Positions 1-64,000 of a stretch of DNA of 64,000 nt are shown piece after piece. Below the pieces are notes generated by a model. The model was not told where the DNA came from. It ran no database searches and was given only the letters and a program-made list of their open reading frames with translations. Made by a program: the position numbers and the translations under genes. Positions within the stretch are counted from its first letter, which is position 1. The number at the start of each line of letters is the position of its first letter. Origin of the DNA: Gluconacetobacter johannae (GTDB taxonomy: Bacteria > Pseudomonadota > Alphaproteobacteria > Acetobacterales > Acetobacteraceae); contig NZ_JABEQH010000005.1 in NCBI RefSeq assembly GCF_014174305.1, positions 62,001 through 126,000 on the forward strand, given 5' to 3'.

Positions 1-1
1 A

Positions 2-673
2 GGGTGGCTGAGCCATGAGGAAAGGGAATATCTCTGCAAGGTCCGGCAACGACGCGTGCAAGTCAAAGCCGATCGTACAGCCCATTCGTTCCTTGCGGTG
101 GCCCGCGATCCCTATGTCTGGAAGCTGGCCAGTATTTTCTTCTGTCTATCTTTTGTGAATGGTACGATTCATTTCTGGCTTCCGCAAATGATCGGATCGG
201 TCGGGTTCGATAAATACACGGTCATGCGTCTTCTGCCGATTCCGTATTTCATCGGGGCCGTGGCATTGATCATTTGCGCGGCACGGTTGGATCGATCGGG
301 AAAGCGTCGCTGGAATATCCTGATTCCGATGGGGTTGGCATTCCTGTGTCTGATCCTGACGATTGTCTGTCAGCCGCTGATGATGAAGGGAATATTCATC
401 ACGATTGCCATCGCATCGCTGTTTACCGTTCTTGGTCTGATGTGGGTGGTTCCGGGGCAGATTCTGCAGGGGCCGGCCGCAGCGGGGGGGATCGCGTTAA
501 TCAACAGTATCGGGAATCTGGGAAATTTTTTCGGTCCGAGCATATTCTCGGGGCTGGTTCAGGAGACCGGGCATTACAGCGTCGGACTGGTGATGGACTC
601 GGTCGTCATGTTTCTTTCATTTCTGATATTCTATGTGATCAGCGCAGAGAAATCGGGAGATGTCCCGTTATGA
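2..673 (+). CDS. MFS transporter, C-terminal part (5' end outside window)
   Basis: This is the carboxy-terminal half of a major facilitator superfamily permease. The frame is open to the left edge of the window, and the residues there (GWLSHEERE) look like the cytoplasmic central loop of anion:cation symporter type MFS proteins. The GTG at 56 is therefore probably internal and not the true start. About six hydrophobic segments follow, with the pattern expected of helices 7-12, for example around residues WKLASIFFCLSF and the stretch ending in FYVISAEKS. The gene ends in TGA at 671-673, overlapping the ATG at 670 in the next reading frame. The substrate cannot be told from this half. The neighbouring NIPSNAP and rhodanese genes suggest a small catabolic operon. 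Confidence 0.85.
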   Translation, partial: GWLSHEEREYLCKVRQRRVQVKADRTAHSFLAVARDPYVWKLASIFFCLSFVNGTIHFWLPQMIGSVGFDKYTVMRLLPIPYFIGAVALIICAARLDRSGKRRWNILIPMGLAFLCLILTIVCQPLMMKGIFITIAIASLFTVLGLMWVVPGQILQGPAAAGGIALINSIGNLGNFFGPSIFSGLVQETGHYSVGLVMDSVVMFLSFLIFYVISAEKSGDVPL

Positions 674-699
674 TCCGAGAGCGGCGGCAGGGGTATCAG

Positions 700-1314
700 A
701 TGCTGTATGAAACCATTACGGTCACTGTATTGCCGGGGACACAGACGAAGGTTCTGGCGGATCTTCATCCCTTGCTTCTGTCGTTGAATGACGGTGGAAC
801 CTTCCTTGGCTGCTGGGTGAGCGAAATCGGGCCGCTGAACCAGATCATCATCCTGCGCGCCTTCGTGTTGATGGACGATCTGGCGGGGGCAAGGCAGGCT
901 TTGCTTGAATCGGGTCTCTTTCCCGACAGGGCGATCGGCGTCCGCGACGTTTCGTACCAAAGTTGGCGCGGCCTGCCGTTTCTGCCCTGTGTCCAGCCCG
1001 GCGAATATGGAAAGGTTTACGAAATACGGACTTACCATGTCCGTCCGGGCCATCTGTCCGATGTCGCCGAGGGTTTCAGGAAGACGTTGCCCGGCCGGAC
1101 GCCGCTCTCCCCTCTGCTGACGGCGATGTATAGTCTGGATGGGCCAGCGCGGTTTGCACATATCTGGCCTTACGGCAGCCTTGATGAGCGTGCACGCATC
1201 CGCCGGGAAGCGGTTGCGGCAGGTATCTGGCCGCCACGCGGCTCGGCAGGCTTTCTGACCGAGGACATGCGGTCGCAAGTAGTGGTTCCGGTTGCCTTTT
1301 CACCCTTGCGTTGA
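700..1314 (+). CDS. NIPSNAP family protein, two domains
   Basis: A 204-residue protein with two ferredoxin-like NIPSNAP-type halves. The first begins MLYETITVTV and the second VYEIRTYHVRPGHL near residue 107, which is the classic NIPSNAP opening. The second half carries the usual hydrophobic and tryptophan-rich end (FAHIWPYGSLDERARIR). I place the start at ATG 700, with AGGGG about 6 nt upstream, because family members begin at this point. An ATG at 670 in the same frame overlaps the upstream transporter stop and would add ten residues. Bacterial NIPSNAP proteins have no settled enzymatic function and often sit in catabolic operons. Position between a transporter and a sulfurtransferase suggests co-transcription. 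Confidence 0.8.
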   Translation: MLYETITVTVLPGTQTKVLADLHPLLLSLNDGGTFLGCWVSEIGPLNQIIILRAFVLMDDLAGARQALLESGLFPDRAIGVRDVSYQSWRGLPFLPCVQPGEYGKVYEIRTYHVRPGHLSDVAEGFRKTLPGRTPLSPLLTAMYSLDGPARFAHIWPYGSLDERARIRREAVAAGIWPPRGSAGFLTEDMRSQVVVPVAFSPLR

Positions 1315-1386
1315 CAGGCCACCGAAGGGCGGAGTGTGCGGGATTTTCCGGTGTCTCCGCTCGGGAAGAGAGGAAAGGAAAAGCGA

Positions 1387-2226
1387 ATGTCCTTGTTGAT
1401 CGAAGCCGAAGAACTGATGGTCAGGATCGGGCGCCCGGATCTTGTCATTCTGGATGCGACATCCGTATTGCCGGGACAATCGTTCGATCCGGATGAAAAT
1501 TTTCGGGTGCGCCGGATCGTGGGGGCACGCCGGTTCGATATCGAATGCTTTTCCGATCCCGACACGACCCTGCCGCATATGGTGCCCAGTCAGGGGCGTT
1601 TCGGCAGGCTGTTCGGGGATCTGGGCATCGAGGCGTCATCCGAGGTGGTCTTCTACGACCAGACGGGTGTCGCGTCGGCATGCCGGGGCTGGTGGCTGGC
1701 CGACCTGTTCGGTCATGCCAATGTCCGTGTGCTGAATGGTGGTCTGCCCGCGTGGAGCCGGGTCAACGGTGCTGTGGAAAGCGGCCCGGCGGCCGCGCCC
1801 GTGTCGAAGACCTATCATGCCAGCCCGCGCTATAGCCGTCTCAAGGGGCTGGGGGACGTGCTGTCTCTGTCGGGTACGCCCGATGCCGTTATTCTCGACG
1901 CGCGATCGAAAGCACGTTTTGCGGGAACGGCGAAGGAGCCACGTCCCGGCGTCAGGAGCGGCCATATTCCGGGGTCGCGGAATGTTCCCTTTGGTGAACT
2001 TCTCGACGCCGAAAACCGTTTTCTGCCCGCGTCGGATATCAGATTCCGGCTGGAGCAGGAAGGTGTGGACGGGGGGCAGCCGGTCATCACGACATGCGGA
2101 TCCGGCCTGACAGCCTGTGTTCTGGCGGCCGCACTCGTGGTGGCGGGCTTTCCGCGCGGGGCGGTTTATGATGGCTCGTGGGCAGAATGGGGTTCATTGC
2201 CGGATACGCCGATCGCGACGCTTTGA
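1387..2226 (+). CDS. Two-domain sulfurtransferase (thiosulfate/3-mercaptopyruvate type)
   Basis: A 279-residue tandem rhodanese. It moves sulfur from thiosulfate or 3-mercaptopyruvate to a thiophilic acceptor through a cysteine persulfide. The N-terminal domain (about 1-135) is the inactive one (VVFYDQTGVASACRGWW). The C-terminal domain holds the active loop CGSGLTA with the catalytic Cys at residue 237. A CGSG(V/L)TA loop is typical of 3-mercaptopyruvate sulfurtransferases (SseA type), whereas thiosulfate enzymes usually have CRxG loops. Start ATG 1387 is chosen because a purine-rich AGAGGAAAGGAA run lies just upstream; the open frame extends to 1336 without a better site. No signal peptide, so cytoplasmic. 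The 72-nt gap to the NIPSNAP gene allows one transcript. Confidence 0.88.
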   Translation: MSLLIEAEELMVRIGRPDLVILDATSVLPGQSFDPDENFRVRRIVGARRFDIECFSDPDTTLPHMVPSQGRFGRLFGDLGIEASSEVVFYDQTGVASACRGWWLADLFGHANVRVLNGGLPAWSRVNGAVESGPAAAPVSKTYHASPRYSRLKGLGDVLSLSGTPDAVILDARSKARFAGTAKEPRPGVRSGHIPGSRNVPFGELLDAENRFLPASDIRFRLEQEGVDGGQPVITTCGSGLTACVLAAALVVAGFPRGAVYDGSWAEWGSLPDTPIATL

Positions 2227-2407
2227 GCCGGACAAGGAAAGCCGGTGCACATGGTGCTGTCATCCGAGGACGTCGATGACGCGGGCGACGTAGACGAATC
2301 CCGTTCGTTACCACGCAGTTGCAATCCGAGGCCCGGCACCTGAGGCTGCCGGCGAGGCGGGAGACGGCGATCGGATCAAGATCAGCGCAAATCAACAGAC
2401 ACCCGGC

Positions 2408-3355
2408 TTAGAATCTGCCGGCGAAGCTGAGGTACACGGCATTTCCGCTGTGCCGCTTCCGAACGGCGAACTCAGGGAGCCAGTGAAGCGAACTGTTGAT
2501 CGCGATGCCGCCGAGCTTGAACCTATAGCGACCCACGGGACCGACTGCAAATGAGCGCCCCTGGAAACCGCCCAGACGAATCGCGAGAACGCCGGTATCG
2601 TCGGTTATCTGATACAATATGGAACCAGCCAACCCGAGACCCGGGCCCGCAGTCCCGATCGTTTTGGTTGCTGCCGTATCGAGGTGAAGCAGAGCGCCGC
2701 TCCGATAGTTGGTCTTATCGCTTGTCGTTTTGATATCGATGCCGACATTTGCGGAAATATCGAGACCGATCTTCCGCTGTATCCAACTGTAGGCCACTGT
2801 TGGCGTGAAGGTCCAGTAGTTCGTGCCTATATTCGCGAGCGAGCCGCGATTATAGGGGCCCGTGGGCGCGAATATGTCCGCTCTGCCCTGAAGAAAATGC
2901 CCCCTGCTATGCCAGCCAAGAATCACCGGCGTAACGATCATGTCTCCCAGCCCGCCGCTGGTGTCTGATCTCGATAGCCGGCCGATACTGCCTCTCGCAT
3001 CCAGGTATTGCCCAGGCAAGGTGATCCCGGCGCCGAACGCGACGGGGCCGAGATGAAGGTTGGAGACATAGATTGCACTCAGTGCAAAACTGCTGAAAGC
3101 CGCGTCAAGACCGGTGACCACGTTCCCGGCTACGGGAATGTCCTGAGACTTACGTGTTCCTGCATCGTAATAAAGATTCACGTCCGACCAGTACAATCCC
3201 GGTTGCGGAGGTAGAATACCCGCCCCGGGTGTCGCGTAGGCGCCCACAATGTAATGACCGGCGCCACCCTCCGTCGCCATCGCAGAGGGTAGCGCCACAC
3301 TTGATGTCGCTCCCACGAGCATGGTGCTGCACCATGCGTATGTCCGAATCCCCAT
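2408..3355 (-). CDS. Outer-membrane beta-barrel, SphA/MetA-type channel
   Basis: A 315-residue exported protein resembling the MetA-pathway-of-phenol-degradation family (Phenol_MetA_deg), putative outer-membrane channels found beside aromatic or hydrophobic substrate catabolism genes. A signal peptide is visible (MGIRTYAWCSTMLVGATSS...PSAMA, cleavage near residue 27). The mature part has the family features: YVVGAYATPGAGILPPQPGLYW-like opening, SGGLGDMIVTPVILGWH and APTGPYNRGSLANIGTNYWTF, followed by alternating beta strands and a terminal aromatic (AGRF). The start is well supported by GGGAGG a few bases upstream of ATG 3355. It stands alone, convergent with the sulfurtransferase gene 181 bp away; that gap holds no recognisable feature. 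Substrate unknown. Confidence 0.75.
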   Translation of the reverse strand: MGIRTYAWCSTMLVGATSSVALPSAMATEGGAGHYIVGAYATPGAGILPPQPGLYWSDVNLYYDAGTRKSQDIPVAGNVVTGLDAAFSSFALSAIYVSNLHLGPVAFGAGITLPGQYLDARGSIGRLSRSDTSGGLGDMIVTPVILGWHSRGHFLQGRADIFAPTGPYNRGSLANIGTNYWTFTPTVAYSWIQRKIGLDISANVGIDIKTTSDKTNYRSGALLHLDTAATKTIGTAGPGLGLAGSILYQITDDTGVLAIRLGGFQGRSFAVGPVGRYRFKLGGIAINSSLHWLPEFAVRKRHSGNAVYLSFAGRF

Positions 3356-3459
3356 GCTCTCCCTCCCTATATCCTGTCGCAGCCTGGATCACCTCGGCCG
3401 CGCGGGTCAGATAAACCGCCAGAACACGCATAGGGACCTCACCAGCGAGGCGTAGTTAC

Positions 3460-3993
3460 CTAAGTCAGCTTGATGGATATTAAGCTGGGAAATATTAGAA
3501 CGATGGCAAGACGAACAATATTGTCGTCGTAAAGTGCCCGGTTTGGGTAAACAACGGTCTCCTCATGCTGAATGCCTGGCTTGACCGGTAATGGGCCAAG
3601 TAACACAAGGTGGGAAATGCCTGCCAAAAGGAAGCATGATGATATTGCTTCCGTCACGCTACCAGTCGAATGCCAAGATCTTCCTGTCTTCGCCTGCCCA
3701 TTTGGATCGACGGCCGCAGTTGGATCAATCCGGTATTTGTCCTTCACGACATTGGTTTTGTTGTCGGTCGAGAATTTGAATGTCGGAATAACGCTCCAAA
3801 CGATACGGCGGTTGCCGGCGGAGGCGCCGACAAGTGGGGCTGCCGGGATTGAACAGAGCCGCTGTCCGCAATCGCAGACTCGGGGACCATTCCGGGGAAT
3901 GGGGATACCCGCGTCAGATTGACGCGGGGGGTTCGATTTCGGTTGGGACAGATATTCATATCTCCGCTCCGGCCTGGTTGCGTGTGCTAACAA
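3460..3993 (-). CDS. Doubtful hypothetical ORF in a gene-poor stretch
   Basis: The region 3356-4064 (about 700 bp) has no gene I recognise. The longest reading frame encodes 177 residues with many Pro, Arg and Ser and one hydrophobic segment near its end (LAIVLIFPSLISI). It has no signal peptide, no family motif and no convincing ribosome binding site. Base composition is lower in G+C than the neighbouring genes. It may be spurious or a leftover of a decayed gene, which would fit the broken genes to its right. I see no RNA gene, repeat or insertion sequence in this stretch. Confidence 0.15.
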   Translation of the reverse strand: MLAHATRPERRYEYLSQPKSNPPRQSDAGIPIPRNGPRVCDCGQRLCSIPAAPLVGASAGNRRIVWSVIPTFKFSTDNKTNVVKDKYRIDPTAAVDPNGQAKTGRSWHSTGSVTEAISSCFLLAGISHLVLLGPLPVKPGIQHEETVVYPNRALYDDNIVRLAIVLIFPSLISIKLT

Positions 3994-4064
3994 GGCATGT
4001 ACCGAACGATATCGGCTCCAAAAAAGAAATCGGGTAAATCATGGATGACGGCACACCGTGTGGT

Positions 4065-4520
4065 TCAGTTGGAGCCGTCTGTCTGCCAGCCGTCGTGGGC
4101 AGGAAATACCTGATTCCAGTATTTTCTCATGGACACCACGACCCAACCGGCCAGCCCCGCCATATCCAGCGCTTTGGCGAGCCGCCCGATGTCGCTGTTG
4201 CGGTCGTACGCAACTTCTCGTGTCGCATCATCGTGATGCACAATCAGACCAAGACGGGGACCCGATCCGCTGGTCGTGTATTGCAGCATCCGCAAGTTGC
4301 CGTCCGAGTTGCCAAATGCAACGATTGGCCGCCGCCCGACGAATTTGCCGATGGCTTCCGGTTTTCCGGTTCCGTCATCTACAAAATCGACCGCGGGCAG
4401 ACGAAACAATTCGCCCGTTCCGCCCGCGGACACCTGGTAACGTGTTTTGATTGTAGAGCCGATGATCTGCAACAATACAGGCGCGCCGTCGTGTTTGCGG
4501 CGGAGCAGGACGGTGCCCGC
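4065..4520 (-). pseudogene. HAD-family acid phosphatase, C-terminal remnant
   Basis: This frame encodes only the last third of a haloacid-dehalogenase-type phosphatase of the kind that commonly accompanies DUF2950 and DUF3300 genes. Recognisable family segments are IIGSTIKTRYQV, LPAVDFVDDGTGKPEAIG, GRRPIVAFGNSDGN and VHHDDATREVAYDR. The N-terminal core with the nucleophilic DxD motif is missing: directly upstream lies the stop codon of the DUF2950 gene, in the same frame. The motif IV acid is also changed (GNSDGN where relatives have GNSDGD). An internal TTG at 4475 could start a 136-residue peptide, but it could not be an active phosphatase. A deletion has most likely fused the phosphatase tail to the end of the DUF2950 gene. 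Confidence 0.75.
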
Positions 4521-5474
4521 TCACTCGCCGGGCGTTTCAATTTTTGTCCAGTCGAGGTCGGGATTGAACGTGACAATGCGCGCGACGCGCGACGACGTAT
4601 CCGGGCCAAGATCTTGCTGGAATACGACGCCTTCCTTGCCGACGATGAAGGTCATGATCCCCGACGCGCCATAGATCGCGGGCCACGCGATCAAGGCAAA
4701 TCCGTCAACCATCTTCCCCTCGCGAATGTAAGATTTGGCGCCATCGGGGGCGCCGGCGCCGCTCGCAGTCAGAATACGATACCGATATCCCTCATACGGC
4801 ACTGGATTATTCGGGTCGATCTGGCTGGAGTAGCCCTCGGACACCGCAGTTACGAAGAGCGGAGTGAGGGGGCTTTCGGGTATGCCGGGGGTCGAAGGCC
4901 AATAAAGACCATCGTAATTTCCGGGGGTGCTTGCCAGCCGCATGGCGTAAACCCCGGTGCCCGTTGCCTGCCTGAACATATCAAAATAGGCGTGTTGGGC
5001 GTCGACATAGGCAAGGCATATACGAATGGCTGCTATTTCGTTCCTGCCGATACGACGATTGATGATCTCCTGCGCGCCGGTACGCGAATCAAATCGCCAT
5101 CTTCCCGAGGTGCGAACGATGGGAATGGGCATCGGCCAGTCACTTGGACCCACCTGAACGACCATCCGATCCGGCGCGATTGGCGTAATCTTATGACCGG
5201 CGTCGTAAGCCTGCAGGAAGTTCATGGCTTGCGCGCGGTCTTTGACCGCGTCGCCAGAGCGAACAAGCGCCTCGCTGCCGGGACCGAGCACTTTGCCGAT
5301 CGCTCCTGCATCGTGCGTCTGCAAGGCGTCGACAAGCGCCGTTACGGCGTCTTGAGGGGAAGCGAAGCTCGGTTGAGCCGAACGCGCCATGGCGGGGCCG
5401 CCATACAGAATGGCAAGCGCTACCAGCGTCGTCGTCCCCAAGCGACGTCCGCCTCTTTTTTTATCGGCGACCAT
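4521..5474 (-). CDS. DUF2950 family exported protein
   Basis: A 317-residue protein of the DUF2950 family, whose function is unknown. It has a basic N-terminus and a hydrophobic segment ending in AMARSAQ (signal peptide, about 1-31). The family body follows: FASPQDAVTALVDALQTHD, WPMPIPIVRTSGRWRFD, EIINRRIGRNE, TPGNYDGLYWP and GASGIMTFIVGKEGVVFQQDLGPDT near the end. I set the start at ATG 5474 because AGGGGAGG lies just upstream and the signal peptide begins there; the frame stays open further but in sequence belonging to the DUF3300 gene. It overlaps the end of that gene by 14 nt, so the two are translationally linked. Family members are usually found with DUF3300 and a HAD phosphatase, as here. 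Confidence 0.88.
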   Translation of the reverse strand: MVADKKRGGRRLGTTTLVALAILYGGPAMARSAQPSFASPQDAVTALVDALQTHDAGAIGKVLGPGSEALVRSGDAVKDRAQAMNFLQAYDAGHKITPIAPDRMVVQVGPSDWPMPIPIVRTSGRWRFDSRTGAQEIINRRIGRNEIAAIRICLAYVDAQHAYFDMFRQATGTGVYAMRLASTPGNYDGLYWPSTPGIPESPLTPLFVTAVSEGYSSQIDPNNPVPYEGYRYRILTASGAGAPDGAKSYIREGKMVDGFALIAWPAIYGASGIMTFIVGKEGVVFQQDLGPDTSSRVARIVTFNPDLDWTKIETPGE

Positions 5475-6771
5475 GAAAACCTCCCCTGCCACCACCACCA
5501 CCACGCCCTTGAAACCCGCCTCCACCGCCCCGACGCTGAAAATTGGCCGATTGCCGACTTTGCGCGCCGCGTTGGCTGAAAGCGCCAGTCCGGCCACCGT
5601 CACCAACGCCACCAAACGCGCCAGAACGCTGAAAGCCGCCACTTTGCGGTTGAAAGCGCTGCCCGCCCCTTCCTTGCCCAAGTGCAGCGCTGTTGGGGCG
5701 TCCCTGAAAACTGGGCTGCGGACGACTGCCGGGGTTAAGGTTTGGCCGGTTGGCCGGGGTGGAGCTCCTGGGATGTTGCGGCGTGGGCCTGTTAACGAGG
5801 TTACCGGCCACCGGGACACTCCGCCGGCCGATTGAGTTGGTTGGCAGCCCTGTGCTGCGAACCGGCCGGCCCACGGGTCCACCGGCGGGTCTTTGCAAGT
5901 TGGTCGGCCGTTGACCGCCGGTCCGGTTCCAACTGGGGCTCCACGTGCCGGAGGTCACATGCTGCCGGTTCGTATTGATGTTATTGTAGCGACTGGCGTT
6001 CACATTGACGTTGCCATGGTTCCAGTTCGGACTCGACCACCCCCAAAGCGAAGAGCTGATGGCTACCCCTGTTCCGAAGGCAAGGCCGCCGAGAAGGGCG
6101 GTGCCTGCCACGTAAGCCGGCGCGGGAGAGGCTTCGACCGGAGGATATGTCGGGTAGGGCCACGGGCCGTAGACGGTCGATGGGCTGTAGGTTGGAACAT
6201 AGACCACGTCGGGTTGGGCCGGTTCGACGATGATCGTCTCTTGAGACCCGCCCTCCGATGGGGCTTGCGTCCGCACGGTCTGCTGCGGGGTCGATTGCAG
6301 ATGTTTTTGCGCCTGCGCCTGACGGCGAAGTCTCTGTACGCTGTCCAGGACGTCTTTTTGCTGATTTGCAAACGCATATCCCAATTGCTGGGTCCAACCG
6401 AGATTGCCGTTCATCTGTGAAAGCGCCTGCGGGAAGGGAATGAGAGACTTCACACTCGGATCCCAGTCGAGCGCATCGAGTGCCTTGGTCAACGCGGCCC
6501 CCTTGAGCGACTTATGCGCCGGATCGGACGCCCAACGCTCGGCTTCGACGATTTCCACCGGAAATGTCGACGCTATCAACATCTGAGTGAGCAGCGTGTC
6601 CGGGTACAGGGCGATGGGCGCAAGCAGCGCGTCGATCTGTTCCATGTCGAACTGTTCCGCCCCGGACTGCTGCTGCACCGGGGCAGGGCCGGCCTGGGCT
6701 TCTGCACAATTTAGCCATGCAGCGTTCAGAGCCAGCGCTGTCGTCAGTATGGGGAGCCATTGACGTTGCAT
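5461..6771 (-). CDS. DUF3300 family exported protein
   Basis: A 436-residue DUF3300 protein with a signal peptide (MQRQWLPILTTALALNAAW, cleavage near NCAEAQA). The conserved domain covers about residues 40-220: IDALLAPIALYPDTLLTQ, FPVEIVEAERW, DWDPSVKSLIPFPQALSQM and VEPAQPDVVYVPTYSPSTVYGPWPYP. A short hydrophobic glycine-rich stretch follows, then a long low-complexity tail rich in Arg, Asn, Pro, Gln and Gly that ends in RGG-like repeats. Such tails are common in this family and probably disordered. Start ATG 6771 has AAGGAAG upstream. It is the first gene of the DUF3300-DUF2950 pair. Function is unknown; an envelope location is likely from the signal peptide. Confidence 0.88.
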   Translation of the reverse strand: MQRQWLPILTTALALNAAWLNCAEAQAGPAPVQQQSGAEQFDMEQIDALLAPIALYPDTLLTQMLIASTFPVEIVEAERWASDPAHKSLKGAALTKALDALDWDPSVKSLIPFPQALSQMNGNLGWTQQLGYAFANQQKDVLDSVQRLRRQAQAQKHLQSTPQQTVRTQAPSEGGSQETIIVEPAQPDVVYVPTYSPSTVYGPWPYPTYPPVEASPAPAYVAGTALLGGLAFGTGVAISSSLWGWSSPNWNHGNVNVNASRYNNINTNRQHVTSGTWSPSWNRTGGQRPTNLQRPAGGPVGRPVRSTGLPTNSIGRRSVPVAGNLVNRPTPQHPRSSTPANRPNLNPGSRPQPSFQGRPNSAALGQGRGGQRFQPQSGGFQRSGAFGGVGDGGRTGAFSQRGAQSRQSANFQRRGGGGGFQGRGGGGGRGGFHGRR

Positions 6772-6796
6772 GATCGCGCTTCCTTTATGCAGCGTT

Positions 6797-7561
6797 TCAC
6801 GAAGTCGGGTTGAGTGGCGGAAGTGCGTTGATTGTCTTCCTGTGATGACGTTGGCGTCGGAGCAGTTGCGCCGCTTGACCCAGGCGACGAGCATCGCCAC
6901 GGTTCCGGCCCCGGGATGGTCCGAACAAATGCCTTTCCAGAATGGCGGTTTGCGCGTTCAGTTGCGGAGAGGACGATTCACCCACCCGGCAAGCGATCCA
7001 ACGTTGCAGCGCCCGAAAGGTGGCTTTCGGCTCGGCGGTTCGACACGCGCGCTCCAGGTTCCGAAAGGCGATCCGCTCGGCACCGCCCCATGCCGCGCGG
7101 CGTGCCGATATGTGGGGAGCAACAAAATCCAGCGCCGCGAGCGCAAGCCCCGGTACGTCGGTTGCGCGCCGCGTGACCACTCTCTTCAGCGCATCACCGA
7201 CGTGGAATGTGCCAGAAGGGAAGGGCGCCCAACTCTCGGTCAGCGTCACGTCGGGGGAGGCCACAATCGGTTCCGCCGGATCGAACCCGGGTGGCACGAT
7301 AGCCTCAAGAGAGAGACCCGGCCCCATCGTCGTTGCCTGGCTTTCGAACCGCAATACCTGCGCGCCCTCCACGCGAGGCGATGCGACCCGCGGAGGATAG
7401 GCCATTTCGTCCGGAAAAAGGACGTCAGCAAAGATATGCACAGTTTGGCCGACCATAACGGTCCCCACAGGCTCGCGCGTGGCGCGCAGCAGCATCGTTT
7501 GAGCACAGGCATACTGTACGCACATGAGGCAAACGATCAGGATACCCAACGCCTGTATCAT
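6797..7561 (-). pseudogene. BatD-like protein with internal deletions
   Basis: A 254-codon frame that reads as a shortened BatD-type (aerotolerance) protein. Present are a signal peptide (MIQALGILIVCLMCVQYACA), an early beta domain (EPVGTVMVGQTVHIFADVL), a middle piece (GTFHVGDALKRVVTRRATDVPG) and a C-terminal piece ending ALPPLNP. Full BatD proteins are usually 400 residues or more. Here the segment between VLRFESQATTM and GPGLSLEA, and the membrane anchor after LDFVAP, appear to be missing while the frame is kept. Its ATG overlaps the stop of the BatB/C-like remnant (TGATG arrangement at 7558-7561), which keeps the usual batBC-batD order. I call it a decayed gene, although a short product could still be made. 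Confidence 0.55.
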
Positions 7562-8261
7562 GGAGCCGTTCCCTGCTGCTCAAGCTGGCAGGCGAATCGG
7601 GCGCGCAGGAAATCTGCCGGCCTGGTTTGCACACGGCGTAGCCACAGGGCGCGGATCGCGTCATCCGCCATGGCTGGAACCGCGGCGTCATCAGGTGCGG
7701 GATGGTCGTCACGATCCCGATCCCGGCGATATCTCTCATCGGGCACGACCCGTTCCTGCCCTGTCTGCTCGCCCTGGAGGTGAGAGAGGCGAGAGCCAGA
7801 GCGCGATTGGCAACGGCGTCTGTCCATCCCGGCCGCATCGCCAGCGCCTGGTCATACTGCCGGACCGCATCCGTATATTTTCCAAGCATCACCAGCGCAT
7901 TTCCTCGATCGTAAGACGACACCGAGGTCTTCGACAGAGCGAAGCTTTGTTCTGCCTCGACAAAGCGACCTGCCTTCATCAGGGCGACACCACGCCAGAC
8001 CGGATCGGCGAAGACGTCGGCAGCGCGGTCGAACCTGCCATGTCGAAGCAGGAGTGCGCCTCTCTGGTCCGCCGTTGCCCAGAGCGCGCGCCAACCATCG
8101 TGCCAACTGAATCCCGCAAGGGCCATGGAGATCGGGAGGCCCTGATTGGGAAAGCGGGCCGTGGGAACCACTTCGTCCGCCAGCACGAATATCGCGCCCC
8201 CCTTGCCCACTTTCCGACAGCATTTGTCGTGCGTCGGCGATAGCGGCAGGAAGCGCGTCGC
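7558..8261 (-). pseudogene. BatB/BatC-like VWA-TPR protein, deleted and frameshifted
   Basis: Remnant of a Bat-operon protein with a von Willebrand A domain followed by TPRs. Small pieces of the VWA part remain (FLPLSPTHD, GGAIFVLADEV) with the rest deleted. The TPR part is well kept: DQRGALLLRHGRFDRAADVF, DPVWRGVALMKAGRFVEAEQ and YDRGNALVMLGKYTDAVRQ. Near 7780 the frame shifts. The usual acidic linker and the family C-terminus (IRALWLRRVQTRPADFLRARF) continue in another frame to the stop at 7558. The N-terminal membrane anchor and the metal-site region of VWA are gone. With the deleted batD beside it and no moxR, DUF58 or batA gene upstream, this is a dead Bat locus. Nothing else is visible in 8262-8438. 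Confidence 0.65.
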
Positions 8262-8438
8262 CCGCTTGCGACGGTGGTGACCGGCGGCCTGGTTTCCCCC
8301 ATCCTTCTTACATTGCTCGCGCTGCCTTCGAGCGGGGACTCGCGTTTTGTCCGCATGGACCAACGGTCATCGCGGTGCTGTGGAACCGCCGTGGGCAATA
8401 TCGTCGATGTGCGTTCCGCATTGGGATAATATGACTGC

Positions 8439-9497
8439 ATGAATAATCCTGCCGGTACCCTGTTTGCCCTGCTGTCCGCTGTTCTGTTCGGTGCCAGTAC
8501 CCCACTCGCCAAGCTTCTTCTGGGTGCGGTCGACCCGTGGATGATGGCCGGGTTGCTCTATCTGGGGGCGGGCATCGGCCTGGCGGGCGTGCACTTCAGC
8601 CGGTCGATGGTCCGGTTGCCGGCGGTTGAAGCGCCCCTCCGACGGTCGGACGTGCCGTGGCTTGCACTGGTAATTCTTTCCGGTGGCATCGGCGGCCCGC
8701 TCCTGCTGATGCTTGGTCTCGCCAGAACCGATGCGGCCAGCGCCTCCCTGCTTCTGAACCTGGAGGGGTTGGCGACCATGGCGATCGCGTGGATCGGCTT
8801 TCGGGAAAATGTCGACCGGCGGCTTATGCTGGGTGCGTTTGCGATCCTGGCCGGCGCGGCGCTTCTCTCCTGGAAGGGCCAGGCGTCGCTCGATCAGGGT
8901 ACTCTGTTCATCGCCGGCGCTTGTCTATGCTGGGGTATCGACAACAACCTGACGCGCAAATTGTCGTCGGCGGATCCAGTGCAGATCGCCATGCTGAAGG
9001 GACTGGTGGCCGGCACGGTGAACCTGTCTCTGGCACTTGCGGCGGGGGCCGCCTTTCCCTCCGCCACGTCATTGCTCGCCATCGGGCTGGTCGGTTTCCT
9101 GGGGTATGGTGTCAGTCTCGTGCTGTTCGTACTGGGCCTGCGCGATCTGGGAGCCGCGCGAACCGGAGCATATTTCTCGCTGGCCCCGTTCGTCGGCGCG
9201 GTACTGGCCGTTTTCATGCTGGGGGATCACTTTTCGGCCAGGCTCCTGATCGCGGGTGGCCTGATGGGCTGGGGATTGTGGCTGCACGTGTCTGAACGGC
9301 ATGAGCACGAGCATGTCCACGACGCGCTGGAACATGAGCATCGCCACCGGCATGACGCGCACCATCAGCATGAACATGGGCCGGATGACCCACCGGGCGA
9401 GCCGCACACGCACCGGCATCAGCATCGGCCGTTGGTTCACAAGCACGCGCATTTTCCCGACTTGCACCATCGCCATGGCCATTCAGGGACGCACTGA
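8439..9497 (+). CDS. EamA/DMT family transporter with His-rich C-terminal tail
   Basis: A 352-residue drug/metabolite transporter with ten predicted membrane segments in two EamA repeats (about residues 5-135 and 150-285). Typical motifs are LFALLSAVLFGASTPLAK at the start and GACLCWGIDNNLTRKLS at the head of the second repeat. After the last helix comes a tail of about 70 residues with about two dozen histidines in His-Glu and His-Arg-His runs, a likely cytosolic or periplasmic metal-binding region. The family moves amino acids, nucleotide-sugars or amines. The tail suggests a link with nickel, zinc or cobalt, and a urease operon follows 154 bp downstream, but the substrate is not shown. The product looks complete. 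Confidence 0.85.
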   Translation: MNNPAGTLFALLSAVLFGASTPLAKLLLGAVDPWMMAGLLYLGAGIGLAGVHFSRSMVRLPAVEAPLRRSDVPWLALVILSGGIGGPLLLMLGLARTDAASASLLLNLEGLATMAIAWIGFRENVDRRLMLGAFAILAGAALLSWKGQASLDQGTLFIAGACLCWGIDNNLTRKLSSADPVQIAMLKGLVAGTVNLSLALAAGAAFPSATSLLAIGLVGFLGYGVSLVLFVLGLRDLGAARTGAYFSLAPFVGAVLAVFMLGDHFSARLLIAGGLMGWGLWLHVSERHEHEHVHDALEHEHRHRHDAHHQHEHGPDDPPGEPHTHRHQHRPLVHKHAHFPDLHHRHGHSGTH

Positions 9498-9540
9498 GCG
9501 TCGCGGCCTGCCGCGCTGGCCAAGGCCGCCTTCCTGTCTG

Positions 9541-9558
9541 CGTCAAATACCCCATGTT
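9541..9558 (+). promoter_or_regulatory. Shared 18-bp element, copy 1 (upstream of ureohydrolase-urease operon)
   Basis: The sequence CGTCAAATACCCCATGTT lies 93 nt upstream of the first ureohydrolase gene. It matches two other intergenic sites at 20918-20935 and 25345-25362, with consensus CGTCAAAYRMCSCAKRTY and 11 of 18 positions invariant. A candidate operator for the LuxR-type response regulator encoded at 24395-25321; that link is inference. Confidence 0.5.
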
Positions 9559-9651
9559 CATTTCGCCCCCGCATGAGCAAGGTGAGGTGATCCGCGGGTC
9601 TGGCCTGGGCGTGGCGGAACATGTGTGACGATCTTGCAACTGGGGCATTGA

Positions 9652-11181
9652 ATGAGAACACGTCTTGCACTCATGGCCGCCGCGGCACTGGTGCTGCCCG
9701 CTCTGGCGGCCAGCCCCGTCATTGCGGCGCCACCGGCCGACTCGTCCGCCTTTCCGAAAGCGCCGCCCACCAAGCCCGGCGAGATTCCCAAATATATCGA
9801 CGCCTATACGCCGGGGATGATGAAGCTCGATCCGCTCGAGATTCCCGCCGACGTCATGACGCGCCTCAAGGACCTGCCGGCGGACAGGATCGACTTCCTC
9901 AAGAGTGGAAAGACCTCGTCCGTCATTCCCTCCAGCCAGCTCTTCCGGCAGATCCGCGAGACCTCGTCGCCCCGCGAACTGGCGGATTATGTCGATACCG
10001 TCATGACGGTCTACGGCCAGATGCAGTTCCACAAGGGGGTCGATCCGGAGACCATTCCGTTCGATACGACATCGCCGCGTTTCAATGACTGGCGCTTGCG
10101 GCGGCCGGCGGAACTGGACCCGCATCGCGAGCCGGGGCCGATCCAGACCTCGCGGTACATGCACGGCTACAACACCGGCCTGCCGACCTTTGCCGGTTCG
10201 CCGATCGCGCTGACGCCCGAGGACCTGAAGGCCGGCAAGGTGGATGTCGCCATCATGGGCGCGCCGCTGGACATGGGGTCGGGATGGCGTGACGCACAGC
10301 ACGGCCCGAACGCGATCCGCGTCATGCGCGACGGCACGGGCGGTACGGAAGTGTCCAGCATGATCGCGCCGAGCGAGGTGCTGAACATCGTCGATTACGG
10401 CAATGCGGCGGTCGACCAGAACAGCACCGAACGCAGCGTGCAGGAAGTGCGCCGGATGGTGGGCGAGATTGCCAAGGCGGGGTCGATCCCCGTCGTCATC
10501 GGCGGGGATCACAGCCTGGAATATCCGGATGTCGCGGCCATGGCGGATGTCTACGGCAAGGGTCAGGTCGGCGTCATCCATTTCGATTCCCACCTCGATA
10601 CGGGGCGGGGACGCATCCATCTGCTCGATCATGGCCAGCCGATCTACCGCGCCATGAAGGAAGGGCATATCCGCCCCGAGGACTATATCCAGGTCGGCAT
10701 CAGGGCGCATTACTCGAAGGATTATTACGAGTGGGAGCGCCTGATCGGCATGCGCTATCACACGATGGCCGAGGTCGAGAAGCATGGCTGGGACGCCGTG
10801 ATGGAGCGTGCGATCCAGGAGGCCAAGAAGAACACGAAATATCTGTGGATCTCGTTTGACGTCGATGTGCTGGATCCGGCTTTCGAGCCGGGCACGGGCA
10901 CCCCGGTCGCCGGCGGCCTGACCATGCGCGAGGCCATTCCGATCATGCGCCGGCTCTGTTCCGAGGCGAATGTCGTGGGCTTCGACATTGTCGAACTCGC
11001 CCCGGCGCTCGATCCGACCTATCGCAGCGCGCTCAACGCCAACACGATCCTCTTCAGCTGCCTGACGGGTATCGCGATGCACAAGAAGGGCATCACCCAG
11101 GCCAACTATTTCAGCCCGCTCTCCTCGGAGCATGGGCAGGACAAGTACTACGCCACGAAGGGCAAGGGAGCGAACCAGTGA
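9652..11181 (+). CDS. Exported ureohydrolase (arginase/agmatinase family), apparently active
   Basis: A 509-residue arginase-superfamily enzyme with a clear signal peptide (MRTRLALMAAAALVLPALAA, cleavage near VIAAP). About 130 residues precede the ureohydrolase core, which makes it much longer than the 300-350 residues usual for agmatinases. All metal ligands are visible: GGDHS with Asp286-His287, DSHLD (312-316), and FDVDVLDP with Asp403 and Asp405, followed by the EPGTGTP loop. The enzyme should hydrolyse a guanidino group to urea and an amine outside the cytoplasm. The substrate is unknown: agmatine, guanidinobutyrate, an alkylguanidine or guanidine itself are options. Some arginase-family guanidine hydrolases use nickel. 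It overlaps the next gene by 4 nt and heads the operon that runs into urease. Only a weak GGGG-type ribosome site precedes ATG 9652. Confidence 0.88.
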   Translation: MRTRLALMAAAALVLPALAASPVIAAPPADSSAFPKAPPTKPGEIPKYIDAYTPGMMKLDPLEIPADVMTRLKDLPADRIDFLKSGKTSSVIPSSQLFRQIRETSSPRELADYVDTVMTVYGQMQFHKGVDPETIPFDTTSPRFNDWRLRRPAELDPHREPGPIQTSRYMHGYNTGLPTFAGSPIALTPEDLKAGKVDVAIMGAPLDMGSGWRDAQHGPNAIRVMRDGTGGTEVSSMIAPSEVLNIVDYGNAAVDQNSTERSVQEVRRMVGEIAKAGSIPVVIGGDHSLEYPDVAAMADVYGKGQVGVIHFDSHLDTGRGRIHLLDHGQPIYRAMKEGHIRPEDYIQVGIRAHYSKDYYEWERLIGMRYHTMAEVEKHGWDAVMERAIQEAKKNTKYLWISFDVDVLDPAFEPGTGTPVAGGLTMREAIPIMRRLCSEANVVGFDIVELAPALDPTYRSALNANTILFSCLTGIAMHKKGITQANYFSPLSSEHGQDKYYATKGKGANQ

Positions 11182-12626
11182 GCAATCGCATGTCCTTTCG
11201 GGCCGAGCGCCGCGCCGCACTGGCGGCGCTTGCTTTCGCCACCCTGGCGCCCGCCCTGGTTCCGGCCGCTCATGCAGCGCCCGTGGCGAACGCCTCGATC
11301 GACGCGCTGACGCCCGAGCAGAAGGCGTTCGTCGCGGATTCCGCCACGTTGGAGCGCTTCGGCCTGACGCGGGAGAAGGTGGCCGAAATCCTCGCCGCCA
11401 AGGACCCGCAGGCGGCGCGCGCGACGGTGGCCGCCATGATGGCCACGATCGCGGCGGACAGGTTCCAGCCCTCGCACGGCCCAGCGGAGCCGGGGCGTTC
11501 GGCGCTGGACCCGGATGGCGACATGGCGGCGGTGCAGCTCAACCCGGCTGCCGGCGGCTTCAACAGCATGGCGGTCGTGCGTCCCCCGGCGCTGGACGCC
11601 CATCATCGCGCGCCCGGCCCGTTCAGCGTCCGGCGCTACATGTATGAATCCCAGGGCATCCCGACCTTTGCCGGCGCGCCGCTTGCGCTGCGTAAGGATG
11701 ACCTGGTGGCCGGCAAGGTGGATGTCGCGTTCGTCGGCGTGCCGCTGGGGTTCAGCAGCGGCTGGCGTGACGCGCACAATGCGCCGGGCGTCATGCGGGC
11801 CATGTACGGCCTGGGCGATTTCGACGTCTATGCCGGGGTCGATCCGGGGCTGGTGCTCAACCTCGCCGATTACGGCAATTTCGCCGTCGACAAGATGAGC
11901 GTGGAGCTGTCGGTCAACCATGTGCGCCAGATGGTGGGCGAGATGGTGGACGCGAAGGTCGTTCCCTTCGTTGTCGGCGGCGATCATTCCGTCATGATCC
12001 CGACCGTGACGGCCATGGCCGATCACTACGGGGCAGGGAATGTCGGGCTGGTGCAGATCGACGCGCATAACGATGTCGCGCGCGACCAGGCGCATTTCTA
12101 CTCGGACGAGCAGGCGCTTTCGCGCCTGATCGAAAGCGGTACGGTCAAGGGCGGCAGCGTCGTGCAGATCGGCACGCGCGGTCCGGGCCTTAGCGCGGCG
12201 GATTTCGACTGGATGAAGTCGAAGGGCATCCGTTACCACACCATGGCGCAGGTCGAGACCAGCGGCTGGCAGAGCGTGGTCGATACGACCCTGCGCGAGA
12301 TCGAGAGCGGCCCGCAGAACGTCTTCGTGTCGTTCGACATCAGCGCCCTCGACCCGGCCTACGCCTCGGGCGCGGGTCGGCCGGCGGCGAACGGCCTGAC
12401 GATGCGCGAGGCGGTGCCGCTGGTGCGGCGCATCTGCGCGGAGACGAAGGTCGTCGGTTTCGCGATGCTGGACGTGGCCCCCTATCTCGACCTCAGCTAC
12501 GCCACGGCGCTCAATGCCGACCAGATCATGAATGCCTGCCTCACCGGCATCGCGATGCGTAAGCTCGGGGTCAAGGGCGCGAACTATCACAGCGCCCTGA
12601 CGGTGGAGTCCGCCGTCGCGCATTGA
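11178..12626 (+). CDS. Exported ureohydrolase paralogue with one metal ligand replaced
   Basis: A 482-residue paralogue of the preceding protein, also with a signal peptide (LAALAFATLAPALVPAAHAAP). Shared segments such as RRYMYESQGIPTFAGAPLAL and SGWRDAHNAPGVMRAMYG show common origin. GGDHS (His270) and DAHND (Asp295, His297, Asp299) are intact. The third motif reads FDISALDP, so Asp387 is kept but the second Asp is Ser389, and the EPGTGTP loop has become ASGAGRP. Loss of a bridging carboxylate suggests weak or altered catalysis, so it may be a structural or regulatory partner of the first enzyme. The start is GTG 11178 in a GTGA overlap; ATG 11190 is an alternative closer to the signal peptide. 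Confidence 0.85.
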   Translation: MSNRMSFRAERRAALAALAFATLAPALVPAAHAAPVANASIDALTPEQKAFVADSATLERFGLTREKVAEILAAKDPQAARATVAAMMATIAADRFQPSHGPAEPGRSALDPDGDMAAVQLNPAAGGFNSMAVVRPPALDAHHRAPGPFSVRRYMYESQGIPTFAGAPLALRKDDLVAGKVDVAFVGVPLGFSSGWRDAHNAPGVMRAMYGLGDFDVYAGVDPGLVLNLADYGNFAVDKMSVELSVNHVRQMVGEMVDAKVVPFVVGGDHSVMIPTVTAMADHYGAGNVGLVQIDAHNDVARDQAHFYSDEQALSRLIESGTVKGGSVVQIGTRGPGLSAADFDWMKSKGIRYHTMAQVETSGWQSVVDTTLREIESGPQNVFVSFDISALDPAYASGAGRPAANGLTMREAVPLVRRICAETKVVGFAMLDVAPYLDLSYATALNADQIMNACLTGIAMRKLGVKGANYHSALTVESAVAH

Positions 12627-12748
12627 TTGCGCCCCGGCCCGCCCGTCGTCCGCGCCCGGACCCCATCGGTCCGGGCGTTGGCATCGGTCGCGGTGAAATG
12701 GTATCGCCTGTTTCTGCCGGATGGGCAGCATGCGAAAGAGGGGGCGTG

Positions 12749-13195
12749 ATGGGGCGGAGGATAACCGGGTACGGCCCGTTGAGACGGACGGGGGGCACGT
12801 GCCTGGTCGCGGCCGCCCTGCTGTGCGGCCAGGCTGTCGCCGCGCCACGGCCGCTGACCGTTGCGTGTTCCGGCACCACGACGGCGCGGAGCATGTCGGC
12901 CGAAAAGAGCGATCCGTTCGACGCGATCTTCGTGTTCGATGACGCGGCCCGAAGCTGGGTGCGTACCGATCCGGCCAGCGGCGCGGGGCGCCCGATCTGC
13001 CTGGCGGATGACTGCACCGTCCTGTTCAGCCCGACGCAGGTCGTCGCCCGGTCGGGGACGCTGGTGGCGACGTTCGACCGCCGGCGCCAGACCTTCAGCG
13101 CCGGGGACCTGAAGGATGTCGATGGCACCATGGTCGAGATCATTACCCGTGCAACCTGTCATGCCCCCCGCGTGCCGCCCGCCCGGCGGCCGTGA
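12749..13195 (+). CDS. Small exported protein of unknown function
   Basis: A 148-residue protein I do not recognise. It begins with a basic stretch and a hydrophobic segment (TCLVAAALLCGQAVAAP), so it is probably exported, giving a mature product of about 120 residues. The mature part has a few cysteines (including ICLADDC) and short beta-like strands, with a Pro/Arg-rich end. I start it at ATG 12749, preceded by a GAGGGGG run; the frame is open further left, but without a signal peptide position that makes sense. Its stop overlaps the GTG start of ureD by 4 nt. Placed between the exported ureohydrolases and urease, it may serve the periplasmic step, but nothing in the sequence proves that. 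Confidence 0.6.
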   Translation: MGRRITGYGPLRRTGGTCLVAAALLCGQAVAAPRPLTVACSGTTTARSMSAEKSDPFDAIFVFDDAARSWVRTDPASGAGRPICLADDCTVLFSPTQVVARSGTLVATFDRRRQTFSAGDLKDVDGTMVEIITRATCHAPRVPPARRP

Positions 13196-14043
13196 ATCTG
13201 TCGGTCGTGGACGCCGACGCGGCGCCGCTCCAGCGGGCGACCGGCGGATTCGCCATCCAGGCGAGGAAGGCGGGCGAGCGTTCGAGCCTCGTGCGGCTGC
13301 GGCAGTCGGGCTGTTGCCGTGTGCTGGTGCCGCGCGTCCGCACGCCGGGGGTCGAGGCGGTGCTGGTCAATGTTTCGGGCGGTCTGGCCGGCGGGGACCG
13401 GATCGTGGGCGGCATCCTGTGCCGGGCGGGGGCTCATCTGATCGTCACGACCCAGGCGTCCGAGCGGATCTATGGCGCGCGCGCGGCGGACCGACCGACG
13501 CGGATCGTCACCCGCTGCCGGATCGAGGCGGGGGCGCGGCTCGACTGGCTGCCCCACGAGACGATCTTCTATGACGGCGGGGTGGTGGCGCGGGACCTGA
13601 TCGTCGATATGCCGTCGGCCGCGACATTCCTGGCCAGCGAATGCCGCGTGTTCGGCCGCGTGGCGTCCGGCGAGACGGTTCAACGGCTGGTCTGCCGGGA
13701 CCGGCTGGCCATCCGGCGGGACGGCATTCCCGCGCTGATGGAGAATTTTCGGGCGGACGGCCCGTTCGGGGCCCTGCTGTCGCGGCGCGCCGTCGCGTCG
13801 GGCGCGGGGGTGATGCATACCATCACGATGGCGGCGCCCGACGTGGCGCGCTGGCTGGAGGAGGCCAGGGCGTGCATCGCCGGAGCGGGACCCGCCGTCG
13901 CGGGGGCGGCATCGGCCTGGAATGACGTGCTGGTCGTGCGATTGCTGGGGAATGAAGCTATGAACGTCCGGCAGTTGGCCCGCCGCATCACGGCGCTGTT
14001 GCGCGGGGGGTATCCGGCCCCGGTGACATGGCGTCTTCAATAA
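13192..14043 (+). CDS. ureD: Urease accessory protein UreD
   Basis: A 283-residue UreD (UreH) protein, the scaffold that binds apo-urease and recruits UreF and UreG for nickel insertion. Family segments are visible: [13 protein letters not shown] near residue 60, [25 protein letters not shown] and [13 protein letters not shown]. Translation probably starts at GTG 13192, overlapping the previous stop (GTGA), which implies coupling. It leads the conventional order ureDABCEFG. Length and motifs are normal. Confidence 0.95.
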
Positions 14044-14062
14044 GGCGGTTTGGAGGGGAAGG

Positions 14063-14365
14063 ATGAAGCTGACTCCGCGCGAGAAGGACAAGCTGCTGGT
14101 CGCGATGGCGGCGAACGTGGCCCGACGGCGGCTGGAGCGCGGGGTACGCCTGAATTATCCCGAGGCGGTCGCGCTGATTACTGATTATGTTGTGGAAGGC
14201 GCGCGTGACGGCCTCAGCGTGGCCGACCTGATGGAAGGGGGCGCGCGCGTGCTGGCCCGTGACCAGGTCATGGCGGGCATTGCGGAGATGATCCCGGACG
14301 TGCAGGTCGAGGCGACCTTTCCCGATGGCACGAAGCTGGTGACGGTCCATGACCCGATTCGCTGA
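14063..14365 (+). CDS. ureA: Urease gamma subunit
   Basis: The 100-residue gamma subunit of cytoplasmic urease. It opens [20 protein letters not shown] and contains [21 protein letters not shown] and [22 protein letters not shown], all standard. A strong GGAGGGGAAGG sequence precedes ATG 14063. The end overlaps ureB by 17 nt. The subunits are separate (gamma, beta, alpha), as in most bacteria. Confidence 0.97.
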
Positions 14366-14690
14366 CGCCCTGCCCGCGGGGGCCGTCCCCGGCGAGATCA
14401 TCACCCCGGACGGCGAGATCGAACTCAATGCCGGCCGGCCGCGCCGGACGCTGCGCGTCACCAATACCGGCGACCGGCCGATCCAGGTGGGCAGCCATTA
14501 CCATTTCGCCGAGACCAACCCCGCGCTGGCCTTCGACCGCGCGCAGGCGCGGGGGTGGCGGCTGGACGTGCCGTCGGGCGGCGCGCTGCGCTTCGAGCCG
14601 GGACAGGCGATGGATGTCACACTGGTGCCGCTGTCGGGCGGGCGCCGGGTGGTGGGTTTCCGTGCCCAGGTGATGGGGGAACTGGACTGA
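14349..14690 (+). CDS. ureB: Urease beta subunit
   Basis: The 113-residue beta subunit of urease. Characteristic segments are [40 protein letters not shown] and the terminal [18 protein letters not shown]. The ATG at 14349 lies inside the end of ureA and the stop overlaps the ureC start by one base (TGATG), so the three structural genes are translationally coupled. Length is usual for the family. Confidence 0.97.
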
Positions 14691-16396
14691 TGGCCCGGAT
14701 CGGACGCTTCGACTACGCCATGACCTACGGCCCGACGACCGGCGACCGGGTCCGCCTTGCGGACACCGCCCTGCTGGTTGAGGTGGAGCGGGATTTCACC
14801 GTCCAGGGCGAGGAGGTGAAGTTCGGGGGCGGCAAGACCATCCGCGACGGGATGGGGCAATCCCAGGTCACCAATGCGGCGGGGGCCGCCGACACGGTCA
14901 TCACCAATGCGCTGATTATCGACCACTGGGGGATCGTGAAGGCCGATATCGCCCTGAAGGGCGGGCGGATCGCCGGCATCGGCAAGGCGGGCAATCCCGA
15001 CATCCAGCCGGGCGTGGACATCATCATCGGTCCGGGCACCGAAATCGTGGCCGGGGAAGGCCGGATCGTCACCGCCGGCGGCATCGACGCGCATATCCAC
15101 TATATCTGCCCCCAGCAGGTGGAGGAGGCGCTGGCGTCGGGCGTCACCACCCTGCTGGGCGGCGGCACCGGCCCGGCGACGGGCACGGCGGCGACGACCT
15201 GCACGCCCGGCCCGTGGCATCTGGCGCGGATGCTCCAGGCGGCGGAGGGGCTGCCGGTCAACCTGGCCTTCGCGGGCAAGGGCAACGCCTCGCGCCCCGA
15301 GGCGCTGGAGGAGATGGTACGCGCGGGGGCCTGCTGCCTCAAGCTGCATGAGGACTGGGGGTCGACGCCCGCCGCCATCGACTGCTGCCTGTCGGTCGCC
15401 GACCGGATGGACGTGCAGGTCATGATCCATACGGACACGCTGAACGAGAGCGGCTTCGTGGATGACACCATCGCCGCGTTCCAGGGCCGGACCATCCATG
15501 CCTTCCATACGGAAGGCGCGGGCGGCGGCCATGCGCCGGACATCATCCGGGTGGCGGCGCTGCCCAACGTGCTGCCGTCCTCGACCAATCCCACGCGGCC
15601 CTACACCATCAACACGCTCGACGAGCATCTGGACATGCTGATGGTCTGCCATCACCTGGACCGCAGCGTGCCCGAGGATATCGCGTTTGCGGAGAGCCGC
15701 ATCCGGCGCGAGACGATCGCCGCCGAGGATATCTTCCACGACATGGGCGTGCTGTCGATGATGTCGTCGGACAGCCAGGCGATGGGACGGGTGGGCGAGG
15801 TCATCATCCGCACCTGGCAGACCGCCCACAAGATGAAGCTGCAGCGCGGGGCGCTGGCCGGCGACGGCGCGGCCGACAACAGCCGCGTGAAGCGCTATAT
15901 CGCCAAATACACGATCAATCCGGCCATTGCCCACGGCCTGGCGCGCGAGGTCGGTTCGATCGAGGTCGGCAAGCTGGCCGACCTGGTGCTGTGGGAGCCG
16001 GCCTTCTTCGGCGTGAAGCCGGAACTGGTCATAAAGGGGGGCGCGATCGTGTACGCGCTGATGGGTGACCCCAACGCCTCGATCCCCACGCCGCAGCCCA
16101 TCCACGGGCGGCCGATGTTCGGCAGCCTGGGCGGCGCGCTGAGCGCGACCTGTGTCACCTTCGTCTCCGGCGCCGCGCTGGAGGACGATATCGGGACGCG
16201 GCTGGGGCTGAAGCGCCGCCTGGCGGCGGTGTCCGACACGCGCGGCGGCATCGGCAAGCGCAGCATGATCCATAACGACGCCATGCCCGTGATCGAGGTC
16301 GATCCCGAAACCTACGAGGTGCGCGCCGACGGCGTGCTTCTGACCTGCGAACCTGCCGAGGTACTGCCCATGGCACAGCGTTATTTCCTGTTCTGA
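14690..16396 (+). CDS. ureC: Urease alpha (catalytic) subunit
   Basis: The 568-residue catalytic subunit, which hydrolyses urea to ammonia and carbamate at a dinickel centre. Nickel ligands and active-site parts are visible: HIH (His135, His137), the lysine that is carbamylated (Lys218 in CLKLHEDWG), the [11 protein letters not shown] and [13 protein letters not shown] segments, the flap MVCHHLDRS with the catalytic histidine, and Asp361 in [12 protein letters not shown]. The start at ATG 14690 gives the normal [21 protein letters not shown] opening. The reading frame is open further upstream but overlaps ureB there. It is very well conserved and should be functional. Confidence 0.98.
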
Positions 16397-16929
16397 TGCG
16401 GCGCGTCGTCGATATCCTTCCCGCCGGGACGTGGGAGCCTGCGCGCGAGAGCGACCTGTTTCGCGCCGATTACGAGGGCCGTCATCGCCGCCGCAAGGTG
16501 CTGGAGCTGCAATCGGGCGCGCGGGTGCTGCTCGACCTGCCGCAGGCGCGGCTGCTGGTCGCGGGCGACGGGCTGCTGCTGGACGATGGCGGGGTGGCGC
16601 GGGTCGCGGCGCTGGATGAATCGCTGCTGGAGGTCACGGCGCCGGATGGGCATGGGCTGCTGCGCCTGGCCTGGCATCTGGGCAACCGCCACCTGCCGGC
16701 GATGATCGAGCCTACGCGGATCCTGATCCGCGATGACCATGTGATTGCCGACATGGTGCGCGGGCTGGGCGGGACCATCGCACCGCTGCGGGCGCCGTTC
16801 GATCCGGAAACCGGAGCCTATGCCGGCCATGGGGGCGGCCACGACGCGCATGGGCACGACCCTCATGCCCATGGGCATCACGACCACGACCATCATGACC
16901 ATGGGCACGGCCCGCATCCCCATTCCTGA
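16396..16929 (+). CDS. ureE: Urease accessory protein UreE, nickel chaperone
   Basis: A 177-residue UreE, which delivers nickel to the UreDFG complex. The N-terminal part has the usual peptide-binding fold (ARESDLFRADYEGRHRRRKV) and the metal-binding domain contains LAWHLGNRHLPAMIE and GLGGTIAPLRAPFDPETGAY. The tail is very rich in histidine (DAHGHDPHAHGHHDHDHHD and similar), giving capacity for extra nickel. The start ATG overlaps the ureC stop by one base. Confidence 0.95.
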   Translation: MRRVVDILPAGTWEPARESDLFRADYEGRHRRRKVLELQSGARVLLDLPQARLLVAGDGLLLDDGGVARVAALDESLLEVTAPDGHGLLRLAWHLGNRHLPAMIEPTRILIRDDHVIADMVRGLGGTIAPLRAPFDPETGAYAGHGGGHDAHGHDPHAHGHHDHDHHDHGHGPHPHS

Positions 16930-17599
16930 CCTGCCGGTGGACGATGCGACGCTCGCGCGGCTGCTGAACTGGCTGTCGCCCGCCTTTCCCACCGGGGGGT
17001 TCGCCTACAGCCACGGTCTGGAATGGGCCGTCCAGGCCGGGGACGTCACGGATGTGGCGACGCTGGTGGACTGGATCGGCGATCTGCTGTCCTGCGGCAG
17101 CCTGCGTAACGACCTGATCCTTGTCCGCGCCGCCTGGCAGGCGCGCGACGGAGCGGCGCTGGTGTCGCTGACCCGGATCGGCTGCGCGCTGGCCTCGTCG
17201 CGGGAGCGGTGGGAGGAAACGACGCGCCAGGGCGAGGCGTTCCTGCGCGGTGTCGCGGTCTGGGGGGTGGAGATTGCCGGACGCGGCACGCCGGGTGTCG
17301 CCTGGCCGCTGCCGGTGGCGCATGGAGCGGCCCTGGGCGCCTGCGGGGCCGGGGAACACCATACGCTGGTCGCCAGTGCCAGCGCCGTGACGGCGGGGCT
17401 GGTCTCGGCGGCGGTCCGGCTGGTGCCGCTGGGGCAGACCGACGCGCTGCGCGCGCTGGCGGCGCTCGAGCGGCCGATCGCGGCGGCCGTTGCCGCGACG
17501 CAGGGGCAGGGTATCGCCGATCTGGGCGGGCTGTGCTTTCGCGCGGATCTGGCGGCCATGCATCACGAAACACAGGAAACGAGGCTTTTTCGCACATGA
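16901..17599 (+). CDS. ureF: Urease accessory protein UreF
   Basis: A 232-residue UreF. With UreD and UreG it forms the preactivation complex on apo-urease and gates GTP-dependent nickel loading. Family signatures are [24 protein letters not shown] near the N-terminus and [27 protein letters not shown] later. I use ATG 16901, which lies within the His-rich end of ureE (overlap 29 nt). ATG 16895 is an equal choice, and no clear ribosome site separates them. The true family homology begins about ten residues after the start. The stop overlaps the ureG start. Confidence 0.93.
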
Positions 17600-18219
17600 C
17601 GGACAGCTATCGCGGCCCGCTCCGCGTCGGAATCGGTGGCCCCGTGGGGACGGGCAAGACGGCGCTGATGGATGCGCTGTGTCGCCATTTCCGCGATCGC
17701 TACGACATCGCGGCCCTGACCAATGACATCTATACCCGCGAGGATGCGGAATTCCTGACGCGGGCGGGTTCGCTGCCGCCCGAGCGGATCATGGGAATCG
17801 AGACCGGCGGGTGCCCCCATACCGCGATCCGCGAGGATGCGAGCATCAACCTGGCGGGGATCGAGGAACTGTGCGCGCGTTTTCCGGTGCTGGACCTGGT
17901 GCTTGTGGAAAGCGGCGGGGACAATCTGGCCGCGACCTTCAGCCCCGAACTGGCCGACCTGACGATCTATGTCATCGACGTTTCGGCGGGCGACAAGATC
18001 CCCCGCAAGGGCGGGCCGGGCATCACCCGCAGCGACCTCCTGGTCATCAACAAGATCGACCTCGCGCCCCATGTGGGGGCCGACCTGGGGGTGATGGATC
18101 GTGACAGCCGCCGGATGCGCGGCCAGCGGCCCTTCGTCTTCGCCAATATCCGCGCGGGCGAGGGGGTGGAGCGCATTGCCCGCTTCATTATCGAGGAAGG
18201 CGGCCTGCGCGTCGCCTGA
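17596..18219 (+). CDS. ureG: Urease accessory GTPase UreG
   Basis: A 207-residue UreG (SIMIBI-class GTPase) that powers nickel transfer to urease. The P-loop [11 protein letters not shown] lies at residues 13-23, followed by [31 protein letters not shown] (metal-binding Cys-Pro-His), [14 protein letters not shown] and the guanine-specificity motif NKIDL. ATG 17596 overlaps the ureF stop (ATGA). It is the last urease gene, followed after 20 nt by a strong hairpin. Confidence 0.97.
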
Positions 18220-18239
18220 ACGCCCGCCGCATAAAAGAA

Positions 18240-18264
18240 GGGCCGCCCGCGATCCGGGCGGCCC
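18240..18264 (-). terminator. Intrinsic terminator between convergent ureG and TonB receptor genes
   Basis: A perfect 10-bp stem (GGGCCGCCCG / CGGGCGGCCC) with a 5-nt loop. On the minus strand it is followed by a T-rich run (complement of ATAAAAGAAG), so it is best suited to end the receptor transcript. As a strong hairpin it may also stop transcription from the urease side. Confidence 0.75.
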
Positions 18265-18293
18265 ATGGGTGGGCGCGATCGGGATGTCGCCCG

Positions 18294-20801
18294 TCAGAAG
18301 TGGATATGTCCTTCCATGCCGAAGGTGCGCGGGGTCAGCATGCCATAGGCATAGTACCGTTCCACCACGCCGTCGCGTGAGCGCACCGAGCCGTAATCGT
18401 TGCTGACGGCGGTGACGGCGTACTGGTCGAAGATGTTGTTGATGAAGAAATCCAGGCTCCATTTCTTCGTGTTGTACGTGACCGACGCGCGATGGGTGAC
18501 GTAGCTGGGGATCTTCTCGCCATAGCCGCGCAGGCCGACATGCGAATAGATGCTGCCGTTATAAGTCGTGGCCCAGTTGACGACGATGTTGCGTTCGTTC
18601 TTGAGCGGGATGACGTAATTGGCGATGAGGCTGCCCGAATTCTTCATCGAGCCCGGCAGGCGGTCGCCGGCATAGGCGGTGTAGAGGCCGTTCACCAGGT
18701 CCGGCGTGGTCCGGGTCAGGTGCGCGTCGGTATAGGAATAGGTCGCGGTCAGCGAGAAGTTCGGCGTGACCTTCCAGCTTGCGGTGGCGTCGAAGCCCTG
18801 CGAGACGGCCTGCGCGCCGTTGGCGGTGATGCCGACATTGCCGTATTTCGTGCGGCTGGGCACCTGTACGTCGAGCCAGTCGATATGGAAGCCCGCGAGC
18901 GTCATCATGACCCGGTGATGGAAGAAGTTGGCGCGGATGCCCAGTTCTTCGTTGCGGGTCCGGTCCGGCTGGAAGCTCATCTCGTTCGGCAGGGCGCAGG
19001 CATGCTGCGAGCTGGGATCGACGGGCAGCGTGCAAGGGGCGACGCGGTTGACGCCGCCGACGCGATAGCCGGTGCTGTAGGTGAAATAGGCCATGACGTT
19101 GGGGTTGAAGCGATAGGAAATGTTCGCCTTCCAGATGACGCCGTCCGCGCCCGTCGCACCGCGCTGCTCGTTGTAGCTGACGCCGGGATAGGCCTGGAAC
19201 AGCGGCAGGGCCGTGCCGCCGTCGACCGTGGCGTCATAATTGAAATAACGGATGCCGCCGGTGACCTGCAGGTTTTTCAGAAGATGCAGGGTGCCTTCGC
19301 CATAGACGGCCTTCTCGGTCGTCGTAGTGTAGACGAACGACGCGTATTCCAGCTCGTCCGGACGGTCGTAGCCGGCCCATTCCGAATAGCCCGGCACGTA
19401 TTCCTGACGCAGATAGGACGTCTTGAGCTGGTTGTAGAAGCCGCCGACCACCCAGTTGAACGGCCCCTTGTGCGTGGAGACCAGGCGCAGTTCCTCGTTG
19501 AACTGGCGGTACTTGCGCTGGTTATTCGCGTAGGACGAGAAGTTCGGGAAAGCCTGGTAGCCGTAATCGAGGTCGATCAGAAGGTCGGTGTTGTCTTCGG
19601 TCTGGTGGATATTCTGTTGCGTGTAGGCCGTCGTGCTGACGATCTGCATGATGCCGGGAATGTTGAAATTGAGTTCGCCGCTGTACAGATCGGACGTGCG
19701 GTCGACCGGCTCGAGATAGCGCCACGGCCCCTCGTCATGGCCTGTGCCCATCACGCCCGCGCCGTTGGCCTGCTGGCCGGCGGTCTTCGTTTCCTGATGC
19801 GCGTACGTCAGGTACGCCTTGATGTTGGGGTTGAGCTGCAGCAGGAGCTGGTTGCGCGTCGTGAAGGTGTGGTCGTAGTTGACGTCCTTGTAGCGGTTGA
19901 AATTCTCGCGCTGCTGGGCGGGCGTGCCGAAGGATTCATTGCCCGGCTGCGGGCTGGAAACCCCCGGATCCTTCAGCACATGGTTGTAATCGATCCAGCC
20001 CGGATCGTTGTAGTAGCCGATGACCGTGCGGAAGGCGATGTGATCCTTCAGGATCGGGATATTGAATGTCCCGTTGATCTCGCCGCCCGGATCGCTGCTG
20101 TGCGCCATGCCGAAGGTCTTGCCGTCGATGTCCGCGGACCATTTTTCGGTGTCCGGCCGGTTGGGCATGTAGCGGACGGCGCCGGCCAGCGTGCCGAGAC
20201 CATACAGCGTGCCCTGCGGACCCTGCAGCACTTCGACACGGTTGATGTCGATCAGCTTGAAGTCGGTATAGAGCGGGACCTCGCCCAGATAGACGCCGAC
20301 GGCATTGTTGCTGAAATTGCCGGTCGTGCTGGTGTTGCCCGAGGACAGGCCACGCATGATGATGTTGCCGGCGTTGCCCGGGCCGGTGTCGGTGACGGTC
20401 AGGCCGGGCACGAAGGCGCTGAACTGCTTGATGTCGGTGATGCGCTCGGCCTGGAGCGTCTTGTTGTCGAGCACCGAGATATTGATCGGCGAATCCTCAA
20501 GCCGCGTGCGGCGGCGCGTGGCGGTGACGTACACCTGTTCGGGCCCGGCCGCGGGCGCGTTCGTCGCCGTGGGGCGTGCGGCCGCCGCTGTCGGGCCGGT
20601 CGCGGATGCCGTCTGGGTCATGGCCGGGGCGGCGGCGACTTTCGGCGTGGCGGCTTTCTTGCCTGCTCCCTGACGCGCCTTGGCCGGGGCCACATCGGCG
20701 GCATCGGCCGGCGACGCCGCGATGATGAGCCCCATCGGGGCGCAGTTCATCAGGATCGTGGCGCAAAGCAGCCTGGTTCTTTTCGCCGAAAGGCCTTTCA
20801 T
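18294..20801 (-). CDS. TonB-dependent outer-membrane receptor
   Basis: An 835-residue TonB-dependent receptor. After a signal peptide (ATILMNCAPMGLIIAASPADAA) comes an Ala/Pro-rich linker, then the TonB box-like EQVYVTATRRRTRLEDSPINI. The plug domain carries RGLSSGNTSTTGNF and VEVLQGPQGTLYG, and the 22-strand barrel ends in GMEGHIHF with a terminal Phe. The barrel resembles the large group of IroN/CirA-like and pesticin-type receptors that take up siderophores, sugars or other solutes, so the ligand cannot be assigned. It is divergent from a permease-type sensor kinase, and a copy of the shared 18-bp element lies in the 292-bp gap, 116 nt from its start. It may admit the substrate of the guanidine/amine pathway; that is inference. 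Confidence 0.93.
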   Translation of the reverse strand: MKGLSAKRTRLLCATILMNCAPMGLIIAASPADAADVAPAKARQGAGKKAATPKVAAAPAMTQTASATGPTAAAARPTATNAPAAGPEQVYVTATRRRTRLEDSPINISVLDNKTLQAERITDIKQFSAFVPGLTVTDTGPGNAGNIIMRGLSSGNTSTTGNFSNNAVGVYLGEVPLYTDFKLIDINRVEVLQGPQGTLYGLGTLAGAVRYMPNRPDTEKWSADIDGKTFGMAHSSDPGGEINGTFNIPILKDHIAFRTVIGYYNDPGWIDYNHVLKDPGVSSPQPGNESFGTPAQQRENFNRYKDVNYDHTFTTRNQLLLQLNPNIKAYLTYAHQETKTAGQQANGAGVMGTGHDEGPWRYLEPVDRTSDLYSGELNFNIPGIMQIVSTTAYTQQNIHQTEDNTDLLIDLDYGYQAFPNFSSYANNQRKYRQFNEELRLVSTHKGPFNWVVGGFYNQLKTSYLRQEYVPGYSEWAGYDRPDELEYASFVYTTTTEKAVYGEGTLHLLKNLQVTGGIRYFNYDATVDGGTALPLFQAYPGVSYNEQRGATGADGVIWKANISYRFNPNVMAYFTYSTGYRVGGVNRVAPCTLPVDPSSQHACALPNEMSFQPDRTRNEELGIRANFFHHRVMMTLAGFHIDWLDVQVPSRTKYGNVGITANGAQAVSQGFDATASWKVTPNFSLTATYSYTDAHLTRTTPDLVNGLYTAYAGDRLPGSMKNSGSLIANYVIPLKNERNIVVNWATTYNGSIYSHVGLRGYGEKIPSYVTHRASVTYNTKKWSLDFFINNIFDQYAVTAVSNDYGSVRSRDGVVERYYAYGMLTPRTFGMEGHIHF

Positions 20802-20917
20802 TCATTCCTCCAGAGCATCGGGTCACGCGGCCCGCCCGCGCGGGCGGCTTTCTTGGCGGAAGGGGAGCCTGCTCCTTCCTGTTCAGTCTCGCTGTGTAAG
20901 GATTTCGTTGCAAGACT

Positions 20918-20935
20918 GATATGGGTCATTTGACG
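20918..20935 (-). promoter_or_regulatory. Shared 18-bp element, copy 2 (between TonB receptor and permease-kinase)
   Basis: On the minus strand this reads CGTCAAATGACCCATATC, matching the copies at 9541 and 25345. It lies 116 nt from the receptor start and 158 nt from the permease-kinase start, so it could control either or both. The rest of the 20802-21093 gap shows no other clear signal. Confidence 0.5.
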
Positions 20936-21093
20936 TAACCTCCCCCCAAAGCCCGGCGTACGCGATCTCTGGCGGCGGGCCGGGCGCGCCTGTATCATCG
21001 CCGTGTCATGAAAAAGGCCGTTCCCTTCCCGCGCCGGACCCAGGGCGGGTCCATCCCCCCATCGTCGCCGCCGGCGGCGGGGCGCGCCGTCGC

Positions 21094-24000
21094 ATGAGCG
21101 GTCCGGTCCAGCCGGAGCGCCGGACGTACAACCAGTGGGTCAATACCCAGACGCTGGAGGATTACGCGCTGCGCCATACCGCGTCGCGCGGGCGGCGGTG
21201 GAGCCACTGGACGATCGCCAACACCGCGCTCGGGGCCGCCAGCTTCCTTGCCTGCGAGGCGATCGGCGGGACGATCACGCTGCAGTTCGGATTCGTCAAC
21301 GCAATGACGGCCATCCTGGCCGCGACGGTGATCTTTCTGGTGATCGGTGCGCCGATCGCCATCTGCGCCGCCCGCGAGGGGCTGGATGTGGACCTGCTGA
21401 CGCGCGGCGCGGGGTTCGGCTATCTGGGGTCCACGGTGACCTCGCTGATCTATGCCAGCTTCACTTTCCTGCTGTTCGCGGTCGAGGCGAGCATCATGGC
21501 GTTCGCCATCGGCCTGGCGACTGGGCTGCCGGTCTCGCTCGCCTATGTCGTCAGCGCGCTCGGCGTGGTGCCCATCGCGCTGTACGGCATGAAGGCCATT
21601 ACCCGGATGCAGCTTGTGACGCAGCCGATATGGCTGGTCCTGCAGTTCGGTCCGCTGGCCTGGGTCCTGATGTCCGAGCCGGCGGCGGTTGCGGCCTGGG
21701 CGCATGCACAGGGCGTGCTGGATGGCGGCGGGAGCGGAAACCTCATCCTGTTCGGCCTGGCTCTTTCGACCATCCTGTCACTTCTGCCGCAGATCGGCGA
21801 ACAGGCGGACTATCTGCGCTTCCTCCGCCGGCCGTCGCGGGGCGGGGACCTGCGATGGTGGGCGGCCGTGCTGTCGGGCGGGCCGGGATGGGGGGTGATC
21901 GGCGGGCTGAAGCTGGCGGCCGGCTCGTTTCTGGCGGTGTTCGCGCTGGCCCATCATGTCGGCCTGGCCCAGGCCGACAGCCCGCCCGCGATGTATGCGG
22001 TCATGTTCGGCGAGGTGACAGGCCGGCCGGATGTCGCGCTGGCCCTGATGCTGGTCTTTGTCGTGGCCTGCCAGATGAAGATCAACGTGACCAATGTCTA
22101 TGCGGGGTCGATCGCCTGGTCGAACTTCTTCGCGCGGCTGACGCACGCCCATCCCGGCCGCGTGGTGTGGCTGGTGTTCAACGCGGTGCTCGCCCTGCTG
22201 ATAATGGAGGCGGGGATCCTGCGTACGATGTCCACGCTGCTGGCCCTGTACGCGAATCTCGCTTCCGGCTGGATCGGCGCCCTGTCGGCCGACCTCATGG
22301 TCTCGAAGCCGCTGGGCCTGAGCCCCAGGGGCGTGGAATTCCGCCGGGCCTATCTGTACGACGTGAACCCGGTGGGGGTGGGGGCGATGGCGCTGTCCCT
22401 CGTCACCTCCTCCTCGGCCCTGACCGGGGTGCTGGGCGAGACCGCGCAGGCGTTCGCGCCGCTGCTGGGGTTGACCGTGGCGTTCGTTTCGGCGCCCGCG
22501 ATCGCCCTGGCCACCCGCGGACGCTTCTATATCGCCCGTCCGCCCGAGGCCTATGCGTCGGACCTGCGCTGCACGGTGTGCGACATCGTCTACGAACCGG
22601 CGGACATCGTGTCCTGCCCGTTCCATCGCGGGGCGGTGTGCTCGCTGTGCTGCACGTTGGAAAGCCGCTGCCACGACCAGTGCAAGGACAACAGCGACAT
22701 CGTCCAGCAGGCCCGCGACCTGCTGCGCCGCGTGCTTCCCAGCGAGGCGGGGCGCTATCTCGACGGCAGCGTGGCGCATTTCCTTGTCATCATGCTGGGC
22801 TTCAACGCCATTCTCGGCGTCGTGTTCTACTGGGTCACGTTCGGCGAGGGCGCGTCCGGCGCGTTGCGGCGGGACCTGGAGCAGATCTTCGTGGCGCTGG
22901 AGGTTCCGGCGGGGATCGTGGCGTGGCTGTTCGTTCTGGCGCATAACAGCCGGCGCACGGCCGAGCGCGAGACGCGGCAGCAGACCGCCATGCTGCGCCA
23001 GGAGGTCGCGGCCCACATCCTGACGGATGCGGCGCTGCAGAAGGCGCGGGACGCGGCGGAGGCCGCCAATGCGGCCAAGACCCGCTACCTGGTGGCCGTC
23101 AGCCACGAGATCCGCTCGCCGCTGAATGCGATCTACGGCTACGCGCAGCTTCTCGAACGCGGGGGCGCGGTGGCCCCGGTCGAGGTCGGCGGGGTGATCC
23201 GCCAGTCCGCCGAGCATCTGACGAACCTGGTGGAGGGGCTTCTCGATATCTCGCGGGTCGAGAGCGGAGTGGTGGAGGTGCGCTCGGATATCGTCCCGAT
23301 CCGGGCCCTGCTGCATCATCTGGTGGCGATGTTCCGCATGCAGGCGGCGGCCAAGGGGCTGACGCTGGACCTGGTCATTCATGACCGCCTGCCGTCGCAT
23401 GTGAAGACGGACGAGAAGCGGTTCCGGCAGATCGTGATTAACCTGCTGTCCAACGCCGTGAAATATACCCGGCAGGGGGGTGCGACCGTATCGGTCCGAT
23501 ATCGCAGCGAGGTCGCCCGGATCGAGATTTCCGATACCGGCACAGGGATTCATCCGGAGGACCTCGAGCGGATCTTCGAGCCGTTCGAGCGTGGCCGGCA
23601 GGCGGAGGTCCACCCCCAGCCGGGCATAGGGCTGGGGCTGTCCATCACGCGTGTCCTGACGCGGATCCTGGGTGGCGACATCACGGCCGAGAGCACGCCG
23701 GGCGTGGGCAGCACCTTCCGGCTGTCCCTGATGCTTCCGGCCGTCCATCAGGTGGGCGGCACCGCGTCCAGCGACAGGATCGTCGGCTATCAGGGGGTGC
23801 GGCGCCAGGTGGTGGTGGTCGATGACGACCTGCGCCAGCACGGCTTTCTGGACGGGCTTCTCACCCCGCTCGGCTTTCAGGTGCATGACGCGTCCAGCGG
23901 GGCGGAGGCGCTGGACCTGGTGGCCCGCCTGTCGCCCGACCTGGTGCTGCTGGATATCCAGATGCCCGGCGACAATGGATGGATCATCGCGTCGCGGCTT

Positions 24001-24408
24001 CGCGCGCTGGCCGGCTCGGGGCTTCGCATCGTGATGGTGTCGGCGAACGCGGCGGAATTCAGCACCGGGGCGGATGGGCTGGCCGTGCACGATGGTTTCG
24101 TGACAAAACCGGTGGATGTCGATGTGCTTCTGGGTATGATCGGGCGTGTGCTGGCATTGCAATGGACATATGCCGAGGCGCCGGAGCCCGCGACGGCGAT
24201 GCCTGGCGCCTCGCCCGGACTGCGGCAGCAGCTGGGCGAGCTGCGCCGGGCGGCGCGTATGGGCCATGTCCGCGCGGCCGAGGCATTGACTGCGGAACTG
24301 GTGGCCGGGACCGACGGCGACAGGGCCTTCATTGCCGTCCTCAAGGAGCATCTGGAGCGTTTCGACCTGCGGAGCGTAGGGAGGATCATCGACGATGCGG
24401 AGTCCTGA
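21094..24408 (+). CDS. NCS1 permease-histidine kinase-receiver fusion (transporter-type sensor)
   Basis: A 1104-residue fusion. Residues about 1-470 are an NCS1 (purine/cytosine permease type) transporter domain with about twelve helices; RRWSHWTIANTALGAASFLA is a family-like start. Residues 490-530 form a cysteine-rich knot (CTVC, C508, C516, CC519-520, C526, C530) that may bind metal. Two further hydrophobic segments follow (about 555-612). The histidine kinase has the H-box VSHEIRSPLNAIYGY with His671, an N-box NLLSNAVKYTRQG and G-boxes DTGTGI and GIGLGLS. A receiver domain follows with phospho-acceptor Asp954 in LLDIQMPG. A helical tail completes it. Such fusions let a transport domain sense its ligand, as in CbrA-type kinases. 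Its end overlaps the response regulator gene by 14 nt, so they are partners. The ligand could be a guanidino compound, urea or an amine. Confidence 0.9.
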   Translation: MSGPVQPERRTYNQWVNTQTLEDYALRHTASRGRRWSHWTIANTALGAASFLACEAIGGTITLQFGFVNAMTAILAATVIFLVIGAPIAICAAREGLDVDLLTRGAGFGYLGSTVTSLIYASFTFLLFAVEASIMAFAIGLATGLPVSLAYVVSALGVVPIALYGMKAITRMQLVTQPIWLVLQFGPLAWVLMSEPAAVAAWAHAQGVLDGGGSGNLILFGLALSTILSLLPQIGEQADYLRFLRRPSRGGDLRWWAAVLSGGPGWGVIGGLKLAAGSFLAVFALAHHVGLAQADSPPAMYAVMFGEVTGRPDVALALMLVFVVACQMKINVTNVYAGSIAWSNFFARLTHAHPGRVVWLVFNAVLALLIMEAGILRTMSTLLALYANLASGWIGALSADLMVSKPLGLSPRGVEFRRAYLYDVNPVGVGAMALSLVTSSSALTGVLGETAQAFAPLLGLTVAFVSAPAIALATRGRFYIARPPEAYASDLRCTVCDIVYEPADIVSCPFHRGAVCSLCCTLESRCHDQCKDNSDIVQQARDLLRRVLPSEAGRYLDGSVAHFLVIMLGFNAILGVVFYWVTFGEGASGALRRDLEQIFVALEVPAGIVAWLFVLAHNSRRTAERETRQQTAMLRQEVAAHILTDAALQKARDAAEAANAAKTRYLVAVSHEIRSPLNAIYGYAQLLERGGAVAPVEVGGVIRQSAEHLTNLVEGLLDISRVESGVVEVRSDIVPIRALLHHLVAMFRMQAAAKGLTLDLVIHDRLPSHVKTDEKRFRQIVINLLSNAVKYTRQGGATVSVRYRSEVARIEISDTGTGIHPEDLERIFEPFERGRQAEVHPQPGIGLGLSITRVLTRILGGDITAESTPGVGSTFRLSLMLPAVHQVGGTASSDRIVGYQGVRRQVVVVDDDLRQHGFLDGLLTPLGFQVHDASSGAEALDLVARLSPDLVLLDIQMPGDNGWIIASRLRALAGSGLRIVMVSANAAEFSTGADGLAVHDGFVTKPVDVDVLLGMIGRVLALQWTYAEAPEPATAMPGASPGLRQQLGELRRAARMGHVRAAEALTAELVAGTDGDRAFIAVLKEHLERFDLRSVGRIIDDAES

Positions 24409-25321
24409 CAGGCTGTTGGACGCGGATCGCCCGTGCGTGCTCGTGGTGGATGACACGCCCCAGTCCCTGCGTTTCGTGACCACCGCGCTGGAGGCCGAAG
24501 GCATGACGGTGCTGATCGCGCCGGACGGTCATGCCACGCTGGAACTGCTGCAGGACGTGGTTCCCGACCTGATCCTCATGGACGCGATGATGCCGGGGAT
24601 GGACGGGTTCGAGACCACGCGGCGCATCAAGAAGGATCCGGCGCTCAGCCATGTGCCGGTCATTTTCATGACCGGCCTGACCGAGACGGAACATGTCGTG
24701 CGCGGGCTGGAGGCCGGCGGGGTGGATTATGTCCACAAGCCCGTGGTGGTGGATGAGCTGATCGCGCGGGTGCGGGTGCATCTGCGTAACGCGCGCGCCG
24801 CGCGGGCCAGCCATCAGGCCCTCGATTTCGGGCGTCGTCCGACGATCGGGGTCAGCGCGGCGGGGGTGCTGCGGTGGCACACGCCGGAAGCGGCGGCGGC
24901 GCTGTCGAGCTGCTTTCCACAGTGGCAGGTCGATGATCGCCTGCCTGAGCCGCTCTGCGACGTGCTGGTCGACCTGGGGACGCAGCGGCCGCTTGTCGTG
25001 CGCCGGACGCTGGATGTCGCCGAAGGCCGGCTGGAATGCGTTGTCGTCGGCACGATGGATGACGGTTCGATGTGCGTCACGCTGCTGCTCAGGCGACCGG
25101 GCGAGGAGGAACGGCTGCTGGGGCGTCGGCACAACCTGACCACGCGCGAAGCGGAGGTCCTGCTCTGGATCAGCCGGGGCAAGCCCAACCGCGATGTCAG
25201 CGAGATCCTGAATATCAGCCCGCGTACGGTGAACAAGCATCTGGAGCAGATTTTCGCGAAGCTGGGCGTCGAGAACCGCGCCTCGGCCGCCGCGATCGCC
25301 GTCACGACGCTGAATGAATGA
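24395..25321 (+). CDS. LuxR-family response regulator, partner of permease-kinase
   Basis: A 308-residue response regulator. The N-terminal receiver (about 10-130) has the acidic pair DD in VLVVDDTPQSL, the acceptor Asp in LILMDAMMPGMDG and the conserved Lys in VDYVHKPV. A middle region of about 80 residues is not a familiar domain. The C-terminal helix-turn-helix is of LuxR/NarL type (LTTREAEVLLWISRG, ILNISPRTVNKHLEQIFAKLGV). It starts inside the end of the kinase gene, so production is coupled. The likely targets are the genes carrying the 18-bp element at 9541, 20918 and 25345; that is inference. Confidence 0.93.
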   Translation: MRSPDRLLDADRPCVLVVDDTPQSLRFVTTALEAEGMTVLIAPDGHATLELLQDVVPDLILMDAMMPGMDGFETTRRIKKDPALSHVPVIFMTGLTETEHVVRGLEAGGVDYVHKPVVVDELIARVRVHLRNARAARASHQALDFGRRPTIGVSAAGVLRWHTPEAAAALSSCFPQWQVDDRLPEPLCDVLVDLGTQRPLVVRRTLDVAEGRLECVVVGTMDDGSMCVTLLLRRPGEEERLLGRRHNLTTREAEVLLWISRGKPNRDVSEILNISPRTVNKHLEQIFAKLGVENRASAAAIAVTTLNE

Positions 25322-25329
25322 TCCGCGCG

Positions 25330-25344
25330 GCCCCTGACCGGGGC
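25330..25344 (+). terminator. Possible weak terminator after response regulator
   Basis: GCCCC and GGGGC flank a 5-nt loop 9 nt after the response regulator stop. There is no good T-run, so termination would be weak or factor-dependent. The third copy of the shared element follows directly. Confidence 0.3.
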
Positions 25345-25362
25345 AATCTGCGGTGTTTGACG
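25345..25362 (-). promoter_or_regulatory. Shared 18-bp element, copy 3 (upstream of amine dehydrogenase operon)
   Basis: On the minus strand this reads CGTCAAACACCGCAGATT. It lies 94 nt upstream of the heavy-chain start, nearly the same distance as copy 1 from its gene, although in the opposite orientation. Candidate operator for the adjacent response regulator. Confidence 0.5.
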
Positions 25363-25456
25363 TAGTGACGCCCCGGGCGCGGGACAGTGATGATGCCGGA
25401 ACATTCCCCACGGGACGCGCCGGCCGCCTCCCGCCATGTCATCATCGGAGAGCGCC

Positions 25457-26638
25457 ATGCCCGGACAAGATCATGTTGGACGAGACATGAAACGGATCCG
25501 CAGAGTGCTGTGCGGCCTGTTCGGCGCGCTGCTTCCCTGCACGGCCCTGGCCGCGCCGCCGCCCATCCTGGAGACGGAGGAAAGCAACACGGCGGTCATG
25601 CCCAAGCCGAATCCGCACTGGCTGTATGTCGGCACGCGCACGGGCGGGGTCACGATCATCGACGGGGATACGGCCAAGATCGTCGGCACGGTCAACGCGT
25701 CGCCGGCCGCGGGCTTCGCGCTGGCCCCGCAGGGCAAAGAATATTACGTGTCCGAGACGATATGGACGCGCATGAATCGCGGCACGCGGCAGGACCTGCT
25801 GTCGGTCTATGACGGGCACACGCTGAACCTGATTCAGGACATCGAACTGCCGGGGCGTCTCATCGCCTCGGGCCGGACGCCTTATTTCTCGACCAGCGCC
25901 GACGGGCTGCGCGGCTATGTCTACAACATGCAGCCGGCGTCCTCGATCATCACGATCGACCTGGCGAAGCGCAATGTGCTGGGCATCACCGAAATTCCGG
26001 CCTGCGGACTGATCTACCCCTATGGCAAGACCGGGGTTGCGACGCTTTGCGCCGACGGCGCGCTGGCGGATGTGGCGATCGACGCATCCGGCCACGGCCG
26101 GATCACGGACCGCATTCCGTTCTTCGACGCGCAGCAGGACCCGGTGTTCGAGGAAAGCCCGGTGGACCGCGCCGGCGGCCAGGCGCTGTTCATCACCTTC
26201 AACGGCATGGTCCATCCGGTGCGCCTGGGCGCGCCGAGCACGCTGGAAAAAGCGTGGTCCCTTCAGCAGGCGGCAGGATTGTCGCCCGCCACGACCTCGC
26301 CGGAGCAGACCACCTGGCGGCCGGGCGGGCGGCGTCCGTTCGCGTTCCATCCGGGCCACAAGCGGCTGTATGCGCTGATGCACGAGGGCGCGCCCTGGGG
26401 GCAGAAGCGGTCGGGCACGGAACTGTGGGTGCTGGACACGGCGACGCATCAGCTCGTCAACCGCTTCACGCTGCCGACCTCCGGCTACGCCGTGGGGGTG
26501 AGCGAGGATAATGCGCCGCTTCTGTTCGTTCTTTCGGAAGACGGCTGGCTGTGGGTCATGGATCCGGAGACGGGCAAGATCCTGCGGAGCCTGCGCGATG
26601 TCGGACGGACGACGCTGCTGGCGACCGACCGGTCCTGA
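25457..26638 (+). CDS. mauB: Amine dehydrogenase (TTQ) heavy chain
   Basis: A 393-residue heavy chain of a tryptophan tryptophylquinone amine dehydrogenase, a seven-bladed propeller that holds the TTQ light chains in the periplasm. Recognisable parts are HWLYVGTRTGGVTIIDGD, YYVSETIWTRMNRGTRQDLLSVYD, GRTPYFSTSADGLRGYVYN and a late GTELWVLDTATHQLV. The signal peptide is CGLFGALLPCTALAAPP. The start is uncertain: ATG 25457 has GGAG at 7 nt, ATG 25487 would begin right at the signal peptide, and ATG 25436 lacks a ribosome site. It is the first gene of an eight-gene run. The symbol is used by homology; the aromatic amine name aauB would be equally fair. Confidence 0.88.
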   Translation: MPGQDHVGRDMKRIRRVLCGLFGALLPCTALAAPPPILETEESNTAVMPKPNPHWLYVGTRTGGVTIIDGDTAKIVGTVNASPAAGFALAPQGKEYYVSETIWTRMNRGTRQDLLSVYDGHTLNLIQDIELPGRLIASGRTPYFSTSADGLRGYVYNMQPASSIITIDLAKRNVLGITEIPACGLIYPYGKTGVATLCADGALADVAIDASGHGRITDRIPFFDAQQDPVFEESPVDRAGGQALFITFNGMVHPVRLGAPSTLEKAWSLQQAAGLSPATTSPEQTTWRPGGRRPFAFHPGHKRLYALMHEGAPWGQKRSGTELWVLDTATHQLVNRFTLPTSGYAVGVSEDNAPLLFVLSEDGWLWVMDPETGKILRSLRDVGRTTLLATDRS

Positions 26639-26647
26639 GGCGGGGCG

Positions 26648-27169
26648 ATGGGGGCGGCGGACATCGTGATCGACGCCGCGGCCGCGGCTGCGGGCTGGCT
26701 GCTTCTTGTCGCGGGGCTGGGCAAGCTGCGCGACCGGGCGGAATGGATGGGTCGCCTGGCGGCCTATCGGCTGGTGCCGGCGCCGCTGCTCGACGCGGCC
26801 GCCCTGGCCGTCGTGCTGCTGGAACTGGGCGCCGGCGCGGCGCTGGCCTGTGTCCTGTTTCCGCGCGTCGCGGGGGCGGTGGCGGCGCTGCTGTTCGTGG
26901 TCTTCGCGCTGGCGATGGCCGTCAACCTGCTGCGCGGCCGGCGCGACCTCGATTGTGGGTGTGGCGGCGCGCCGGAGCCTATCTCGTGGCGCAAGGTGGT
27001 GCTGGACCTGCTGCTTGCCGGGTTTCTGGCGGCGCGCGCCGCCTATGCCCCGCCCGCGTGGACGCCGCTGCCCATCGCGGGTGGGCTGCTGATCTTTCTT
27101 CTGGTTTCGACGGCGATTTCGCTGGGCGGCATGGCTCCGCCCCGGCTCGCTTCACGTCAGGACGCATGA
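26648..27169 (+). CDS. mauE: MauE-type membrane protein for amine dehydrogenase maturation
   Basis: A 173-residue membrane protein with about four to five hydrophobic segments, similar to MauE/AauE, which together with MauD supports export and disulfide formation of the light chain. Family features are WLLLVAGLGKLRDRAEWMGRLAAYRLVP and the conserved CGCGG-like NLLRGRRDLDCGCGGAPEPISW, shared with DoxX/MauE methylamine-utilisation proteins. ATG 26648 follows the heavy-chain gene by 9 nt, and mauD starts one base after its stop. Confidence 0.87.
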   Translation: MGAADIVIDAAAAAAGWLLLVAGLGKLRDRAEWMGRLAAYRLVPAPLLDAAALAVVLLELGAGAALACVLFPRVAGAVAALLFVVFALAMAVNLLRGRRDLDCGCGGAPEPISWRKVVLDLLLAGFLAARAAYAPPAWTPLPIAGGLLIFLLVSTAISLGGMAPPRLASRQDA

Positions 27170-27170
27170 C

Positions 27171-27770
27171 ATGATGGTTACCTCGAATTTCCTGCTCTGG
27201 GTCGTCTGCGCCCTTCTGACCGTCGCGGTGGTCGCCCTGGCGCGCCAGATCGGCGTGCTGCACGAGCGGATCGCCCCGATGGGCGCACTTGTGACCGATG
27301 GCGGGCCCAAGGTCGGGGCGGTGGCCCCGCGGCTGACCCTGACGGCGATGGATGGCGCGGTGGTCGAGATCGCGCCCGGCGAGATGGGCGCGCGCGCCGT
27401 CCTGCTGATGTTCGTCGCCTCGGACTGCCCGGTCTGCGCCAAGATCATCCCGATCGTGCGGGCCACGGCCCAGTCGGAGCGGCTGAAGCTGTTCTTCGTC
27501 GGCGACGACGGGGAAGCGGCGATCGGCAAGATGATCGCGCGCTACGGGCTGGAGCCGGCCTCGGTTATCAACAGCGCGGCGCCCGGCCTGGCGTTCCATG
27601 TCGGCAAGCTGCCCTACGGCGTGCTGCTGCGCCCGGATGGGACGATCGCGTCCAAGGGCCTGCTGAACACGCGCGAGCATGTCGAAAGCCTGGTGGTCGC
27701 GGACGAGACCGGCTTCGCCTCGGCACAGGATTACATTCGCTCCCTCCATCCCAGCCCGAACGCGGCCTGA
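27171..27770 (+). CDS. mauD: MauD thioredoxin-like protein for light-chain disulfides
   Basis: A 199-residue membrane-anchored thioredoxin-fold protein. One N-terminal helix (LLWVVCALLTVAVVALA) anchors it, and the active site CPVC (Cys86, Cys89) faces the periplasm. In methylamine and aromatic amine dehydrogenase systems MauD/AauD is needed to form the many disulfides of the light chain. Supporting segments are VGAVAPRLTLTAMDG and the cis-Pro region GKLPYGVLLRPDGTIASKGL. Two ATGs (27171, 27174) are possible. Position between mauE and the light-chain gene is the conserved order. Confidence 0.9.
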   Translation: MMVTSNFLLWVVCALLTVAVVALARQIGVLHERIAPMGALVTDGGPKVGAVAPRLTLTAMDGAVVEIAPGEMGARAVLLMFVASDCPVCAKIIPIVRATAQSERLKLFFVGDDGEAAIGKMIARYGLEPASVINSAAPGLAFHVGKLPYGVLLRPDGTIASKGLLNTREHVESLVVADETGFASAQDYIRSLHPSPNAA

Positions 27771-27817
27771 GGGACGGCAGGGCAACACGACACCCGCGTC
27801 AGGGGGAGATCTTCACG

Positions 27818-28369
27818 ATGGCACAGAAGTTTGATGGGCGGCTTTTTGAGGGCTGGAGCGAGAAGCTGACGCGGCGGCTGGCGTCGGGCACGTCGCGGCG
27901 GGGCGTACTGTCGCGCGTGGGGCTGGCGCTTGCCGCCGCGCCGGCCTTTCCCCTTCTGCCGATCGACCGGTCCAGGGCGCACGCCGCCACGACGCCCCGG
28001 CTGACGGAATTCCAGAAGAACGCCCAGGTAACCGACGATACGCGTTGCAATTACTGGCGGTACTGCGCCATCGACGGGTCGCTGTGCAGCTGTTGCGGCG
28101 GCGGGGTGCATAGCTGCCCGCCCGGCACGCAGCCTTCGCTGACCTCGTGGGTGGGCACCTGCTACAACCCGGCGGACAAGCGCAGCTACCTTATCGCCTA
28201 TCGCGACTGCTGCGGCACGTCCTCGTGCCGCCAGTGCCATTGCGACAACACCGACGGGGCGCTGCCGACCTATCGCCCGCAGGCGAACAACGAGATCATC
28301 TGGTGTTTCGGCACGTCCAGCATGGCCTATCACTGCTCGACAGCCGCGCTGGTGGGCGTCGCGGAATGA
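27818..28369 (+). CDS. mauA: Amine dehydrogenase light chain (TTQ subunit)
   Basis: A 183-residue catalytic light chain. The two tryptophans that become TTQ are present: Trp111 in TSWVGTC and Trp162 in IIWCFG. The catalytic-base aspartate is Asp130 in YRDCC. A long twin-arginine-type leader (SRRGVLSRVGLALAAAPAF) is cleaved near HAATTP. The mature part has 14 cysteines, as in aromatic amine dehydrogenase (CSCCGG and CCG..C..CHC), against 12 in methylamine dehydrogenase, while LPTYRP and IIWCFG resemble the methylamine enzyme. Substrate specificity thus cannot be read from the sequence. It deaminates a primary amine to an aldehyde and ammonia in the periplasm. Its stop overlaps the start of the cytochrome gene. 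Confidence 0.93.
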   Translation: MAQKFDGRLFEGWSEKLTRRLASGTSRRGVLSRVGLALAAAPAFPLLPIDRSRAHAATTPRLTEFQKNAQVTDDTRCNYWRYCAIDGSLCSCCGGGVHSCPPGTQPSLTSWVGTCYNPADKRSYLIAYRDCCGTSSCRQCHCDNTDGALPTYRPQANNEIIWCFGTSSMAYHCSTAALVGVAE

Positions 28370-28890
28370 CGGCACCGTGGCGTGCGGTGAAACGTTTCCC
28401 GATCGCCGGCATGCTGGCCGGCCTGCTGTGCGTCGCGGCGTGCCCCGTGGCGCGCGCGGCCGACAACAGCGTTGTGGAACAGCGGGCGGTGACGTTCAAC
28501 CACGCCCAGACCAATTACATGCTGCATTGCGGCGGATGCCACGGCACGCTGGGGCTGTCGCCGCCGCATTCGGTGCCGCTGCTGCGTGGGCAGGCGGGCT
28601 GGCTGGTCTGCGATCCGCAGGGGCGGGCCTATGTGGACGGGCTGCCCAATGTCACGCGGGCGTCGCTGTCGGATGCCGATCTGGCGGATGTGCTGAATTT
28701 CGTCATCTTCACGCTGGGGGCGTCACCGGGCAGCGCGCATGCCGCCCCGTTCACCGCGCGCGAGGTCAGCGCGATGCGCGCCGCCCCCGAATCGACGGTG
28801 CCGCTGCATCTGAGGCGCCAGCAGGCGGTGGAGCGCATCATCAAGGTTTGCGGCGCCCCGAAATCCCTGCTTGACTACAAGCCGATGTGA
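28366..28890 (+). CDS. Small periplasmic monohaem cytochrome c
   Basis: A 174-residue protein with a signal peptide (AGMLAGLLCVAACPVARAAD) and one haem-binding motif CGGCH within NYMLHCGGCHGTLGL. Another short Pro-rich segment and an axial-ligand candidate follow. It is the likely electron acceptor of the TTQ enzyme, replacing amicyanin or azurin. It has a single CxxCH, so it is not a dihaem MauG. A small cytochrome after the light-chain gene is also described for the aromatic amine (aau) cluster of Alcaligenes faecalis. The ATG overlaps the light-chain stop (ATGA). Confidence 0.85.
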   Translation: MTAPWRAVKRFPIAGMLAGLLCVAACPVARAADNSVVEQRAVTFNHAQTNYMLHCGGCHGTLGLSPPHSVPLLRGQAGWLVCDPQGRAYVDGLPNVTRASLSDADLADVLNFVIFTLGASPGSAHAAPFTAREVSAMRAAPESTVPLHLRRQQAVERIIKVCGAPKSLLDYKPM

Positions 28891-29708
28891 TGACGATGCC
28901 CCCCCGTAACGATGCACAGGACATGGGTGGCGCCGCGTGGCGTGACGCCGTGCCGTTTTTCGCCTTTCTCGTGATCGGCGGATGCTGTTTCCTGCTGTAC
29001 TGGGTGCTGGAGGGGCGTCGTGAGACGATCGACATTCCGCGATCGGTCCAGTGGGCACTGTTCGACGATTACGCGACCCTTTCCGGGCATGAGCCGGATG
29101 AGAAGGAAAGGCGCTCGATCATCAAGGGCTATGTCGCCGACGAGGTCCTGTTCCGGGAGTCGCTGCGGCGGCGGCTTTACCTGGCCGACGGCAATATCCG
29201 GCAGCGCATGATCGACCAGGTCCGCTTCATGGTCGGAGGCTCGCCCCCGGACCCGGCCGAGGCGCAGATGCGGGCCTATTACGCCGCCCATCCGAACCTC
29301 TATCGCGGAGAGCCCGAGATCAGCTTCCGCCACGTCTTCTTTCGCACCGCGCCGCAGGACCCCGTCTCCATCCTCATGGCGCTACGCCAGGGGCAGGAGG
29401 TGAAGGGCGATGATTTCTGGATGGGCCACGACCTGCCCGCCTATGGCGAATCAATGATTAGCAGCATGTTCGGACTCGATTTCCTGCATGCACTCCAGGG
29501 CGCGCCGACCGGGACCTGGACCGGCCCGATCCAATCGAGCCGGGGCTTTCATTTCGTGAAGGTCGAGGCCCGTACCCCCGCGACCCAGGCCCCCTACGAC
29601 AAGGTGCGCGACGAGATCCGGGCCGACATGATATCCGAGGAACGCGATGCCGCGATCGCGGCCGAGGTCTCGCGTTTGAGAAGGGATTACGATGTCGTCG
29701 AACGATAG
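28890..29708 (+). CDS. Membrane-anchored PpiC-type peptidyl-prolyl isomerase
   Basis: A 272-residue protein with one N-terminal helix (AVPFFAFLVIGGCCFLLYWVL), then an extracytoplasmic region with a parvulin-like core: EISFRHVFFRT, LRQGQEVKGDDFWMGHDLP and TGPIQSSRGFHFVKVEARTPA. It probably helps fold the light or heavy chain in the periplasm. ATG 28890 overlaps the cytochrome stop by one base; GTG 28887 is possible. The end overlaps the HupE/UreJ gene by 17 nt. Most parvulin chaperones (SurA, PpiD) are encoded elsewhere, so this one looks dedicated to the operon. Confidence 0.82.
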   Translation: MTMPPRNDAQDMGGAAWRDAVPFFAFLVIGGCCFLLYWVLEGRRETIDIPRSVQWALFDDYATLSGHEPDEKERRSIIKGYVADEVLFRESLRRRLYLADGNIRQRMIDQVRFMVGGSPPDPAEAQMRAYYAAHPNLYRGEPEISFRHVFFRTAPQDPVSILMALRQGQEVKGDDFWMGHDLPAYGESMISSMFGLDFLHALQGAPTGTWTGPIQSSRGFHFVKVEARTPATQAPYDKVRDEIRADMISEERDAAIAAEVSRLRRDYDVVER

Positions 29709-30741
29709 GACCTTGCGGCGGATGCGGCGCGCGGTCCGCGCGGTGCTGGCCGTGGTCGTCGCGTCCCTTGGCCTGCTGGCGTCGCAGGCCCGTGCCGATG
29801 TCTTCAATGCGGGCGATTTCAGCTTCACGCGCGGCGCCACCCCCGGCGCCTATGTGCTGACCGTGGACCTGCCGCAGAGCGTTGCCACGCCCGAGTCCCT
29901 GGGCCTGCCCAGGGGCTGTGTCACGACGGGACGCGAGGAGACGGGCGGCGGTGCGCGGGTGGCGATCGCGGTCGCCCTGCGCTGCGACCATTCGCTGACC
30001 CCCGAGGAGCGGATCGAAACACCCTGGCGTCTCGACGGGGCGACCTTCCAGAGCGCCCTGAGCGCCGACCATGCCCGCCACCCCGTGGAACTCGAGGCCG
30101 GGCGCGCGGTGCTGGCGGTGGCCCGGGGCATGCCGGTCGTGCGGTCCATGCCGGCGGTCGTGGCCTATTACGCCCAACTCGGCATCCTGCACATCCTGAC
30201 GGGCTGGGACCATCTGACCTTCGTGCTGTGCCTGTGCATGCTGACGGGGGGGGCGCGGCTGCTGCTGCTGATTACGACGTTCACGATCGGCCATTCCATT
30301 TCGCTGGCGCTGTCCTTCCTGCACGTCATCAACGTGCCCGAGCCGCCCGTCGAGGCCGTGATCGCCCTGTCGATCATGTTCATGGCGCAGGAAGGCGTGC
30401 TTGCGCCCCGGCGCATGGCGGGGGGGCGCTTCCCGCTGGGGCGCTATGCCTTCGTCGTGGGCAGCTTCGGCCTTCTGCACGGGCTGGGCTTCGCCGACGC
30501 GCTGCGCGAGATCGGCGTCGCCCCGCCCGAGCGTCTTGCGGCGCTGGTCAGCTTCAACGTGGGGGTGGAAATCGGCCAGTTGATTTTCGTGGCGATCGTG
30601 ACGCTGAGCCTGCTGCTTTTCCGGAGCCTGGGCGTGGCGCAGGCCGTGCGTGGCCTGGCGCTCTACGCGGCGGGGGCGATGGGCGCCTTCTGGATGATCG
30701 ACAGGATCGCCGCGATGTTCGGGCTGGTGGCCGCGCTATGA
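29692..30741 (+). CDS. HupE/UreJ_2 family membrane protein
   Basis: A 349-residue protein with a signal-like start (AVLAVVVASLGLLASQARAD), a soluble extracytoplasmic domain of about 130 residues and then about six membrane helices. The membrane part has the HupE/UreJ signature: LGILHILTGWDHLTFVLCL, TTFTIGHSISLALSFLHV and GSFGLLHGLGFADALREIG, with conserved histidines. HupE and UreJ proteins are linked to nickel handling, which suits a region containing urease, but the UreJ_2 branch often has other or unknown roles. It may act in TTQ enzyme maturation. It overlaps both neighbours. Confidence 0.82.
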   Translation: MSSNDRTLRRMRRAVRAVLAVVVASLGLLASQARADVFNAGDFSFTRGATPGAYVLTVDLPQSVATPESLGLPRGCVTTGREETGGGARVAIAVALRCDHSLTPEERIETPWRLDGATFQSALSADHARHPVELEAGRAVLAVARGMPVVRSMPAVVAYYAQLGILHILTGWDHLTFVLCLCMLTGGARLLLLITTFTIGHSISLALSFLHVINVPEPPVEAVIALSIMFMAQEGVLAPRRMAGGRFPLGRYAFVVGSFGLLHGLGFADALREIGVAPPERLAALVSFNVGVEIGQLIFVAIVTLSLLLFRSLGVAQAVRGLALYAAGAMGAFWMIDRIAAMFGLVAAL

Positions 30742-32315
30742 GGCCCGATCTGCGGCAGGCGCGCCATGCGCTGGCACGGGGCGAGCCGCTTCAGGCCCGC
30801 CAGATCGCGGCCGCCGTCGCCGCGCGCGAACCGCGCTCGGCCGAGGCGCATTTCCTGATGGGGATCGGCGACGTCACGCTGGGCAATGTCGGTGGGGGGA
30901 CGGTGCTGCTGCAGGCCGCGACCGAACTGGGCCGTTCCGCCGAATATTTCGCGCAGTTCGCCCGGTGCCTGCTGCTGCTGCGCCGGGACGGAGAGGCCGC
31001 GGTGGCGTTGCGCGAGGCCGAGGCGTGTCTGGCCGCGGGCGAGAAGGCGGATGCGCTGACGCGGGATACGCTGGGGTGCGCCTATGCGCGCCTGACCGAA
31101 CACGAGGCGTCGATTCCGCATTTCGAGGCCGCCGTGCGGGCCGCGCCCGATGACATGCAGTTCCGCTACAATCATGCGGTGGCGCTGAGCTTCGTCGGGC
31201 GCGTCGCGGAGTCGGAACAGGCGTTCGAGGCGCTTCTGGCGCGCGCGCCCGGCCATGCGCGGGCGCATCACACGCTGGCCGGCCTGCGTCGCCAGACGGC
31301 CGAACGCAACCATGTGCCGCGCCTGCGCGCCGCGCAGGCGGCCGCCCGGGAGCCGGAGGCGCGGCTGCTGCTGGGCTATGCCCTGTCGAAGGAACTGGAG
31401 GATCTGGGCGAGACCGACGAATCCTTCCGCTGGCTGTGGGACGCCAATGCGGCGCATCGCCGCACATTGCCCTACAGCTTTGCACGCGATGCCGAGGTTT
31501 TCGACGCGATGGAGGCCAACTGGCCGGTCTGCGCGGCCGCCCCGGTGACCGATCCGCCGCAGGATGCGCCGATCTTCGTGATCGGCATGCCGCGCACGGG
31601 CACCACCCTGGTCGACCGGATCCTGTCGTCGCATCCCGACGTGGTGGGCGCGGGCGAGCTTCAGGCCTTTCCCATCGCGGTCAAGCAGGCGTCGCGCACC
31701 CGCAGCCGCACGGTGCTCGACCCCGAGACCATCATGCAGGCGGCGGGGAAGGACCAGGGGGTGATCGGGCGGGCCTACATGCAGCGCGCCCTGGCGCATG
31801 TGCCGCAGGACGGCCGCCGGTTCAGCGACAAGTTCCCCGGCAATTTCCTCTATGCCGGCATGATCGCCCGTGCATTGCCGCAGGCGCGGATCGTGTGCCT
31901 GAGGCGCCATCCGATGGACACGGTGCTGAGCAATTTCAAGAATCTCTTTGCGACGACCTCGCGCTATTACGATTACAGCTACAGCATCGAGGACATTGCG
32001 GAATATTACGTGCGCTTCGACCGGCTGATGCGCTTCTGGCAGCGGGCGGTTCCAGGCCGGGTGCTCGAAGTGCAGTACGAGGACATCGTCGCGGACCAGG
32101 AAGGGGTGACGCGGCGCCTGCTGGCGCATTGCGGGCTGGACTGGGCGGACGCCTGCCTTGCCTTCCACACCAACGCGTCGCCGGTCTCGACCCCCAGCGC
32201 GGCGCAGGTGCGTCGCCCGATCTATCGCGACGCGCTGGCCCGCTGGAGGCGGCATGCGGCCGCGCTGGAACCGGCGCGCCGCATCCTTGAACGGCACGGC
32301 ATCGCCATCGACTGA
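30738..32315 (+). CDS. TPR protein with C-terminal sulfotransferase domain
   Basis: A 525-residue protein. The N-terminal half (about 1-240) is a TPR array (for example EHEASIPHFEAAVRAAPDDMQFRYNHA). The C-terminal half is a sulfotransferase-3 type domain: the 5'-phosphosulfate loop GMPRTGTTLVDRILSSHP begins at residue 283, and the 3'-phosphate motif is visible in ARIVCLRRHPMDTVLSNFKN. It has no signal peptide and is probably cytoplasmic. TPR-sulfotransferases are common, but their acceptors are mostly unknown. Its start overlaps the HupE gene, so it belongs to the amine dehydrogenase operon, where a peptide or substrate modification role is possible. About 100 bp separate it from urtA. Confidence 0.83.
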   Translation: MRPDLRQARHALARGEPLQARQIAAAVAAREPRSAEAHFLMGIGDVTLGNVGGGTVLLQAATELGRSAEYFAQFARCLLLLRRDGEAAVALREAEACLAAGEKADALTRDTLGCAYARLTEHEASIPHFEAAVRAAPDDMQFRYNHAVALSFVGRVAESEQAFEALLARAPGHARAHHTLAGLRRQTAERNHVPRLRAAQAAAREPEARLLLGYALSKELEDLGETDESFRWLWDANAAHRRTLPYSFARDAEVFDAMEANWPVCAAAPVTDPPQDAPIFVIGMPRTGTTLVDRILSSHPDVVGAGELQAFPIAVKQASRTRSRTVLDPETIMQAAGKDQGVIGRAYMQRALAHVPQDGRRFSDKFPGNFLYAGMIARALPQARIVCLRRHPMDTVLSNFKNLFATTSRYYDYSYSIEDIAEYYVRFDRLMRFWQRAVPGRVLEVQYEDIVADQEGVTRRLLAHCGLDWADACLAFHTNASPVSTPSAAQVRRPIYRDALARWRRHAAALEPARRILERHGIAID

Positions 32316-32419
32316 CGCGCTTCACGTCGGCGGGAAGGGCGACATCTACGCCAGATTGCGTATGGCCAATCCAACGCGGATACGGGACGAATGGCGCCAT
32401 GTCAGAAGGAATGGACGAC

Positions 32420-33751
32420 ATGACGGACCCGACCATGCGCTTTACCCGCCGCGACTTCGCCCGCTTCAGTCTTGCGGCATCGGCGGCGATGCTCGGCGGA
32501 AGCCGGACGCTGCGCGCGGCGCCTCCGTCAGGCGAACCCATCCGCATCGGGGTCCTGCATTCGCTGTCCGGCACGATGGCGATCAGCGAGACGACGCTGA
32601 AGGACGTGATCCTGATGCTGGTCGAGCTTCAGAACCGGAAGGGCGGCGTGCTGGGCCGGCCGCTGGAGGCGGTGGTCGTCGATCCGGCCTCGAACTGGCC
32701 GCTCTTTGCCGAAAAGGCGCGGCAGCTTCTGGCCGTGGACAAGGTGTCCGCCGCCTTCGGCTGCTGGACCAGCGTGTCGCGCAAGGCCGTGCTTCCGGTC
32801 TTCGAGGAACTGGACGGCATCCTGTTCTATCCCGTTCAGTACGAGGGGCAGGAATGCAGCCGCAATGTCTTCTACATGGGGGCGGCGCCGAACCAGCAGG
32901 CCATTCCGGCGGTCGATTACCTGCTGAGCGAGGATGGCGGCGGCGCGAAACGCTTTGCGCTGGTCGGCACGGATTATGTCTATCCGCGCACCACCAACCA
33001 GATCCTGCAAAGCTACCTGAAGCAGAAGGGCATCGGCGATGCCGATGTCATGGTCAATTACACGCCGTTCGGCCAGTCCGACTGGCAGACCATCGTCTCG
33101 CAGATCAAGGCCTTCGGCTCGGCCGGCCGGAAAACCGCCGTGGTTTCCACCATCAACGGCGACGCCAACGTTCCGTTCTACAAGGAACTGGCGGCGCAGG
33201 GCATTTCCGCGACGGACATTCCCGTCATGGCGTTCAGCGTCGGCGAGGAAGAGCTTGCGGGCATGGACACGAAGCCCCTGGTGGGACAGCTTGCCGCCTG
33301 GAACTATTTCGAGAGCATCGACACGCCGGCGAACCAGGCCTTCATCCGGGAATGGCACGGGTTCACGAAAAATCCAAAGCGTACCACCAACGATCCGATG
33401 GAGGCGCATTATATCGGCTTCAACCTATGGGTTCAGGCCGTGACCAAAGCCGGCACCACCGACCATGACAAGGTGATCGAGACCATGGTGGGGCTGAAGC
33501 AGCCCAACCTGACGGGCGGCGTCGCCGAGGTCCTGCCCAACCATCACATCACCAAGCCGGTCTATATCGGCGAGATCCAGGAAGACGGCCAGTTCAACGT
33601 CGTCTGGCAGACCCCCCGCGAGATACCGGGCCAGGCGTGGTCGCCCTTCGTGCCGGAGACGCGGAACCTGATCGGCGACTGGCGCGCGCCGATCCGCTGC
33701 GGCAATTACGACACGGTGAAGAAGGCCTGCCTCGGCACGCGGCATGTCTGA
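32420..33751 (+). CDS. urtA: Urea ABC transporter, substrate-binding protein
   Basis: A 443-residue periplasmic binding protein of the UrtA type. A twin-arginine leader (RRDFARFSLAASAAMLGG) sits at the N-terminus. Family segments are IGVLHSLSGTMAISE, GCWTSVSRKAVLPVFEE, LFYPVQYEGQECSRNVFYMGAAPNQQ and a late GNYDTVKKACLG. UrtA binds urea for high-affinity uptake. I start at ATG 32420, with GAAGGA upstream; ATG 32399 in the same frame would add seven residues. It begins a tight run urtABCDE, with all overlaps or gaps under 12 nt. Confidence 0.95.
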   Translation: MTDPTMRFTRRDFARFSLAASAAMLGGSRTLRAAPPSGEPIRIGVLHSLSGTMAISETTLKDVILMLVELQNRKGGVLGRPLEAVVVDPASNWPLFAEKARQLLAVDKVSAAFGCWTSVSRKAVLPVFEELDGILFYPVQYEGQECSRNVFYMGAAPNQQAIPAVDYLLSEDGGGAKRFALVGTDYVYPRTTNQILQSYLKQKGIGDADVMVNYTPFGQSDWQTIVSQIKAFGSAGRKTAVVSTINGDANVPFYKELAAQGISATDIPVMAFSVGEEELAGMDTKPLVGQLAAWNYFESIDTPANQAFIREWHGFTKNPKRTTNDPMEAHYIGFNLWVQAVTKAGTTDHDKVIETMVGLKQPNLTGGVAEVLPNHHITKPVYIGEIQEDGQFNVVWQTPREIPGQAWSPFVPETRNLIGDWRAPIRCGNYDTVKKACLGTRHV

Positions 33752-35387
33752 CCGACGGCGCCGGATTGCGCTGCTGGCGCTGCTGGGCGTGGCCCTGGCG
33801 GGCGCCCCGGCCCCTTCGCGCGCCCAGACCGTCGATGCGGCACCCCCCGTCGCGGCGGCGGCCGACCCCTATGCCGGACTGACCTCCCCGCATTTCGAGG
33901 CGATCGCGGCGGCGGTGGGCCGGCTGGGGACCGAGGGCGCGCCGCAGGCGCAGGCCGTTCTGCGCGCGCTGTCGGCGCATCATCTTTTCGTGGCGGAGGA
34001 CGGCGGCCTGTACGTCCGCGAGGGTGAAAGCTGGACCGATGCCCGGACCGGCGCCCCCGTGACGTCCGCGCCGGCCGGGGTAAGGGCGGTGCGCGAGAAC
34101 AACCGGGTGCGCGGCGCGCTGGCCCAGGCCATGGCCGGGCAGGCGCTTCTGGCCGGCGATGCGGCCGCGCGCCGCGATGCCGCAGCGCGGCTGGCCGACC
34201 ATCCTGACCCCGCCATGCTGCCGGTGGTCGATCGCGCGCTGGCGACGCCGCATGAGGCGGGGCTCGAGGCGCCGCTGCGGCGGGCGCGGGCGGCGATGCT
34301 GCTCAGCCCTGGGGCGCCTGCGACCGGGGAGCAGGCGCAGAGCGCGGCCGTGCGCGTCCTGCGTGACGCCGGCGGGCTGGACGCGCGCGCGGTGCTGGCG
34401 CGTTTCGCCGCGGACGAGACCGCGCCGGCAGAGGCGCGACAGGCGGCGCAGAGCGCGATCGTGACGATCGACCGGCGCATCCGCCTGTGGAGCCTGGCGC
34501 AGCAGGTGTTCTACGGCCTCAGCCTCGGCTCGGTCCTGCTTCTGGCGGCGATGGGGCTTGCGATCACGTTCGGCGTCATGGGCATCATCAACATGGCGCA
34601 CGGCGAGCTGGTGATGCTGGGGGCGTACACCACCTACCTGACCCAGAAGACGCTAATGGCGGTCGCGCCGGGACTGGCGGCCTTCAGCCTGCCGCTGGCG
34701 GTTCCGGCGGCGTTCCTTGTCTGCGGCGCGGCCGGCATGCTGATCGAGCGCGGGCTGATCCGTTTTCTCTATGGCCGCCCGCTCGAGACGCTTCTGGCGA
34801 CGTGGGGGCTGTCGCTGGTCCTCCAGCAGGCGGTGCGCTCGCTGTTCGGGCCGACGAACGTCGCGGTGGCGACGCCAGGCTGGCTTGCGGGGTCGTTCCA
34901 GCTTGGCGGGCTGACGGTCACCCTCGACCGGTTCGCGATCATGCTGTTCGCCGGGGCGGTCATGGGGGCGGTATTCCTTGTGCTGCGCCGCACGGCGCTG
35001 GGCCTGCAGATGCGCGCCGTGACGCAGAACCGGCGCATGGCGGCGCTGATGGGCATCCGCACCGCGCGCGTGGACGCGCTGACCTTCGGGCTGGGCTCGG
35101 GCGTCGCGGGTCTTGCGGGGGTCGCGGTCAGCCAGATCGACAATGTCAGCCCCAATCTGGGGCAGGGTTATATCATCGACAGCTTCCTGGTCGTCGTGTT
35201 CGGCGGCGTGGGGAATCTGTGGGGCACGCTGGCGGCCGCGATGACGCTGGGCGTGGGGGGCAAGGCGCTGGAGCCGCTGGTGGGCGCGGTGTCGGGCAAG
35301 ATCCTGCTGCTGGTCCTGGTCATCCTGTTCATCCAGCGTCATCCGCGCGGCATGTTCCCGCTGCGGGGTCGGGGGGTGGAATCATGA
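33744..35387 (+). CDS. urtB: Urea ABC transporter, permease UrtB
   Basis: A 547-residue permease. It has a signal-like hydrophobic start (IALLALLGVALAGAPAPSRAQ), an extended extracytoplasmic domain of about 220 residues usual for UrtB, and then a LivH-type permease of eight or so helices with GLAITFGVMGIINMAHGELVMLGAYTTYL and the coupling region LGLQMRAVTQNRRMAALMG. It forms the translocation pore with UrtC. The ATG lies within the end of urtA (overlap 8 nt). Confidence 0.94.
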   Translation: MSDRRRRIALLALLGVALAGAPAPSRAQTVDAAPPVAAAADPYAGLTSPHFEAIAAAVGRLGTEGAPQAQAVLRALSAHHLFVAEDGGLYVREGESWTDARTGAPVTSAPAGVRAVRENNRVRGALAQAMAGQALLAGDAAARRDAAARLADHPDPAMLPVVDRALATPHEAGLEAPLRRARAAMLLSPGAPATGEQAQSAAVRVLRDAGGLDARAVLARFAADETAPAEARQAAQSAIVTIDRRIRLWSLAQQVFYGLSLGSVLLLAAMGLAITFGVMGIINMAHGELVMLGAYTTYLTQKTLMAVAPGLAAFSLPLAVPAAFLVCGAAGMLIERGLIRFLYGRPLETLLATWGLSLVLQQAVRSLFGPTNVAVATPGWLAGSFQLGGLTVTLDRFAIMLFAGAVMGAVFLVLRRTALGLQMRAVTQNRRMAALMGIRTARVDALTFGLGSGVAGLAGVAVSQIDNVSPNLGQGYIIDSFLVVVFGGVGNLWGTLAAAMTLGVGGKALEPLVGAVSGKILLLVLVILFIQRHPRGMFPLRGRGVES

Positions 35388-36505
35388 CCGGCGAGTTCGC
35401 CTTCCGGGGTGTGGTCCGCACCGCCGCCGCCGTGCTCGTCGTCGCGGCCCTGCTGGCGCTGGGCAGCCTGCTGCCCGCGTCGAACCCGCTGAGCGTCTCG
35501 CCCTTCGTCGTGACGCTGGCCGGCAAATATCTTGCCTATGCGATGCTGGCGCTGGCGGTGGATCTGGTCTGGGGCTTCGTGGGCATCCTCACACTCGGCC
35601 ATGCGGCGTTCTTCGCGCTGGGCGGCTATGCCATGGGCATGTACCTGGTGCGCGAGATCGGGGCGCGGGGGGTATATGGCAACCCCGACCTGCCGGATTT
35701 CATGGTGTTCCTGTCCTGGAAATCGCTGCCGTGGTACTGGTGGGGGTCGGACCATGTCCTCGTGGCGGCGGTGCTGGTCCTGGCCGTGCCGGGCGCGCTG
35801 GCCGCATTGTTCGGCTGGCTGGCCTTTCGCTCGCGCGTGGGGGGGGTCTATCTGTCGATCATCACCCAGGCCCTGACCTATGCGCTGATGCTGGCCTTTT
35901 TCCAGAACGGGCTGGGCTTCGGCGGCAATAACGGCCTGACCGATTTCAAGGACGTCCTGGGCTTCGACCTGCACCAGCCGGGAACGCGCGCGGGGCTGCT
36001 GATAATCAGCGCGCTGGTGCTGGCGGGGGCGATGCTGGCGACCCGCGCGCTGGTCGGCGGTCGCTTCGGGCGCCTGCTGATCGCGGTGCGCGATGCCCAG
36101 AGCCGCACGCGCTTCCTGGGCTATCGTCCCGACCAGGTGAAGCTGCTGGTCTGGGTGGCCTCGGCCCTGATCGCGGCCGTGGGCGGCGCGCTGTACGTGC
36201 TTCAGGTCGGCATCATCAATCCGGGCGAGTTCGCGCCCGCCAACTCGATCGAATCCGTGATCTGGGTGGCGGTGGGCGGGCGCGGCACGCTGTCGGGCGC
36301 GGTGATCGGCGCGGTGCTGGTCAATCTGGGCAAGACGCTGTTCACCGCGTGGCTGCCCGAACTGTGGCTCTATGGCCTTGGCGCGCTGTTTATCGCGACG
36401 ACGCTGTTCCTGCCTCAGGGGCTGGTGGGGCTGGGGCGCCATATTAACCGCCGGCGCGACGAGGTGACGCCCGAAGTCACCCGCCCGGCAGGAGACGCGG
36501 CATGA
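35384..36505 (+). CDS. urtC: Urea ABC transporter, permease UrtC
   Basis: A 373-residue LivM-type permease that pairs with UrtB. Visible family segments are MLALAVDLVWGFVGILTLGHAAFFALGGYAMGMYL, FFQNGLGFGGNNGLTDFKD and RFGRLLIAVRDAQSRTRFLGYRPDQVKL. The start ATG overlaps the urtB stop (ATGA). Length and helix number are normal. Confidence 0.95.
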   Translation: MTGEFAFRGVVRTAAAVLVVAALLALGSLLPASNPLSVSPFVVTLAGKYLAYAMLALAVDLVWGFVGILTLGHAAFFALGGYAMGMYLVREIGARGVYGNPDLPDFMVFLSWKSLPWYWWGSDHVLVAAVLVLAVPGALAALFGWLAFRSRVGGVYLSIITQALTYALMLAFFQNGLGFGGNNGLTDFKDVLGFDLHQPGTRAGLLIISALVLAGAMLATRALVGGRFGRLLIAVRDAQSRTRFLGYRPDQVKLLVWVASALIAAVGGALYVLQVGIINPGEFAPANSIESVIWVAVGGRGTLSGAVIGAVLVNLGKTLFTAWLPELWLYGLGALFIATTLFLPQGLVGLGRHINRRRDEVTPEVTRPAGDAA

Positions 36506-37242
36506 GTGGCGAAGCCCTTCTGGAACTGCGCGGGGTTTCGGTCACCTTCGATGGCTTCCGGGCGATCAACGACCTGTCGCTCAGCCTGCGGCAGGGCGAG
36601 ATGCGCGCCATCGTCGGGCCCAACGGCGCGGGCAAGACGACGATGATGGACATCATCACCGGCAAGACGCGCCCCGACACCGGTGTCGTCCGGTTCGCCG
36701 GCCATGATCTGACGAAGCGCGACGAGGCCGCGATCGCGCGGCTGGGCATCGGCCGCAAGTTCCAGAAGCCGACCGTCTTCGAGGCGCTGTCGGTGCGCGA
36801 CAACCTGCTGCTCTCGCTCAAGGGGCTGCGTTCGCCGTTTGCGCTGTTGCTGGCGCGCGAGACGGCGGAGGAGGCAGGGCGCATCGACGCGCTGCTTGGC
36901 ATCACGCGGCTTGCCCCGCATGCGCGCGTGCAGGCGGGGGGGCTCAGCCACGGGCAGAAGCAGTGGCTGGAGATCGGGATGCTGCTGGGGCAGGAGCCGC
37001 AGCTTCTGCTGGTGGACGAGCCGGTGGCCGGCATGACCGATGCCGAGACGATGGCGACGGCGGACCTGCTGCGGGACATCAACCGCACGCGCAGCGTCGT
37101 GGTGGTCGAACATGACATGGAATTCGTGCGCGCGCTGGGCGTCGGCGTGACGGTGCTGCACGAGGGGTCGGTCCTGGCCGAGGGGGCGCTCGAGGCCGTG
37201 AGCGCCGACCCGCGCGTGATCGACGTCTATCTGGGGCGGTGA
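36502..37242 (+). CDS. urtD: Urea ABC transporter, ATPase UrtD
   Basis: A 246-residue ABC ATPase. Walker A is GPNGAGKTT, the signature region is GGLSHGQKQWLEIG, Walker B is LLLVDEPVAGM and the switch His is in VVVEHDMEFV. The LSHGQKQWLEIGM form of the signature is typical of UrtD. It overlaps urtC by 4 nt and is followed by urtE. Confidence 0.96.
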   Translation: MSGEALLELRGVSVTFDGFRAINDLSLSLRQGEMRAIVGPNGAGKTTMMDIITGKTRPDTGVVRFAGHDLTKRDEAAIARLGIGRKFQKPTVFEALSVRDNLLLSLKGLRSPFALLLARETAEEAGRIDALLGITRLAPHARVQAGGLSHGQKQWLEIGMLLGQEPQLLLVDEPVAGMTDAETMATADLLRDINRTRSVVVVEHDMEFVRALGVGVTVLHEGSVLAEGALEAVSADPRVIDVYLGR

Positions 37243-37253
37243 GGGACATCGGC

Positions 37254-37949
37254 ATGCTCAGGGTCGAGGATATCCGCCTTCATTACGGTGCGGCGATCGC
37301 GCTGCGGGGGGTCTCGCTGGAGGCGCATCCGGGGGCCGTCACGTGCCTGCTGGGCCGCAACGGCGTGGGCAAGACCAGCGTCCTGCGCGCGGTCACGGGC
37401 ATGCACGCCGTCTCGTCGGGCCGCATCCTGTGGGAGGGGGAGGACATCACGACCCTGCCCGCCTACGAGCGGGCGCGACGCGGCATCGCCACCGTGCCGC
37501 AGGGCCGCGACATCTTTCCGCTGCTGACCGTGCGGGAGAATCTCGAGACGGGCTTCGGTCTGCTTCCGCGCGGACAGCGCAAGGTGCCCGACGCGATTTT
37601 CGAGACGTTCCCGGTGCTGGCGCAGATGCTCAACCGGCGCGGGGGCGATCTTTCGGGCGGGCAGCAGCAGCAGCTCGCCATCGCCCGCGCGCTGGTCATC
37701 CGGCCCCGCCTGCTGGTGCTGGACGAGCCGACGGAAGGCATCCAGCCCAGCATCATCAAGGATATCGGCGCCGTCATCGCCCTGCTGCGGCAGCGGGGCG
37801 ACATGGCGATTTTGCTGGTGGAGCAATATTTCGACTTCGCCTATGCGCTGGCCCAGTCCGTCGTCGTGCTCGATCGCGGGCAGGTGGTGGCGTCCGGCGC
37901 GGTCGATACGCTGGATGCCGACACCATCCGGGCCCATGTCGCCATCTGA
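37254..37949 (+). CDS. urtE: Urea ABC transporter, ATPase UrtE
   Basis: A 231-residue ABC ATPase with Walker A GRNGVGKTS, signature LSGGQQQQLAIARAL, Walker B LLVLDEPTEGIQPSI and switch His replaced by Gln in LLVEQYFDFA, as usual for LivF/UrtE proteins. I start it at ATG 37254, with GAGGGA about 7 nt upstream; GTG 37239 overlaps the urtD stop and would add five residues. It overlaps the molybdoenzyme gene by 14 nt. Confidence 0.95.
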   Translation: MLRVEDIRLHYGAAIALRGVSLEAHPGAVTCLLGRNGVGKTSVLRAVTGMHAVSSGRILWEGEDITTLPAYERARRGIATVPQGRDIFPLLTVRENLETGFGLLPRGQRKVPDAIFETFPVLAQMLNRRGGDLSGGQQQQLAIARALVIRPRLLVLDEPTEGIQPSIIKDIGAVIALLRQRGDMAILLVEQYFDFAYALAQSVVVLDRGQVVASGAVDTLDADTIRAHVAI

Positions 37950-40089
37950 CGGACCGGGCTGCCTGACGCGCCGCCGCCTGCTGGCCGGCGGCGGCCTGGT
38001 GCTGGCCTTTGCCGCCGCGCCACGGGCGCGGGCGGACAGTCTGGCGCGGCCGGACGTCGGCCCGGTGGCGCTGGGCGGCTTCGTCCGGATTGGCGTGGAC
38101 GACACGATTTCCCTCGTCGTGCCGAATATCGAGATGGGTCAGGGCATCTACACCGCCGAGGCGATGCTGATCGCCGAGGAACTCGAAGTCACGCTGGAGC
38201 AGGTGCGGGTCGTGACCGCCCTGCCGCAGGATCTGCCGGCCGCGCCGCCGGAGCTGCTGCGGAGCTTGTCGACCGGGGGGTCGAAATCGATCCGCAAGGG
38301 GTGGCGTTCGTTGCGCGAGGCCGGGGCGGCGGCGCGACTGATGCTGCTGACTGCCGCGGCCGGGCGCTGGGGCGTGCCGGTGGAGGCGTTGCGCGCGCAG
38401 GCCGGTGTCGTGTCCTGCCCGTCGCGGGGATTGGAAGCACGCTACGGCGCCCTGGCGGAGGCCGCCGGCGCGCTGCCGGTGCCGACGGCCGTGCCGCTGC
38501 GCGCGCGGGCGGCGTGGCGGTTGATCGGCCGGCCCGTCCCGCGTCTGGACGTGCCGGACAAGACGACGGGGCGGGCGATGTTCGGCATCGACCTGCAGGT
38601 GCCCGACATGGGCTACGGCGCCGTGACGGCCTGTCCGGTGCCGGGCGGCACGCTGGCGCGGATGAACGAGGCGGCCGCCCGCGCCGTGCCGGGCGTGACG
38701 GATGTCGTCAGCATCGGAACCGCCGTCTGCGTGGTCGCCCGGCGGTACTGGGCCGCGCAAAAGGGGCTGGCGGCCCTCGATCCGCAATGGGACGGCGGGG
38801 CGAACGCCCATCTGTCGTCGGCCGACCTCATGCAGGCCCTGCGCCAGGGCGCGGCAGGGGGCACGGCGGTCATCGCACGGGATGCCGAGGGGATCGACGC
38901 GGCGCTGTCAGGGGGCGTGAAGCGGGTCGAGGCGGTGTATGAGCTGCCCTTCCTGGCGCATGCCGCCATGGAGCCGATCAACGTGACACTCCATCTGCGC
39001 GCCGACGGCTGCGACGTCTGGGCGGGCACGCAGGTGCCGACGCGCGCGCGTCAGGTGGTGGCCCAGCTGGCCGGCCTGCCGCCCGAGCGGGTCGCCATCC
39101 ACAACCAGATGATCGGGGGCGGCTTCGGGCGGAGGCTGGCCACGGATTCGATCGAACAGGCCGTCCGCTTCGCGCGGCATCTGTCACGGCCGGTCAAATT
39201 CATCTGGAGCCGCGAGGAGGACATCCGCCAGGATCGTTTCCGCCCGGCCTATTGCGACCGGATGGCGGCGTCGCTGGGGGCGGATGGCCTGCCGCGCGCC
39301 TGGGTCCATCACGTCACGGGCGCGTCGGTGGTCGACCGGTTCATGCCCGGCGGCCTTCCGGCGGGGCAGCTCGACCATGACGCCGTCGCGGGCGCAGTGG
39401 ACACGCCCTACGACCTCGGGCGCATGCGGGTGATGTGGACGCGGGTCGATCCGCCGGTCGAAATCGGCTGGTGGCGGGGCGTGGGGCCGGCGCACAATGC
39501 CTATGTGGTCGAGAGTTTCATCGACGAACTGGCCGAGGCCGCGGGGGTGGATCCCGTCGAGTACCGGCGGCGTCTGCTGGGGAAAAATCCCCGGTCGCGC
39601 GCCGTCCTCGACCGCGTGGCGCATGAGGCCGGATGGGGCGGTCCGCTCCCGCCCGGAACAGGGCGGGGCGTCTCGCTGCACAATGCGTTCGGGTCCTGTT
39701 GTGCCGCGATCGTGGAGGTTTCGGCCACGCTGGAGGGGGCGTTGCGGATCGTGCGGGCCACGGTCGCGGTCGATTGCGGTGTCGTGGTCAATCCGGACAC
39801 GGTGCGCGCGCAGATTCAGGGCGGGTTGCTCTTCGGGTTTTCGGCGGCGCTCTATGGCGAGATCACGTTTGCGAACGGACGTGTCGAGCAGAGCAATTTT
39901 CATGATTACCGTGTGATGCAGATCAATGAGTGTCCGGCCATCGCGATCTCGATCATCCCCAGCGACGAACCGCCGGGCGGCATTGGCGAGGTCGGCACGG
40001 TGTCGGCCTTTCCCGCCCTGGGCAACGCGATTTACGCCGCAACAGGGCAACGGCGGCGGCGTTATCCGTTCGCGAAGCCCGCGGCCTGA
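37936..40089 (+). CDS. Exported molybdenum hydroxylase large subunit (aldehyde/isoquinoline oxidoreductase type)
   Basis: A 717-residue xanthine-oxidase-family large subunit resembling IorB and membrane-side aldehyde dehydrogenases. A twin-arginine leader (LTRRRLLAGGGLVLAFAAA) marks export through Tat. Molybdopterin-binding parts are IEMGQGIYTAEAMLIAEELE, MIGGGFGRR and RGVGPAHNAYVVESFIDELA, and the catalytic glutamate lies in GGIGEVGTVSAF near the end. Partner genes usually needed for activity (a 2Fe-2S subunit and often a cytochrome c) are not next to it. The ATG lies within urtE, so it is transcribed with the urea transporter. It may oxidise the aldehyde formed by the amine dehydrogenase; this is inference. 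Confidence 0.85.
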   Translation: MSPSDGPGCLTRRRLLAGGGLVLAFAAAPRARADSLARPDVGPVALGGFVRIGVDDTISLVVPNIEMGQGIYTAEAMLIAEELEVTLEQVRVVTALPQDLPAAPPELLRSLSTGGSKSIRKGWRSLREAGAAARLMLLTAAAGRWGVPVEALRAQAGVVSCPSRGLEARYGALAEAAGALPVPTAVPLRARAAWRLIGRPVPRLDVPDKTTGRAMFGIDLQVPDMGYGAVTACPVPGGTLARMNEAAARAVPGVTDVVSIGTAVCVVARRYWAAQKGLAALDPQWDGGANAHLSSADLMQALRQGAAGGTAVIARDAEGIDAALSGGVKRVEAVYELPFLAHAAMEPINVTLHLRADGCDVWAGTQVPTRARQVVAQLAGLPPERVAIHNQMIGGGFGRRLATDSIEQAVRFARHLSRPVKFIWSREEDIRQDRFRPAYCDRMAASLGADGLPRAWVHHVTGASVVDRFMPGGLPAGQLDHDAVAGAVDTPYDLGRMRVMWTRVDPPVEIGWWRGVGPAHNAYVVESFIDELAEAAGVDPVEYRRRLLGKNPRSRAVLDRVAHEAGWGGPLPPGTGRGVSLHNAFGSCCAAIVEVSATLEGALRIVRATVAVDCGVVVNPDTVRAQIQGGLLFGFSAALYGEITFANGRVEQSNFHDYRVMQINECPAIAISIIPSDEPPGGIGEVGTVSAFPALGNAIYAATGQRRRRYPFAKPAA

Positions 40090-40234
40090 CCGTCGAGGGC
40101 TGCGCGTCGCGCCGGGGCGCATGAAGACCCTGGCTGCAGGAAGATGGGGAACCTCCGCCGCCGGTTGAGCCGTTATGCCCGATGCCGTCCCCAGCCGGGA
40201 GGCGGGGTGTATCGTTTCTTCCAGGGAGACGCAT

Positions 40235-41473
40235 GTGACGCAGCAGCCCGGTCCGGCCGACGCCAGGGGAGGCGGGCAATTCTGGCGGGCACGCAACTTC
40301 ATGCTCTTTTTCGTGGCCACCAGCGCCTCGACCCTGGGATCGGCCATGGTGTCGGTCGCATTGACGTTCGCCGTGCTGTCGCATGGACATTCGGCGATGA
40401 TCCTGGGGGTGGTCCTTGCCGCGCAGGCCGCCCCGGTGGTGGTGCTGATGGTTCCGGCGGGGGCGGTCGCGGACCTGTGGCCACGGCGTTCGCTGATGGT
40501 GGGGGCGGATCTGCTTCGCTGTGCGAGCCAGGGGCTGACGGCGGTGCTGATGGCGGGCGCCCATCCCTCGGTCGCCGCCCTGGTGGCCCTGGTCGCGCTT
40601 GTCGGGATCGGCAATGCCTTCTACGGCCCCGCGGAAAGCGGCCTGATTCCCGTGCTGGCGCGGCCGGAGGATCTGCGTCGGGTCAATAGCCTGCTGAGTC
40701 TCTCCGGTTCGATCACCGCGATATTGGGGCCGTCCCTGGGCGGCATGCTGGTGGCCGTCGGAAGCGCCCCGATCGCCATCGGCTGTGATGCGCTGACCTA
40801 TGCCGTCAGCGCCACCTGCCTGTCGTTCATGCGTACCATGCGCCCGACCCGGCGGGCCGCGACGCCCTTTCATACCCACCTCCTGACCGGCTGGCGCGAA
40901 TTCCATCGGCGGCGTTGGCTGATCCTGATGACGGCGCAGTATGGGATCCTGAATCTGGCGGCGTTCGCGCCGTTCCTGATCCTGGGCCCGGTCTCGCTGG
41001 CCGGCACGCCACATGGCGCCCGCTCGTGGGGCATCATTTCCTCCGCCGTCGGCATCGGCGGCATTGTCGGCGGGGTCATCATCCTGTTCTGGCGGGCCTC
41101 CCGCCCGCTGATCCTGTACGAACTGGCTGCCTCCGCGCTGATCGTTCCGCTGTTCCTGCTGGCCCGGCAGGCGCCTGTTCCCGTCGTGGCCCTGGGGGGG
41201 ATCGCCTTTGGCGCCGGGATGGTGATCCTGAACCTTGTGGCGCAGACCACGATCCAGAGGCAGGTGCCCGAGGAGGCCCTGTCGCGGATCAACGCCCTGT
41301 TCGGCCTGGTCGCGCAGGGGCTGACGCCGCTCAGCTACGCCATGTGCGGCTTCCTGGCCCGGAGCGTGGGCACGAAGCCCGTGTTGGTGGCGGGCTGCGT
41401 CGTGGTCGGCGCCAGTGTCGTGGTTCTGCTGATGTGCCGGGAAACCTGGCAGTTGAGGGATGTGCCCGCCTGA
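40235..41473 (+). CDS. MFS exporter, EntS-like
   Basis: A 412-residue major facilitator protein of the MFS_3/EntS group, with about twelve helices. Segments include FWRARNFMLFFVATSASTLGSAM at the start, PAGAVADLWPRRSLMVGADLLR (the A-motif) and NAFYGPAESGLIPVL. These proteins usually export siderophores, drugs or other small molecules. The start GTG 40235 has GGGAG 6 nt upstream; ATG 40175 in the same frame lacks a ribosome site. It begins about 145 bp after the molybdoenzyme gene, probably with its own promoter. Confidence 0.85.
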   Translation: MTQQPGPADARGGGQFWRARNFMLFFVATSASTLGSAMVSVALTFAVLSHGHSAMILGVVLAAQAAPVVVLMVPAGAVADLWPRRSLMVGADLLRCASQGLTAVLMAGAHPSVAALVALVALVGIGNAFYGPAESGLIPVLARPEDLRRVNSLLSLSGSITAILGPSLGGMLVAVGSAPIAIGCDALTYAVSATCLSFMRTMRPTRRAATPFHTHLLTGWREFHRRRWLILMTAQYGILNLAAFAPFLILGPVSLAGTPHGARSWGIISSAVGIGGIVGGVIILFWRASRPLILYELAASALIVPLFLLARQAPVPVVALGGIAFGAGMVILNLVAQTTIQRQVPEEALSRINALFGLVAQGLTPLSYAMCGFLARSVGTKPVLVAGCVVVGASVVVLLMCRETWQLRDVPA

Positions 41474-41589
41474 TGGGATGCCCCCGGCCGGCGATGGACC
41501 GATGGGCGTTGCACTGGGCAACCGGTGGCGGGTGAGGGCGTTCATCGCCCTATCCGAAAAGTGGAGGTGCCGGAGGGAGACGTCGAACG

Positions 41590-42168
41590 ATGGTGGCTTC
41601 GGAAATTCTGATCCTGCGCCATGCGGAAAAGCCCGACAAGGACAAGCAGGAGACCGGACTTTCCCCGCAGGGAATGCCCGATGACCGCGCCCTGAGTGCG
41701 CGGGGGTGGCAGCGCGCCGGGGCGCTGGCCGTGCTCCTGGGCCAGGACGGGCGGGTTCGGTCGGATCTGCCCAGCCCCAGGAAAATCTACGCATCCGCCT
41801 GCCGCGAAGGGGGAGGGCGCAGCAATCGTCCCGAGCAGACGGTATCGCCGCTCGCGGCACGGCTGTCCCTGGGGGTGAGGCTGGACTGGAGCCTGAATAC
41901 GGAAAGGCCATTGGCCGAGGAGTTGCTGCGTCATGAGGGCGCGCAACTGGTTTGCTGGCAACATGAAGGGTTGCCGACGCTGGTCCGTGCCATTGTGGCC
42001 CCGCGTGTTCTCTCCGAGATTCCAGAGGGCTGGACCTGGCCGAAGGCGCGTTTCGACGTGATCTGGCGTCTGCGCCGGCAGACCGCCACGGGAGAGTGGC
42101 GGTTCGCCCAGTACTGCCAGGGGTTGCTGCCGGGCGATGGGGAAAGTCCGTTGGACTTGCGGCTCTGA
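41590..42168 (+). CDS. Histidine phosphatase superfamily-like protein
   Basis: A 192-residue protein starting MVASEILILRHAEKPD, which carries the RHG-like motif RHAEK with the phospho-acceptor His. A later His-Glu pair (CWQHEGLPTLVRA) fits the second catalytic histidine of the family. The SARGWQRAGALAVLL segment is also family-like. Proteins of this kind hydrolyse small phosphoesters, but the natural substrate is unknown. It ends in a palindrome shared with the convergent cysteine hydrolase gene. Confidence 0.75.
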   Translation: MVASEILILRHAEKPDKDKQETGLSPQGMPDDRALSARGWQRAGALAVLLGQDGRVRSDLPSPRKIYASACREGGGRSNRPEQTVSPLAARLSLGVRLDWSLNTERPLAEELLRHEGAQLVCWQHEGLPTLVRAIVAPRVLSEIPEGWTWPKARFDVIWRLRRQTATGEWRFAQYCQGLLPGDGESPLDLRL

Positions 42169-42185
42169 GGGCTGTTCGGCCCTCA
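42166..42185. terminator. Palindrome joining two convergent stop codons
   Basis: TGAGGGC and GCCCTCA form a perfect 7-bp stem with a 6-nt loop. The outer bases are the TGA stop codons of the two convergent genes, so the element serves both directions. No T-run follows, so termination efficiency is uncertain. Confidence 0.4.
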
Positions 42186-42788
42186 CCGCCAGGCGGCGAG
42201 GACGAGATCGGCCGGGGCCGTTTCGATCTGCTGACCATATCGCGTATGATAGACGTGCATCGACGCCTTGTGGGCGGCATCTGACGAACTGCACAGCGCG
42301 TCGGTGACGACGATGGTTCGATAGCCGCGATCAATCGCGCCCAGAACGGTCGCGAGTACGCAGACATCGGTCTCGCCGCCGGTGATGATGAGCGTATCGG
42401 TTCCGCGCGTTCGCAGCCGGGCGTGGAGGGCACCGTCCATCCACGGTGAGTAGACATGTTTGTCGAACACGTCCGCCGGAGGCACGAAACGCGCAAGTTC
42501 CGGCATCAGCTCGATCATGTCCGCACCGAGCCTTTCGATCGTCATGGAAGCCCAGTGCCGGTAATAGCGGCGCCACGTTCCCTGCCCCTCGCCGGGGTGC
42601 GCGGCGGGGATGAAACGGGTGAAAATGGTCTGGGCCGGCGCGTGCGCGACGATCCGTGCCGCGGTCAGACAGATACGGTCCATCCAGGGCGTGTGCCAGT
42701 CCGTCTTTTCCGCGAACAGGCGTTGCATGTCGACGCACAGGTGGATGCAATGTTCGCCAAGGGGACCGTAGCGGATTGCGGTTGACAT
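42183..42788 (-). CDS. Isochorismatase-family cysteine hydrolase
   Basis: A 201-residue cysteine hydrolase. The catalytic triad of the family is visible: Asp in CVDMQRLF, Lys in FDKHVYSPW and Cys in GETDVCVLATVLGA. Enzymes of this group act on amides such as nicotinamide, carbamoyl compounds or N-carbamoylsarcosine, as well as isochorismate. I place the start at ATG 42788 with GGAGG 4 nt upstream; the frame is open further to 42851. It lies 81 nt downstream of the PaoC-type gene and may belong to that operon. Confidence 0.85.
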   Translation of the reverse strand: MSTAIRYGPLGEHCIHLCVDMQRLFAEKTDWHTPWMDRICLTAARIVAHAPAQTIFTRFIPAAHPGEGQGTWRRYYRHWASMTIERLGADMIELMPELARFVPPADVFDKHVYSPWMDGALHARLRTRGTDTLIITGGETDVCVLATVLGAIDRGYRTIVVTDALCSSSDAAHKASMHVYHTRYGQQIETAPADLVLAAWR

Positions 42789-42869
42789 CGCGCCTCCGGA
42801 AATTGCCTCAGAGCACGTCGTGGCCGATAACGAATGCCAGCGTGGAATCACACAGTACGCACCATCCGG

Positions 42870-45182
42870 CTAAAGTAGCTTGTCCAGCGTTATCGGCAGG
42901 TCGCGGATGCGCCGGCCCGTGGCGTTGTAGATGGCATTGGCGACCGCCGCGCCGACGCCGGTGATGCCGATTTCCCCGATGCCGTGCGCGCCGAGCGGCG
43001 CGCGGGGATCGGGGCTGTCGGTCCAGATCACGTCGATCTCGGGCACGTCCAGATGGACGGGCATGTGATATTCCGCAAGGCTGGCGTTGATGATGCGGCC
43101 CGTGCGCTCGTCAAACAGCGTCTCCTCGGTCAGCGCGAGGCCGAGCCCCATGATGATGCCGCCGCGAAACTGGCTGGCGGCGGTGCGCGGGTTGAGGATG
43201 CGGCCCGTGTCGAACGAACCCAGGAAGCGGCTCACCCGCGTTTCGCCCGTCACCGTGCTGACCCGGACCTCGCAGAACTGCGCGCCGTAGGAATGCATCG
43301 CGTATTTCTGGACCTCGAGAGGCATCGGCGCTTCGGCCTCGGCCGAGACTTCCTCGCGGTTCGCACGCGACAGGATGGACACATAGCTTTCGAAACGGTC
43401 GGGGATGGTCCTGTGACCCAGGCCGCCGTCGCGGGCCTCGACATCGCCCGCTCTCAGCCCGGCCAGCGGCGAGTCGTTGCCGACGAGCTTCAGCAGCGCG
43501 GAAACCAGCTTCTCGCTCGCGGCGGTCACCGTGGCGGCGATGGACGCCGTCTGCGACGAACCGCCCGCGATGGTGCCCGGCGGCAGCGCCGTGTCGCCAT
43601 AGGCGAAGGTGACATGGTCGATGGGCAGGCCGAGCCGGTCGGCCGTGGCCTGTACCTGCACGGTGGCGGTGCCCATGCCCATCTCGTGACTCGCCATCGC
43701 CACACAGGCGTGACCGGCACGCGTCAGCGTGATCCGCGCGGTGCCGCCGGGCATGCGGTAATAGGGATAGGTCGCGGTGGCGACGCCCATGCCGACCAGC
43801 CATTCGCCCTCGCGGCGCGCGCGCGGCGTGGGGCTGCGCGCAGACCAGCCGAACCGTTCGGCGCCCCGCGCATAGGCGTCGAGCAGATGACGCGCGGAAA
43901 AGGAATGGCCCGAGGTCGGGTCCTTCACGGGTTCGATCCGGCGCCGCAGGTCGATCGGGTCCAGCCCCATGTCGGCTGCCAGCTCGTCGATCGCGGATTC
44001 CAGCGCGAACGTGCCGACGGATTCCCCCGGCGCGCGCATGAAGGTGTTGGCGACCATATCGATGTCCGCCACCTTCTGCTCCAGTTTGAAGCTGCCGGCG
44101 GCGTAGAGGTGCCGGGCAGGGAAGCTGAACTGTTCGGGGCAGTTGTTATAGGCCGTCATCGCGGCGGTGCCGGTGTGGATCAGCGCCGAAAGCGTGCCGT
44201 CGGCCCGGGCGCCCAGCGCCACGCGCTGCCGCGTCGTGGTGCGGCCGCCGGAGACGCGGAACACGCCCTCGCGCGACAGGGCGATCCGGACCGGCCGGCC
44301 CGAAAGCCGGGATGCGGCGATGGCCAGGATCTGGTGATTCCACAGCGCCTTGCCGCCGAAGCCGCCGCCCACGAACGGGGAGAGGATGCGGACCTGCTCT
44401 TCTTTCAATCCGAAGATACCCGCGAGGGTCCAGCGCGTGCCGTTGAGCATCTGGGTCGCGTCGTGGACGACCAGCCGCCCGTCCGCCTCCCACCACACGG
44501 TCGCGGCATGGGGTTCGATCGCGGCGTGGCTGTAGCGGGGGGTATGGTAGGTCCGGTCGATCTTGTGCGCCGCTTCGGCCAATGCCGCCTCGGCGTTCCC
44601 GATTTCGATCACTGCCGGTTCGCCGAGCACGTTGTCCGGACGATGCGCGTGGGTGGCGGCATGCTCGAACGATGTGCTGGCCGTTTCCCGGGTGTATGTG
44701 ACGTGCACCAGCGTGGCGGCGTGATCCGCCTGTTCCTGGGTTTCGGCCAGGATCACCGCTACGGGTTCGCCGTTCCAGTGAATGGCGTCGTCCTGCATGA
44801 CCGGCAGGCTGCTTGCGCCCGCCGCGCGCGGATCGGACAGGAAGACGGCGGGTGGCGCCATGCGCGGCGCGTTGCGATAGGTCATGACCAGCACGACGCC
44901 GGGCGCCGTCTGCGCCGCGTCCGTATCGAGGGTCGCGATATGGCCGCGCGCGATCGTGGAAAAGACGAGCGCCGCATAGGTCATGTTTCCGGCCGGTATT
45001 TCGGCGGCAAAGGGCGCCTCGCCCCTGACCTTGCGCGGCCCATCGACGCGCGGCACGGAACTGCCGATCGCGCCGTGCCTGCCGATCAGCGGGTCGGGTG
45101 TGCCGCCGGGCAGCCAGCGTTCCGGCGCGAGGCCGATGGCGGTCTGCATGACTTTTTGGGCTGCGTCGCGGATCGTGGTCAT
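42870..45182 (-). CDS. paoC: Molybdenum aldehyde oxidoreductase, large subunit (PaoC type)
   Basis: A 770-residue catalytic subunit of a xanthine-dehydrogenase-family enzyme, similar to PaoC (YagR). The Mo-cofactor segments are FVGGGFGGKALW, MRAPGESVGTFALESAIDELA, GMGTATVQVQATADRL and the catalytic Glu in GAHGIGEIGITGVGAAVANA. It would oxidise aldehydes to acids. It forms the three-subunit set with the next two genes; each start overlaps the preceding stop by 4 nt. The subunit itself has no leader. PaoABC of E. coli is periplasmic by virtue of a Tat leader on PaoA, whereas the small subunit here lacks one, so this enzyme is probably cytoplasmic. Confidence 0.9.
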   Translation of the reverse strand: MTTIRDAAQKVMQTAIGLAPERWLPGGTPDPLIGRHGAIGSSVPRVDGPRKVRGEAPFAAEIPAGNMTYAALVFSTIARGHIATLDTDAAQTAPGVVLVMTYRNAPRMAPPAVFLSDPRAAGASSLPVMQDDAIHWNGEPVAVILAETQEQADHAATLVHVTYTRETASTSFEHAATHAHRPDNVLGEPAVIEIGNAEAALAEAAHKIDRTYHTPRYSHAAIEPHAATVWWEADGRLVVHDATQMLNGTRWTLAGIFGLKEEQVRILSPFVGGGFGGKALWNHQILAIAASRLSGRPVRIALSREGVFRVSGGRTTTRQRVALGARADGTLSALIHTGTAAMTAYNNCPEQFSFPARHLYAAGSFKLEQKVADIDMVANTFMRAPGESVGTFALESAIDELAADMGLDPIDLRRRIEPVKDPTSGHSFSARHLLDAYARGAERFGWSARSPTPRARREGEWLVGMGVATATYPYYRMPGGTARITLTRAGHACVAMASHEMGMGTATVQVQATADRLGLPIDHVTFAYGDTALPPGTIAGGSSQTASIAATVTAASEKLVSALLKLVGNDSPLAGLRAGDVEARDGGLGHRTIPDRFESYVSILSRANREEVSAEAEAPMPLEVQKYAMHSYGAQFCEVRVSTVTGETRVSRFLGSFDTGRILNPRTAASQFRGGIIMGLGLALTEETLFDERTGRIINASLAEYHMPVHLDVPEIDVIWTDSPDPRAPLGAHGIGEIGITGVGAAVANAIYNATGRRIRDLPITLDKLL

Positions 45183-46165
45183 GCGGCCTCTCCCGCCAGG
45201 TCGTTCAGCACGGCGACCATCGTCCGCCTGGCCAGTTCGACCTTGAACCCATTGTCGCGCAGGGGCGCGGCGTCCGCGAGTTCGGCCTCCGCCGCCGCGC
45301 GGAAGACTGCTTCATCCGCCGGCCTGCCGCGCAACACGGCCTCGGCGGCGAACGCCCGCCATGGCTTGTGCGCGACACCGCCCAGCGCCAGGCGTACGTC
45401 GCGGACCATGCCGTCTGCGGACCGGTCGAGTACTGCTGCAACCGACACCAGCGCGAAAGCGTAGCTGGCCCGGTCGCGCACCTTGCGATAGGTCGAGCGC
45501 ACCGCGCAGGGCAGCGGAGGCAGTTCGACTGCGGTAATCAGTTCGCCCGGTTCCAGCAGCGTCTCGACCTCGGGCCGTCCGGCGGGCAGGCGGTGCAGAT
45601 CGACCAGCGGCAAGGTGCGTGCGCCTGTCGCGTTTCCCAGGTGGACAACCGCGCCCAGGGCGGCGAGGGCCACGCACATGTCGGACGGATGGGTGGCGAC
45701 ACAGGCGGGGGAGGCGCCCAGGATCGCATGGGTGCGGTTGAAACCGTCGATCGCATCGCAGCCCGCCCCCGGCGTCCGCTTGTTGCATCGCGCGGCGTCG
45801 TCGTAGAAGTAGGGGCAGCGCGTCCGCTGGAGGATATTGCCGCCCACCGTCGCCATGTTGCGGATCTGCCCGCTGGCGCCGGAAAGAATGGCGCGCGCCA
45901 GAACGGGATAGCGTTCCCGGACCGCGCGATGCTCGGCCACGGCGGTGTTGCGGACCGCCGCCCCGATCATCAGGCCGCCATCGTCCCGCTCTTCGATCGT
46001 GCGGGAAAGACCCGTCACGTCGACGAGGCTGTCGGGCTGTTCGATCGTCTCGCGCATCAGGTCGACAAGATTGGTGCCGCCGCCAAGATATTTCGCCCCT
46101 GCGCCCATGCCCAGGCGGGTCGCGGTGGCGGCATCGCCCGCGCGGGCGTAGCTGAAGGGGGTCAT
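45179..46165 (-). CDS. paoB: Molybdenum aldehyde oxidoreductase, FAD subunit (PaoB type)
   Basis: A 328-residue FAD subunit. The flavin-binding segments are AKYLGGGTNLVDLMRE and GASGQIRNMATVGGNILQRTRC. The insert CPYFYDD..CNKRTPGAGC provides the extra 4Fe-4S cluster characteristic of PaoB (YagS). It passes electrons from the 2Fe-2S subunit to FAD. It overlaps both neighbours by 4 nt. Confidence 0.92.
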   Translation of the reverse strand: MTPFSYARAGDAATATRLGMGAGAKYLGGGTNLVDLMRETIEQPDSLVDVTGLSRTIEERDDGGLMIGAAVRNTAVAEHRAVRERYPVLARAILSGASGQIRNMATVGGNILQRTRCPYFYDDAARCNKRTPGAGCDAIDGFNRTHAILGASPACVATHPSDMCVALAALGAVVHLGNATGARTLPLVDLHRLPAGRPEVETLLEPGELITAVELPPLPCAVRSTYRKVRDRASYAFALVSVAAVLDRSADGMVRDVRLALGGVAHKPWRAFAAEAVLRGRPADEAVFRAAAEAELADAAPLRDNGFKVELARRTMVAVLNDLAGEAA

Positions 46166-46671
46166 TCCGCCGCCTCCGCCGTGTAGATTTCGGTAATCGC
46201 GTCGATGATGCCGTTATGCGCGCCGCAGCGGCACAGATTACCGCTCATCCGCTCGCGCAGTTCGTCGCGGCTGGGTGAAATCGTTCCGGCGGCAAGGTCG
46301 GCGGTGACGGCGCTGGGCACCCCGCGCGCGATTTCAGCCGCCATCCCGATCGCCGAACAGAGCTGTCCCGGCGTGCAATAGCCGCACTGGAAGCCGTCAT
46401 GGTCGATGAAGGCCTGTTGCAACGGATGGAGCGCGCCGCCGTGGGCCAGTCCTTCCACCGTGCTGATGGAGCGGCCCTCATACTGCACGGCCAGCGCCAT
46501 GCAGGACAGGATGCGCTCGCCATCGGCCAGCACGGTGCAGGCGCCGCAGGCCCCCTGGTCGCAGCCCTTCTTGGTGCCATGGAGTTCGAGGTGCTCGCGC
46601 AGCAGGTCCAGCAGCGAGGTGCGCGGATCCAGTGCGACCTCCGTGCCCTGTCCGTTGATGGTGATGAGCAT
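46162..46671 (-). CDS. paoA: Molybdenum aldehyde oxidoreductase, 2Fe-2S subunit (PaoA type)
   Basis: A 169-residue small subunit with two 2Fe-2S clusters. The plant-type cluster is in KGCDQGACGACTVLADGERILSC, and the second has CGYCTPGQLCSA and CRCG. It starts MLITINGQGTEV with no twin-arginine leader, unlike E. coli PaoA. First gene of the minus-strand operon, with 173 bp to the divergent PoxB-like gene, where promoters for both should lie. The gap also contains a short direct repeat, CTGAATTG twice, near 46810. Confidence 0.92.
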   Translation of the reverse strand: MLITINGQGTEVALDPRTSLLDLLREHLELHGTKKGCDQGACGACTVLADGERILSCMALAVQYEGRSISTVEGLAHGGALHPLQQAFIDHDGFQCGYCTPGQLCSAIGMAAEIARGVPSAVTADLAAGTISPSRDELRERMSGNLCRCGAHNGIIDAITEIYTAEAAE

Positions 46672-46844
46672 GATGCCTCCATCCGGAAAGCTGCCGCGAT
46701 TTTAAAGGGCCGTGGCTGCTCCGGCCATCTGAATCGATGTCACGATCGCGCGTCGTCGCAGGGGGCCTGGCCTGGGAACGCCTGGCGGTCCCCTTCGTAT
46801 AGGGGTCACGCTGAATTGCTGAATTGCGGAATGGGAGATCGACC

Positions 46845-48629
46845 ATGAACGTCAGCGAATTCGTCTGGCATCGTCTCCACGAATGGGGTCTGAGGCGCGT
46901 CTACGGTTACCCCGGCGACGGTGTCGGCGGTCTGGATGTCGCCCTTCAGAAGGCGCTGAAGACGGGGACCGAATATGTGCAGGTGCGTCATGAGGAAATG
47001 GCGGCCTTCATGGCCGCCGCCCATGCCAAATTCACCGGCGAGGTCGGATTATGCTATGCCACGTCGGGACCGGGCGCGATCCATCTGCTGAATGGCCTGT
47101 ATGATGCAAAGCTGGATCATGTGGGTGTCGTCGCCATTGTCGGGCAACAGGCGCGTTCGGCCCTCGGCGCCCGGTATCAGCAGGAAGTCGACCTGCAGTT
47201 CCTGTTCAAGGACGTCGCCTCCGACTTCGTCGCCACGGCCTCGGTGCCCTCCCAGGTCCGGCATCTGATCGACCGGGCGGTCCGGATCGCGGCGGCCCGG
47301 CGGGCACCCACCTGTGTGATTATTCCGAACGACCTTCAGGAACTGCCCTATACCGACCCCCCGATGGCGCATGGCCATACCCATACCGGCATCGGCTATC
47401 CCACTGAAAGCAAGGTGCCGGACGGCGAGGGGCTGCGACGGGCCGCCGGCGTGCTGAATGCGGGCAAGCGGGTCGCCATCCTGGCCGGCGCCGGCGCGCT
47501 GAACGCGACGGACGAACTTCTGGCTGTCGCCGACAGGCTGGGCGCCGGCATCGCCAAGGCGCTGCTGGGCAAGGCCGCCGTGCCCGATGACCTGCCCTTC
47601 GTCACCGGTTCGATCGGGCTGCTGGGCACCGAACCGTCGTGGGACATGATGAAGCAGTGCGACACGCTGCTGATGGTGGGCTCGTGTTTTCCCTATAGCG
47701 AATTCCTGCCTGCCCCAGGGACTGCGCGCGGCGTGCAGATCGACATCAACGGCGCCAACCTGTCGCTGCGCTATCCGATGGAGGTCAGTCTGGTCGGGGA
47801 GTCCATGGAAACCCTCCGCGCGCTGCTGCCGTTGCTGGCCCACAAGGACGACAGATCATGGCGCACGAAAATCGAAATGAATGTCGCGTCATGGTGGAAG
47901 ACGCTTGAAGCACGCGCCATGCAGGCGGCGCGGCCGCTCAATCCCCAGCGCGTTTTCTGGGAACTGTCCTCTCGCCTGCCGGACCATGCGATCGTGACCT
48001 GCGATTCAGGCTCGGTCGCCAACTGGTACGCGCGCGATCTCAGGATGCGGCGGGGCATGAAAGGGTCGCTGTCCGGGGGACTTGCCTCGATGGGCGCGGG
48101 CACGCCCTACGCGGTGGCCGCGAAGATGGCCTATCCGGATCGGACGGTGATTGCGTGCATGGGCGACGGGGCCATGCAGATGAACGGCCTGAATGAGATG
48201 ATTACCATTTCCAAATACTGGAGACAGTGGGAAAATCCGCGCCTGATCGTCCTGGTCCTGAACAATCAGGATCTCAGTCAGGTCACGTGGGAAGAGCGTA
48301 TACAGGGGGGTGCAGGCAAGACCGAGGCAACCCAGAGCATTCCGGATTTTCCATACCATAAATATGCGGAGCTGATCGGCCTGAGAGGCATCCATGTGGA
48401 TGACCCGGCGAAGATCGGCGCCGCGTGGGATGCGGCCTTGTCGGCCGACCGGCCGGTGATCCTGGAAGCCCGGACGGACCCCAACGTGCCTCCTCTGCCG
48501 CCGCATATCACGCTGCAGCAGGCGAAGGCCTTTCTGTCCATGCTGCCCGAGGAACCAGAGCGGGGCAGCGTGCTGAAAAACACCGCCCGCCAGATCATGG
48601 CCTCCCTGCTGCCTGCCAGAAAAGACTGA
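46845..48629 (+). CDS. PoxB-like thiamine pyrophosphate-dependent enzyme
   Basis: A 594-residue TPP enzyme of the pyruvate oxidase / acetolactate synthase group. It has the catalytic Glu in VRHEEMAAFMA, the central domain (KRVAILAGAGALNATDELL), and the TPP-binding motif GDGAMQMNGLNEM (Gly440-Asp441) to VLNN. The closest group is annotated as thiamine pyrophosphate-requiring or pyruvate dehydrogenase (quinone) proteins; a C-terminal membrane-binding helix is not obvious, so membrane quinone reduction is not certain. It probably decarboxylates pyruvate or another 2-oxo acid. ATG 46845 is preceded by a GGGAG-like run. Confidence 0.85.
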   Translation: MNVSEFVWHRLHEWGLRRVYGYPGDGVGGLDVALQKALKTGTEYVQVRHEEMAAFMAAAHAKFTGEVGLCYATSGPGAIHLLNGLYDAKLDHVGVVAIVGQQARSALGARYQQEVDLQFLFKDVASDFVATASVPSQVRHLIDRAVRIAAARRAPTCVIIPNDLQELPYTDPPMAHGHTHTGIGYPTESKVPDGEGLRRAAGVLNAGKRVAILAGAGALNATDELLAVADRLGAGIAKALLGKAAVPDDLPFVTGSIGLLGTEPSWDMMKQCDTLLMVGSCFPYSEFLPAPGTARGVQIDINGANLSLRYPMEVSLVGESMETLRALLPLLAHKDDRSWRTKIEMNVASWWKTLEARAMQAARPLNPQRVFWELSSRLPDHAIVTCDSGSVANWYARDLRMRRGMKGSLSGGLASMGAGTPYAVAAKMAYPDRTVIACMGDGAMQMNGLNEMITISKYWRQWENPRLIVLVLNNQDLSQVTWEERIQGGAGKTEATQSIPDFPYHKYAELIGLRGIHVDDPAKIGAAWDAALSADRPVILEARTDPNVPPLPPHITLQQAKAFLSMLPEEPERGSVLKNTARQIMASLLPARKD

Positions 48630-48639
48630 CAGGGCGGCG

Positions 48640-49608
48640 TCACGATCCGAAACGGCGACGAGATTGTCGCCTCCGTTGCGCCGAAATGCTGCGCGACCGC
48701 CGCGCGGCCATCGGCCAGAGAAACCACAGGCCTGGTAGCACCACCGCCGTGGCTGCCGCCGCCGCCACGCCGGCACTGCGGGCGTTGGCGATGCGCGCCG
48801 CCACCACGTAGCTGTCCCCCGCCAGGCCGAGGGCCAGGGGCAACAGCGCCAAGGTCGTGAGGCCACCGCCGACGCGCAGGAACCGTTCGCTGTCCTCGCC
48901 CGCCCAGACGATGCGATGGAGTGCCGCCGGCGTGATGAGCAGGATCACGGCCATCGCCACGCAGAACAGCGCCCCGCCGTGCGCCAGACGCGACAGGGCG
49001 GGCAGCTTCTCGAACGCGGCGGTCAGAACCATCGCGAGCTGGAACCCCAGCAGCGCCTGCGCGCCCGGCAGGATTACGCGTGCTTCCGTCAGCATCTGTT
49101 CGACCCGCGCGTGCAGCGGTGCGACCGCGCGCCGGTCCTGCTGCGCGCGTGCCTTGTGACGCTCGGCGGCGCCGGTATGCTGCTTCATTATCATGCCCGC
49201 CCCGTACCAACCGGCCAGGGCCAGCGCGGTCAGGCCCGCGCCGGCCGCCCCGCCCGCCCAGATGTCGCCACCCAGCATATGTTCCGTGGCGATCGCCATA
49301 TCGAGGCCGAAGGCGGCGGCGAACGGCAACAGCGCCGCGGCGGCCAGACGACCGATCAGGATGTGGATGCGCCCTGTGCTGCGCCCCCGCTCCGCGATGC
49401 GATGATAGGCCGACGGCGCGATCAGCAAGCCGATGGTGAGCAGCATCAGGCCCAGGGCCATGGCCGCCATGACGCGCGCATGCCGGGGCAGGGTGTCGAA
49501 CCGGTCCTGAAAGGTGGCCTGGTACTGAAAGCCGAGCAGGATCTGCGCCCCCAGGATCAGGGTGCGCGACTCATCCAGCGCCGTCTTTACCCGGTCATGC
49601 CATGCCAT
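48640..49608 (-). CDS. DUF6328 family membrane protein, duplicated halves
   Basis: A 322-residue membrane protein made of two similar halves. The first has DESRTLILGAQILLGFQYQATF...LPRHARVMAAMALGLML, the second TEARVILPGAQALLGFQLAMVL...LPALSRLAHGGALFCVAM. Each half has about three to four helices and matches the DUF6328 type, whose function is unknown. I choose ATG 49608 as the start because the first repeat begins there; the frame is open for another 75 codons without a ribosome site. It ends in an Arg-rich tail. It converges on the PoxB-like gene 10 bp away and is divergent from transketolase. Confidence 0.75.
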   Translation of the reverse strand: MAWHDRVKTALDESRTLILGAQILLGFQYQATFQDRFDTLPRHARVMAAMALGLMLLTIGLLIAPSAYHRIAERGRSTGRIHILIGRLAAAALLPFAAAFGLDMAIATEHMLGGDIWAGGAAGAGLTALALAGWYGAGMIMKQHTGAAERHKARAQQDRRAVAPLHARVEQMLTEARVILPGAQALLGFQLAMVLTAAFEKLPALSRLAHGGALFCVAMAVILLITPAALHRIVWAGEDSERFLRVGGGLTTLALLPLALGLAGDSYVVAARIANARSAGVAAAAATAVVLPGLWFLWPMAARRSRSISAQRRRQSRRRFGS

Positions 49609-49835
49609 TTCCGATCCTCGGCGGCTCTGTCGGGAACAGCCGTGCGGCCCGCCGGTTCCCTCGTCCGACCAGCCCCCCTCCGTTAGTGCGCCAAGGGGGT
49701 ATGGCTGCCGTGGTCCTGCCAAAAGCGGAGTGGCGCGGGAACCGATGGGGCGCCACGCCGTTGAATTCGTCCCCGGCGGGATCCGCCGGGCGGCTTCCTC
49801 ATTGAAGGCCCTGAAGGGAATGAGGAAAAACACCG

Positions 49836-49853
49836 ATATTATAACAATAATAT
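49836..49853. promoter_or_regulatory. AT-rich inverted repeat, possible operator
   Basis: ATATTAT-aaca-ATAATAT is a perfect 7-bp inverted repeat in an unusually AT-rich patch in front of the transketolase gene (about 100 nt upstream). It also lies on the divergent side of the DUF6328 gene. It could bind a regulator or sit in a promoter. Confidence 0.4.
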
Positions 49854-49955
49854 AAAATCACCTGGGGGGATCGATCATGACTGATCGTATCTGCATCCAG
49901 CGCGCGTGCCCCTCCAATGCCGGCGGACAGCGGACGTAAGGCACACAGGAGACAC

Positions 49956-51950
49956 ATGATGCTGACAGTCGAGCAGGCCGTGCAGGCCAAGGCCATCGAG
50001 TTGGGAAAACTGTCCATTCGCGCCACCACCGCGGCAAAGGCCGGGCACCCGACGACGGCATTGTCGCTGACCCATCTGGTGACGGAGTTGCTGTATCGCG
50101 TGATGAGATGGGACCCCGCGCACCCGCGGGCACCGGGGTCCGATCGCCTCGTGTTGTCGGAAGGTCATGCGGTGCCGATCATCTATGCGGCATGTGCCGA
50201 TCTTGGCGTGACCATCACGCCCCACGGGCAGGCCCGCCCGATGACGCATGACGATCTCATGGCGTTGCGTGACATTGAGAGTCCCGTTGACGGACATCCC
50301 AATCCCGAGGTGGGGTTTCCGTTCTTCGACGCGGCCACGGGGTCTCTGGGGCAGGGGCTGTCCGTCGCGGCCGGGCTGGCTGCCGCGGCGCGGCTGGATG
50401 GGATCGACAAAACGATCTACTGCATTGTCGGCGATGGAGAATCGCGTGAAGGACAGATCTGGGAAGCGATGGATTTCATCGCGGACCATGAACTGACCAA
50501 TGTCGTCGCGATCTTCAACTGCAATACCCTGGCGCAAAGCGACTACGTCTCGCCCGCGCAGGACTGGGTGCATTTGCAGCATAAGGCCGAGGCGTTCGGC
50601 TGGACCGCGCTTGAGACCGACGGACACGACCCGGCGAAGATCGACCATGTTCTGCGTAACCGGACGGCCCTTGCGAAGGGCAAGCCGCTCTGCATCGTCG
50701 CCCGCACCGTGAAGGGGTGGGGTGTGCCCGACCTGGGGGGGATGGGCCATCACGGGACGGCTGTAAAACAGGAACAGCTTGAGGCTGTCCTGGCGACCCT
50801 CGACAGGCTTGGACGGGAATTCGGGGTAGAGGGCGCCGACCCGGAAGATATCGAAAAATTGCTTCAGATCACGCCACCGCCGGAAACGCCGCCCTTGCAG
50901 GTGAATGTCTCGACGCCGGCATCCCTGAGTGCGGTCGCGCATGAGAATGCGACGATTGCCTCGGCCCTGCGCGACAAGAAGATGATGTCGCCCCGTCGCG
51001 CCTATGGAACGGCCCTCAAGATGCTGGGGGCCGCCAATCCACACATCGTTGCGCTGGATGCGGACGTCAAGAATTCGACCTATGCCCAGGACTTTGCCGC
51101 CGCATTTCCCGATCGCTATTTCGAGGCGCGGATTGCCGAGCAGAATATGGTGTCGGCGGCGGCGGGCCTGGCGAGCGGCGGAAAGATTCCATTTGTCAGC
51201 ACATTCGGCCGTTTTCTGGAGCGTGCCTTCGACCAGATTGAAATGGCGATCATCGGTGGGGCGAACCTGAAGCTGGTCGGTACTCATATCGGTGTGACGC
51301 TGGCCTCGGACGGCCCCAGCCAGATGGGACTGGCGGACGTCGCATTCATGCGCGCCTTCGCTCACGTTCGAGACAGCCATGGCAATCCGGCGATGACGAT
51401 CCTGACCCCGAGCGATGGGGTCAGCGCCTATGGCCTCGTCCTGGCCATGGCCGAAACCTCGGGCGCCTGCTATCTGCGCGCCGTCCGGTCGGACTTGCCG
51501 GTCCTTTATCCCGAAGGGGAGAATTTTCCCCTTGGCGCGCATAAAATCGTGCGGCGTGCTCAACATGAAGGGGCCGGTTGCCGGCTCGTGTTCGTGGCGT
51601 CCGGGTACCTGGTGCATAGCTGCCTGAAGGCGGCCAAGATCCTGGAAGATGACGGTGTCGATGCAGCGGTGGTGGATGCCTATTCACTGCCGGCGAACGT
51701 GCCGGCCATCCTGGCGCTGGCCGGAGACAAGGGCTGCATCATTGCCGTAGAGGACAATTATGTCGGTGGACTAAGCAGCGAACTGGCGGAAACCGCGGCC
51801 ACGATAAAGGCCGCCCCGGCAATCTATTCGCTGACCGTCGAAAGGATTCCGAAGAGCGGCCGGTCCGCTGACGACGTCCTGCACTATGTCGGCATTGGGG
51901 TTGACGATATTGTCGAGACGGCAAGGCACCGCATACAGCCGGCGGTGTGA
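49956..51950 (+). CDS. tkt: Transketolase
   Basis: A 664-residue transketolase of the single-chain type, which moves two-carbon units between sugar phosphates in the pentose phosphate pathway. The TPP motif is GDGESREGQIWEAMDFIADHEL near residue 155, and the catalytic Glu lies in ARIAEQNMVSAAAGLASGG. Substrate-phosphate residues are likely in the RPMTHDDLMALRD region. ATG 49956 follows CAGGAG with a 5-nt gap. It is one base pair set apart from the sugar-acid MFS gene by a 220-bp AT-rich gap. The C-terminal domain is complete. A link with hexuronate or pentose use is plausible. Confidence 0.9.
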   Translation: MMLTVEQAVQAKAIELGKLSIRATTAAKAGHPTTALSLTHLVTELLYRVMRWDPAHPRAPGSDRLVLSEGHAVPIIYAACADLGVTITPHGQARPMTHDDLMALRDIESPVDGHPNPEVGFPFFDAATGSLGQGLSVAAGLAAAARLDGIDKTIYCIVGDGESREGQIWEAMDFIADHELTNVVAIFNCNTLAQSDYVSPAQDWVHLQHKAEAFGWTALETDGHDPAKIDHVLRNRTALAKGKPLCIVARTVKGWGVPDLGGMGHHGTAVKQEQLEAVLATLDRLGREFGVEGADPEDIEKLLQITPPPETPPLQVNVSTPASLSAVAHENATIASALRDKKMMSPRRAYGTALKMLGAANPHIVALDADVKNSTYAQDFAAAFPDRYFEARIAEQNMVSAAAGLASGGKIPFVSTFGRFLERAFDQIEMAIIGGANLKLVGTHIGVTLASDGPSQMGLADVAFMRAFAHVRDSHGNPAMTILTPSDGVSAYGLVLAMAETSGACYLRAVRSDLPVLYPEGENFPLGAHKIVRRAQHEGAGCRLVFVASGYLVHSCLKAAKILEDDGVDAAVVDAYSLPANVPAILALAGDKGCIIAVEDNYVGGLSSELAETAATIKAAPAIYSLTVERIPKSGRSADDVLHYVGIGVDDIVETARHRIQPAV

Positions 51951-52169
51951 GCTCGTTCTACGGCCATCGCCTGACCCGCGCTGTCCCGGAAACGGGTATG
52001 CCTGCCATGTGCCCTGTTTTAAAAAAAGTTTCCTGTTCAGCAAAGAGAATAAAAAAAATATTTCCATGCTCCGGACGTGTTTTCGAGGTGACATGGGGGT
52101 GAATGTCTGGTTGTGTCCTTTTTCAATATCGTTGCGTCTCCCCAAAAACAAAAAAAATCGGAGGGCGTT

Positions 52170-53522
52170 ATGGTTGGAAAGCACCGCTGGCTTATCTGCG
52201 GTCTTCTTTTTGCCGCCACCACCATCAACTATGTGGACCGTCAGGTTCTCAGCCTTCTGAAGCCGCTGCTGGAGGCAAAATTCAGTTGGACGGAGAAGGA
52301 TTACAGCTACCTGGTGATTGTCTTTCAAGCCTGTTACGTGGTCGGCTTCGTTTCCTTCGGAAAGCTGATTGACAGGATCGGGACTCGCCTGGGGTATGCC
52401 GTATGCATGACCGTGTGGAGCGTTGCGTCGATCGGGCATGCCTTCGTAAGCGGCACGTTCAGCTTCGCGGCGATGCGCGGGCTTCTGGGGTTTGGGGAAG
52501 CGGGGAACTTTCCATCGGCATTGAAGGCCGTTTCCGAATGGTTTCCATCGCGGGAACGGGCTCTGGCGGTGGGCATCGTGACCGCGGGGACAAGCATCGG
52601 GGCGATTATGGCCCCCGCGACCGTACCCTGGCTGGCGGTGACCTGGGGCTGGCAGGCAACATTCATCATCACCGGTCTGTCCGGGTTCATCTGGCTGGCA
52701 GTCTGGCTTTATGGCTATCGCATTCCCGAGGAGAAGGCGTCTCTTTCGGCCGATGAACTGCGCTACATTCGCCAGGATACGCAGTCGGAAGCGGCGCCGA
52801 AGTTTGAGGGGCGCTGGATCGACCTTCTCAAGATGAAGGTGACGTGGGCATTTGCGATTGGAAAGTTTATGACGGACCCGATCTGGTTCTTCATTCTGTT
52901 CTGGTTGCCGTCCTATTTTTCCGATCGGTATCACCTCAATCTTCAGCATCTCGGGCTGCCGCTGATGGCCGTTTATCTATCGACCTCGGTGGGCAGCGTC
53001 GGGGGAGGTTGGCTGTCGTCCTTCCTGGTCAACAAGGGCTGGAAGAGCGCGCATGCCCGGCGGGCCGTCATGTTGCTGATGGCGGCACTGGTTGTTCCGC
53101 TGGCGTTTTCCGCGCGTGTCGATGCCATGTGGCTGATGATCGCACTTCTGAGTGTGGCGGCGGCGGCGCATCAGGGATGGTCGGTGAATATTTATTCCCT
53201 GCCGGCGGATTATTTTCCAAAGGAAATCATTGCTTCGGTGCAGGGTATTGGCGGTATGGCGGGGTCGATCGGCGGAATGCTGTTTCCGTTGGGGATCGGT
53301 ATTCTGCTCGACCACTACCGAAATCTGCACAGGATCGCGGAAGGCTACAATATTCTGTTCGTCGTGTGTGGCGGCGCCTATCTGACGGCCTGGTGCATCA
53401 TACAGATTCTGACCCGTGAGCCGCCGGTGACGAAAGCCGTTTCGCAGGGTGCGGACAAGGTTGCTTTTCAAAAGCGTGTGCCGGGCCGACGGCCGGCCGC
53501 TCGTGGATTGAGCGCCGGGTGA
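52170..53522 (+). CDS. MFS transporter, ACS family (ExuT/GudP-like)
   Basis: A 450-residue anion:cation symporter. It opens RWLICGLLFAATTINYVDRQVLSLL, the typical start of hexuronate and glucarate transporters, and has the A-motif KLIDRIGTRLGYAV and GFGEAGNFPSALKAVSEWFP. The second half has WFFILFWLPSYFSDRYHLN, also conserved. It should import a sugar acid (hexuronate, galactonate or similar). ATG 52170 has GGAGGG upstream; the frame extends to 52113 in AT-rich sequence without a start signal. Confidence 0.88.
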   Translation: MVGKHRWLICGLLFAATTINYVDRQVLSLLKPLLEAKFSWTEKDYSYLVIVFQACYVVGFVSFGKLIDRIGTRLGYAVCMTVWSVASIGHAFVSGTFSFAAMRGLLGFGEAGNFPSALKAVSEWFPSRERALAVGIVTAGTSIGAIMAPATVPWLAVTWGWQATFIITGLSGFIWLAVWLYGYRIPEEKASLSADELRYIRQDTQSEAAPKFEGRWIDLLKMKVTWAFAIGKFMTDPIWFFILFWLPSYFSDRYHLNLQHLGLPLMAVYLSTSVGSVGGGWLSSFLVNKGWKSAHARRAVMLLMAALVVPLAFSARVDAMWLMIALLSVAAAAHQGWSVNIYSLPADYFPKEIIASVQGIGGMAGSIGGMLFPLGIGILLDHYRNLHRIAEGYNILFVVCGGAYLTAWCIIQILTREPPVTKAVSQGADKVAFQKRVPGRRPAARGLSAG

Positions 53523-53559
53523 CGGCGCGAAAATCAAAGACGCATGTGGCAAAGACGGC

Positions 53560-53576
53560 AGGGCCTTGGCCCTTTA
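53560..53576. terminator. Possible weak bidirectional terminator
   Basis: AGGGC and GCCCT flank a 4-nt loop (CTTG), followed by TTT, between the MFS gene and the convergent dehydrogenase gene. Short stem, so low confidence. Confidence 0.3.
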
Positions 53577-53637
53577 GCGGGTGAAGGTCCTTGCCGGGTT
53601 CGGGCAGCGCGCCGAGGTGCGGCGCGCGTCTATGGTG

Positions 53638-54669
53638 TTACCCCGGTGCGATCTGGACCTTGAGCACGTCCGGGCGCGCCTTGATCGTGGCGAATGCATT
53701 TTGAATGTCCGCCAGGCGCACGACATTGCTAACGAATGGCGTGACATGAAAGCGATCGTGCACAAGAAGCGTCAGGGCGTCGTGAACGTCCTCTCCCATG
53801 CCGGCCACCGATCCGCCCATCGACGTTTCCTTCAGAATCATGTCGCAGATCCCTACCGATACGACGGCCTCGGGAGGGGTAATGCCGAATGCCGCCACAT
53901 GGCCGCCCGGCCGGATCAGGTCGAACGCCCTGGCGTACAGCGCCGGCACACCGACACTCTCGATCACGATATCGGCGCCGCGCCCGCCGGTGTGCGCCCG
54001 CACGATCTCCTGCACCCGGTCCTGATCGGTCACCACGACATCGGCCCCGACTTTCGCCGCCAGCTTCGCGCGCTCGGGCGACAGTTCGACGACGATGATC
54101 GGCGCGGCCCCGACCAGCCGCATCATCTGGACGTGCAGATTGCCGATCGGCCCCGCGCCGAGGACCACGACCGACTGCCCCAGACTCACCCGCATCCTGC
54201 GCGCGGCGCGCACGACGCACGATACGGGTTCGGTCAGGGCCAGGACTTCGGCCGCCACGTGGGTCGGCGCCTCGATGATCTGTCGCGCCGGGACCGAAAC
54301 ATATTCGGCGAACGCGCCATTGCGGTGAATGCCGATCTGCGATGCCGCGCTGCAATTGAGAACTTCATTGCGGCGGCAGTAAAAGCAGTGACCACAGCCG
54401 ACATTGATGTCCGCCACGACCCGTTGCCCCACCCGCAGGCCGCTGACATGCTCACCCAGACGCGCGATCGTCCCGGTGAATTCGTGCCCGGGGATCAGCG
54501 GCAGTCGATCAGCCGCGTAGTGTCCTTCGAAAATATGAAGGTCGGTGCCGCAGATGCCGCACCGATCCACCTTCACAAGCACATCGTCGATACCGACCTG
54601 AGGAAGCGGCACATCCCTGAGTTCGAACGTTTGGGGGGCGACCAGAACGGCCGCGCGCATGGTTTCCAT
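53638..54669 (-). CDS. Zinc-dependent dehydrogenase of the sorbitol/threonine type
   Basis: A 343-residue medium-chain dehydrogenase. The catalytic zinc site is CGICGTDLHIFEGH with GHEFTG; the structural zinc cysteines are CGHCFYCRRNEVLNC. The NAD-binding fold shows VVVLGAGPIGNLHVQMMRLVGA with the acidic VVE after it, favouring NAD. It likely oxidises a sugar alcohol, sugar or hydroxy acid. Last gene of the minus-strand sugar locus, 18 nt after the permease gene. Confidence 0.9.
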   Translation of the reverse strand: METMRAAVLVAPQTFELRDVPLPQVGIDDVLVKVDRCGICGTDLHIFEGHYAADRLPLIPGHEFTGTIARLGEHVSGLRVGQRVVADINVGCGHCFYCRRNEVLNCSAASQIGIHRNGAFAEYVSVPARQIIEAPTHVAAEVLALTEPVSCVVRAARRMRVSLGQSVVVLGAGPIGNLHVQMMRLVGAAPIIVVELSPERAKLAAKVGADVVVTDQDRVQEIVRAHTGGRGADIVIESVGVPALYARAFDLIRPGGHVAAFGITPPEAVVSVGICDMILKETSMGGSVAGMGEDVHDALTLLVHDRFHVTPFVSNVVRLADIQNAFATIKARPDVLKVQIAPG

Positions 54670-54687
54670 TATTTCCTCCGTGCCCCT

Positions 54688-55632
54688 TTATTTGACGACG
54701 CGCATTTTCGTGCGGTCGATCGTGGTGGCAATGGCAGTGATAAGAACAAGGCCGAAGAAAATTTGCTGCCCTGTCGCTGGAATGTTCAGATAGAGCATGC
54801 TGGCCCGCACCACGGCCACGATCAACGCGCCGATCAGCGTGTTCAGAACCCCGCCGACACCCCCTGTCAGCGGCGTGCCGCCCACCAGGACGGCGACAAT
54901 CGCAGGCAGGAGGAATCCTTCGGCCAGGGTTGGCGATCCACCCGAAAGCCTGACCGAGAACATCACGCCGGCAATCGCCGCGAACATGCCGGACAGGGCG
55001 AAGGCCAGAATCTTGTAGCGACCGACGCGTACGCCCGACGCGACGGCCACGGGCTCGGCCGTCCCGATCGCCTTGAAGATGCGTCCGGCCGTCATCCGTG
55101 TCTGGACAAACCAGGCAATGGCGCCAAGGGCCAGCGCGATCAGCAATTCATGCGGCACACCCATGGTACGTCCCAGCATCCAGCCGAACGCCTGGCGGCG
55201 CATCTCGGCATCCATGTGCAGCGCCCGCTGGCCGGATGCGAACTGGGCCACGGACAGCGCAATGCCGCCCACCGCCAGAGTCGAGATGAAGGACGGCACC
55301 TTCCAGCGCGTCGTCACCAGCCCCGACGCCGCACCGAAGGCCAGCCCCGCAAGCGCCACGGCCCCGCCCGACCCGACACCGAGGGCCGGAAGTCCCAGCG
55401 TCGTCAGGACGGTCGCCATATTGGCGACGGACTGCGAAGACAGGTCGATGCCGCCGATATAGATCACCAGCGTCATGCCTTCGGCCATGATGAACAGGGG
55501 CACGATATCCGACGCCAGGCCCACAAGATTTTCCGGCAGAAGGAAACGTATGTCCGTAATCCCGACCACGAGCAGGGCGGCCAGCAATGTCATCCACGGA
55601 AAATGGCGGCGCATCCGCTCGGTGAACGTCAC
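54688..55632 (-). CDS. Ribose-type ABC transporter permease 1
   Basis: A 314-residue RbsC-type permease with about eight to nine helices. Typical parts are TLVIYIGGIDLSSQSVANMA, LVTTRWKVPSFISTLAVGGIAL and GSPTLAEGFLLPAIVAVLVGGTPLTGGVGGV. I place the start at GTG 55632, 8 nt after the ATPase stop, with AAAGG overlapping that stop. ATG 55704 is possible but would lie inside the ATPase gene. It pairs with a second, different permease (57153-58118) in the same operon. Confidence 0.85.
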   Translation of the reverse strand: MTFTERMRRHFPWMTLLAALLVVGITDIRFLLPENLVGLASDIVPLFIMAEGMTLVIYIGGIDLSSQSVANMATVLTTLGLPALGVGSGGAVALAGLAFGAASGLVTTRWKVPSFISTLAVGGIALSVAQFASGQRALHMDAEMRRQAFGWMLGRTMGVPHELLIALALGAIAWFVQTRMTAGRIFKAIGTAEPVAVASGVRVGRYKILAFALSGMFAAIAGVMFSVRLSGGSPTLAEGFLLPAIVAVLVGGTPLTGGVGGVLNTLIGALIVAVVRASMLYLNIPATGQQIFFGLVLITAIATTIDRTKMRVVK

Positions 55633-55640
55633 GTTGCCTT

Positions 55641-57146
55641 TCAGACCATGTGGCGGATGAGGTCGAAAGGAGAAGGTTTTGAGCCGGGCTGACAATTGAA
55701 CCATTGTTTGATTTCCCCGTCCTTGACGACAGCGATCGTGTGACTGAGGCCAATCGCCTCTTCCAGTGTGTCCGCGATCAGAATGACGCCCACGCCTTTT
55801 TCCGACATTTCGCGCACCATGTCGTAGACGTCCTCTTTCGCGCCGATATCCAGGCCCCGTGTCGGGTGGTCGAGCATGATGATCCTGGAGCCGCTGCTTC
55901 GCCATTTGGCCAGGACGACTTTCTGCTGATTGCCGCCCGAAAGGTTTCCGCAATCGGCGTTCTCGGATGGCACCTTGATGGACAGTTTCCTGATCCACTC
56001 GCGCGCAAGTTCATGCTCCGCCCCCAGTTTGAGAACGCCGCCTGTCGAATAGCCCTTCAGTTGCGACAGGGTCATGTTTTCGTAGACATTCATCCCGCCG
56101 GCGATGCCTTCGACCTTGCGCTCGCGCGGGATATAGCCGACGCCGTGGGCGACGCTGTTCGATACGCTGAACGCGCGCATGGTTTCACCATCGACGCGGA
56201 TGCTGCCTTTCTCGGGCCGGGTCATCCCGAAAATGGACCGCAGGATCTTTTCGCGTCCGGCGCCTTCGACACCGACCAGCGCCAGCACCTCGCCCGCATG
56301 CAGCTTGAAGGAAATCTCGTGCGGCCGCCCCTTGCAGACGACGCGATCGAGTTCCAGCAGGATTTTGTCGTCCCGGTAGGCAAGCTGGCGGTCTTCTCGA
56401 TAATATTGTTCGTTGATATCGCGCCCGACCATCTTCTTCTGGATGGATTCGGCCTGCGCCTGCCTGCTGTTGACGACATCGACGATGGCGCCGTCTTTCA
56501 GCACATAGACGCGATCGGAAAGCGCCAGGATCTCGTCCAGCCGATGTGAAACGAAAATGAATGACGCCCGCCGGCGAAGCTCTCGGACCACATCGAACAG
56601 AAGCTCGATTTCCTTTCGCGACAGGACGGATGTCGGCTCGTCCAGCAGGATGACCAGCCTGCCTTCCACACGCTCTTCCAGGGCCAGGACTTTCGCCAGT
56701 TCCACCAGTTGGCGTTGCGCGAACGTCAGGCGTGATGTGATGATCGCGGGGTCGATATCCAGCTTGACCTTGTTCAACTGGTGCTGCGCGGCCTGCGCCA
56801 TCTTCCGCCAGTTTATGGCGCCCATGCGAACGAAGGGCGCCTCGAACCCCAGGAAAATATTTTCCATGACGGTCAGGTTCGGGATCAGGGACTGCTCTTG
56901 GTACACCATTCCGATCCCCGCCCGCATGGCGTCGCGGGGAGTGCGGAAATATAACGGTTTGCCGTCAATCAGGACGCTGCCGGCATCCGGCTGAACCGCG
57001 CCATAGATGATTTTCATGAGCGTCGATTTGCCAGCGCCGTTCTCGCCAACCAGTCCGACGATTTCACCGTCGTTGATATGAAAATCGACACCTTTAAGGA
57101 CATGTACGCCCGGGTAGCGCTTTTCGACGTTCTTCAGCTCAAACAT
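55641..57146 (-). CDS. Sugar ABC transporter ATPase, two-domain RbsA/MglA type
   Basis: A 501-residue ATPase with two nucleotide-binding domains. The first has Walker A GENGAGKSTL, a signature region LTFAQRQLVELAKVLA and Walker B VILLDEPTSVLSRKE; the second has a degenerate P-loop (GVEGAGREKI), signature LSGGNQQKVVLAKW and IIMLDHPTRGLDIGAKEDVY. This pattern, with Asp-His in the second Walker B, is seen in ribose/galactose type importers. The gene lies 6 nt after permease 2. Confidence 0.94.
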   Translation of the reverse strand: MFELKNVEKRYPGVHVLKGVDFHINDGEIVGLVGENGAGKSTLMKIIYGAVQPDAGSVLIDGKPLYFRTPRDAMRAGIGMVYQEQSLIPNLTVMENIFLGFEAPFVRMGAINWRKMAQAAQHQLNKVKLDIDPAIITSRLTFAQRQLVELAKVLALEERVEGRLVILLDEPTSVLSRKEIELLFDVVRELRRRASFIFVSHRLDEILALSDRVYVLKDGAIVDVVNSRQAQAESIQKKMVGRDINEQYYREDRQLAYRDDKILLELDRVVCKGRPHEISFKLHAGEVLALVGVEGAGREKILRSIFGMTRPEKGSIRVDGETMRAFSVSNSVAHGVGYIPRERKVEGIAGGMNVYENMTLSQLKGYSTGGVLKLGAEHELAREWIRKLSIKVPSENADCGNLSGGNQQKVVLAKWRSSGSRIIMLDHPTRGLDIGAKEDVYDMVREMSEKGVGVILIADTLEEAIGLSHTIAVVKDGEIKQWFNCQPGSKPSPFDLIRHMV

Positions 57147-57152
57147 GACGCC

Positions 57153-58118
57153 CTACTTCACAAAAGAGAACGCACGACGATCCATCGACAGATAGACGGC
57201 GGAAATCACCAGCAGCCCGAGCATGCCGTCCTGGAAATAATCGGGCAGGCCGATCACCACCATTCCATTCCCGATGACATTCACGATCAGCACGCCGATC
57301 AGTGTGTTCCACACGCCGCCCGAGCCTCCGGCCAGGGCCGTGCCGCCTACCACGACCGAGGTAATGGAGATGAACATGAAGTTCCGTCCCGTCTCCGTCT
57401 CGGCGATACCCAGGCGGGCCACGGCCAGAATGGCGCCTAAAGCGTAGAAGATTCCCGCGATAACGAAAGCGATGATGCGGAGGCGCCCTACATTGAGCCC
57501 CGACCCGCGCGCCAGTTCCTCGCCCCCGCCGATGGCGTAGAAATTGCGGCCGGTTGTCGTGTTGGCCTGGATGAACCAGGCCACCACAAGGCAGAACAGC
57601 GCGACGTAGGTCATCAGCGGAAAGCCGCCAAGCCGTACGGTCAGCAGCGAGCGGAATACCGGATCGGCGATGAGGATACGATCACCCCCGGTGATGAGCA
57701 GCGCAAGGCCGACGCCGACGAACCCAAGCGACAGGCTGGCCATGAAGGATGGAATCTTCAGCTTGACGTGAATCAGTCCGTTGATGGCGCCAAGGGCCGC
57801 GCCCGCCGCCAGGGCGCCCGGAATGGCAAGGCAGCCCATGCCCATGACCGAGCCGCCCAGCCTGTTCAGTATCAGCGCGAACACCACGGCCGCGACCGCG
57901 ATGGTGCCTTCCATCGAAAGATCAATCGAACCCATCAGGATGACGAAGGTCACCCCGACCGCCACCATCAGGGCCGGCGTTGCCGAGATCGCGATGCGTG
58001 CGAAATTGCGAACTGATAGAAAATGGGGGTTCAGCGTGGTAAAGAACAAGACCAGACCAAGAAGAACCAACAATGGGATCCATCGTCTGATGGTTTCACC
58101 TGAAATGTGAGGAGCCAT
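57153..58118 (-). CDS. Ribose-type ABC transporter permease 2
   Basis: A 321-residue RbsC-type permease distinct from permease 1. Parts include VTFVILMGSIDLSMEGTIAVAAVV, LKIPSFMASLSLGFVG and RLGIAETETGRNFMFISITSVVVGGTALAGGSGGV. Start ATG 58118 has GAGGAAA upstream; the frame is open for seven more codons to 58139. With permease 1 it probably forms a heterodimeric channel. Confidence 0.9.
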   Translation of the reverse strand: MAPHISGETIRRWIPLLVLLGLVLFFTTLNPHFLSVRNFARIAISATPALMVAVGVTFVILMGSIDLSMEGTIAVAAVVFALILNRLGGSVMGMGCLAIPGALAAGAALGAINGLIHVKLKIPSFMASLSLGFVGVGLALLITGGDRILIADPVFRSLLTVRLGGFPLMTYVALFCLVVAWFIQANTTTGRNFYAIGGGEELARGSGLNVGRLRIIAFVIAGIFYALGAILAVARLGIAETETGRNFMFISITSVVVGGTALAGGSGGVWNTLIGVLIVNVIGNGMVVIGLPDYFQDGMLGLLVISAVYLSMDRRAFSFVK

Positions 58119-58204
58119 GTCTTTTCCTCGTTTTTCCACACGTCATCAAAGGACGTGAAAAAACTTTCGTCGGAAAATTTCAAATATAAATCGTCAGAAG
58201 AAAA

Positions 58205-59317
58205 TCAGGTGTCGTATTTGATCGGCCCCTTTGCCAGAGACCAGAAATCGTTCCAGTTATATTGCGGATTGGAATCTATGTATTTGGCCTTGAAATCCTT
58301 CGCGTCGCTGGTGGTGACCACTGTGGCCGGTCCATAAAATTCTCGATGTTCCCTGGGCTCCTGCGATGGCCTGAAACTGCCGATGGCCGCGTGATAGGCG
58401 AGCGACGCCGTAATTCCTCCGGCCCAATGCGGATTGGTGAAGACGGTCGCCAGAAGCTTTCCCTGCGTCACCATCTGCACCGCCTGGGGATTGCCATCGT
58501 AGGACACCACCGGAATATTTCCGGCACCCTCCGCCAGCAGAGCCTCGATGACACCATACGCCATGGTGTCGCTCGCGCAGTGCACGCCCTTGATCGCGTC
58601 GCCGTAGCGGGTCAGGAACCCGGACATGACCTGGTTTGCCTTTTGCGTGTCCCAATCCGCGGCCTGCACCGCCAGAAGTTCGATATTCGGGTAGGCCTTC
58701 AGCGCATTTTTCAGTCCCTTGAGACGCTCGATCGCTGGATTGTTGGAGGCGATACCGCCAAGGTGTACGACTCCGCCCTTTCCTCCCATGGCGTCGAACA
58801 GGACCCGGGCGGTCTGTTCGGACGGCTGCACGTCGGACCAGGTCATGTGCGACACATAATTATCCCCGAAATCCCATGGGTGCAGATCGTCGGTCTTGTT
58901 CCAGATGGTCGAAACATATGCCCCCGTCTGGCTCACCGCTTCGACGACCGGGCGGCAATTCGGCATGTCGTTCGGATCAATCGCCAGGGCGGTCTTGTTT
59001 CCATAGCGTGAAAGAAGCGATTTGACGTCGGAAAGCGATTTTTCGCTGGATCCTCCGTTAATCAAATTAATCATGTCGCCACGAGACCATCCGAGGCTTT
59101 CGACAAATGCCTCCCCTCCGGAAACGATCCCGTTCCAGTAAGGATTCGTCCGGTCGCGGTAACTCCATGCCACCTTGATGTCGCGCGGCGCCGGCGCCGC
59201 GCGCCCCGGCCGCACCGAGGCCCCGAACGCCGCGCCGCATAGCCCATATGCCGAAAGAAGCAGCATCTTGCGCCGATTAAGCGTCTGCTGCGCGATATGA
59301 TTTTTTATGAACGACAT
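58205..59317 (-). CDS. Periplasmic sugar-binding protein of ABC importer
   Basis: A 370-residue periplasmic binding protein of the ribose-type family (peripla_BP_4). The leader NRRKMLLLSAYGLCGAAFG precedes a cleavage site near GRAAPAP. Mature segments are KVAWSYRDRTNPYWNGIVSGGEAFVESLGW, ALAIDPNDMPNCRPVVEAVSQTGAYV and GVHCASDTMAYGVIEALLAEG. It would deliver a sugar or polyol to the two permeases. ATG 59317 has GGAGA upstream. It is first in the transporter operon. Confidence 0.9.
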   Translation of the reverse strand: MSFIKNHIAQQTLNRRKMLLLSAYGLCGAAFGASVRPGRAAPAPRDIKVAWSYRDRTNPYWNGIVSGGEAFVESLGWSRGDMINLINGGSSEKSLSDVKSLLSRYGNKTALAIDPNDMPNCRPVVEAVSQTGAYVSTIWNKTDDLHPWDFGDNYVSHMTWSDVQPSEQTARVLFDAMGGKGGVVHLGGIASNNPAIERLKGLKNALKAYPNIELLAVQAADWDTQKANQVMSGFLTRYGDAIKGVHCASDTMAYGVIEALLAEGAGNIPVVSYDGNPQAVQMVTQGKLLATVFTNPHWAGGITASLAYHAAIGSFRPSQEPREHREFYGPATVVTTSDAKDFKAKYIDSNPQYNWNDFWSLAKGPIKYDT

Positions 59318-59461
59318 GTCTGTCTCCAGGGCGCTTCTTTGTGGGGGAGGACCCATGCGGTCCGCACACCCGGCGCTCTTTTTATGCTCCGGATAGTTAC
59401 ATACGCTCTGCGGGGCGGTCAATTGTCTTGGACACACACCCGCGTGACACCCAGGACAGCG

Positions 59462-60478
59462 TCAGTCCGGAATGGGGGCGTTTTCCCGCAGCAGACCGCA
59501 GGCCTTGAGTTCGTGCCAGAAAGAAGCTGGAATTGGCAGGTTGAACCAGTCGAGGTTCTGTTCCAGTTGGCGCACCGTCCTTGTTCCCGCGCAGAACGCC
59601 GGAATGGCGGGATGGGCGACGACGAATTGCAGCGCGGCCGCCGGCAGCGGCACATCGTGCTTGCGACAGACCTGCTCGATCCGGGCTACTTTTTGCAAAA
59701 TATCATCAGGAGCCGGCGAATAATTATATTTGGCGCCCGACACCGCGCCGGTTGCCAGAATGCCCGAATTGAAACCGCCCCCGACAAGCACCGCAGCGTC
59801 CCGTTCCTCGCACAAGGGCAGGAATTCGTCCAACGCGTCCTGCTCAAGCAGGGTGTATCGGCCCGCCAGAAGGAAGCAGTCGAAATCACGACGCTTCAGC
59901 GCTTCGTGGCAGACCTGCCATTCATTGACACCCACGCCGATGGCCTTGACCAGGCCTTCCGACCGTAGGCGCTCCAGAGCCCGCCAGGCGCCATCCATTG
60001 CGTTTTCGAACATGACGGGCTGGGCGTCGCCATGGGTGAAACGGTCGATATCATGGATCAGGACAATATCGAGATATTCCAGCGCCAGACGCTGAAGCGA
60101 ATCCTCAAACGAGCGCATCGTGCCGTCATAGCTGTAGTCGAAGGTCATCTGGTTCGGCGCCGCGTTGCACCATGGTGCAAACGCCACTTCGGAACGTCGT
60201 GCCGCATGCAGCACACGACCGACCTTGGACGCCACGACAAACTCGTCCCGCCTTTTCCATCGCAGGGCATGTCCCAGACGAAGTTCGGCAAGACCGTGAC
60301 CATACATCGGCGCCGTGTCGTAAAGACGCACGCCGGCATTCCATGCATGTGCGATCATGTCGGCCGCAACCTGTTCGTCCATTTCGTGCAGGAAGTTTCC
60401 GATGGGCGCGGTGCCGAACGCAAATGCGGTAACATCGAACCCGCAGCGGCCGAAGCGGCGTTTTTCCCAAGGCTTCAT
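59462..60478 (-). CDS. Aldo/keto reductase, L-fucose/aldose 1-dehydrogenase-like
   Basis: A 338-residue aldo/keto reductase. The catalytic tetrad is visible: Asp and Tyr in RLYDTAPMYGHGLAELRLG, Lys in VVASKVGR and His in VLIHDIDRF. The AFGTAPIGN opening and FNSGILATGA segment are seen in L-fucose and D-threo-aldose 1-dehydrogenases, which oxidise free sugars to lactones. ATG 60478 has AAGGATG upstream. A run of nine A residues (minus strand) lies in its leader near 60522-60530. It fits the sugar locus. Confidence 0.87.
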   Translation of the reverse strand: MKPWEKRRFGRCGFDVTAFAFGTAPIGNFLHEMDEQVAADMIAHAWNAGVRLYDTAPMYGHGLAELRLGHALRWKRRDEFVVASKVGRVLHAARRSEVAFAPWCNAAPNQMTFDYSYDGTMRSFEDSLQRLALEYLDIVLIHDIDRFTHGDAQPVMFENAMDGAWRALERLRSEGLVKAIGVGVNEWQVCHEALKRRDFDCFLLAGRYTLLEQDALDEFLPLCEERDAAVLVGGGFNSGILATGAVSGAKYNYSPAPDDILQKVARIEQVCRKHDVPLPAAALQFVVAHPAIPAFCAGTRTVRQLEQNLDWFNLPIPASFWHELKACGLLRENAPIPD

Positions 60479-60620
60479 GACTTGTCATCCTTTTATGCCG
60501 GTGGGAATGCCCGACCCGGCGTTTTTTTTTGGACAAGCATAGCGATTATATCGGTCACGCCGCTTTATGTGGTGGGATCCAAACCCCCACGGAATTGGCA
60601 TTGCGTAAGACGATGGTCCT

Positions 60621-61550
60621 TTAAATCTTTTGCGATAATTCGGGAATGATCGTGAACAGGTCGCCGACCAGTGCATAGTCGGCCACCTTGAGGATGGGGG
60701 CGTCCTCGTCCTTGTTGATCGCGACGATGATCTTCGAATCCTTCATGCCGGCCAGATGCTGGATTGCCCCTGAAATGCCGACAGCCACATAAAGTTCGGG
60801 CGCCACGATTTTGCCGGTCTGGCCGACCTGCCAGTCGTTCGGCGCATATCCCAGATCGACGGCGGCGCGACTTGCCCCCACGGCGGCGCCGATCTTGTCG
60901 GCCAGATGAATGATGGCATCGAAGTTCTGCTTCGACCCCAGCCCGCGACCGCCGGACACGACCCGCTTTGCCGATGTCAGTTCAGGCCGTTCCGTCACGA
61001 CGATGCGGTCTTCCACCCAGGCCGAGAGGTGAGGATCGGCAGGCGCCGAAATGACCTCGACGGACGCGCTTCCGCCTTCCGGCGCCGGCGGAAACGATGT
61101 CGTCCGCACGGTGAAAATCTTGATCGGGTCGCTGGAAACAACCTGCTGTACGGCATTGCCGGCATAGATCGGGCGTTCGAACGTTTCAGGATCCTTCAGG
61201 GCGGTCACGTCGGAAATCACCATCACGTCCAGAAGGGCGGCGACGCGCGGCAGGATATTCTTGCCGTAGGTGGCGGCGGGGGCCACGATGTGTGAATAAT
61301 TTTCGGCAACCGACCGGACGAGGGCCGCGACAGGCTCGGCCAGGCCATGCGCGAGGCAGGGCGCCTCGCAGAGCAGGACTTTCCTGACCCCACGAAGCCT
61401 GGCCGCCTGCGCGGCCGCGTCCGCGCCGGCTTCATCCGTCGCAATCAGCACATCCACTTCGCCCAGCGCCGATACGGCACTGAGCGCGCGCGCAACGTGA
61501 TCGGTCACCAGATGGCCCTGGCTGATTTCGGCAAGCAACAGGACGGTCAT
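60621..61550 (-). CDS. etfA: Electron transfer flavoprotein alpha subunit
   Basis: A 309-residue EtfA. It starts [23 protein letters not shown], and the FAD-binding C-terminal domain has [35 protein letters not shown] and [25 protein letters not shown]. With EtfB it carries electrons from flavoprotein dehydrogenases to ETF-quinone oxidoreductase, which is not in this window. Its ATG overlaps the etfB stop (ATGA). Confidence 0.96.
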
Positions 61551-62311
61551 GACAGGACTCCCGCTTCGTTTTTCAATTTTTCGATCAGTTCATCGACCGA
61601 CCCGACACGCATGCCGGCACTTCTCTGCTTCGGTTCGTCGGTGTGGATGACGCGCAGGCGCGGTGTCGGGTCGACACCAAAATCGGCGAGGCTTTTTTCT
61701 TCCAGTGGCTTTTTCTTCGCCTTCATGATGCTGGGAAGCGAGATGTAGCGCGGTTCGTTCAGGCGAAGATCCGTCGTGATGACGGCCGGCAGAGCCACCT
61801 TGATGACCTGCAGGCCACCGTCAATTTCACGCGTGACCACGGCACTGCCCGCCGAGATCTCGATCGCCGAGGCAAAGGTCGCCTGCCCCCACCCCAGGAG
61901 GCCCGCGAGCATCTGCCCGGTGGCATTCATGTCGTTGTCGATGGCCTGCTTGCCGGCAATGACAAGATCGGGTTTTTCCTCCGCGACGATTTTCGCCAGG
62001 ATCTTCGCCACCAGAAGTGGTTCGATATCCTGTTTCATATCGGATGTGGCGTCCACCAGGATGGCGCGATCCGCGCCCAGGGCCAGCGCCGTTCGCAGCG
62101 TCTCCTTCGCCTGCTGCGTACCGATGGAGATGGCGACGACCTCGCTGGCCACTCCTTTCTCCTTCATCCGCACGGCTTCCTCGAGGGCGATTTCGTCGAA
62201 CGGATTCATCGACATCTTGACGTTGGATGTTTCAACGCCGCTACCGTCGGGGTTGACCCGGATTTTCACGTTGTAGTCAACCACACGTTTGACAGGAACA
62301 AGAAGTTTCAT
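61547..62311 (-). CDS. etfB: Electron transfer flavoprotein beta subunit
   Basis: A 254-residue EtfB, opening [25 protein letters not shown], with [35 protein letters not shown] and the recognition-loop region near [19 protein letters not shown]. It begins 16 nt after the TIM-barrel isomerase gene, so it is part of that operon. Confidence 0.96.
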
Positions 62312-62327
62312 GACAGATCCTGTTTGT

Positions 62328-63197
62328 TCAGCAGACAGTGCGAAACCGTTCGACCATCACGTCCAGAACGTCGGCCGGATCGCGCTTCCACCAGTTGTCG
62401 GCGGAAAAAATTTCGACTTCGCAGAAACTCCGGTACCCTGCGGCCTCCACGGCGGCACGGATCCCTCTGATATCGGCCACGCCGTCACCCATCATGCCGC
62501 GATCGAGAAGCACGTCGGCGGTGTCGGCCAGCCAGTCGCACAGATGAAAGCCGAGGATACGGCGCCCGGCGCGGGTGATCTGCCTGGGCAAATCGCCGTC
62601 CCACCAGACATGGTAGATGTCGATGGCGACACCCAGCGCCTCATCGTCGATCCAGTCGCACAGGTCGAGCGCCTCGCGCGTCGTCACGAGGCAGGACCGG
62701 TTTCCGCCATACACCGGGTGCAGTGGCTCAAGCGCCAGTTTCACGCCGGCCTCGCGGGCCCACGGCAGCGCGTTGGCCACCCGCTCCGCGACGATTTTCA
62801 GGCTCTCGCCCATGCCTTTGGTCCCGGGGGCGACGCCGCCCGTGACGATCGTCAGCACCGGTGCGCCGACCGCCGCCGCCTGGTCGATCGCGCGGCGGAA
62901 ATCGTCGGCAATCGCCGTGCCATCCCGTTCGGCAAGCGGCCCGACCAGGAAGGGGGTACGACACAGGCCGACGACCTCTATCCCGGATCGACGGGCATAG
63001 TCGCCGATGGCGGCCGCCCGCCCCGCCAGTTCCCGACGCCAGAAGACGATGCCGCCGATACCGCGTTCGGCACAGGCGTCGATGACGCGTTCGGGTGACC
63101 AGCCGGCGCCGGCACCTTCGACATTGTGACCAAGCGTGGCGGTATTCAGCGCCAGTGCGGTGTGGTCATGGCGGAAGTCACGCATCACTTGCGCCAT
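62328..63197 (-). CDS. TIM-barrel sugar phosphate isomerase/epimerase
   Basis: A 289-residue AP_endonuc_2/xylose-isomerase-like TIM barrel. Metal-site segments are [13 protein letters not shown] (Glu), [13 protein letters not shown] (Asp, His), GFHLCDW and a late SFCEVEIFS (Glu). These enzymes isomerise or epimerise sugars, keto-sugars or inositol derivatives. The frame starts at 63197, and ATG 63185 ([19 protein letters not shown]) is also possible. It overlaps the DUF993 gene by 20 nt. Confidence 0.87.
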
Positions 63198-64000
63198 ACA
63201 GCGCCAGAAGCGTTTTCATGCGCTTCACGGCAAGGTCCGGGTCCCGCAGCAGGCCGCAGCCGTCGGCCAGGCGGAAGATATCGACGAAGTCCGGCAGCGG
63301 GCGCATGGATTGCGCGCCGTTCAGCATGATGAAATGGTCCTGGAACCCATTCAGCCACGCCAGGAAGACGACTCCGGTCTTGTAATACTGGGTGGGGGCC
63401 CGGAAAATGAGGCGCGCCAGCGGCACGGTCGGATCGAGCGTTGCGCGGAACCCCGCGGCGTCGCCTTCGCCCAGTTGCCTGACCGCCGTCACCGCCGCCA
63501 CCGCGATCGGGTCGAAAATACCCAGAAGGGCATGGCTGAAGCCCTGGGCGTCGCCTTCGATCAGCTCGGGATAATTGAAGTCGTCTCCGGTATACATGCG
63601 AACGCCCGCAGGCAGACGCCGTCGCAGGCGGATTTCCTTGTCCTTGTCGAGAAGGGAAATCTTGATTCCGTCGACGCGGTCCCGGCTTTCCTCGATGATG
63701 GACAGGACCGTCTCCAGCGCGGCGTCAAAATCCTGGCTGCCCCAATAGCCTTCCAGGGCCGGGTCGAACATCTCGCCCAGCCAGTGCAGGATGACCGGCT
63801 GATCGCTGTTCGACAGCACCTGACGGTAGACGCGTCTGTAATCGTCGGGACCTCTTGCCACGCGGGCAAGGGCGCGGCTCGCCATCAGGATCAGCCGGCC
63901 GCCCAATGCCTGGATCGCCTCGGCCTGCAGCATGTAGCCCCGGATGACGTCGTCAACAGTGGATACCTGGCACAGATCCAGATGGTCGGTGCCGCAGCCG
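63178..64000 (-). CDS. DUF993 (aldolase-like) protein, 3' part; start outside window
   Basis: The visible 273 codons are the C-terminal part of a DUF993 protein, a group related to dihydrodipicolinate synthase/aldolase TIM barrels. The frame is open to the window edge (GCGTDHLDLCQVSTVDDVIR). Conserved parts are PVILHWLGEMFDPALEGYW, VDGIKISLLDKDKEI with a possible Schiff-base Lys in GIKISL, and MYTGDDFNYPELI. It probably cleaves or converts a sugar-derived keto acid. It leads into the isomerase and etfBA genes on the same strand. Confidence 0.85.
   Translation of the reverse strand, partial: GCGTDHLDLCQVSTVDDVIRGYMLQAEAIQALGGRLILMASRALARVARGPDDYRRVYRQVLSNSDQPVILHWLGEMFDPALEGYWGSQDFDAALETVLSIIEESRDRVDGIKISLLDKDKEIRLRRRLPAGVRMYTGDDFNYPELIEGDAQGFSHALLGIFDPIAVAAVTAVRQLGEGDAAGFRATLDPTVPLARLIFRAPTQYYKTGVVFLAWLNGFQDHFIMLNGAQSMRPLPDFVDIFRLADGCGLLRDPDLAVKRMKTLLALYGASDA

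Follow-up and report, generated by a model that had tools for sequence, protein, structure and literature searches.

Ureohydrolases that join an intact subunit to a dead one are already known. In the metformin/dimethylguanidine hydrolases (MefH alpha/beta, MetCaCb, MfmAB; reference structures PDB 8RYI, 8X3G and 8SNF), tandem genes encode two arginase-fold subunits, of which one is intact and the other degenerate, and the reports describe an alpha2beta4 hexamer in which metal is found in alpha only and neither subunit is active alone (PMC11399263, PMC11271267). The terms "signal peptide" and "periplasm" are absent from the main text of both papers, and exported pairs were not found in the literature searched. 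Open-licence PMC articles yielded nothing relevant on exported or amine-dehydrogenase-linked ureohydrolases, and no link between a ureohydrolase and MADH or QHNDH gene clusters. Guanidinopropionase, guanidinobutyrase and agmatinase (3NIP, 3NIO, 7LBA) are known as single-gene enzymes, with chains of about 305–330 residues and no exported N-terminal domain.

We analysed a 64,000-nucleotide stretch of the Gluconacetobacter johannae genome, hereafter the window, in which a tandem pair of exported ureohydrolases had been predicted. Both open reading frames are present (genes A and B, Table 1) and overlap by 4 nt. Their products are 45% identical (blastp, 335 bits) and lie well above the cut-off of 22 for Pfam Arginase PF00491, with 259 bits for A and 183 for B. 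Neither reaches the agmatinase cut-offs of TIGR01230 (174.3) and NF002564 (302), A scoring 155.2 and 203.8, and B 118.3 and 125.1. Judged by its profile scores and residues, B is a member of the arginase/ureohydrolase family by descent, and not a canonical enzyme.

Table 1. Features of the A/B locus, in window coordinates
Feature	Position	Strand	Remarks
Gene A, exported active-type ureohydrolase (predicted), 509 aa	9652..11181	+	Sec-type N-terminus; helical N-domain ~66-124; metal and catalytic residues all present
Gene B, putative exported pseudo-ureohydrolase subunit, 482 aa	11178..12626	+	GTG start; signature Asp310, Ser389, Arg401, Asp432
Small ORF, putative signal segment (by eye)	12623..13195	+	no Pfam match
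Urease operon ureD, A, B, C, E, F, G	13192..18219	+	
TonB-dependent receptor	18294..20801	-	
Hybrid histidine kinase	21094..24408	+	N-terminal domain of ~480 residues without Pfam or PDB match
Response regulator, LuxR-type HTH	24395..25321	+	
TTQ-type amine dehydrogenase genes	25436..28369	+	mau-like order heavy chain-E-D-light chain
TTQ amine dehydrogenase heavy chain	25436-26638	+	
MauE	26648-27169	+	
MauD-like	27171-27770	+	
TTQ amine dehydrogenase light chain	27818-28369	+	
ORF with c-type cytochrome candidate	28147..28890	+	weak, under Pfam cut-off; gene probably begins near 28366
PpiC-type peptidyl-prolyl isomerase (foldase)	28887..29708	+	N-terminal membrane anchor by eye
HupE/UreJ_2 membrane protein	29692..30741	+	genome's sole member
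TPR-sulfotransferase	30228..32315	+	domains match from residue 281 onward, which puts the gene start further inside this ORF
Urea ABC transporter UrtABCDE	32399..37949	+	UrtA above NCBIfam cut-off; others by Pfam domain and order
Molybdopterin-binding aldehyde/xanthine-oxidase-type large subunit	37843..40089	+	no NCBIfam cut-off reached

The pair resembles metformin hydrolase in its tandem of intact and degenerate genes. It scores much closer to itself than to that system: 335 bits for A against B, versus 73 bits for B against MfmB (phmmer) and 79 bits for A against MfmA, a comparison by scores. With B so much nearer to its neighbour A than to MfmB, the A/B pairing looks independent. The metformin hydrolase operon carries a nickel transporter gene, hupE, and the window has a HupE/UreJ gene; most pairs of the MetCaCb clade lie near Ni chaperone genes (PMC11271267), whereas the window has no hypA and the single HypA gene of the genome is on another contig. 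In MetCb-clade proteins, three to five of the six ligands are changed; B-type proteins have one or more changed, together with a fixed Asp/Ser/Arg/Asp signature.

The best PDB sequence match of A is 7ESR (145 bits). Like A, the Ni guanidine hydrolase GdmH and the comammox guanidinase (7ESR, 9FEK) have an arginase fold with the same metal ligands; GdmH, however, is a homohexamer. Its guanidine specificity is attributed to Thr97 and Trp305 (PMC11410670); in an alignment that assumes a 2-residue PDB-chain offset, A has Gly211 and Thr417 there, and thus lacks the guanidine-specific pair. By fold, the best matches of A and B are the guanidinopropionase, guanidinobutyrase and agmatinase structures.

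Relatives were gathered with an A-type profile, from the best 80 of 111 loci. Of 143 profile matches in 73 sequence sets, 134 were kept (>400 bits, >350 aa), and removal of 4 with identical C-terminal 300 residues left 130. Those left out were for the most part fragments at contig ends, together with weak relatives and a broken third gene of locus L020. ORFs longer than 600 aa were trimmed to their last 520 residues before alignment. Neighbours were counted by blastp against the proteins of the window and of locus L008, so that counts for large families (TonB, regulators, ABC) may contain non-orthologues.

The signal peptides and long N-terminal extensions claimed in the original prediction were both recovered. 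By a hydrophobicity heuristic, A and B begin with basic residues followed by an uncharged hydrophobic segment, and the same heuristic finds an export-type N-terminus in 124 of the 130 relatives, including all 37 of the B type (best 80 of 111 loci). In the six that it missed, such a segment is visible on re-inspection. A Tat motif was seen in one of the 130. The extensions are homologous to each other (hhalign, from A residue 63); residues 66-124 of A are modelled as a helical domain, and the B model has the arginase fold.

A retains all six metal ligands, as predicted (H287, D312, H314, D316, D403, D405), and B has Ser389 in place of the family Asp, aligned with D405. Two further statements about B stood only in part. 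The EPGTGTP motif is absent from it, but was replaced (ASGAGRP) rather than deleted; and the other five ligands are kept by the window B, but by only 10 of 37 B-type relatives (best 80 of 111). Two changes had been missed: the His of "HG" (A H327) is Asp310 in B, and the substrate-site Glu (A E448) is Asp432. Within the best 80 of 111 loci, the 130 distinct relatives divide into 93 active-type (Asp) and 37 B-type (Ser) proteins. All 93 keep the eight site residues, with His327, Thr417 and Glu448 (A numbering) invariant. The B type, defined by Ser405, shares Asp327 (37/37), Arg417 (36/37) and Asp448 (36/37) in the same loci; both catalytic His and substrate Glu are substituted in every member, and further metal ligands are altered in 27. 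H314 and D403 are kept in all 37, and ligands 287, 312 and 316 drift. When columns 150-479 were compared between thinned sets (23 B, 56 active), the four switched positions were the only ones of 330 fixed differently, at ≥95%. The residue pattern shows that the change in the B site is more than a one-residue oddity, and that the signature is shared beyond chance. Because four residues switched together, the proposed Ser389 to Asp reversal is an unfair test: it should not, by itself, restore activity.

In the best 80 of 111 loci, every B-type gene (37/37) adjoins an active-type gene on the same strand, an adjacency that is partly ascertained because an A-type profile was used to collect the loci. 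This was addressed in 23 whole genomes only, where a B-profile search gave 19 B-class matches in 17 genomes, all of them with another gene of the family no more than about 250 nt away; the one match outside the collected loci was confirmed by its residues. B-type proteins form a single clade (support 100/99), derived, by outgroup rooting, within the active exported ureohydrolases. A and B distances are strongly correlated (Mantel r 0.923, 0/9999 permutations as high; 26 of the 37 pairs after thinning), with B distances larger in 325 of 325 comparisons. The dN/dS ratio was 0.069 and 0.105 for B and 0.06 twice for A, values by which B is under purifying selection. The family is rare in the other genomes searched: at E ≤ 1e-40, B has one relative (37%) among 150 family genomes, and at E ≤ 1e-75, A has one among 385 class genomes and none among 299 phylum genomes.

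The neighbourhood suggests a use for the products. The urease alpha gene of the window is the only one in the genome, and urease or Urt genes are found in 29 of the 73 sets and the molybdenum enzyme in 19 (blastp, best 80 of 111). Of the amine dehydrogenase, the light chain passes the equivalog cut-off (209.4 versus 196.85), MauD falls just below (187.5 versus 188.6) and the heavy chain far below the MADH cut-off (145.6 versus 454.45); no MauG-family gene is present in the window. By these profiles, the TTQ-type enzyme falls short of full assignment to methylamine dehydrogenase. An MADH-type enzyme occurs in 4 of the 73 sets and QHNDH in 14, never together (best 80 of 111). The latter sets, which span roughly four named genera with Sphingobium predominating, carry qhpA, D, B, G and F, unrelated to the TTQ enzyme and occupying its place; their gene content is that of qhp clusters, as that of the window is mau-like, similar to MADH/aromatic amine dehydrogenase clusters. 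In 13 of the 14, the start of qhpA lies 82-136 nt beyond the last ureohydrolase gene, and among 289 class genomes only 5 have a qhpA that exceeds its cut-off. QhpD and QhpA exceed their NCBIfam cut-offs; the QhpB and QhpG representatives score below theirs. QHNDH is known to act on larger primary amines. Methylguanidine, suggested by MADH plus urease, is weakened as a substrate because MADH gives way to QHNDH in other sets and the heavy chain is under the MADH cut-off, though in the PDB it is nearer to MADH (122 bits) than to aromatic amine dehydrogenase (85 bits). Urease, Urt, amine dehydrogenase and molybdenum enzyme were all unseen in the contig DNA of 27 of the 73 sets, many of them on short contigs, and 19 of 35 B-bearing sets have no amine dehydrogenase in the DNA examined (best 80 of 111).

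In the other 72 sets (best 80 of 111), a TonB-dependent receptor homologue, possibly including non-orthologues, lies near the ureohydrolases in 29 (blastp), and an ORF like the one at 12623..13195 is limited to the loci of Gluconacetobacter azotocaptans and Komagataeibacter swingsii. Upstream of A, at 8439-9497, an EamA/DMT gene with a His-rich tail had been a candidate for the metal transporter of the system but was rejected: homology with the G. azotocaptans locus begins only at 9534, and none of these 72 sets has a homologue (blastp). The idea that the N-terminal domain of the kinase is an NCS1 permease was also dropped: at E up to 5, neither Pfam, searched with the window protein, nor the PDB, searched with a profile built from 10 homologues, gave a match. 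Other family members gave weak, unrelated Pfam matches (best E 0.13). No guanidine riboswitch was detected by Rfam in the window and six other loci, where the only matches were 5_ureB_sRNA, antisense to urease genes.

Single clade, constant pairing, co-divergence, purifying selection and fixed site changes together indicate that B most likely serves as the non-catalytic part of a hetero-oligomer with A. The original prediction had offered a hetero-oligomer or a new activity; adjacency, single origin, co-divergence, selection and the metformin hydrolase precedent lend the former indirect support, and the latter is less likely because catalytic His, metal ligand and substrate Glu are all changed. 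That B is catalytic by itself, with other chemistry or another metal arrangement, draws on the five ligands kept in the window B and on the modelled arginase fold; with His and Glu replaced in 37 of 37 proteins, additional ligands altered in 27 (best 80 of 111) and an intact paralogue always alongside, we consider it the least probable reading. Very unlikely too is a B that does not interact with A and is a duplicate heading for loss. Its larger distances would agree with this, but not its dN/dS of 0.07-0.105, its one clade with a fixed signature, its retention in many genera (best 80 of 111) or its co-divergence with A.

A regulatory role of B is a less probable alternative; its rebuilt pocket (Asp/Ser/Arg/Asp and the His and Asp still present) would take up one metal or a metabolite and thereby modulate A. 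Only four of 330 columns separate the thinned classes (23 B, 56 active), H314 and D403 persist in 37/37 (best 80 of 111), and plain decay would not yield a strictly conserved pocket with a uniform new residue set; yet the same residues could equally be a structural salt-bridge cluster, and ligands 287, 312 and 316 drift. The order of steps is a separate matter. Agmatine or another guanidino-amine might first be oxidised in the periplasm to a guanidino-aldehyde and then to the acid, A/B acting last as a guanidino-acid hydrolase of the guanidinobutyrase type. The linkage of amine dehydrogenase and molybdenum oxidoreductase, seen both in the window and at other loci, would suit this order, as would the best solved match of B, guanidinobutyrase, and the best fold match of A, guanidinopropionase; but these matches are only 29-32% identical, sequence cannot order steps, and we regard the proposal as tentative. 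It is compatible with an A/B heteromer and differs in step order.

Our preferred reading, to which we give a probability of about 0.62, is that A and B form a periplasmic hetero-oligomeric ureohydrolase with a non-catalytic B, feeding catabolism of guanidino compounds to amine and urea. Both proteins would be exported through Sec and assemble in the periplasm. A, with a binuclear metal site, would hydrolyse a substituted guanidino compound to urea and an amine, B serving as a partner for assembly, stability or the substrate channel. The urea would be imported by UrtABCDE and broken down by the urease encoded nearby. In the periplasm, the quinoprotein amine dehydrogenase would oxidise the amine, or a guanidino-amine at its amine end, and the molybdenum enzyme would oxidise the resulting aldehyde. 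The intact site of A, the fixed changes of B, the constant pairing, the export-type N-termini and the gene neighbourhood are read from the sequences; we infer complex formation, catalysis, metal, substrate and step order. A more speculative extension, which we think possible but doubtful, starts from the alignment of B Arg401 with Trp305 of GdmH, a residue reported to set guanidine specificity. In an undescribed periplasmic guanidino pathway with a pair independent of metformin hydrolase, the guanidinium of Arg401 may fill the former substrate pocket, packed against Asp432 and Asp310, so that a self-occupied, metal-independent B, fixed in a shape like the substrate-bound one, would hold A active.

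The locus points to an undescribed nutrient pathway beyond the inner membrane, with neighbouring genes that could use the released urea and amine. Urine, plants and drugs commonly contain guanidino compounds, so that substrates can be screened directly. If the preferred reading is true, the design of an enzyme with a pseudo-enzyme evolved more than once among ureohydrolases, and here would operate outside the cytoplasm; nickel chaperones of the cytoplasm should be unable to load a Sec-exported protein. By such a periplasmic route, guanidino compounds would be stripped of urea and ammonia, and two quinoprotein amine dehydrogenases, unrelated to each other, would fill one slot.

The two proteins match the arginase family but stay below each of the five NCBIfam cut-offs listed. 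Between A and B, identity is 45% across 365 aligned positions, and the alignment of their profiles starts at A residue 63 and takes in the N-terminal domain. AlphaFold2 models had a mean pLDDT of 80.8 for A, whose N-terminal extension is modelled with helices at approximately residues 66-124, and of 74.2 for B; the top fold matches of the models included guanidinopropionase, agmatinase, guanidinobutyrase, guanidinase and metformin hydrolase. Four PF00491 proteins are encoded by the host genome (3.63 Mb, 49 contigs): A, B, and two elsewhere. Over 11.6 kb, the stretch from A to urease, B included, shares 94.7% identity with a contig of Gluconacetobacter azotocaptans, which makes the host very likely a closely related acetic-acid bacterium.

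Features of the window, with positions in nucleotides
Feature	Position	Strand	Length	Remarks
Gene A	9652-11181	+	509 aa	with B, just upstream of ureD; 4-nt overlap with B
Gene B	11178-12626	+	482 aa	GTG start; 4-nt overlap with A; one small ORF between the pair and ureD
EamA/DMT transporter	8439-9497			very His-rich C-terminal tail; absent from the near-identical G. azotocaptans locus
5_ureB_sRNA Rfam match	14839-15128	-		antisense to ureC; also in loci L017 and L049
Hybrid histidine kinase	21094-24408			N-terminal domain of ~480 residues without Pfam or PDB match, 56-63% identical to homologues in nine other aligned loci
TPR-sulfotransferase	30228-32315			adjoins HupE, near the TonB receptor

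Relatives were sampled by a single scan of a species-genome collection, using a profile of three active-type proteins and two peptide patterns. A relative was encoded on 111 stretches, and keeping the 80 best yielded 71 distinct loci; these, a Novosphingobium plasmid stretch (L008) and the window make up 73 sequence sets, coming mainly from sphingomonads, acetic-acid bacteria and gammaproteobacteria. L008 was the only one among 504 plasmid records with a B match, and likewise among 654 with an A match, in which one place covered at least 80% of the query. Counts of proteins and sets given below refer to these 73 sets (from the best 80 of 111 stretches, with L008 and the window), unless whole genomes, trees or thinned sets are named.

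The 130 distinct ureohydrolases were classed by positions 405 and 327 (numbering of A), Asp405 with His327 defining the active type and Ser405 the B type. All fell into one or the other, 93 active-type and 37 B-type. H287, D312, H314, D316, D403 and E448 are kept in 93/93 active-type proteins. In the B type, position 327 is Asp in 37/37, position 417 is Arg in 36 and Gln in one, and position 448 is Asp in 36 and Gly in one. H314 and D403 are retained in all 37, the ligands at 287, 312 and 316 in 30, 24 and 20 respectively, and all five ligands other than 405 in only 10. After thinning of both classes to less than 80% identity, which left 23 B and 56 active sequences, 4 of 330 columns were fixed, at 95% or more, to different residues; these four, 327, 405, 417 and 448, are all active-site positions. 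The class definition itself dictates column 405, and also 327 in the active class; it does not dictate what 327 is in the B class, nor what 417 and 448 are in either class. Because position 417 aligns with Trp305 of the nickel guanidine hydrolase GdmH, and Asp432 and Asp310 of B are conserved, one idea is that Arg401 of B could plug the old substrate site.

Pairs of an active and a dead ureohydrolase have a precedent in the metformin and dimethylguanidine hydrolases, as described in PMC11399263 and PMC11271267; the words "signal peptide" and "periplasm" are absent from the main texts of both. PMC11271267 reports three to five of six ligands changed in the MetCb clade, and nickel chaperone genes near most MetCa/MetCb pairs. 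PMC11399263 also mentions another, seemingly independently evolved, tandem arrangement in Limnocylindrales, and dual genes as such are therefore not new. The residue signature of A/B differs from that of the metformin and dimethylguanidine hydrolases, and both proteins look exported. B reaches 335 bits with A (blastp) versus 73 bits with MfmB (phmmer), which suggests that the A/B pair may have arisen independently of MfmAB. In contrast to guanidinase, A has no equivalents of Thr97 and Trp305, the residues named as guanidinase-specific in PMC11410670.

An uncharged hydrophobic stretch precedes the N-domain in 124 of the 130 proteins, including 37/37 B; in the six missed at first, it was found in the uncut ORFs. 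Run as a control on residues 1-75 of linked urease proteins, the same rule was positive for 0/17 UreC, 0/21 UreG, 1/19 UreE and 6/21 UreA. A twin-arginine motif occurs in 1/130, and a lipobox-like string in 15/130 (10 B, 5 active), so that some exported ureohydrolases may be lipoproteins. These sequence features point to export through Sec, from which we infer folding and metal loading of A/B in the periplasm.

In a careful maximum likelihood tree of 84 rows, the 24 B rows form one side of a single branch (support 100/99). The active rows linked to a B share a 25-row clade with a support of 88/79, which is under the starred level; two rows of this clade have no B in the DNA covered, and its two sub-clades match those of B. 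Rooting with three cytoplasmic outgroups, by a quick method and with long outgroup branches, placed B inside the active rows. All 37 B genes adjoin an active gene on the same strand. Searching 23 whole genomes with a B profile gave 19 B-class matches in 17 genomes (approximately 596 bits or more, the next match at 567), and every one had another family member within ~250 nt on its own strand; 18 were at loci already classified by residue, and the remaining one was checked separately. A and B distances are correlated (r 0.923, a value reached in none of 9999 permutations; 26 pairs thinned from 37, shared host ancestry being ignored), and those of B were the larger in 325/325 comparisons. A had a dN/dS of 0.06 against two relatives, and B one of 0.069-0.105.

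Other arrangements were observed. Komagataeibacter swingsii (L013 and L032) has two separate A/B pairs, and Pseudohongiella loci (L049, L059, L064) carry active-B-active or active-B-active-B arrays. Five loci (L039, L045, L050, L066, L071) have tandem exported ureohydrolases, both with all site residues, and no B. In one Sphingobium (L020:12629-14178) the third ureohydrolase gene, intact in relatives, is split into two overlapping ORFs. Ureohydrolase genes from a metagenome bin labelled Marinimicrobia (L034, L036, L037) group with alphaproteobacterial ones, possibly through mis-binning.

Around the pair, the window encodes urease, a TonB receptor, a kinase and regulator, a TTQ amine dehydrogenase, a foldase, HupE/UreJ_2, the TPR-sulfotransferase, a urea ABC transporter (Urt) and a Mo oxidoreductase. 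By blastp (E <= 1e-10), homologues were found among the 72 other sets for the foldase (39), HupE (33), TonB receptor (29), urease (22), TPR-sulfotransferase (22), LuxR regulator (19), kinase (18), Mo enzyme (18), Urt (13) and the TTQ methylamine dehydrogenase type (3); none of the ten was found in 13 of the 72. The kinase may sense urea or a guanidino compound. The 5_ureB_sRNA matches probably reflect conserved urease coding sequence.

In 14 sets (L013, L018-L028, L030, L031), the quinohemoprotein amine dehydrogenase genes qhpA, D, B, G and F lie beside exported ureohydrolases; qhpA starts 82-136 nt past the last ureohydrolase in 13, and in L013 the qhp genes are upstream. QhpA scored above its cut-off in 5/289 class genomes. 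Both dehydrogenase types together were found in 0 of 73 sets. MauG-family genes number three in the host genome and zero on the window's contig. For enzymes of these types, TTQ and CTQ chemistry and a periplasmic location are established knowledge. The strongest hint of an amine being produced or consumed at these loci is that two non-homologous amine dehydrogenases occupy the same slot.

The metal of A/B could be Mn or Ni; the nearby HupE/UreJ and urease genes, which also serve urease itself, hint at nickel. As candidate substrate, an agmatine-like guanidino-amine, an alkylguanidine or a guanidino acid would each fit. The best reading is that A and B would act as a periplasmic ureohydrolase working in a guanidino-compound catabolic island.
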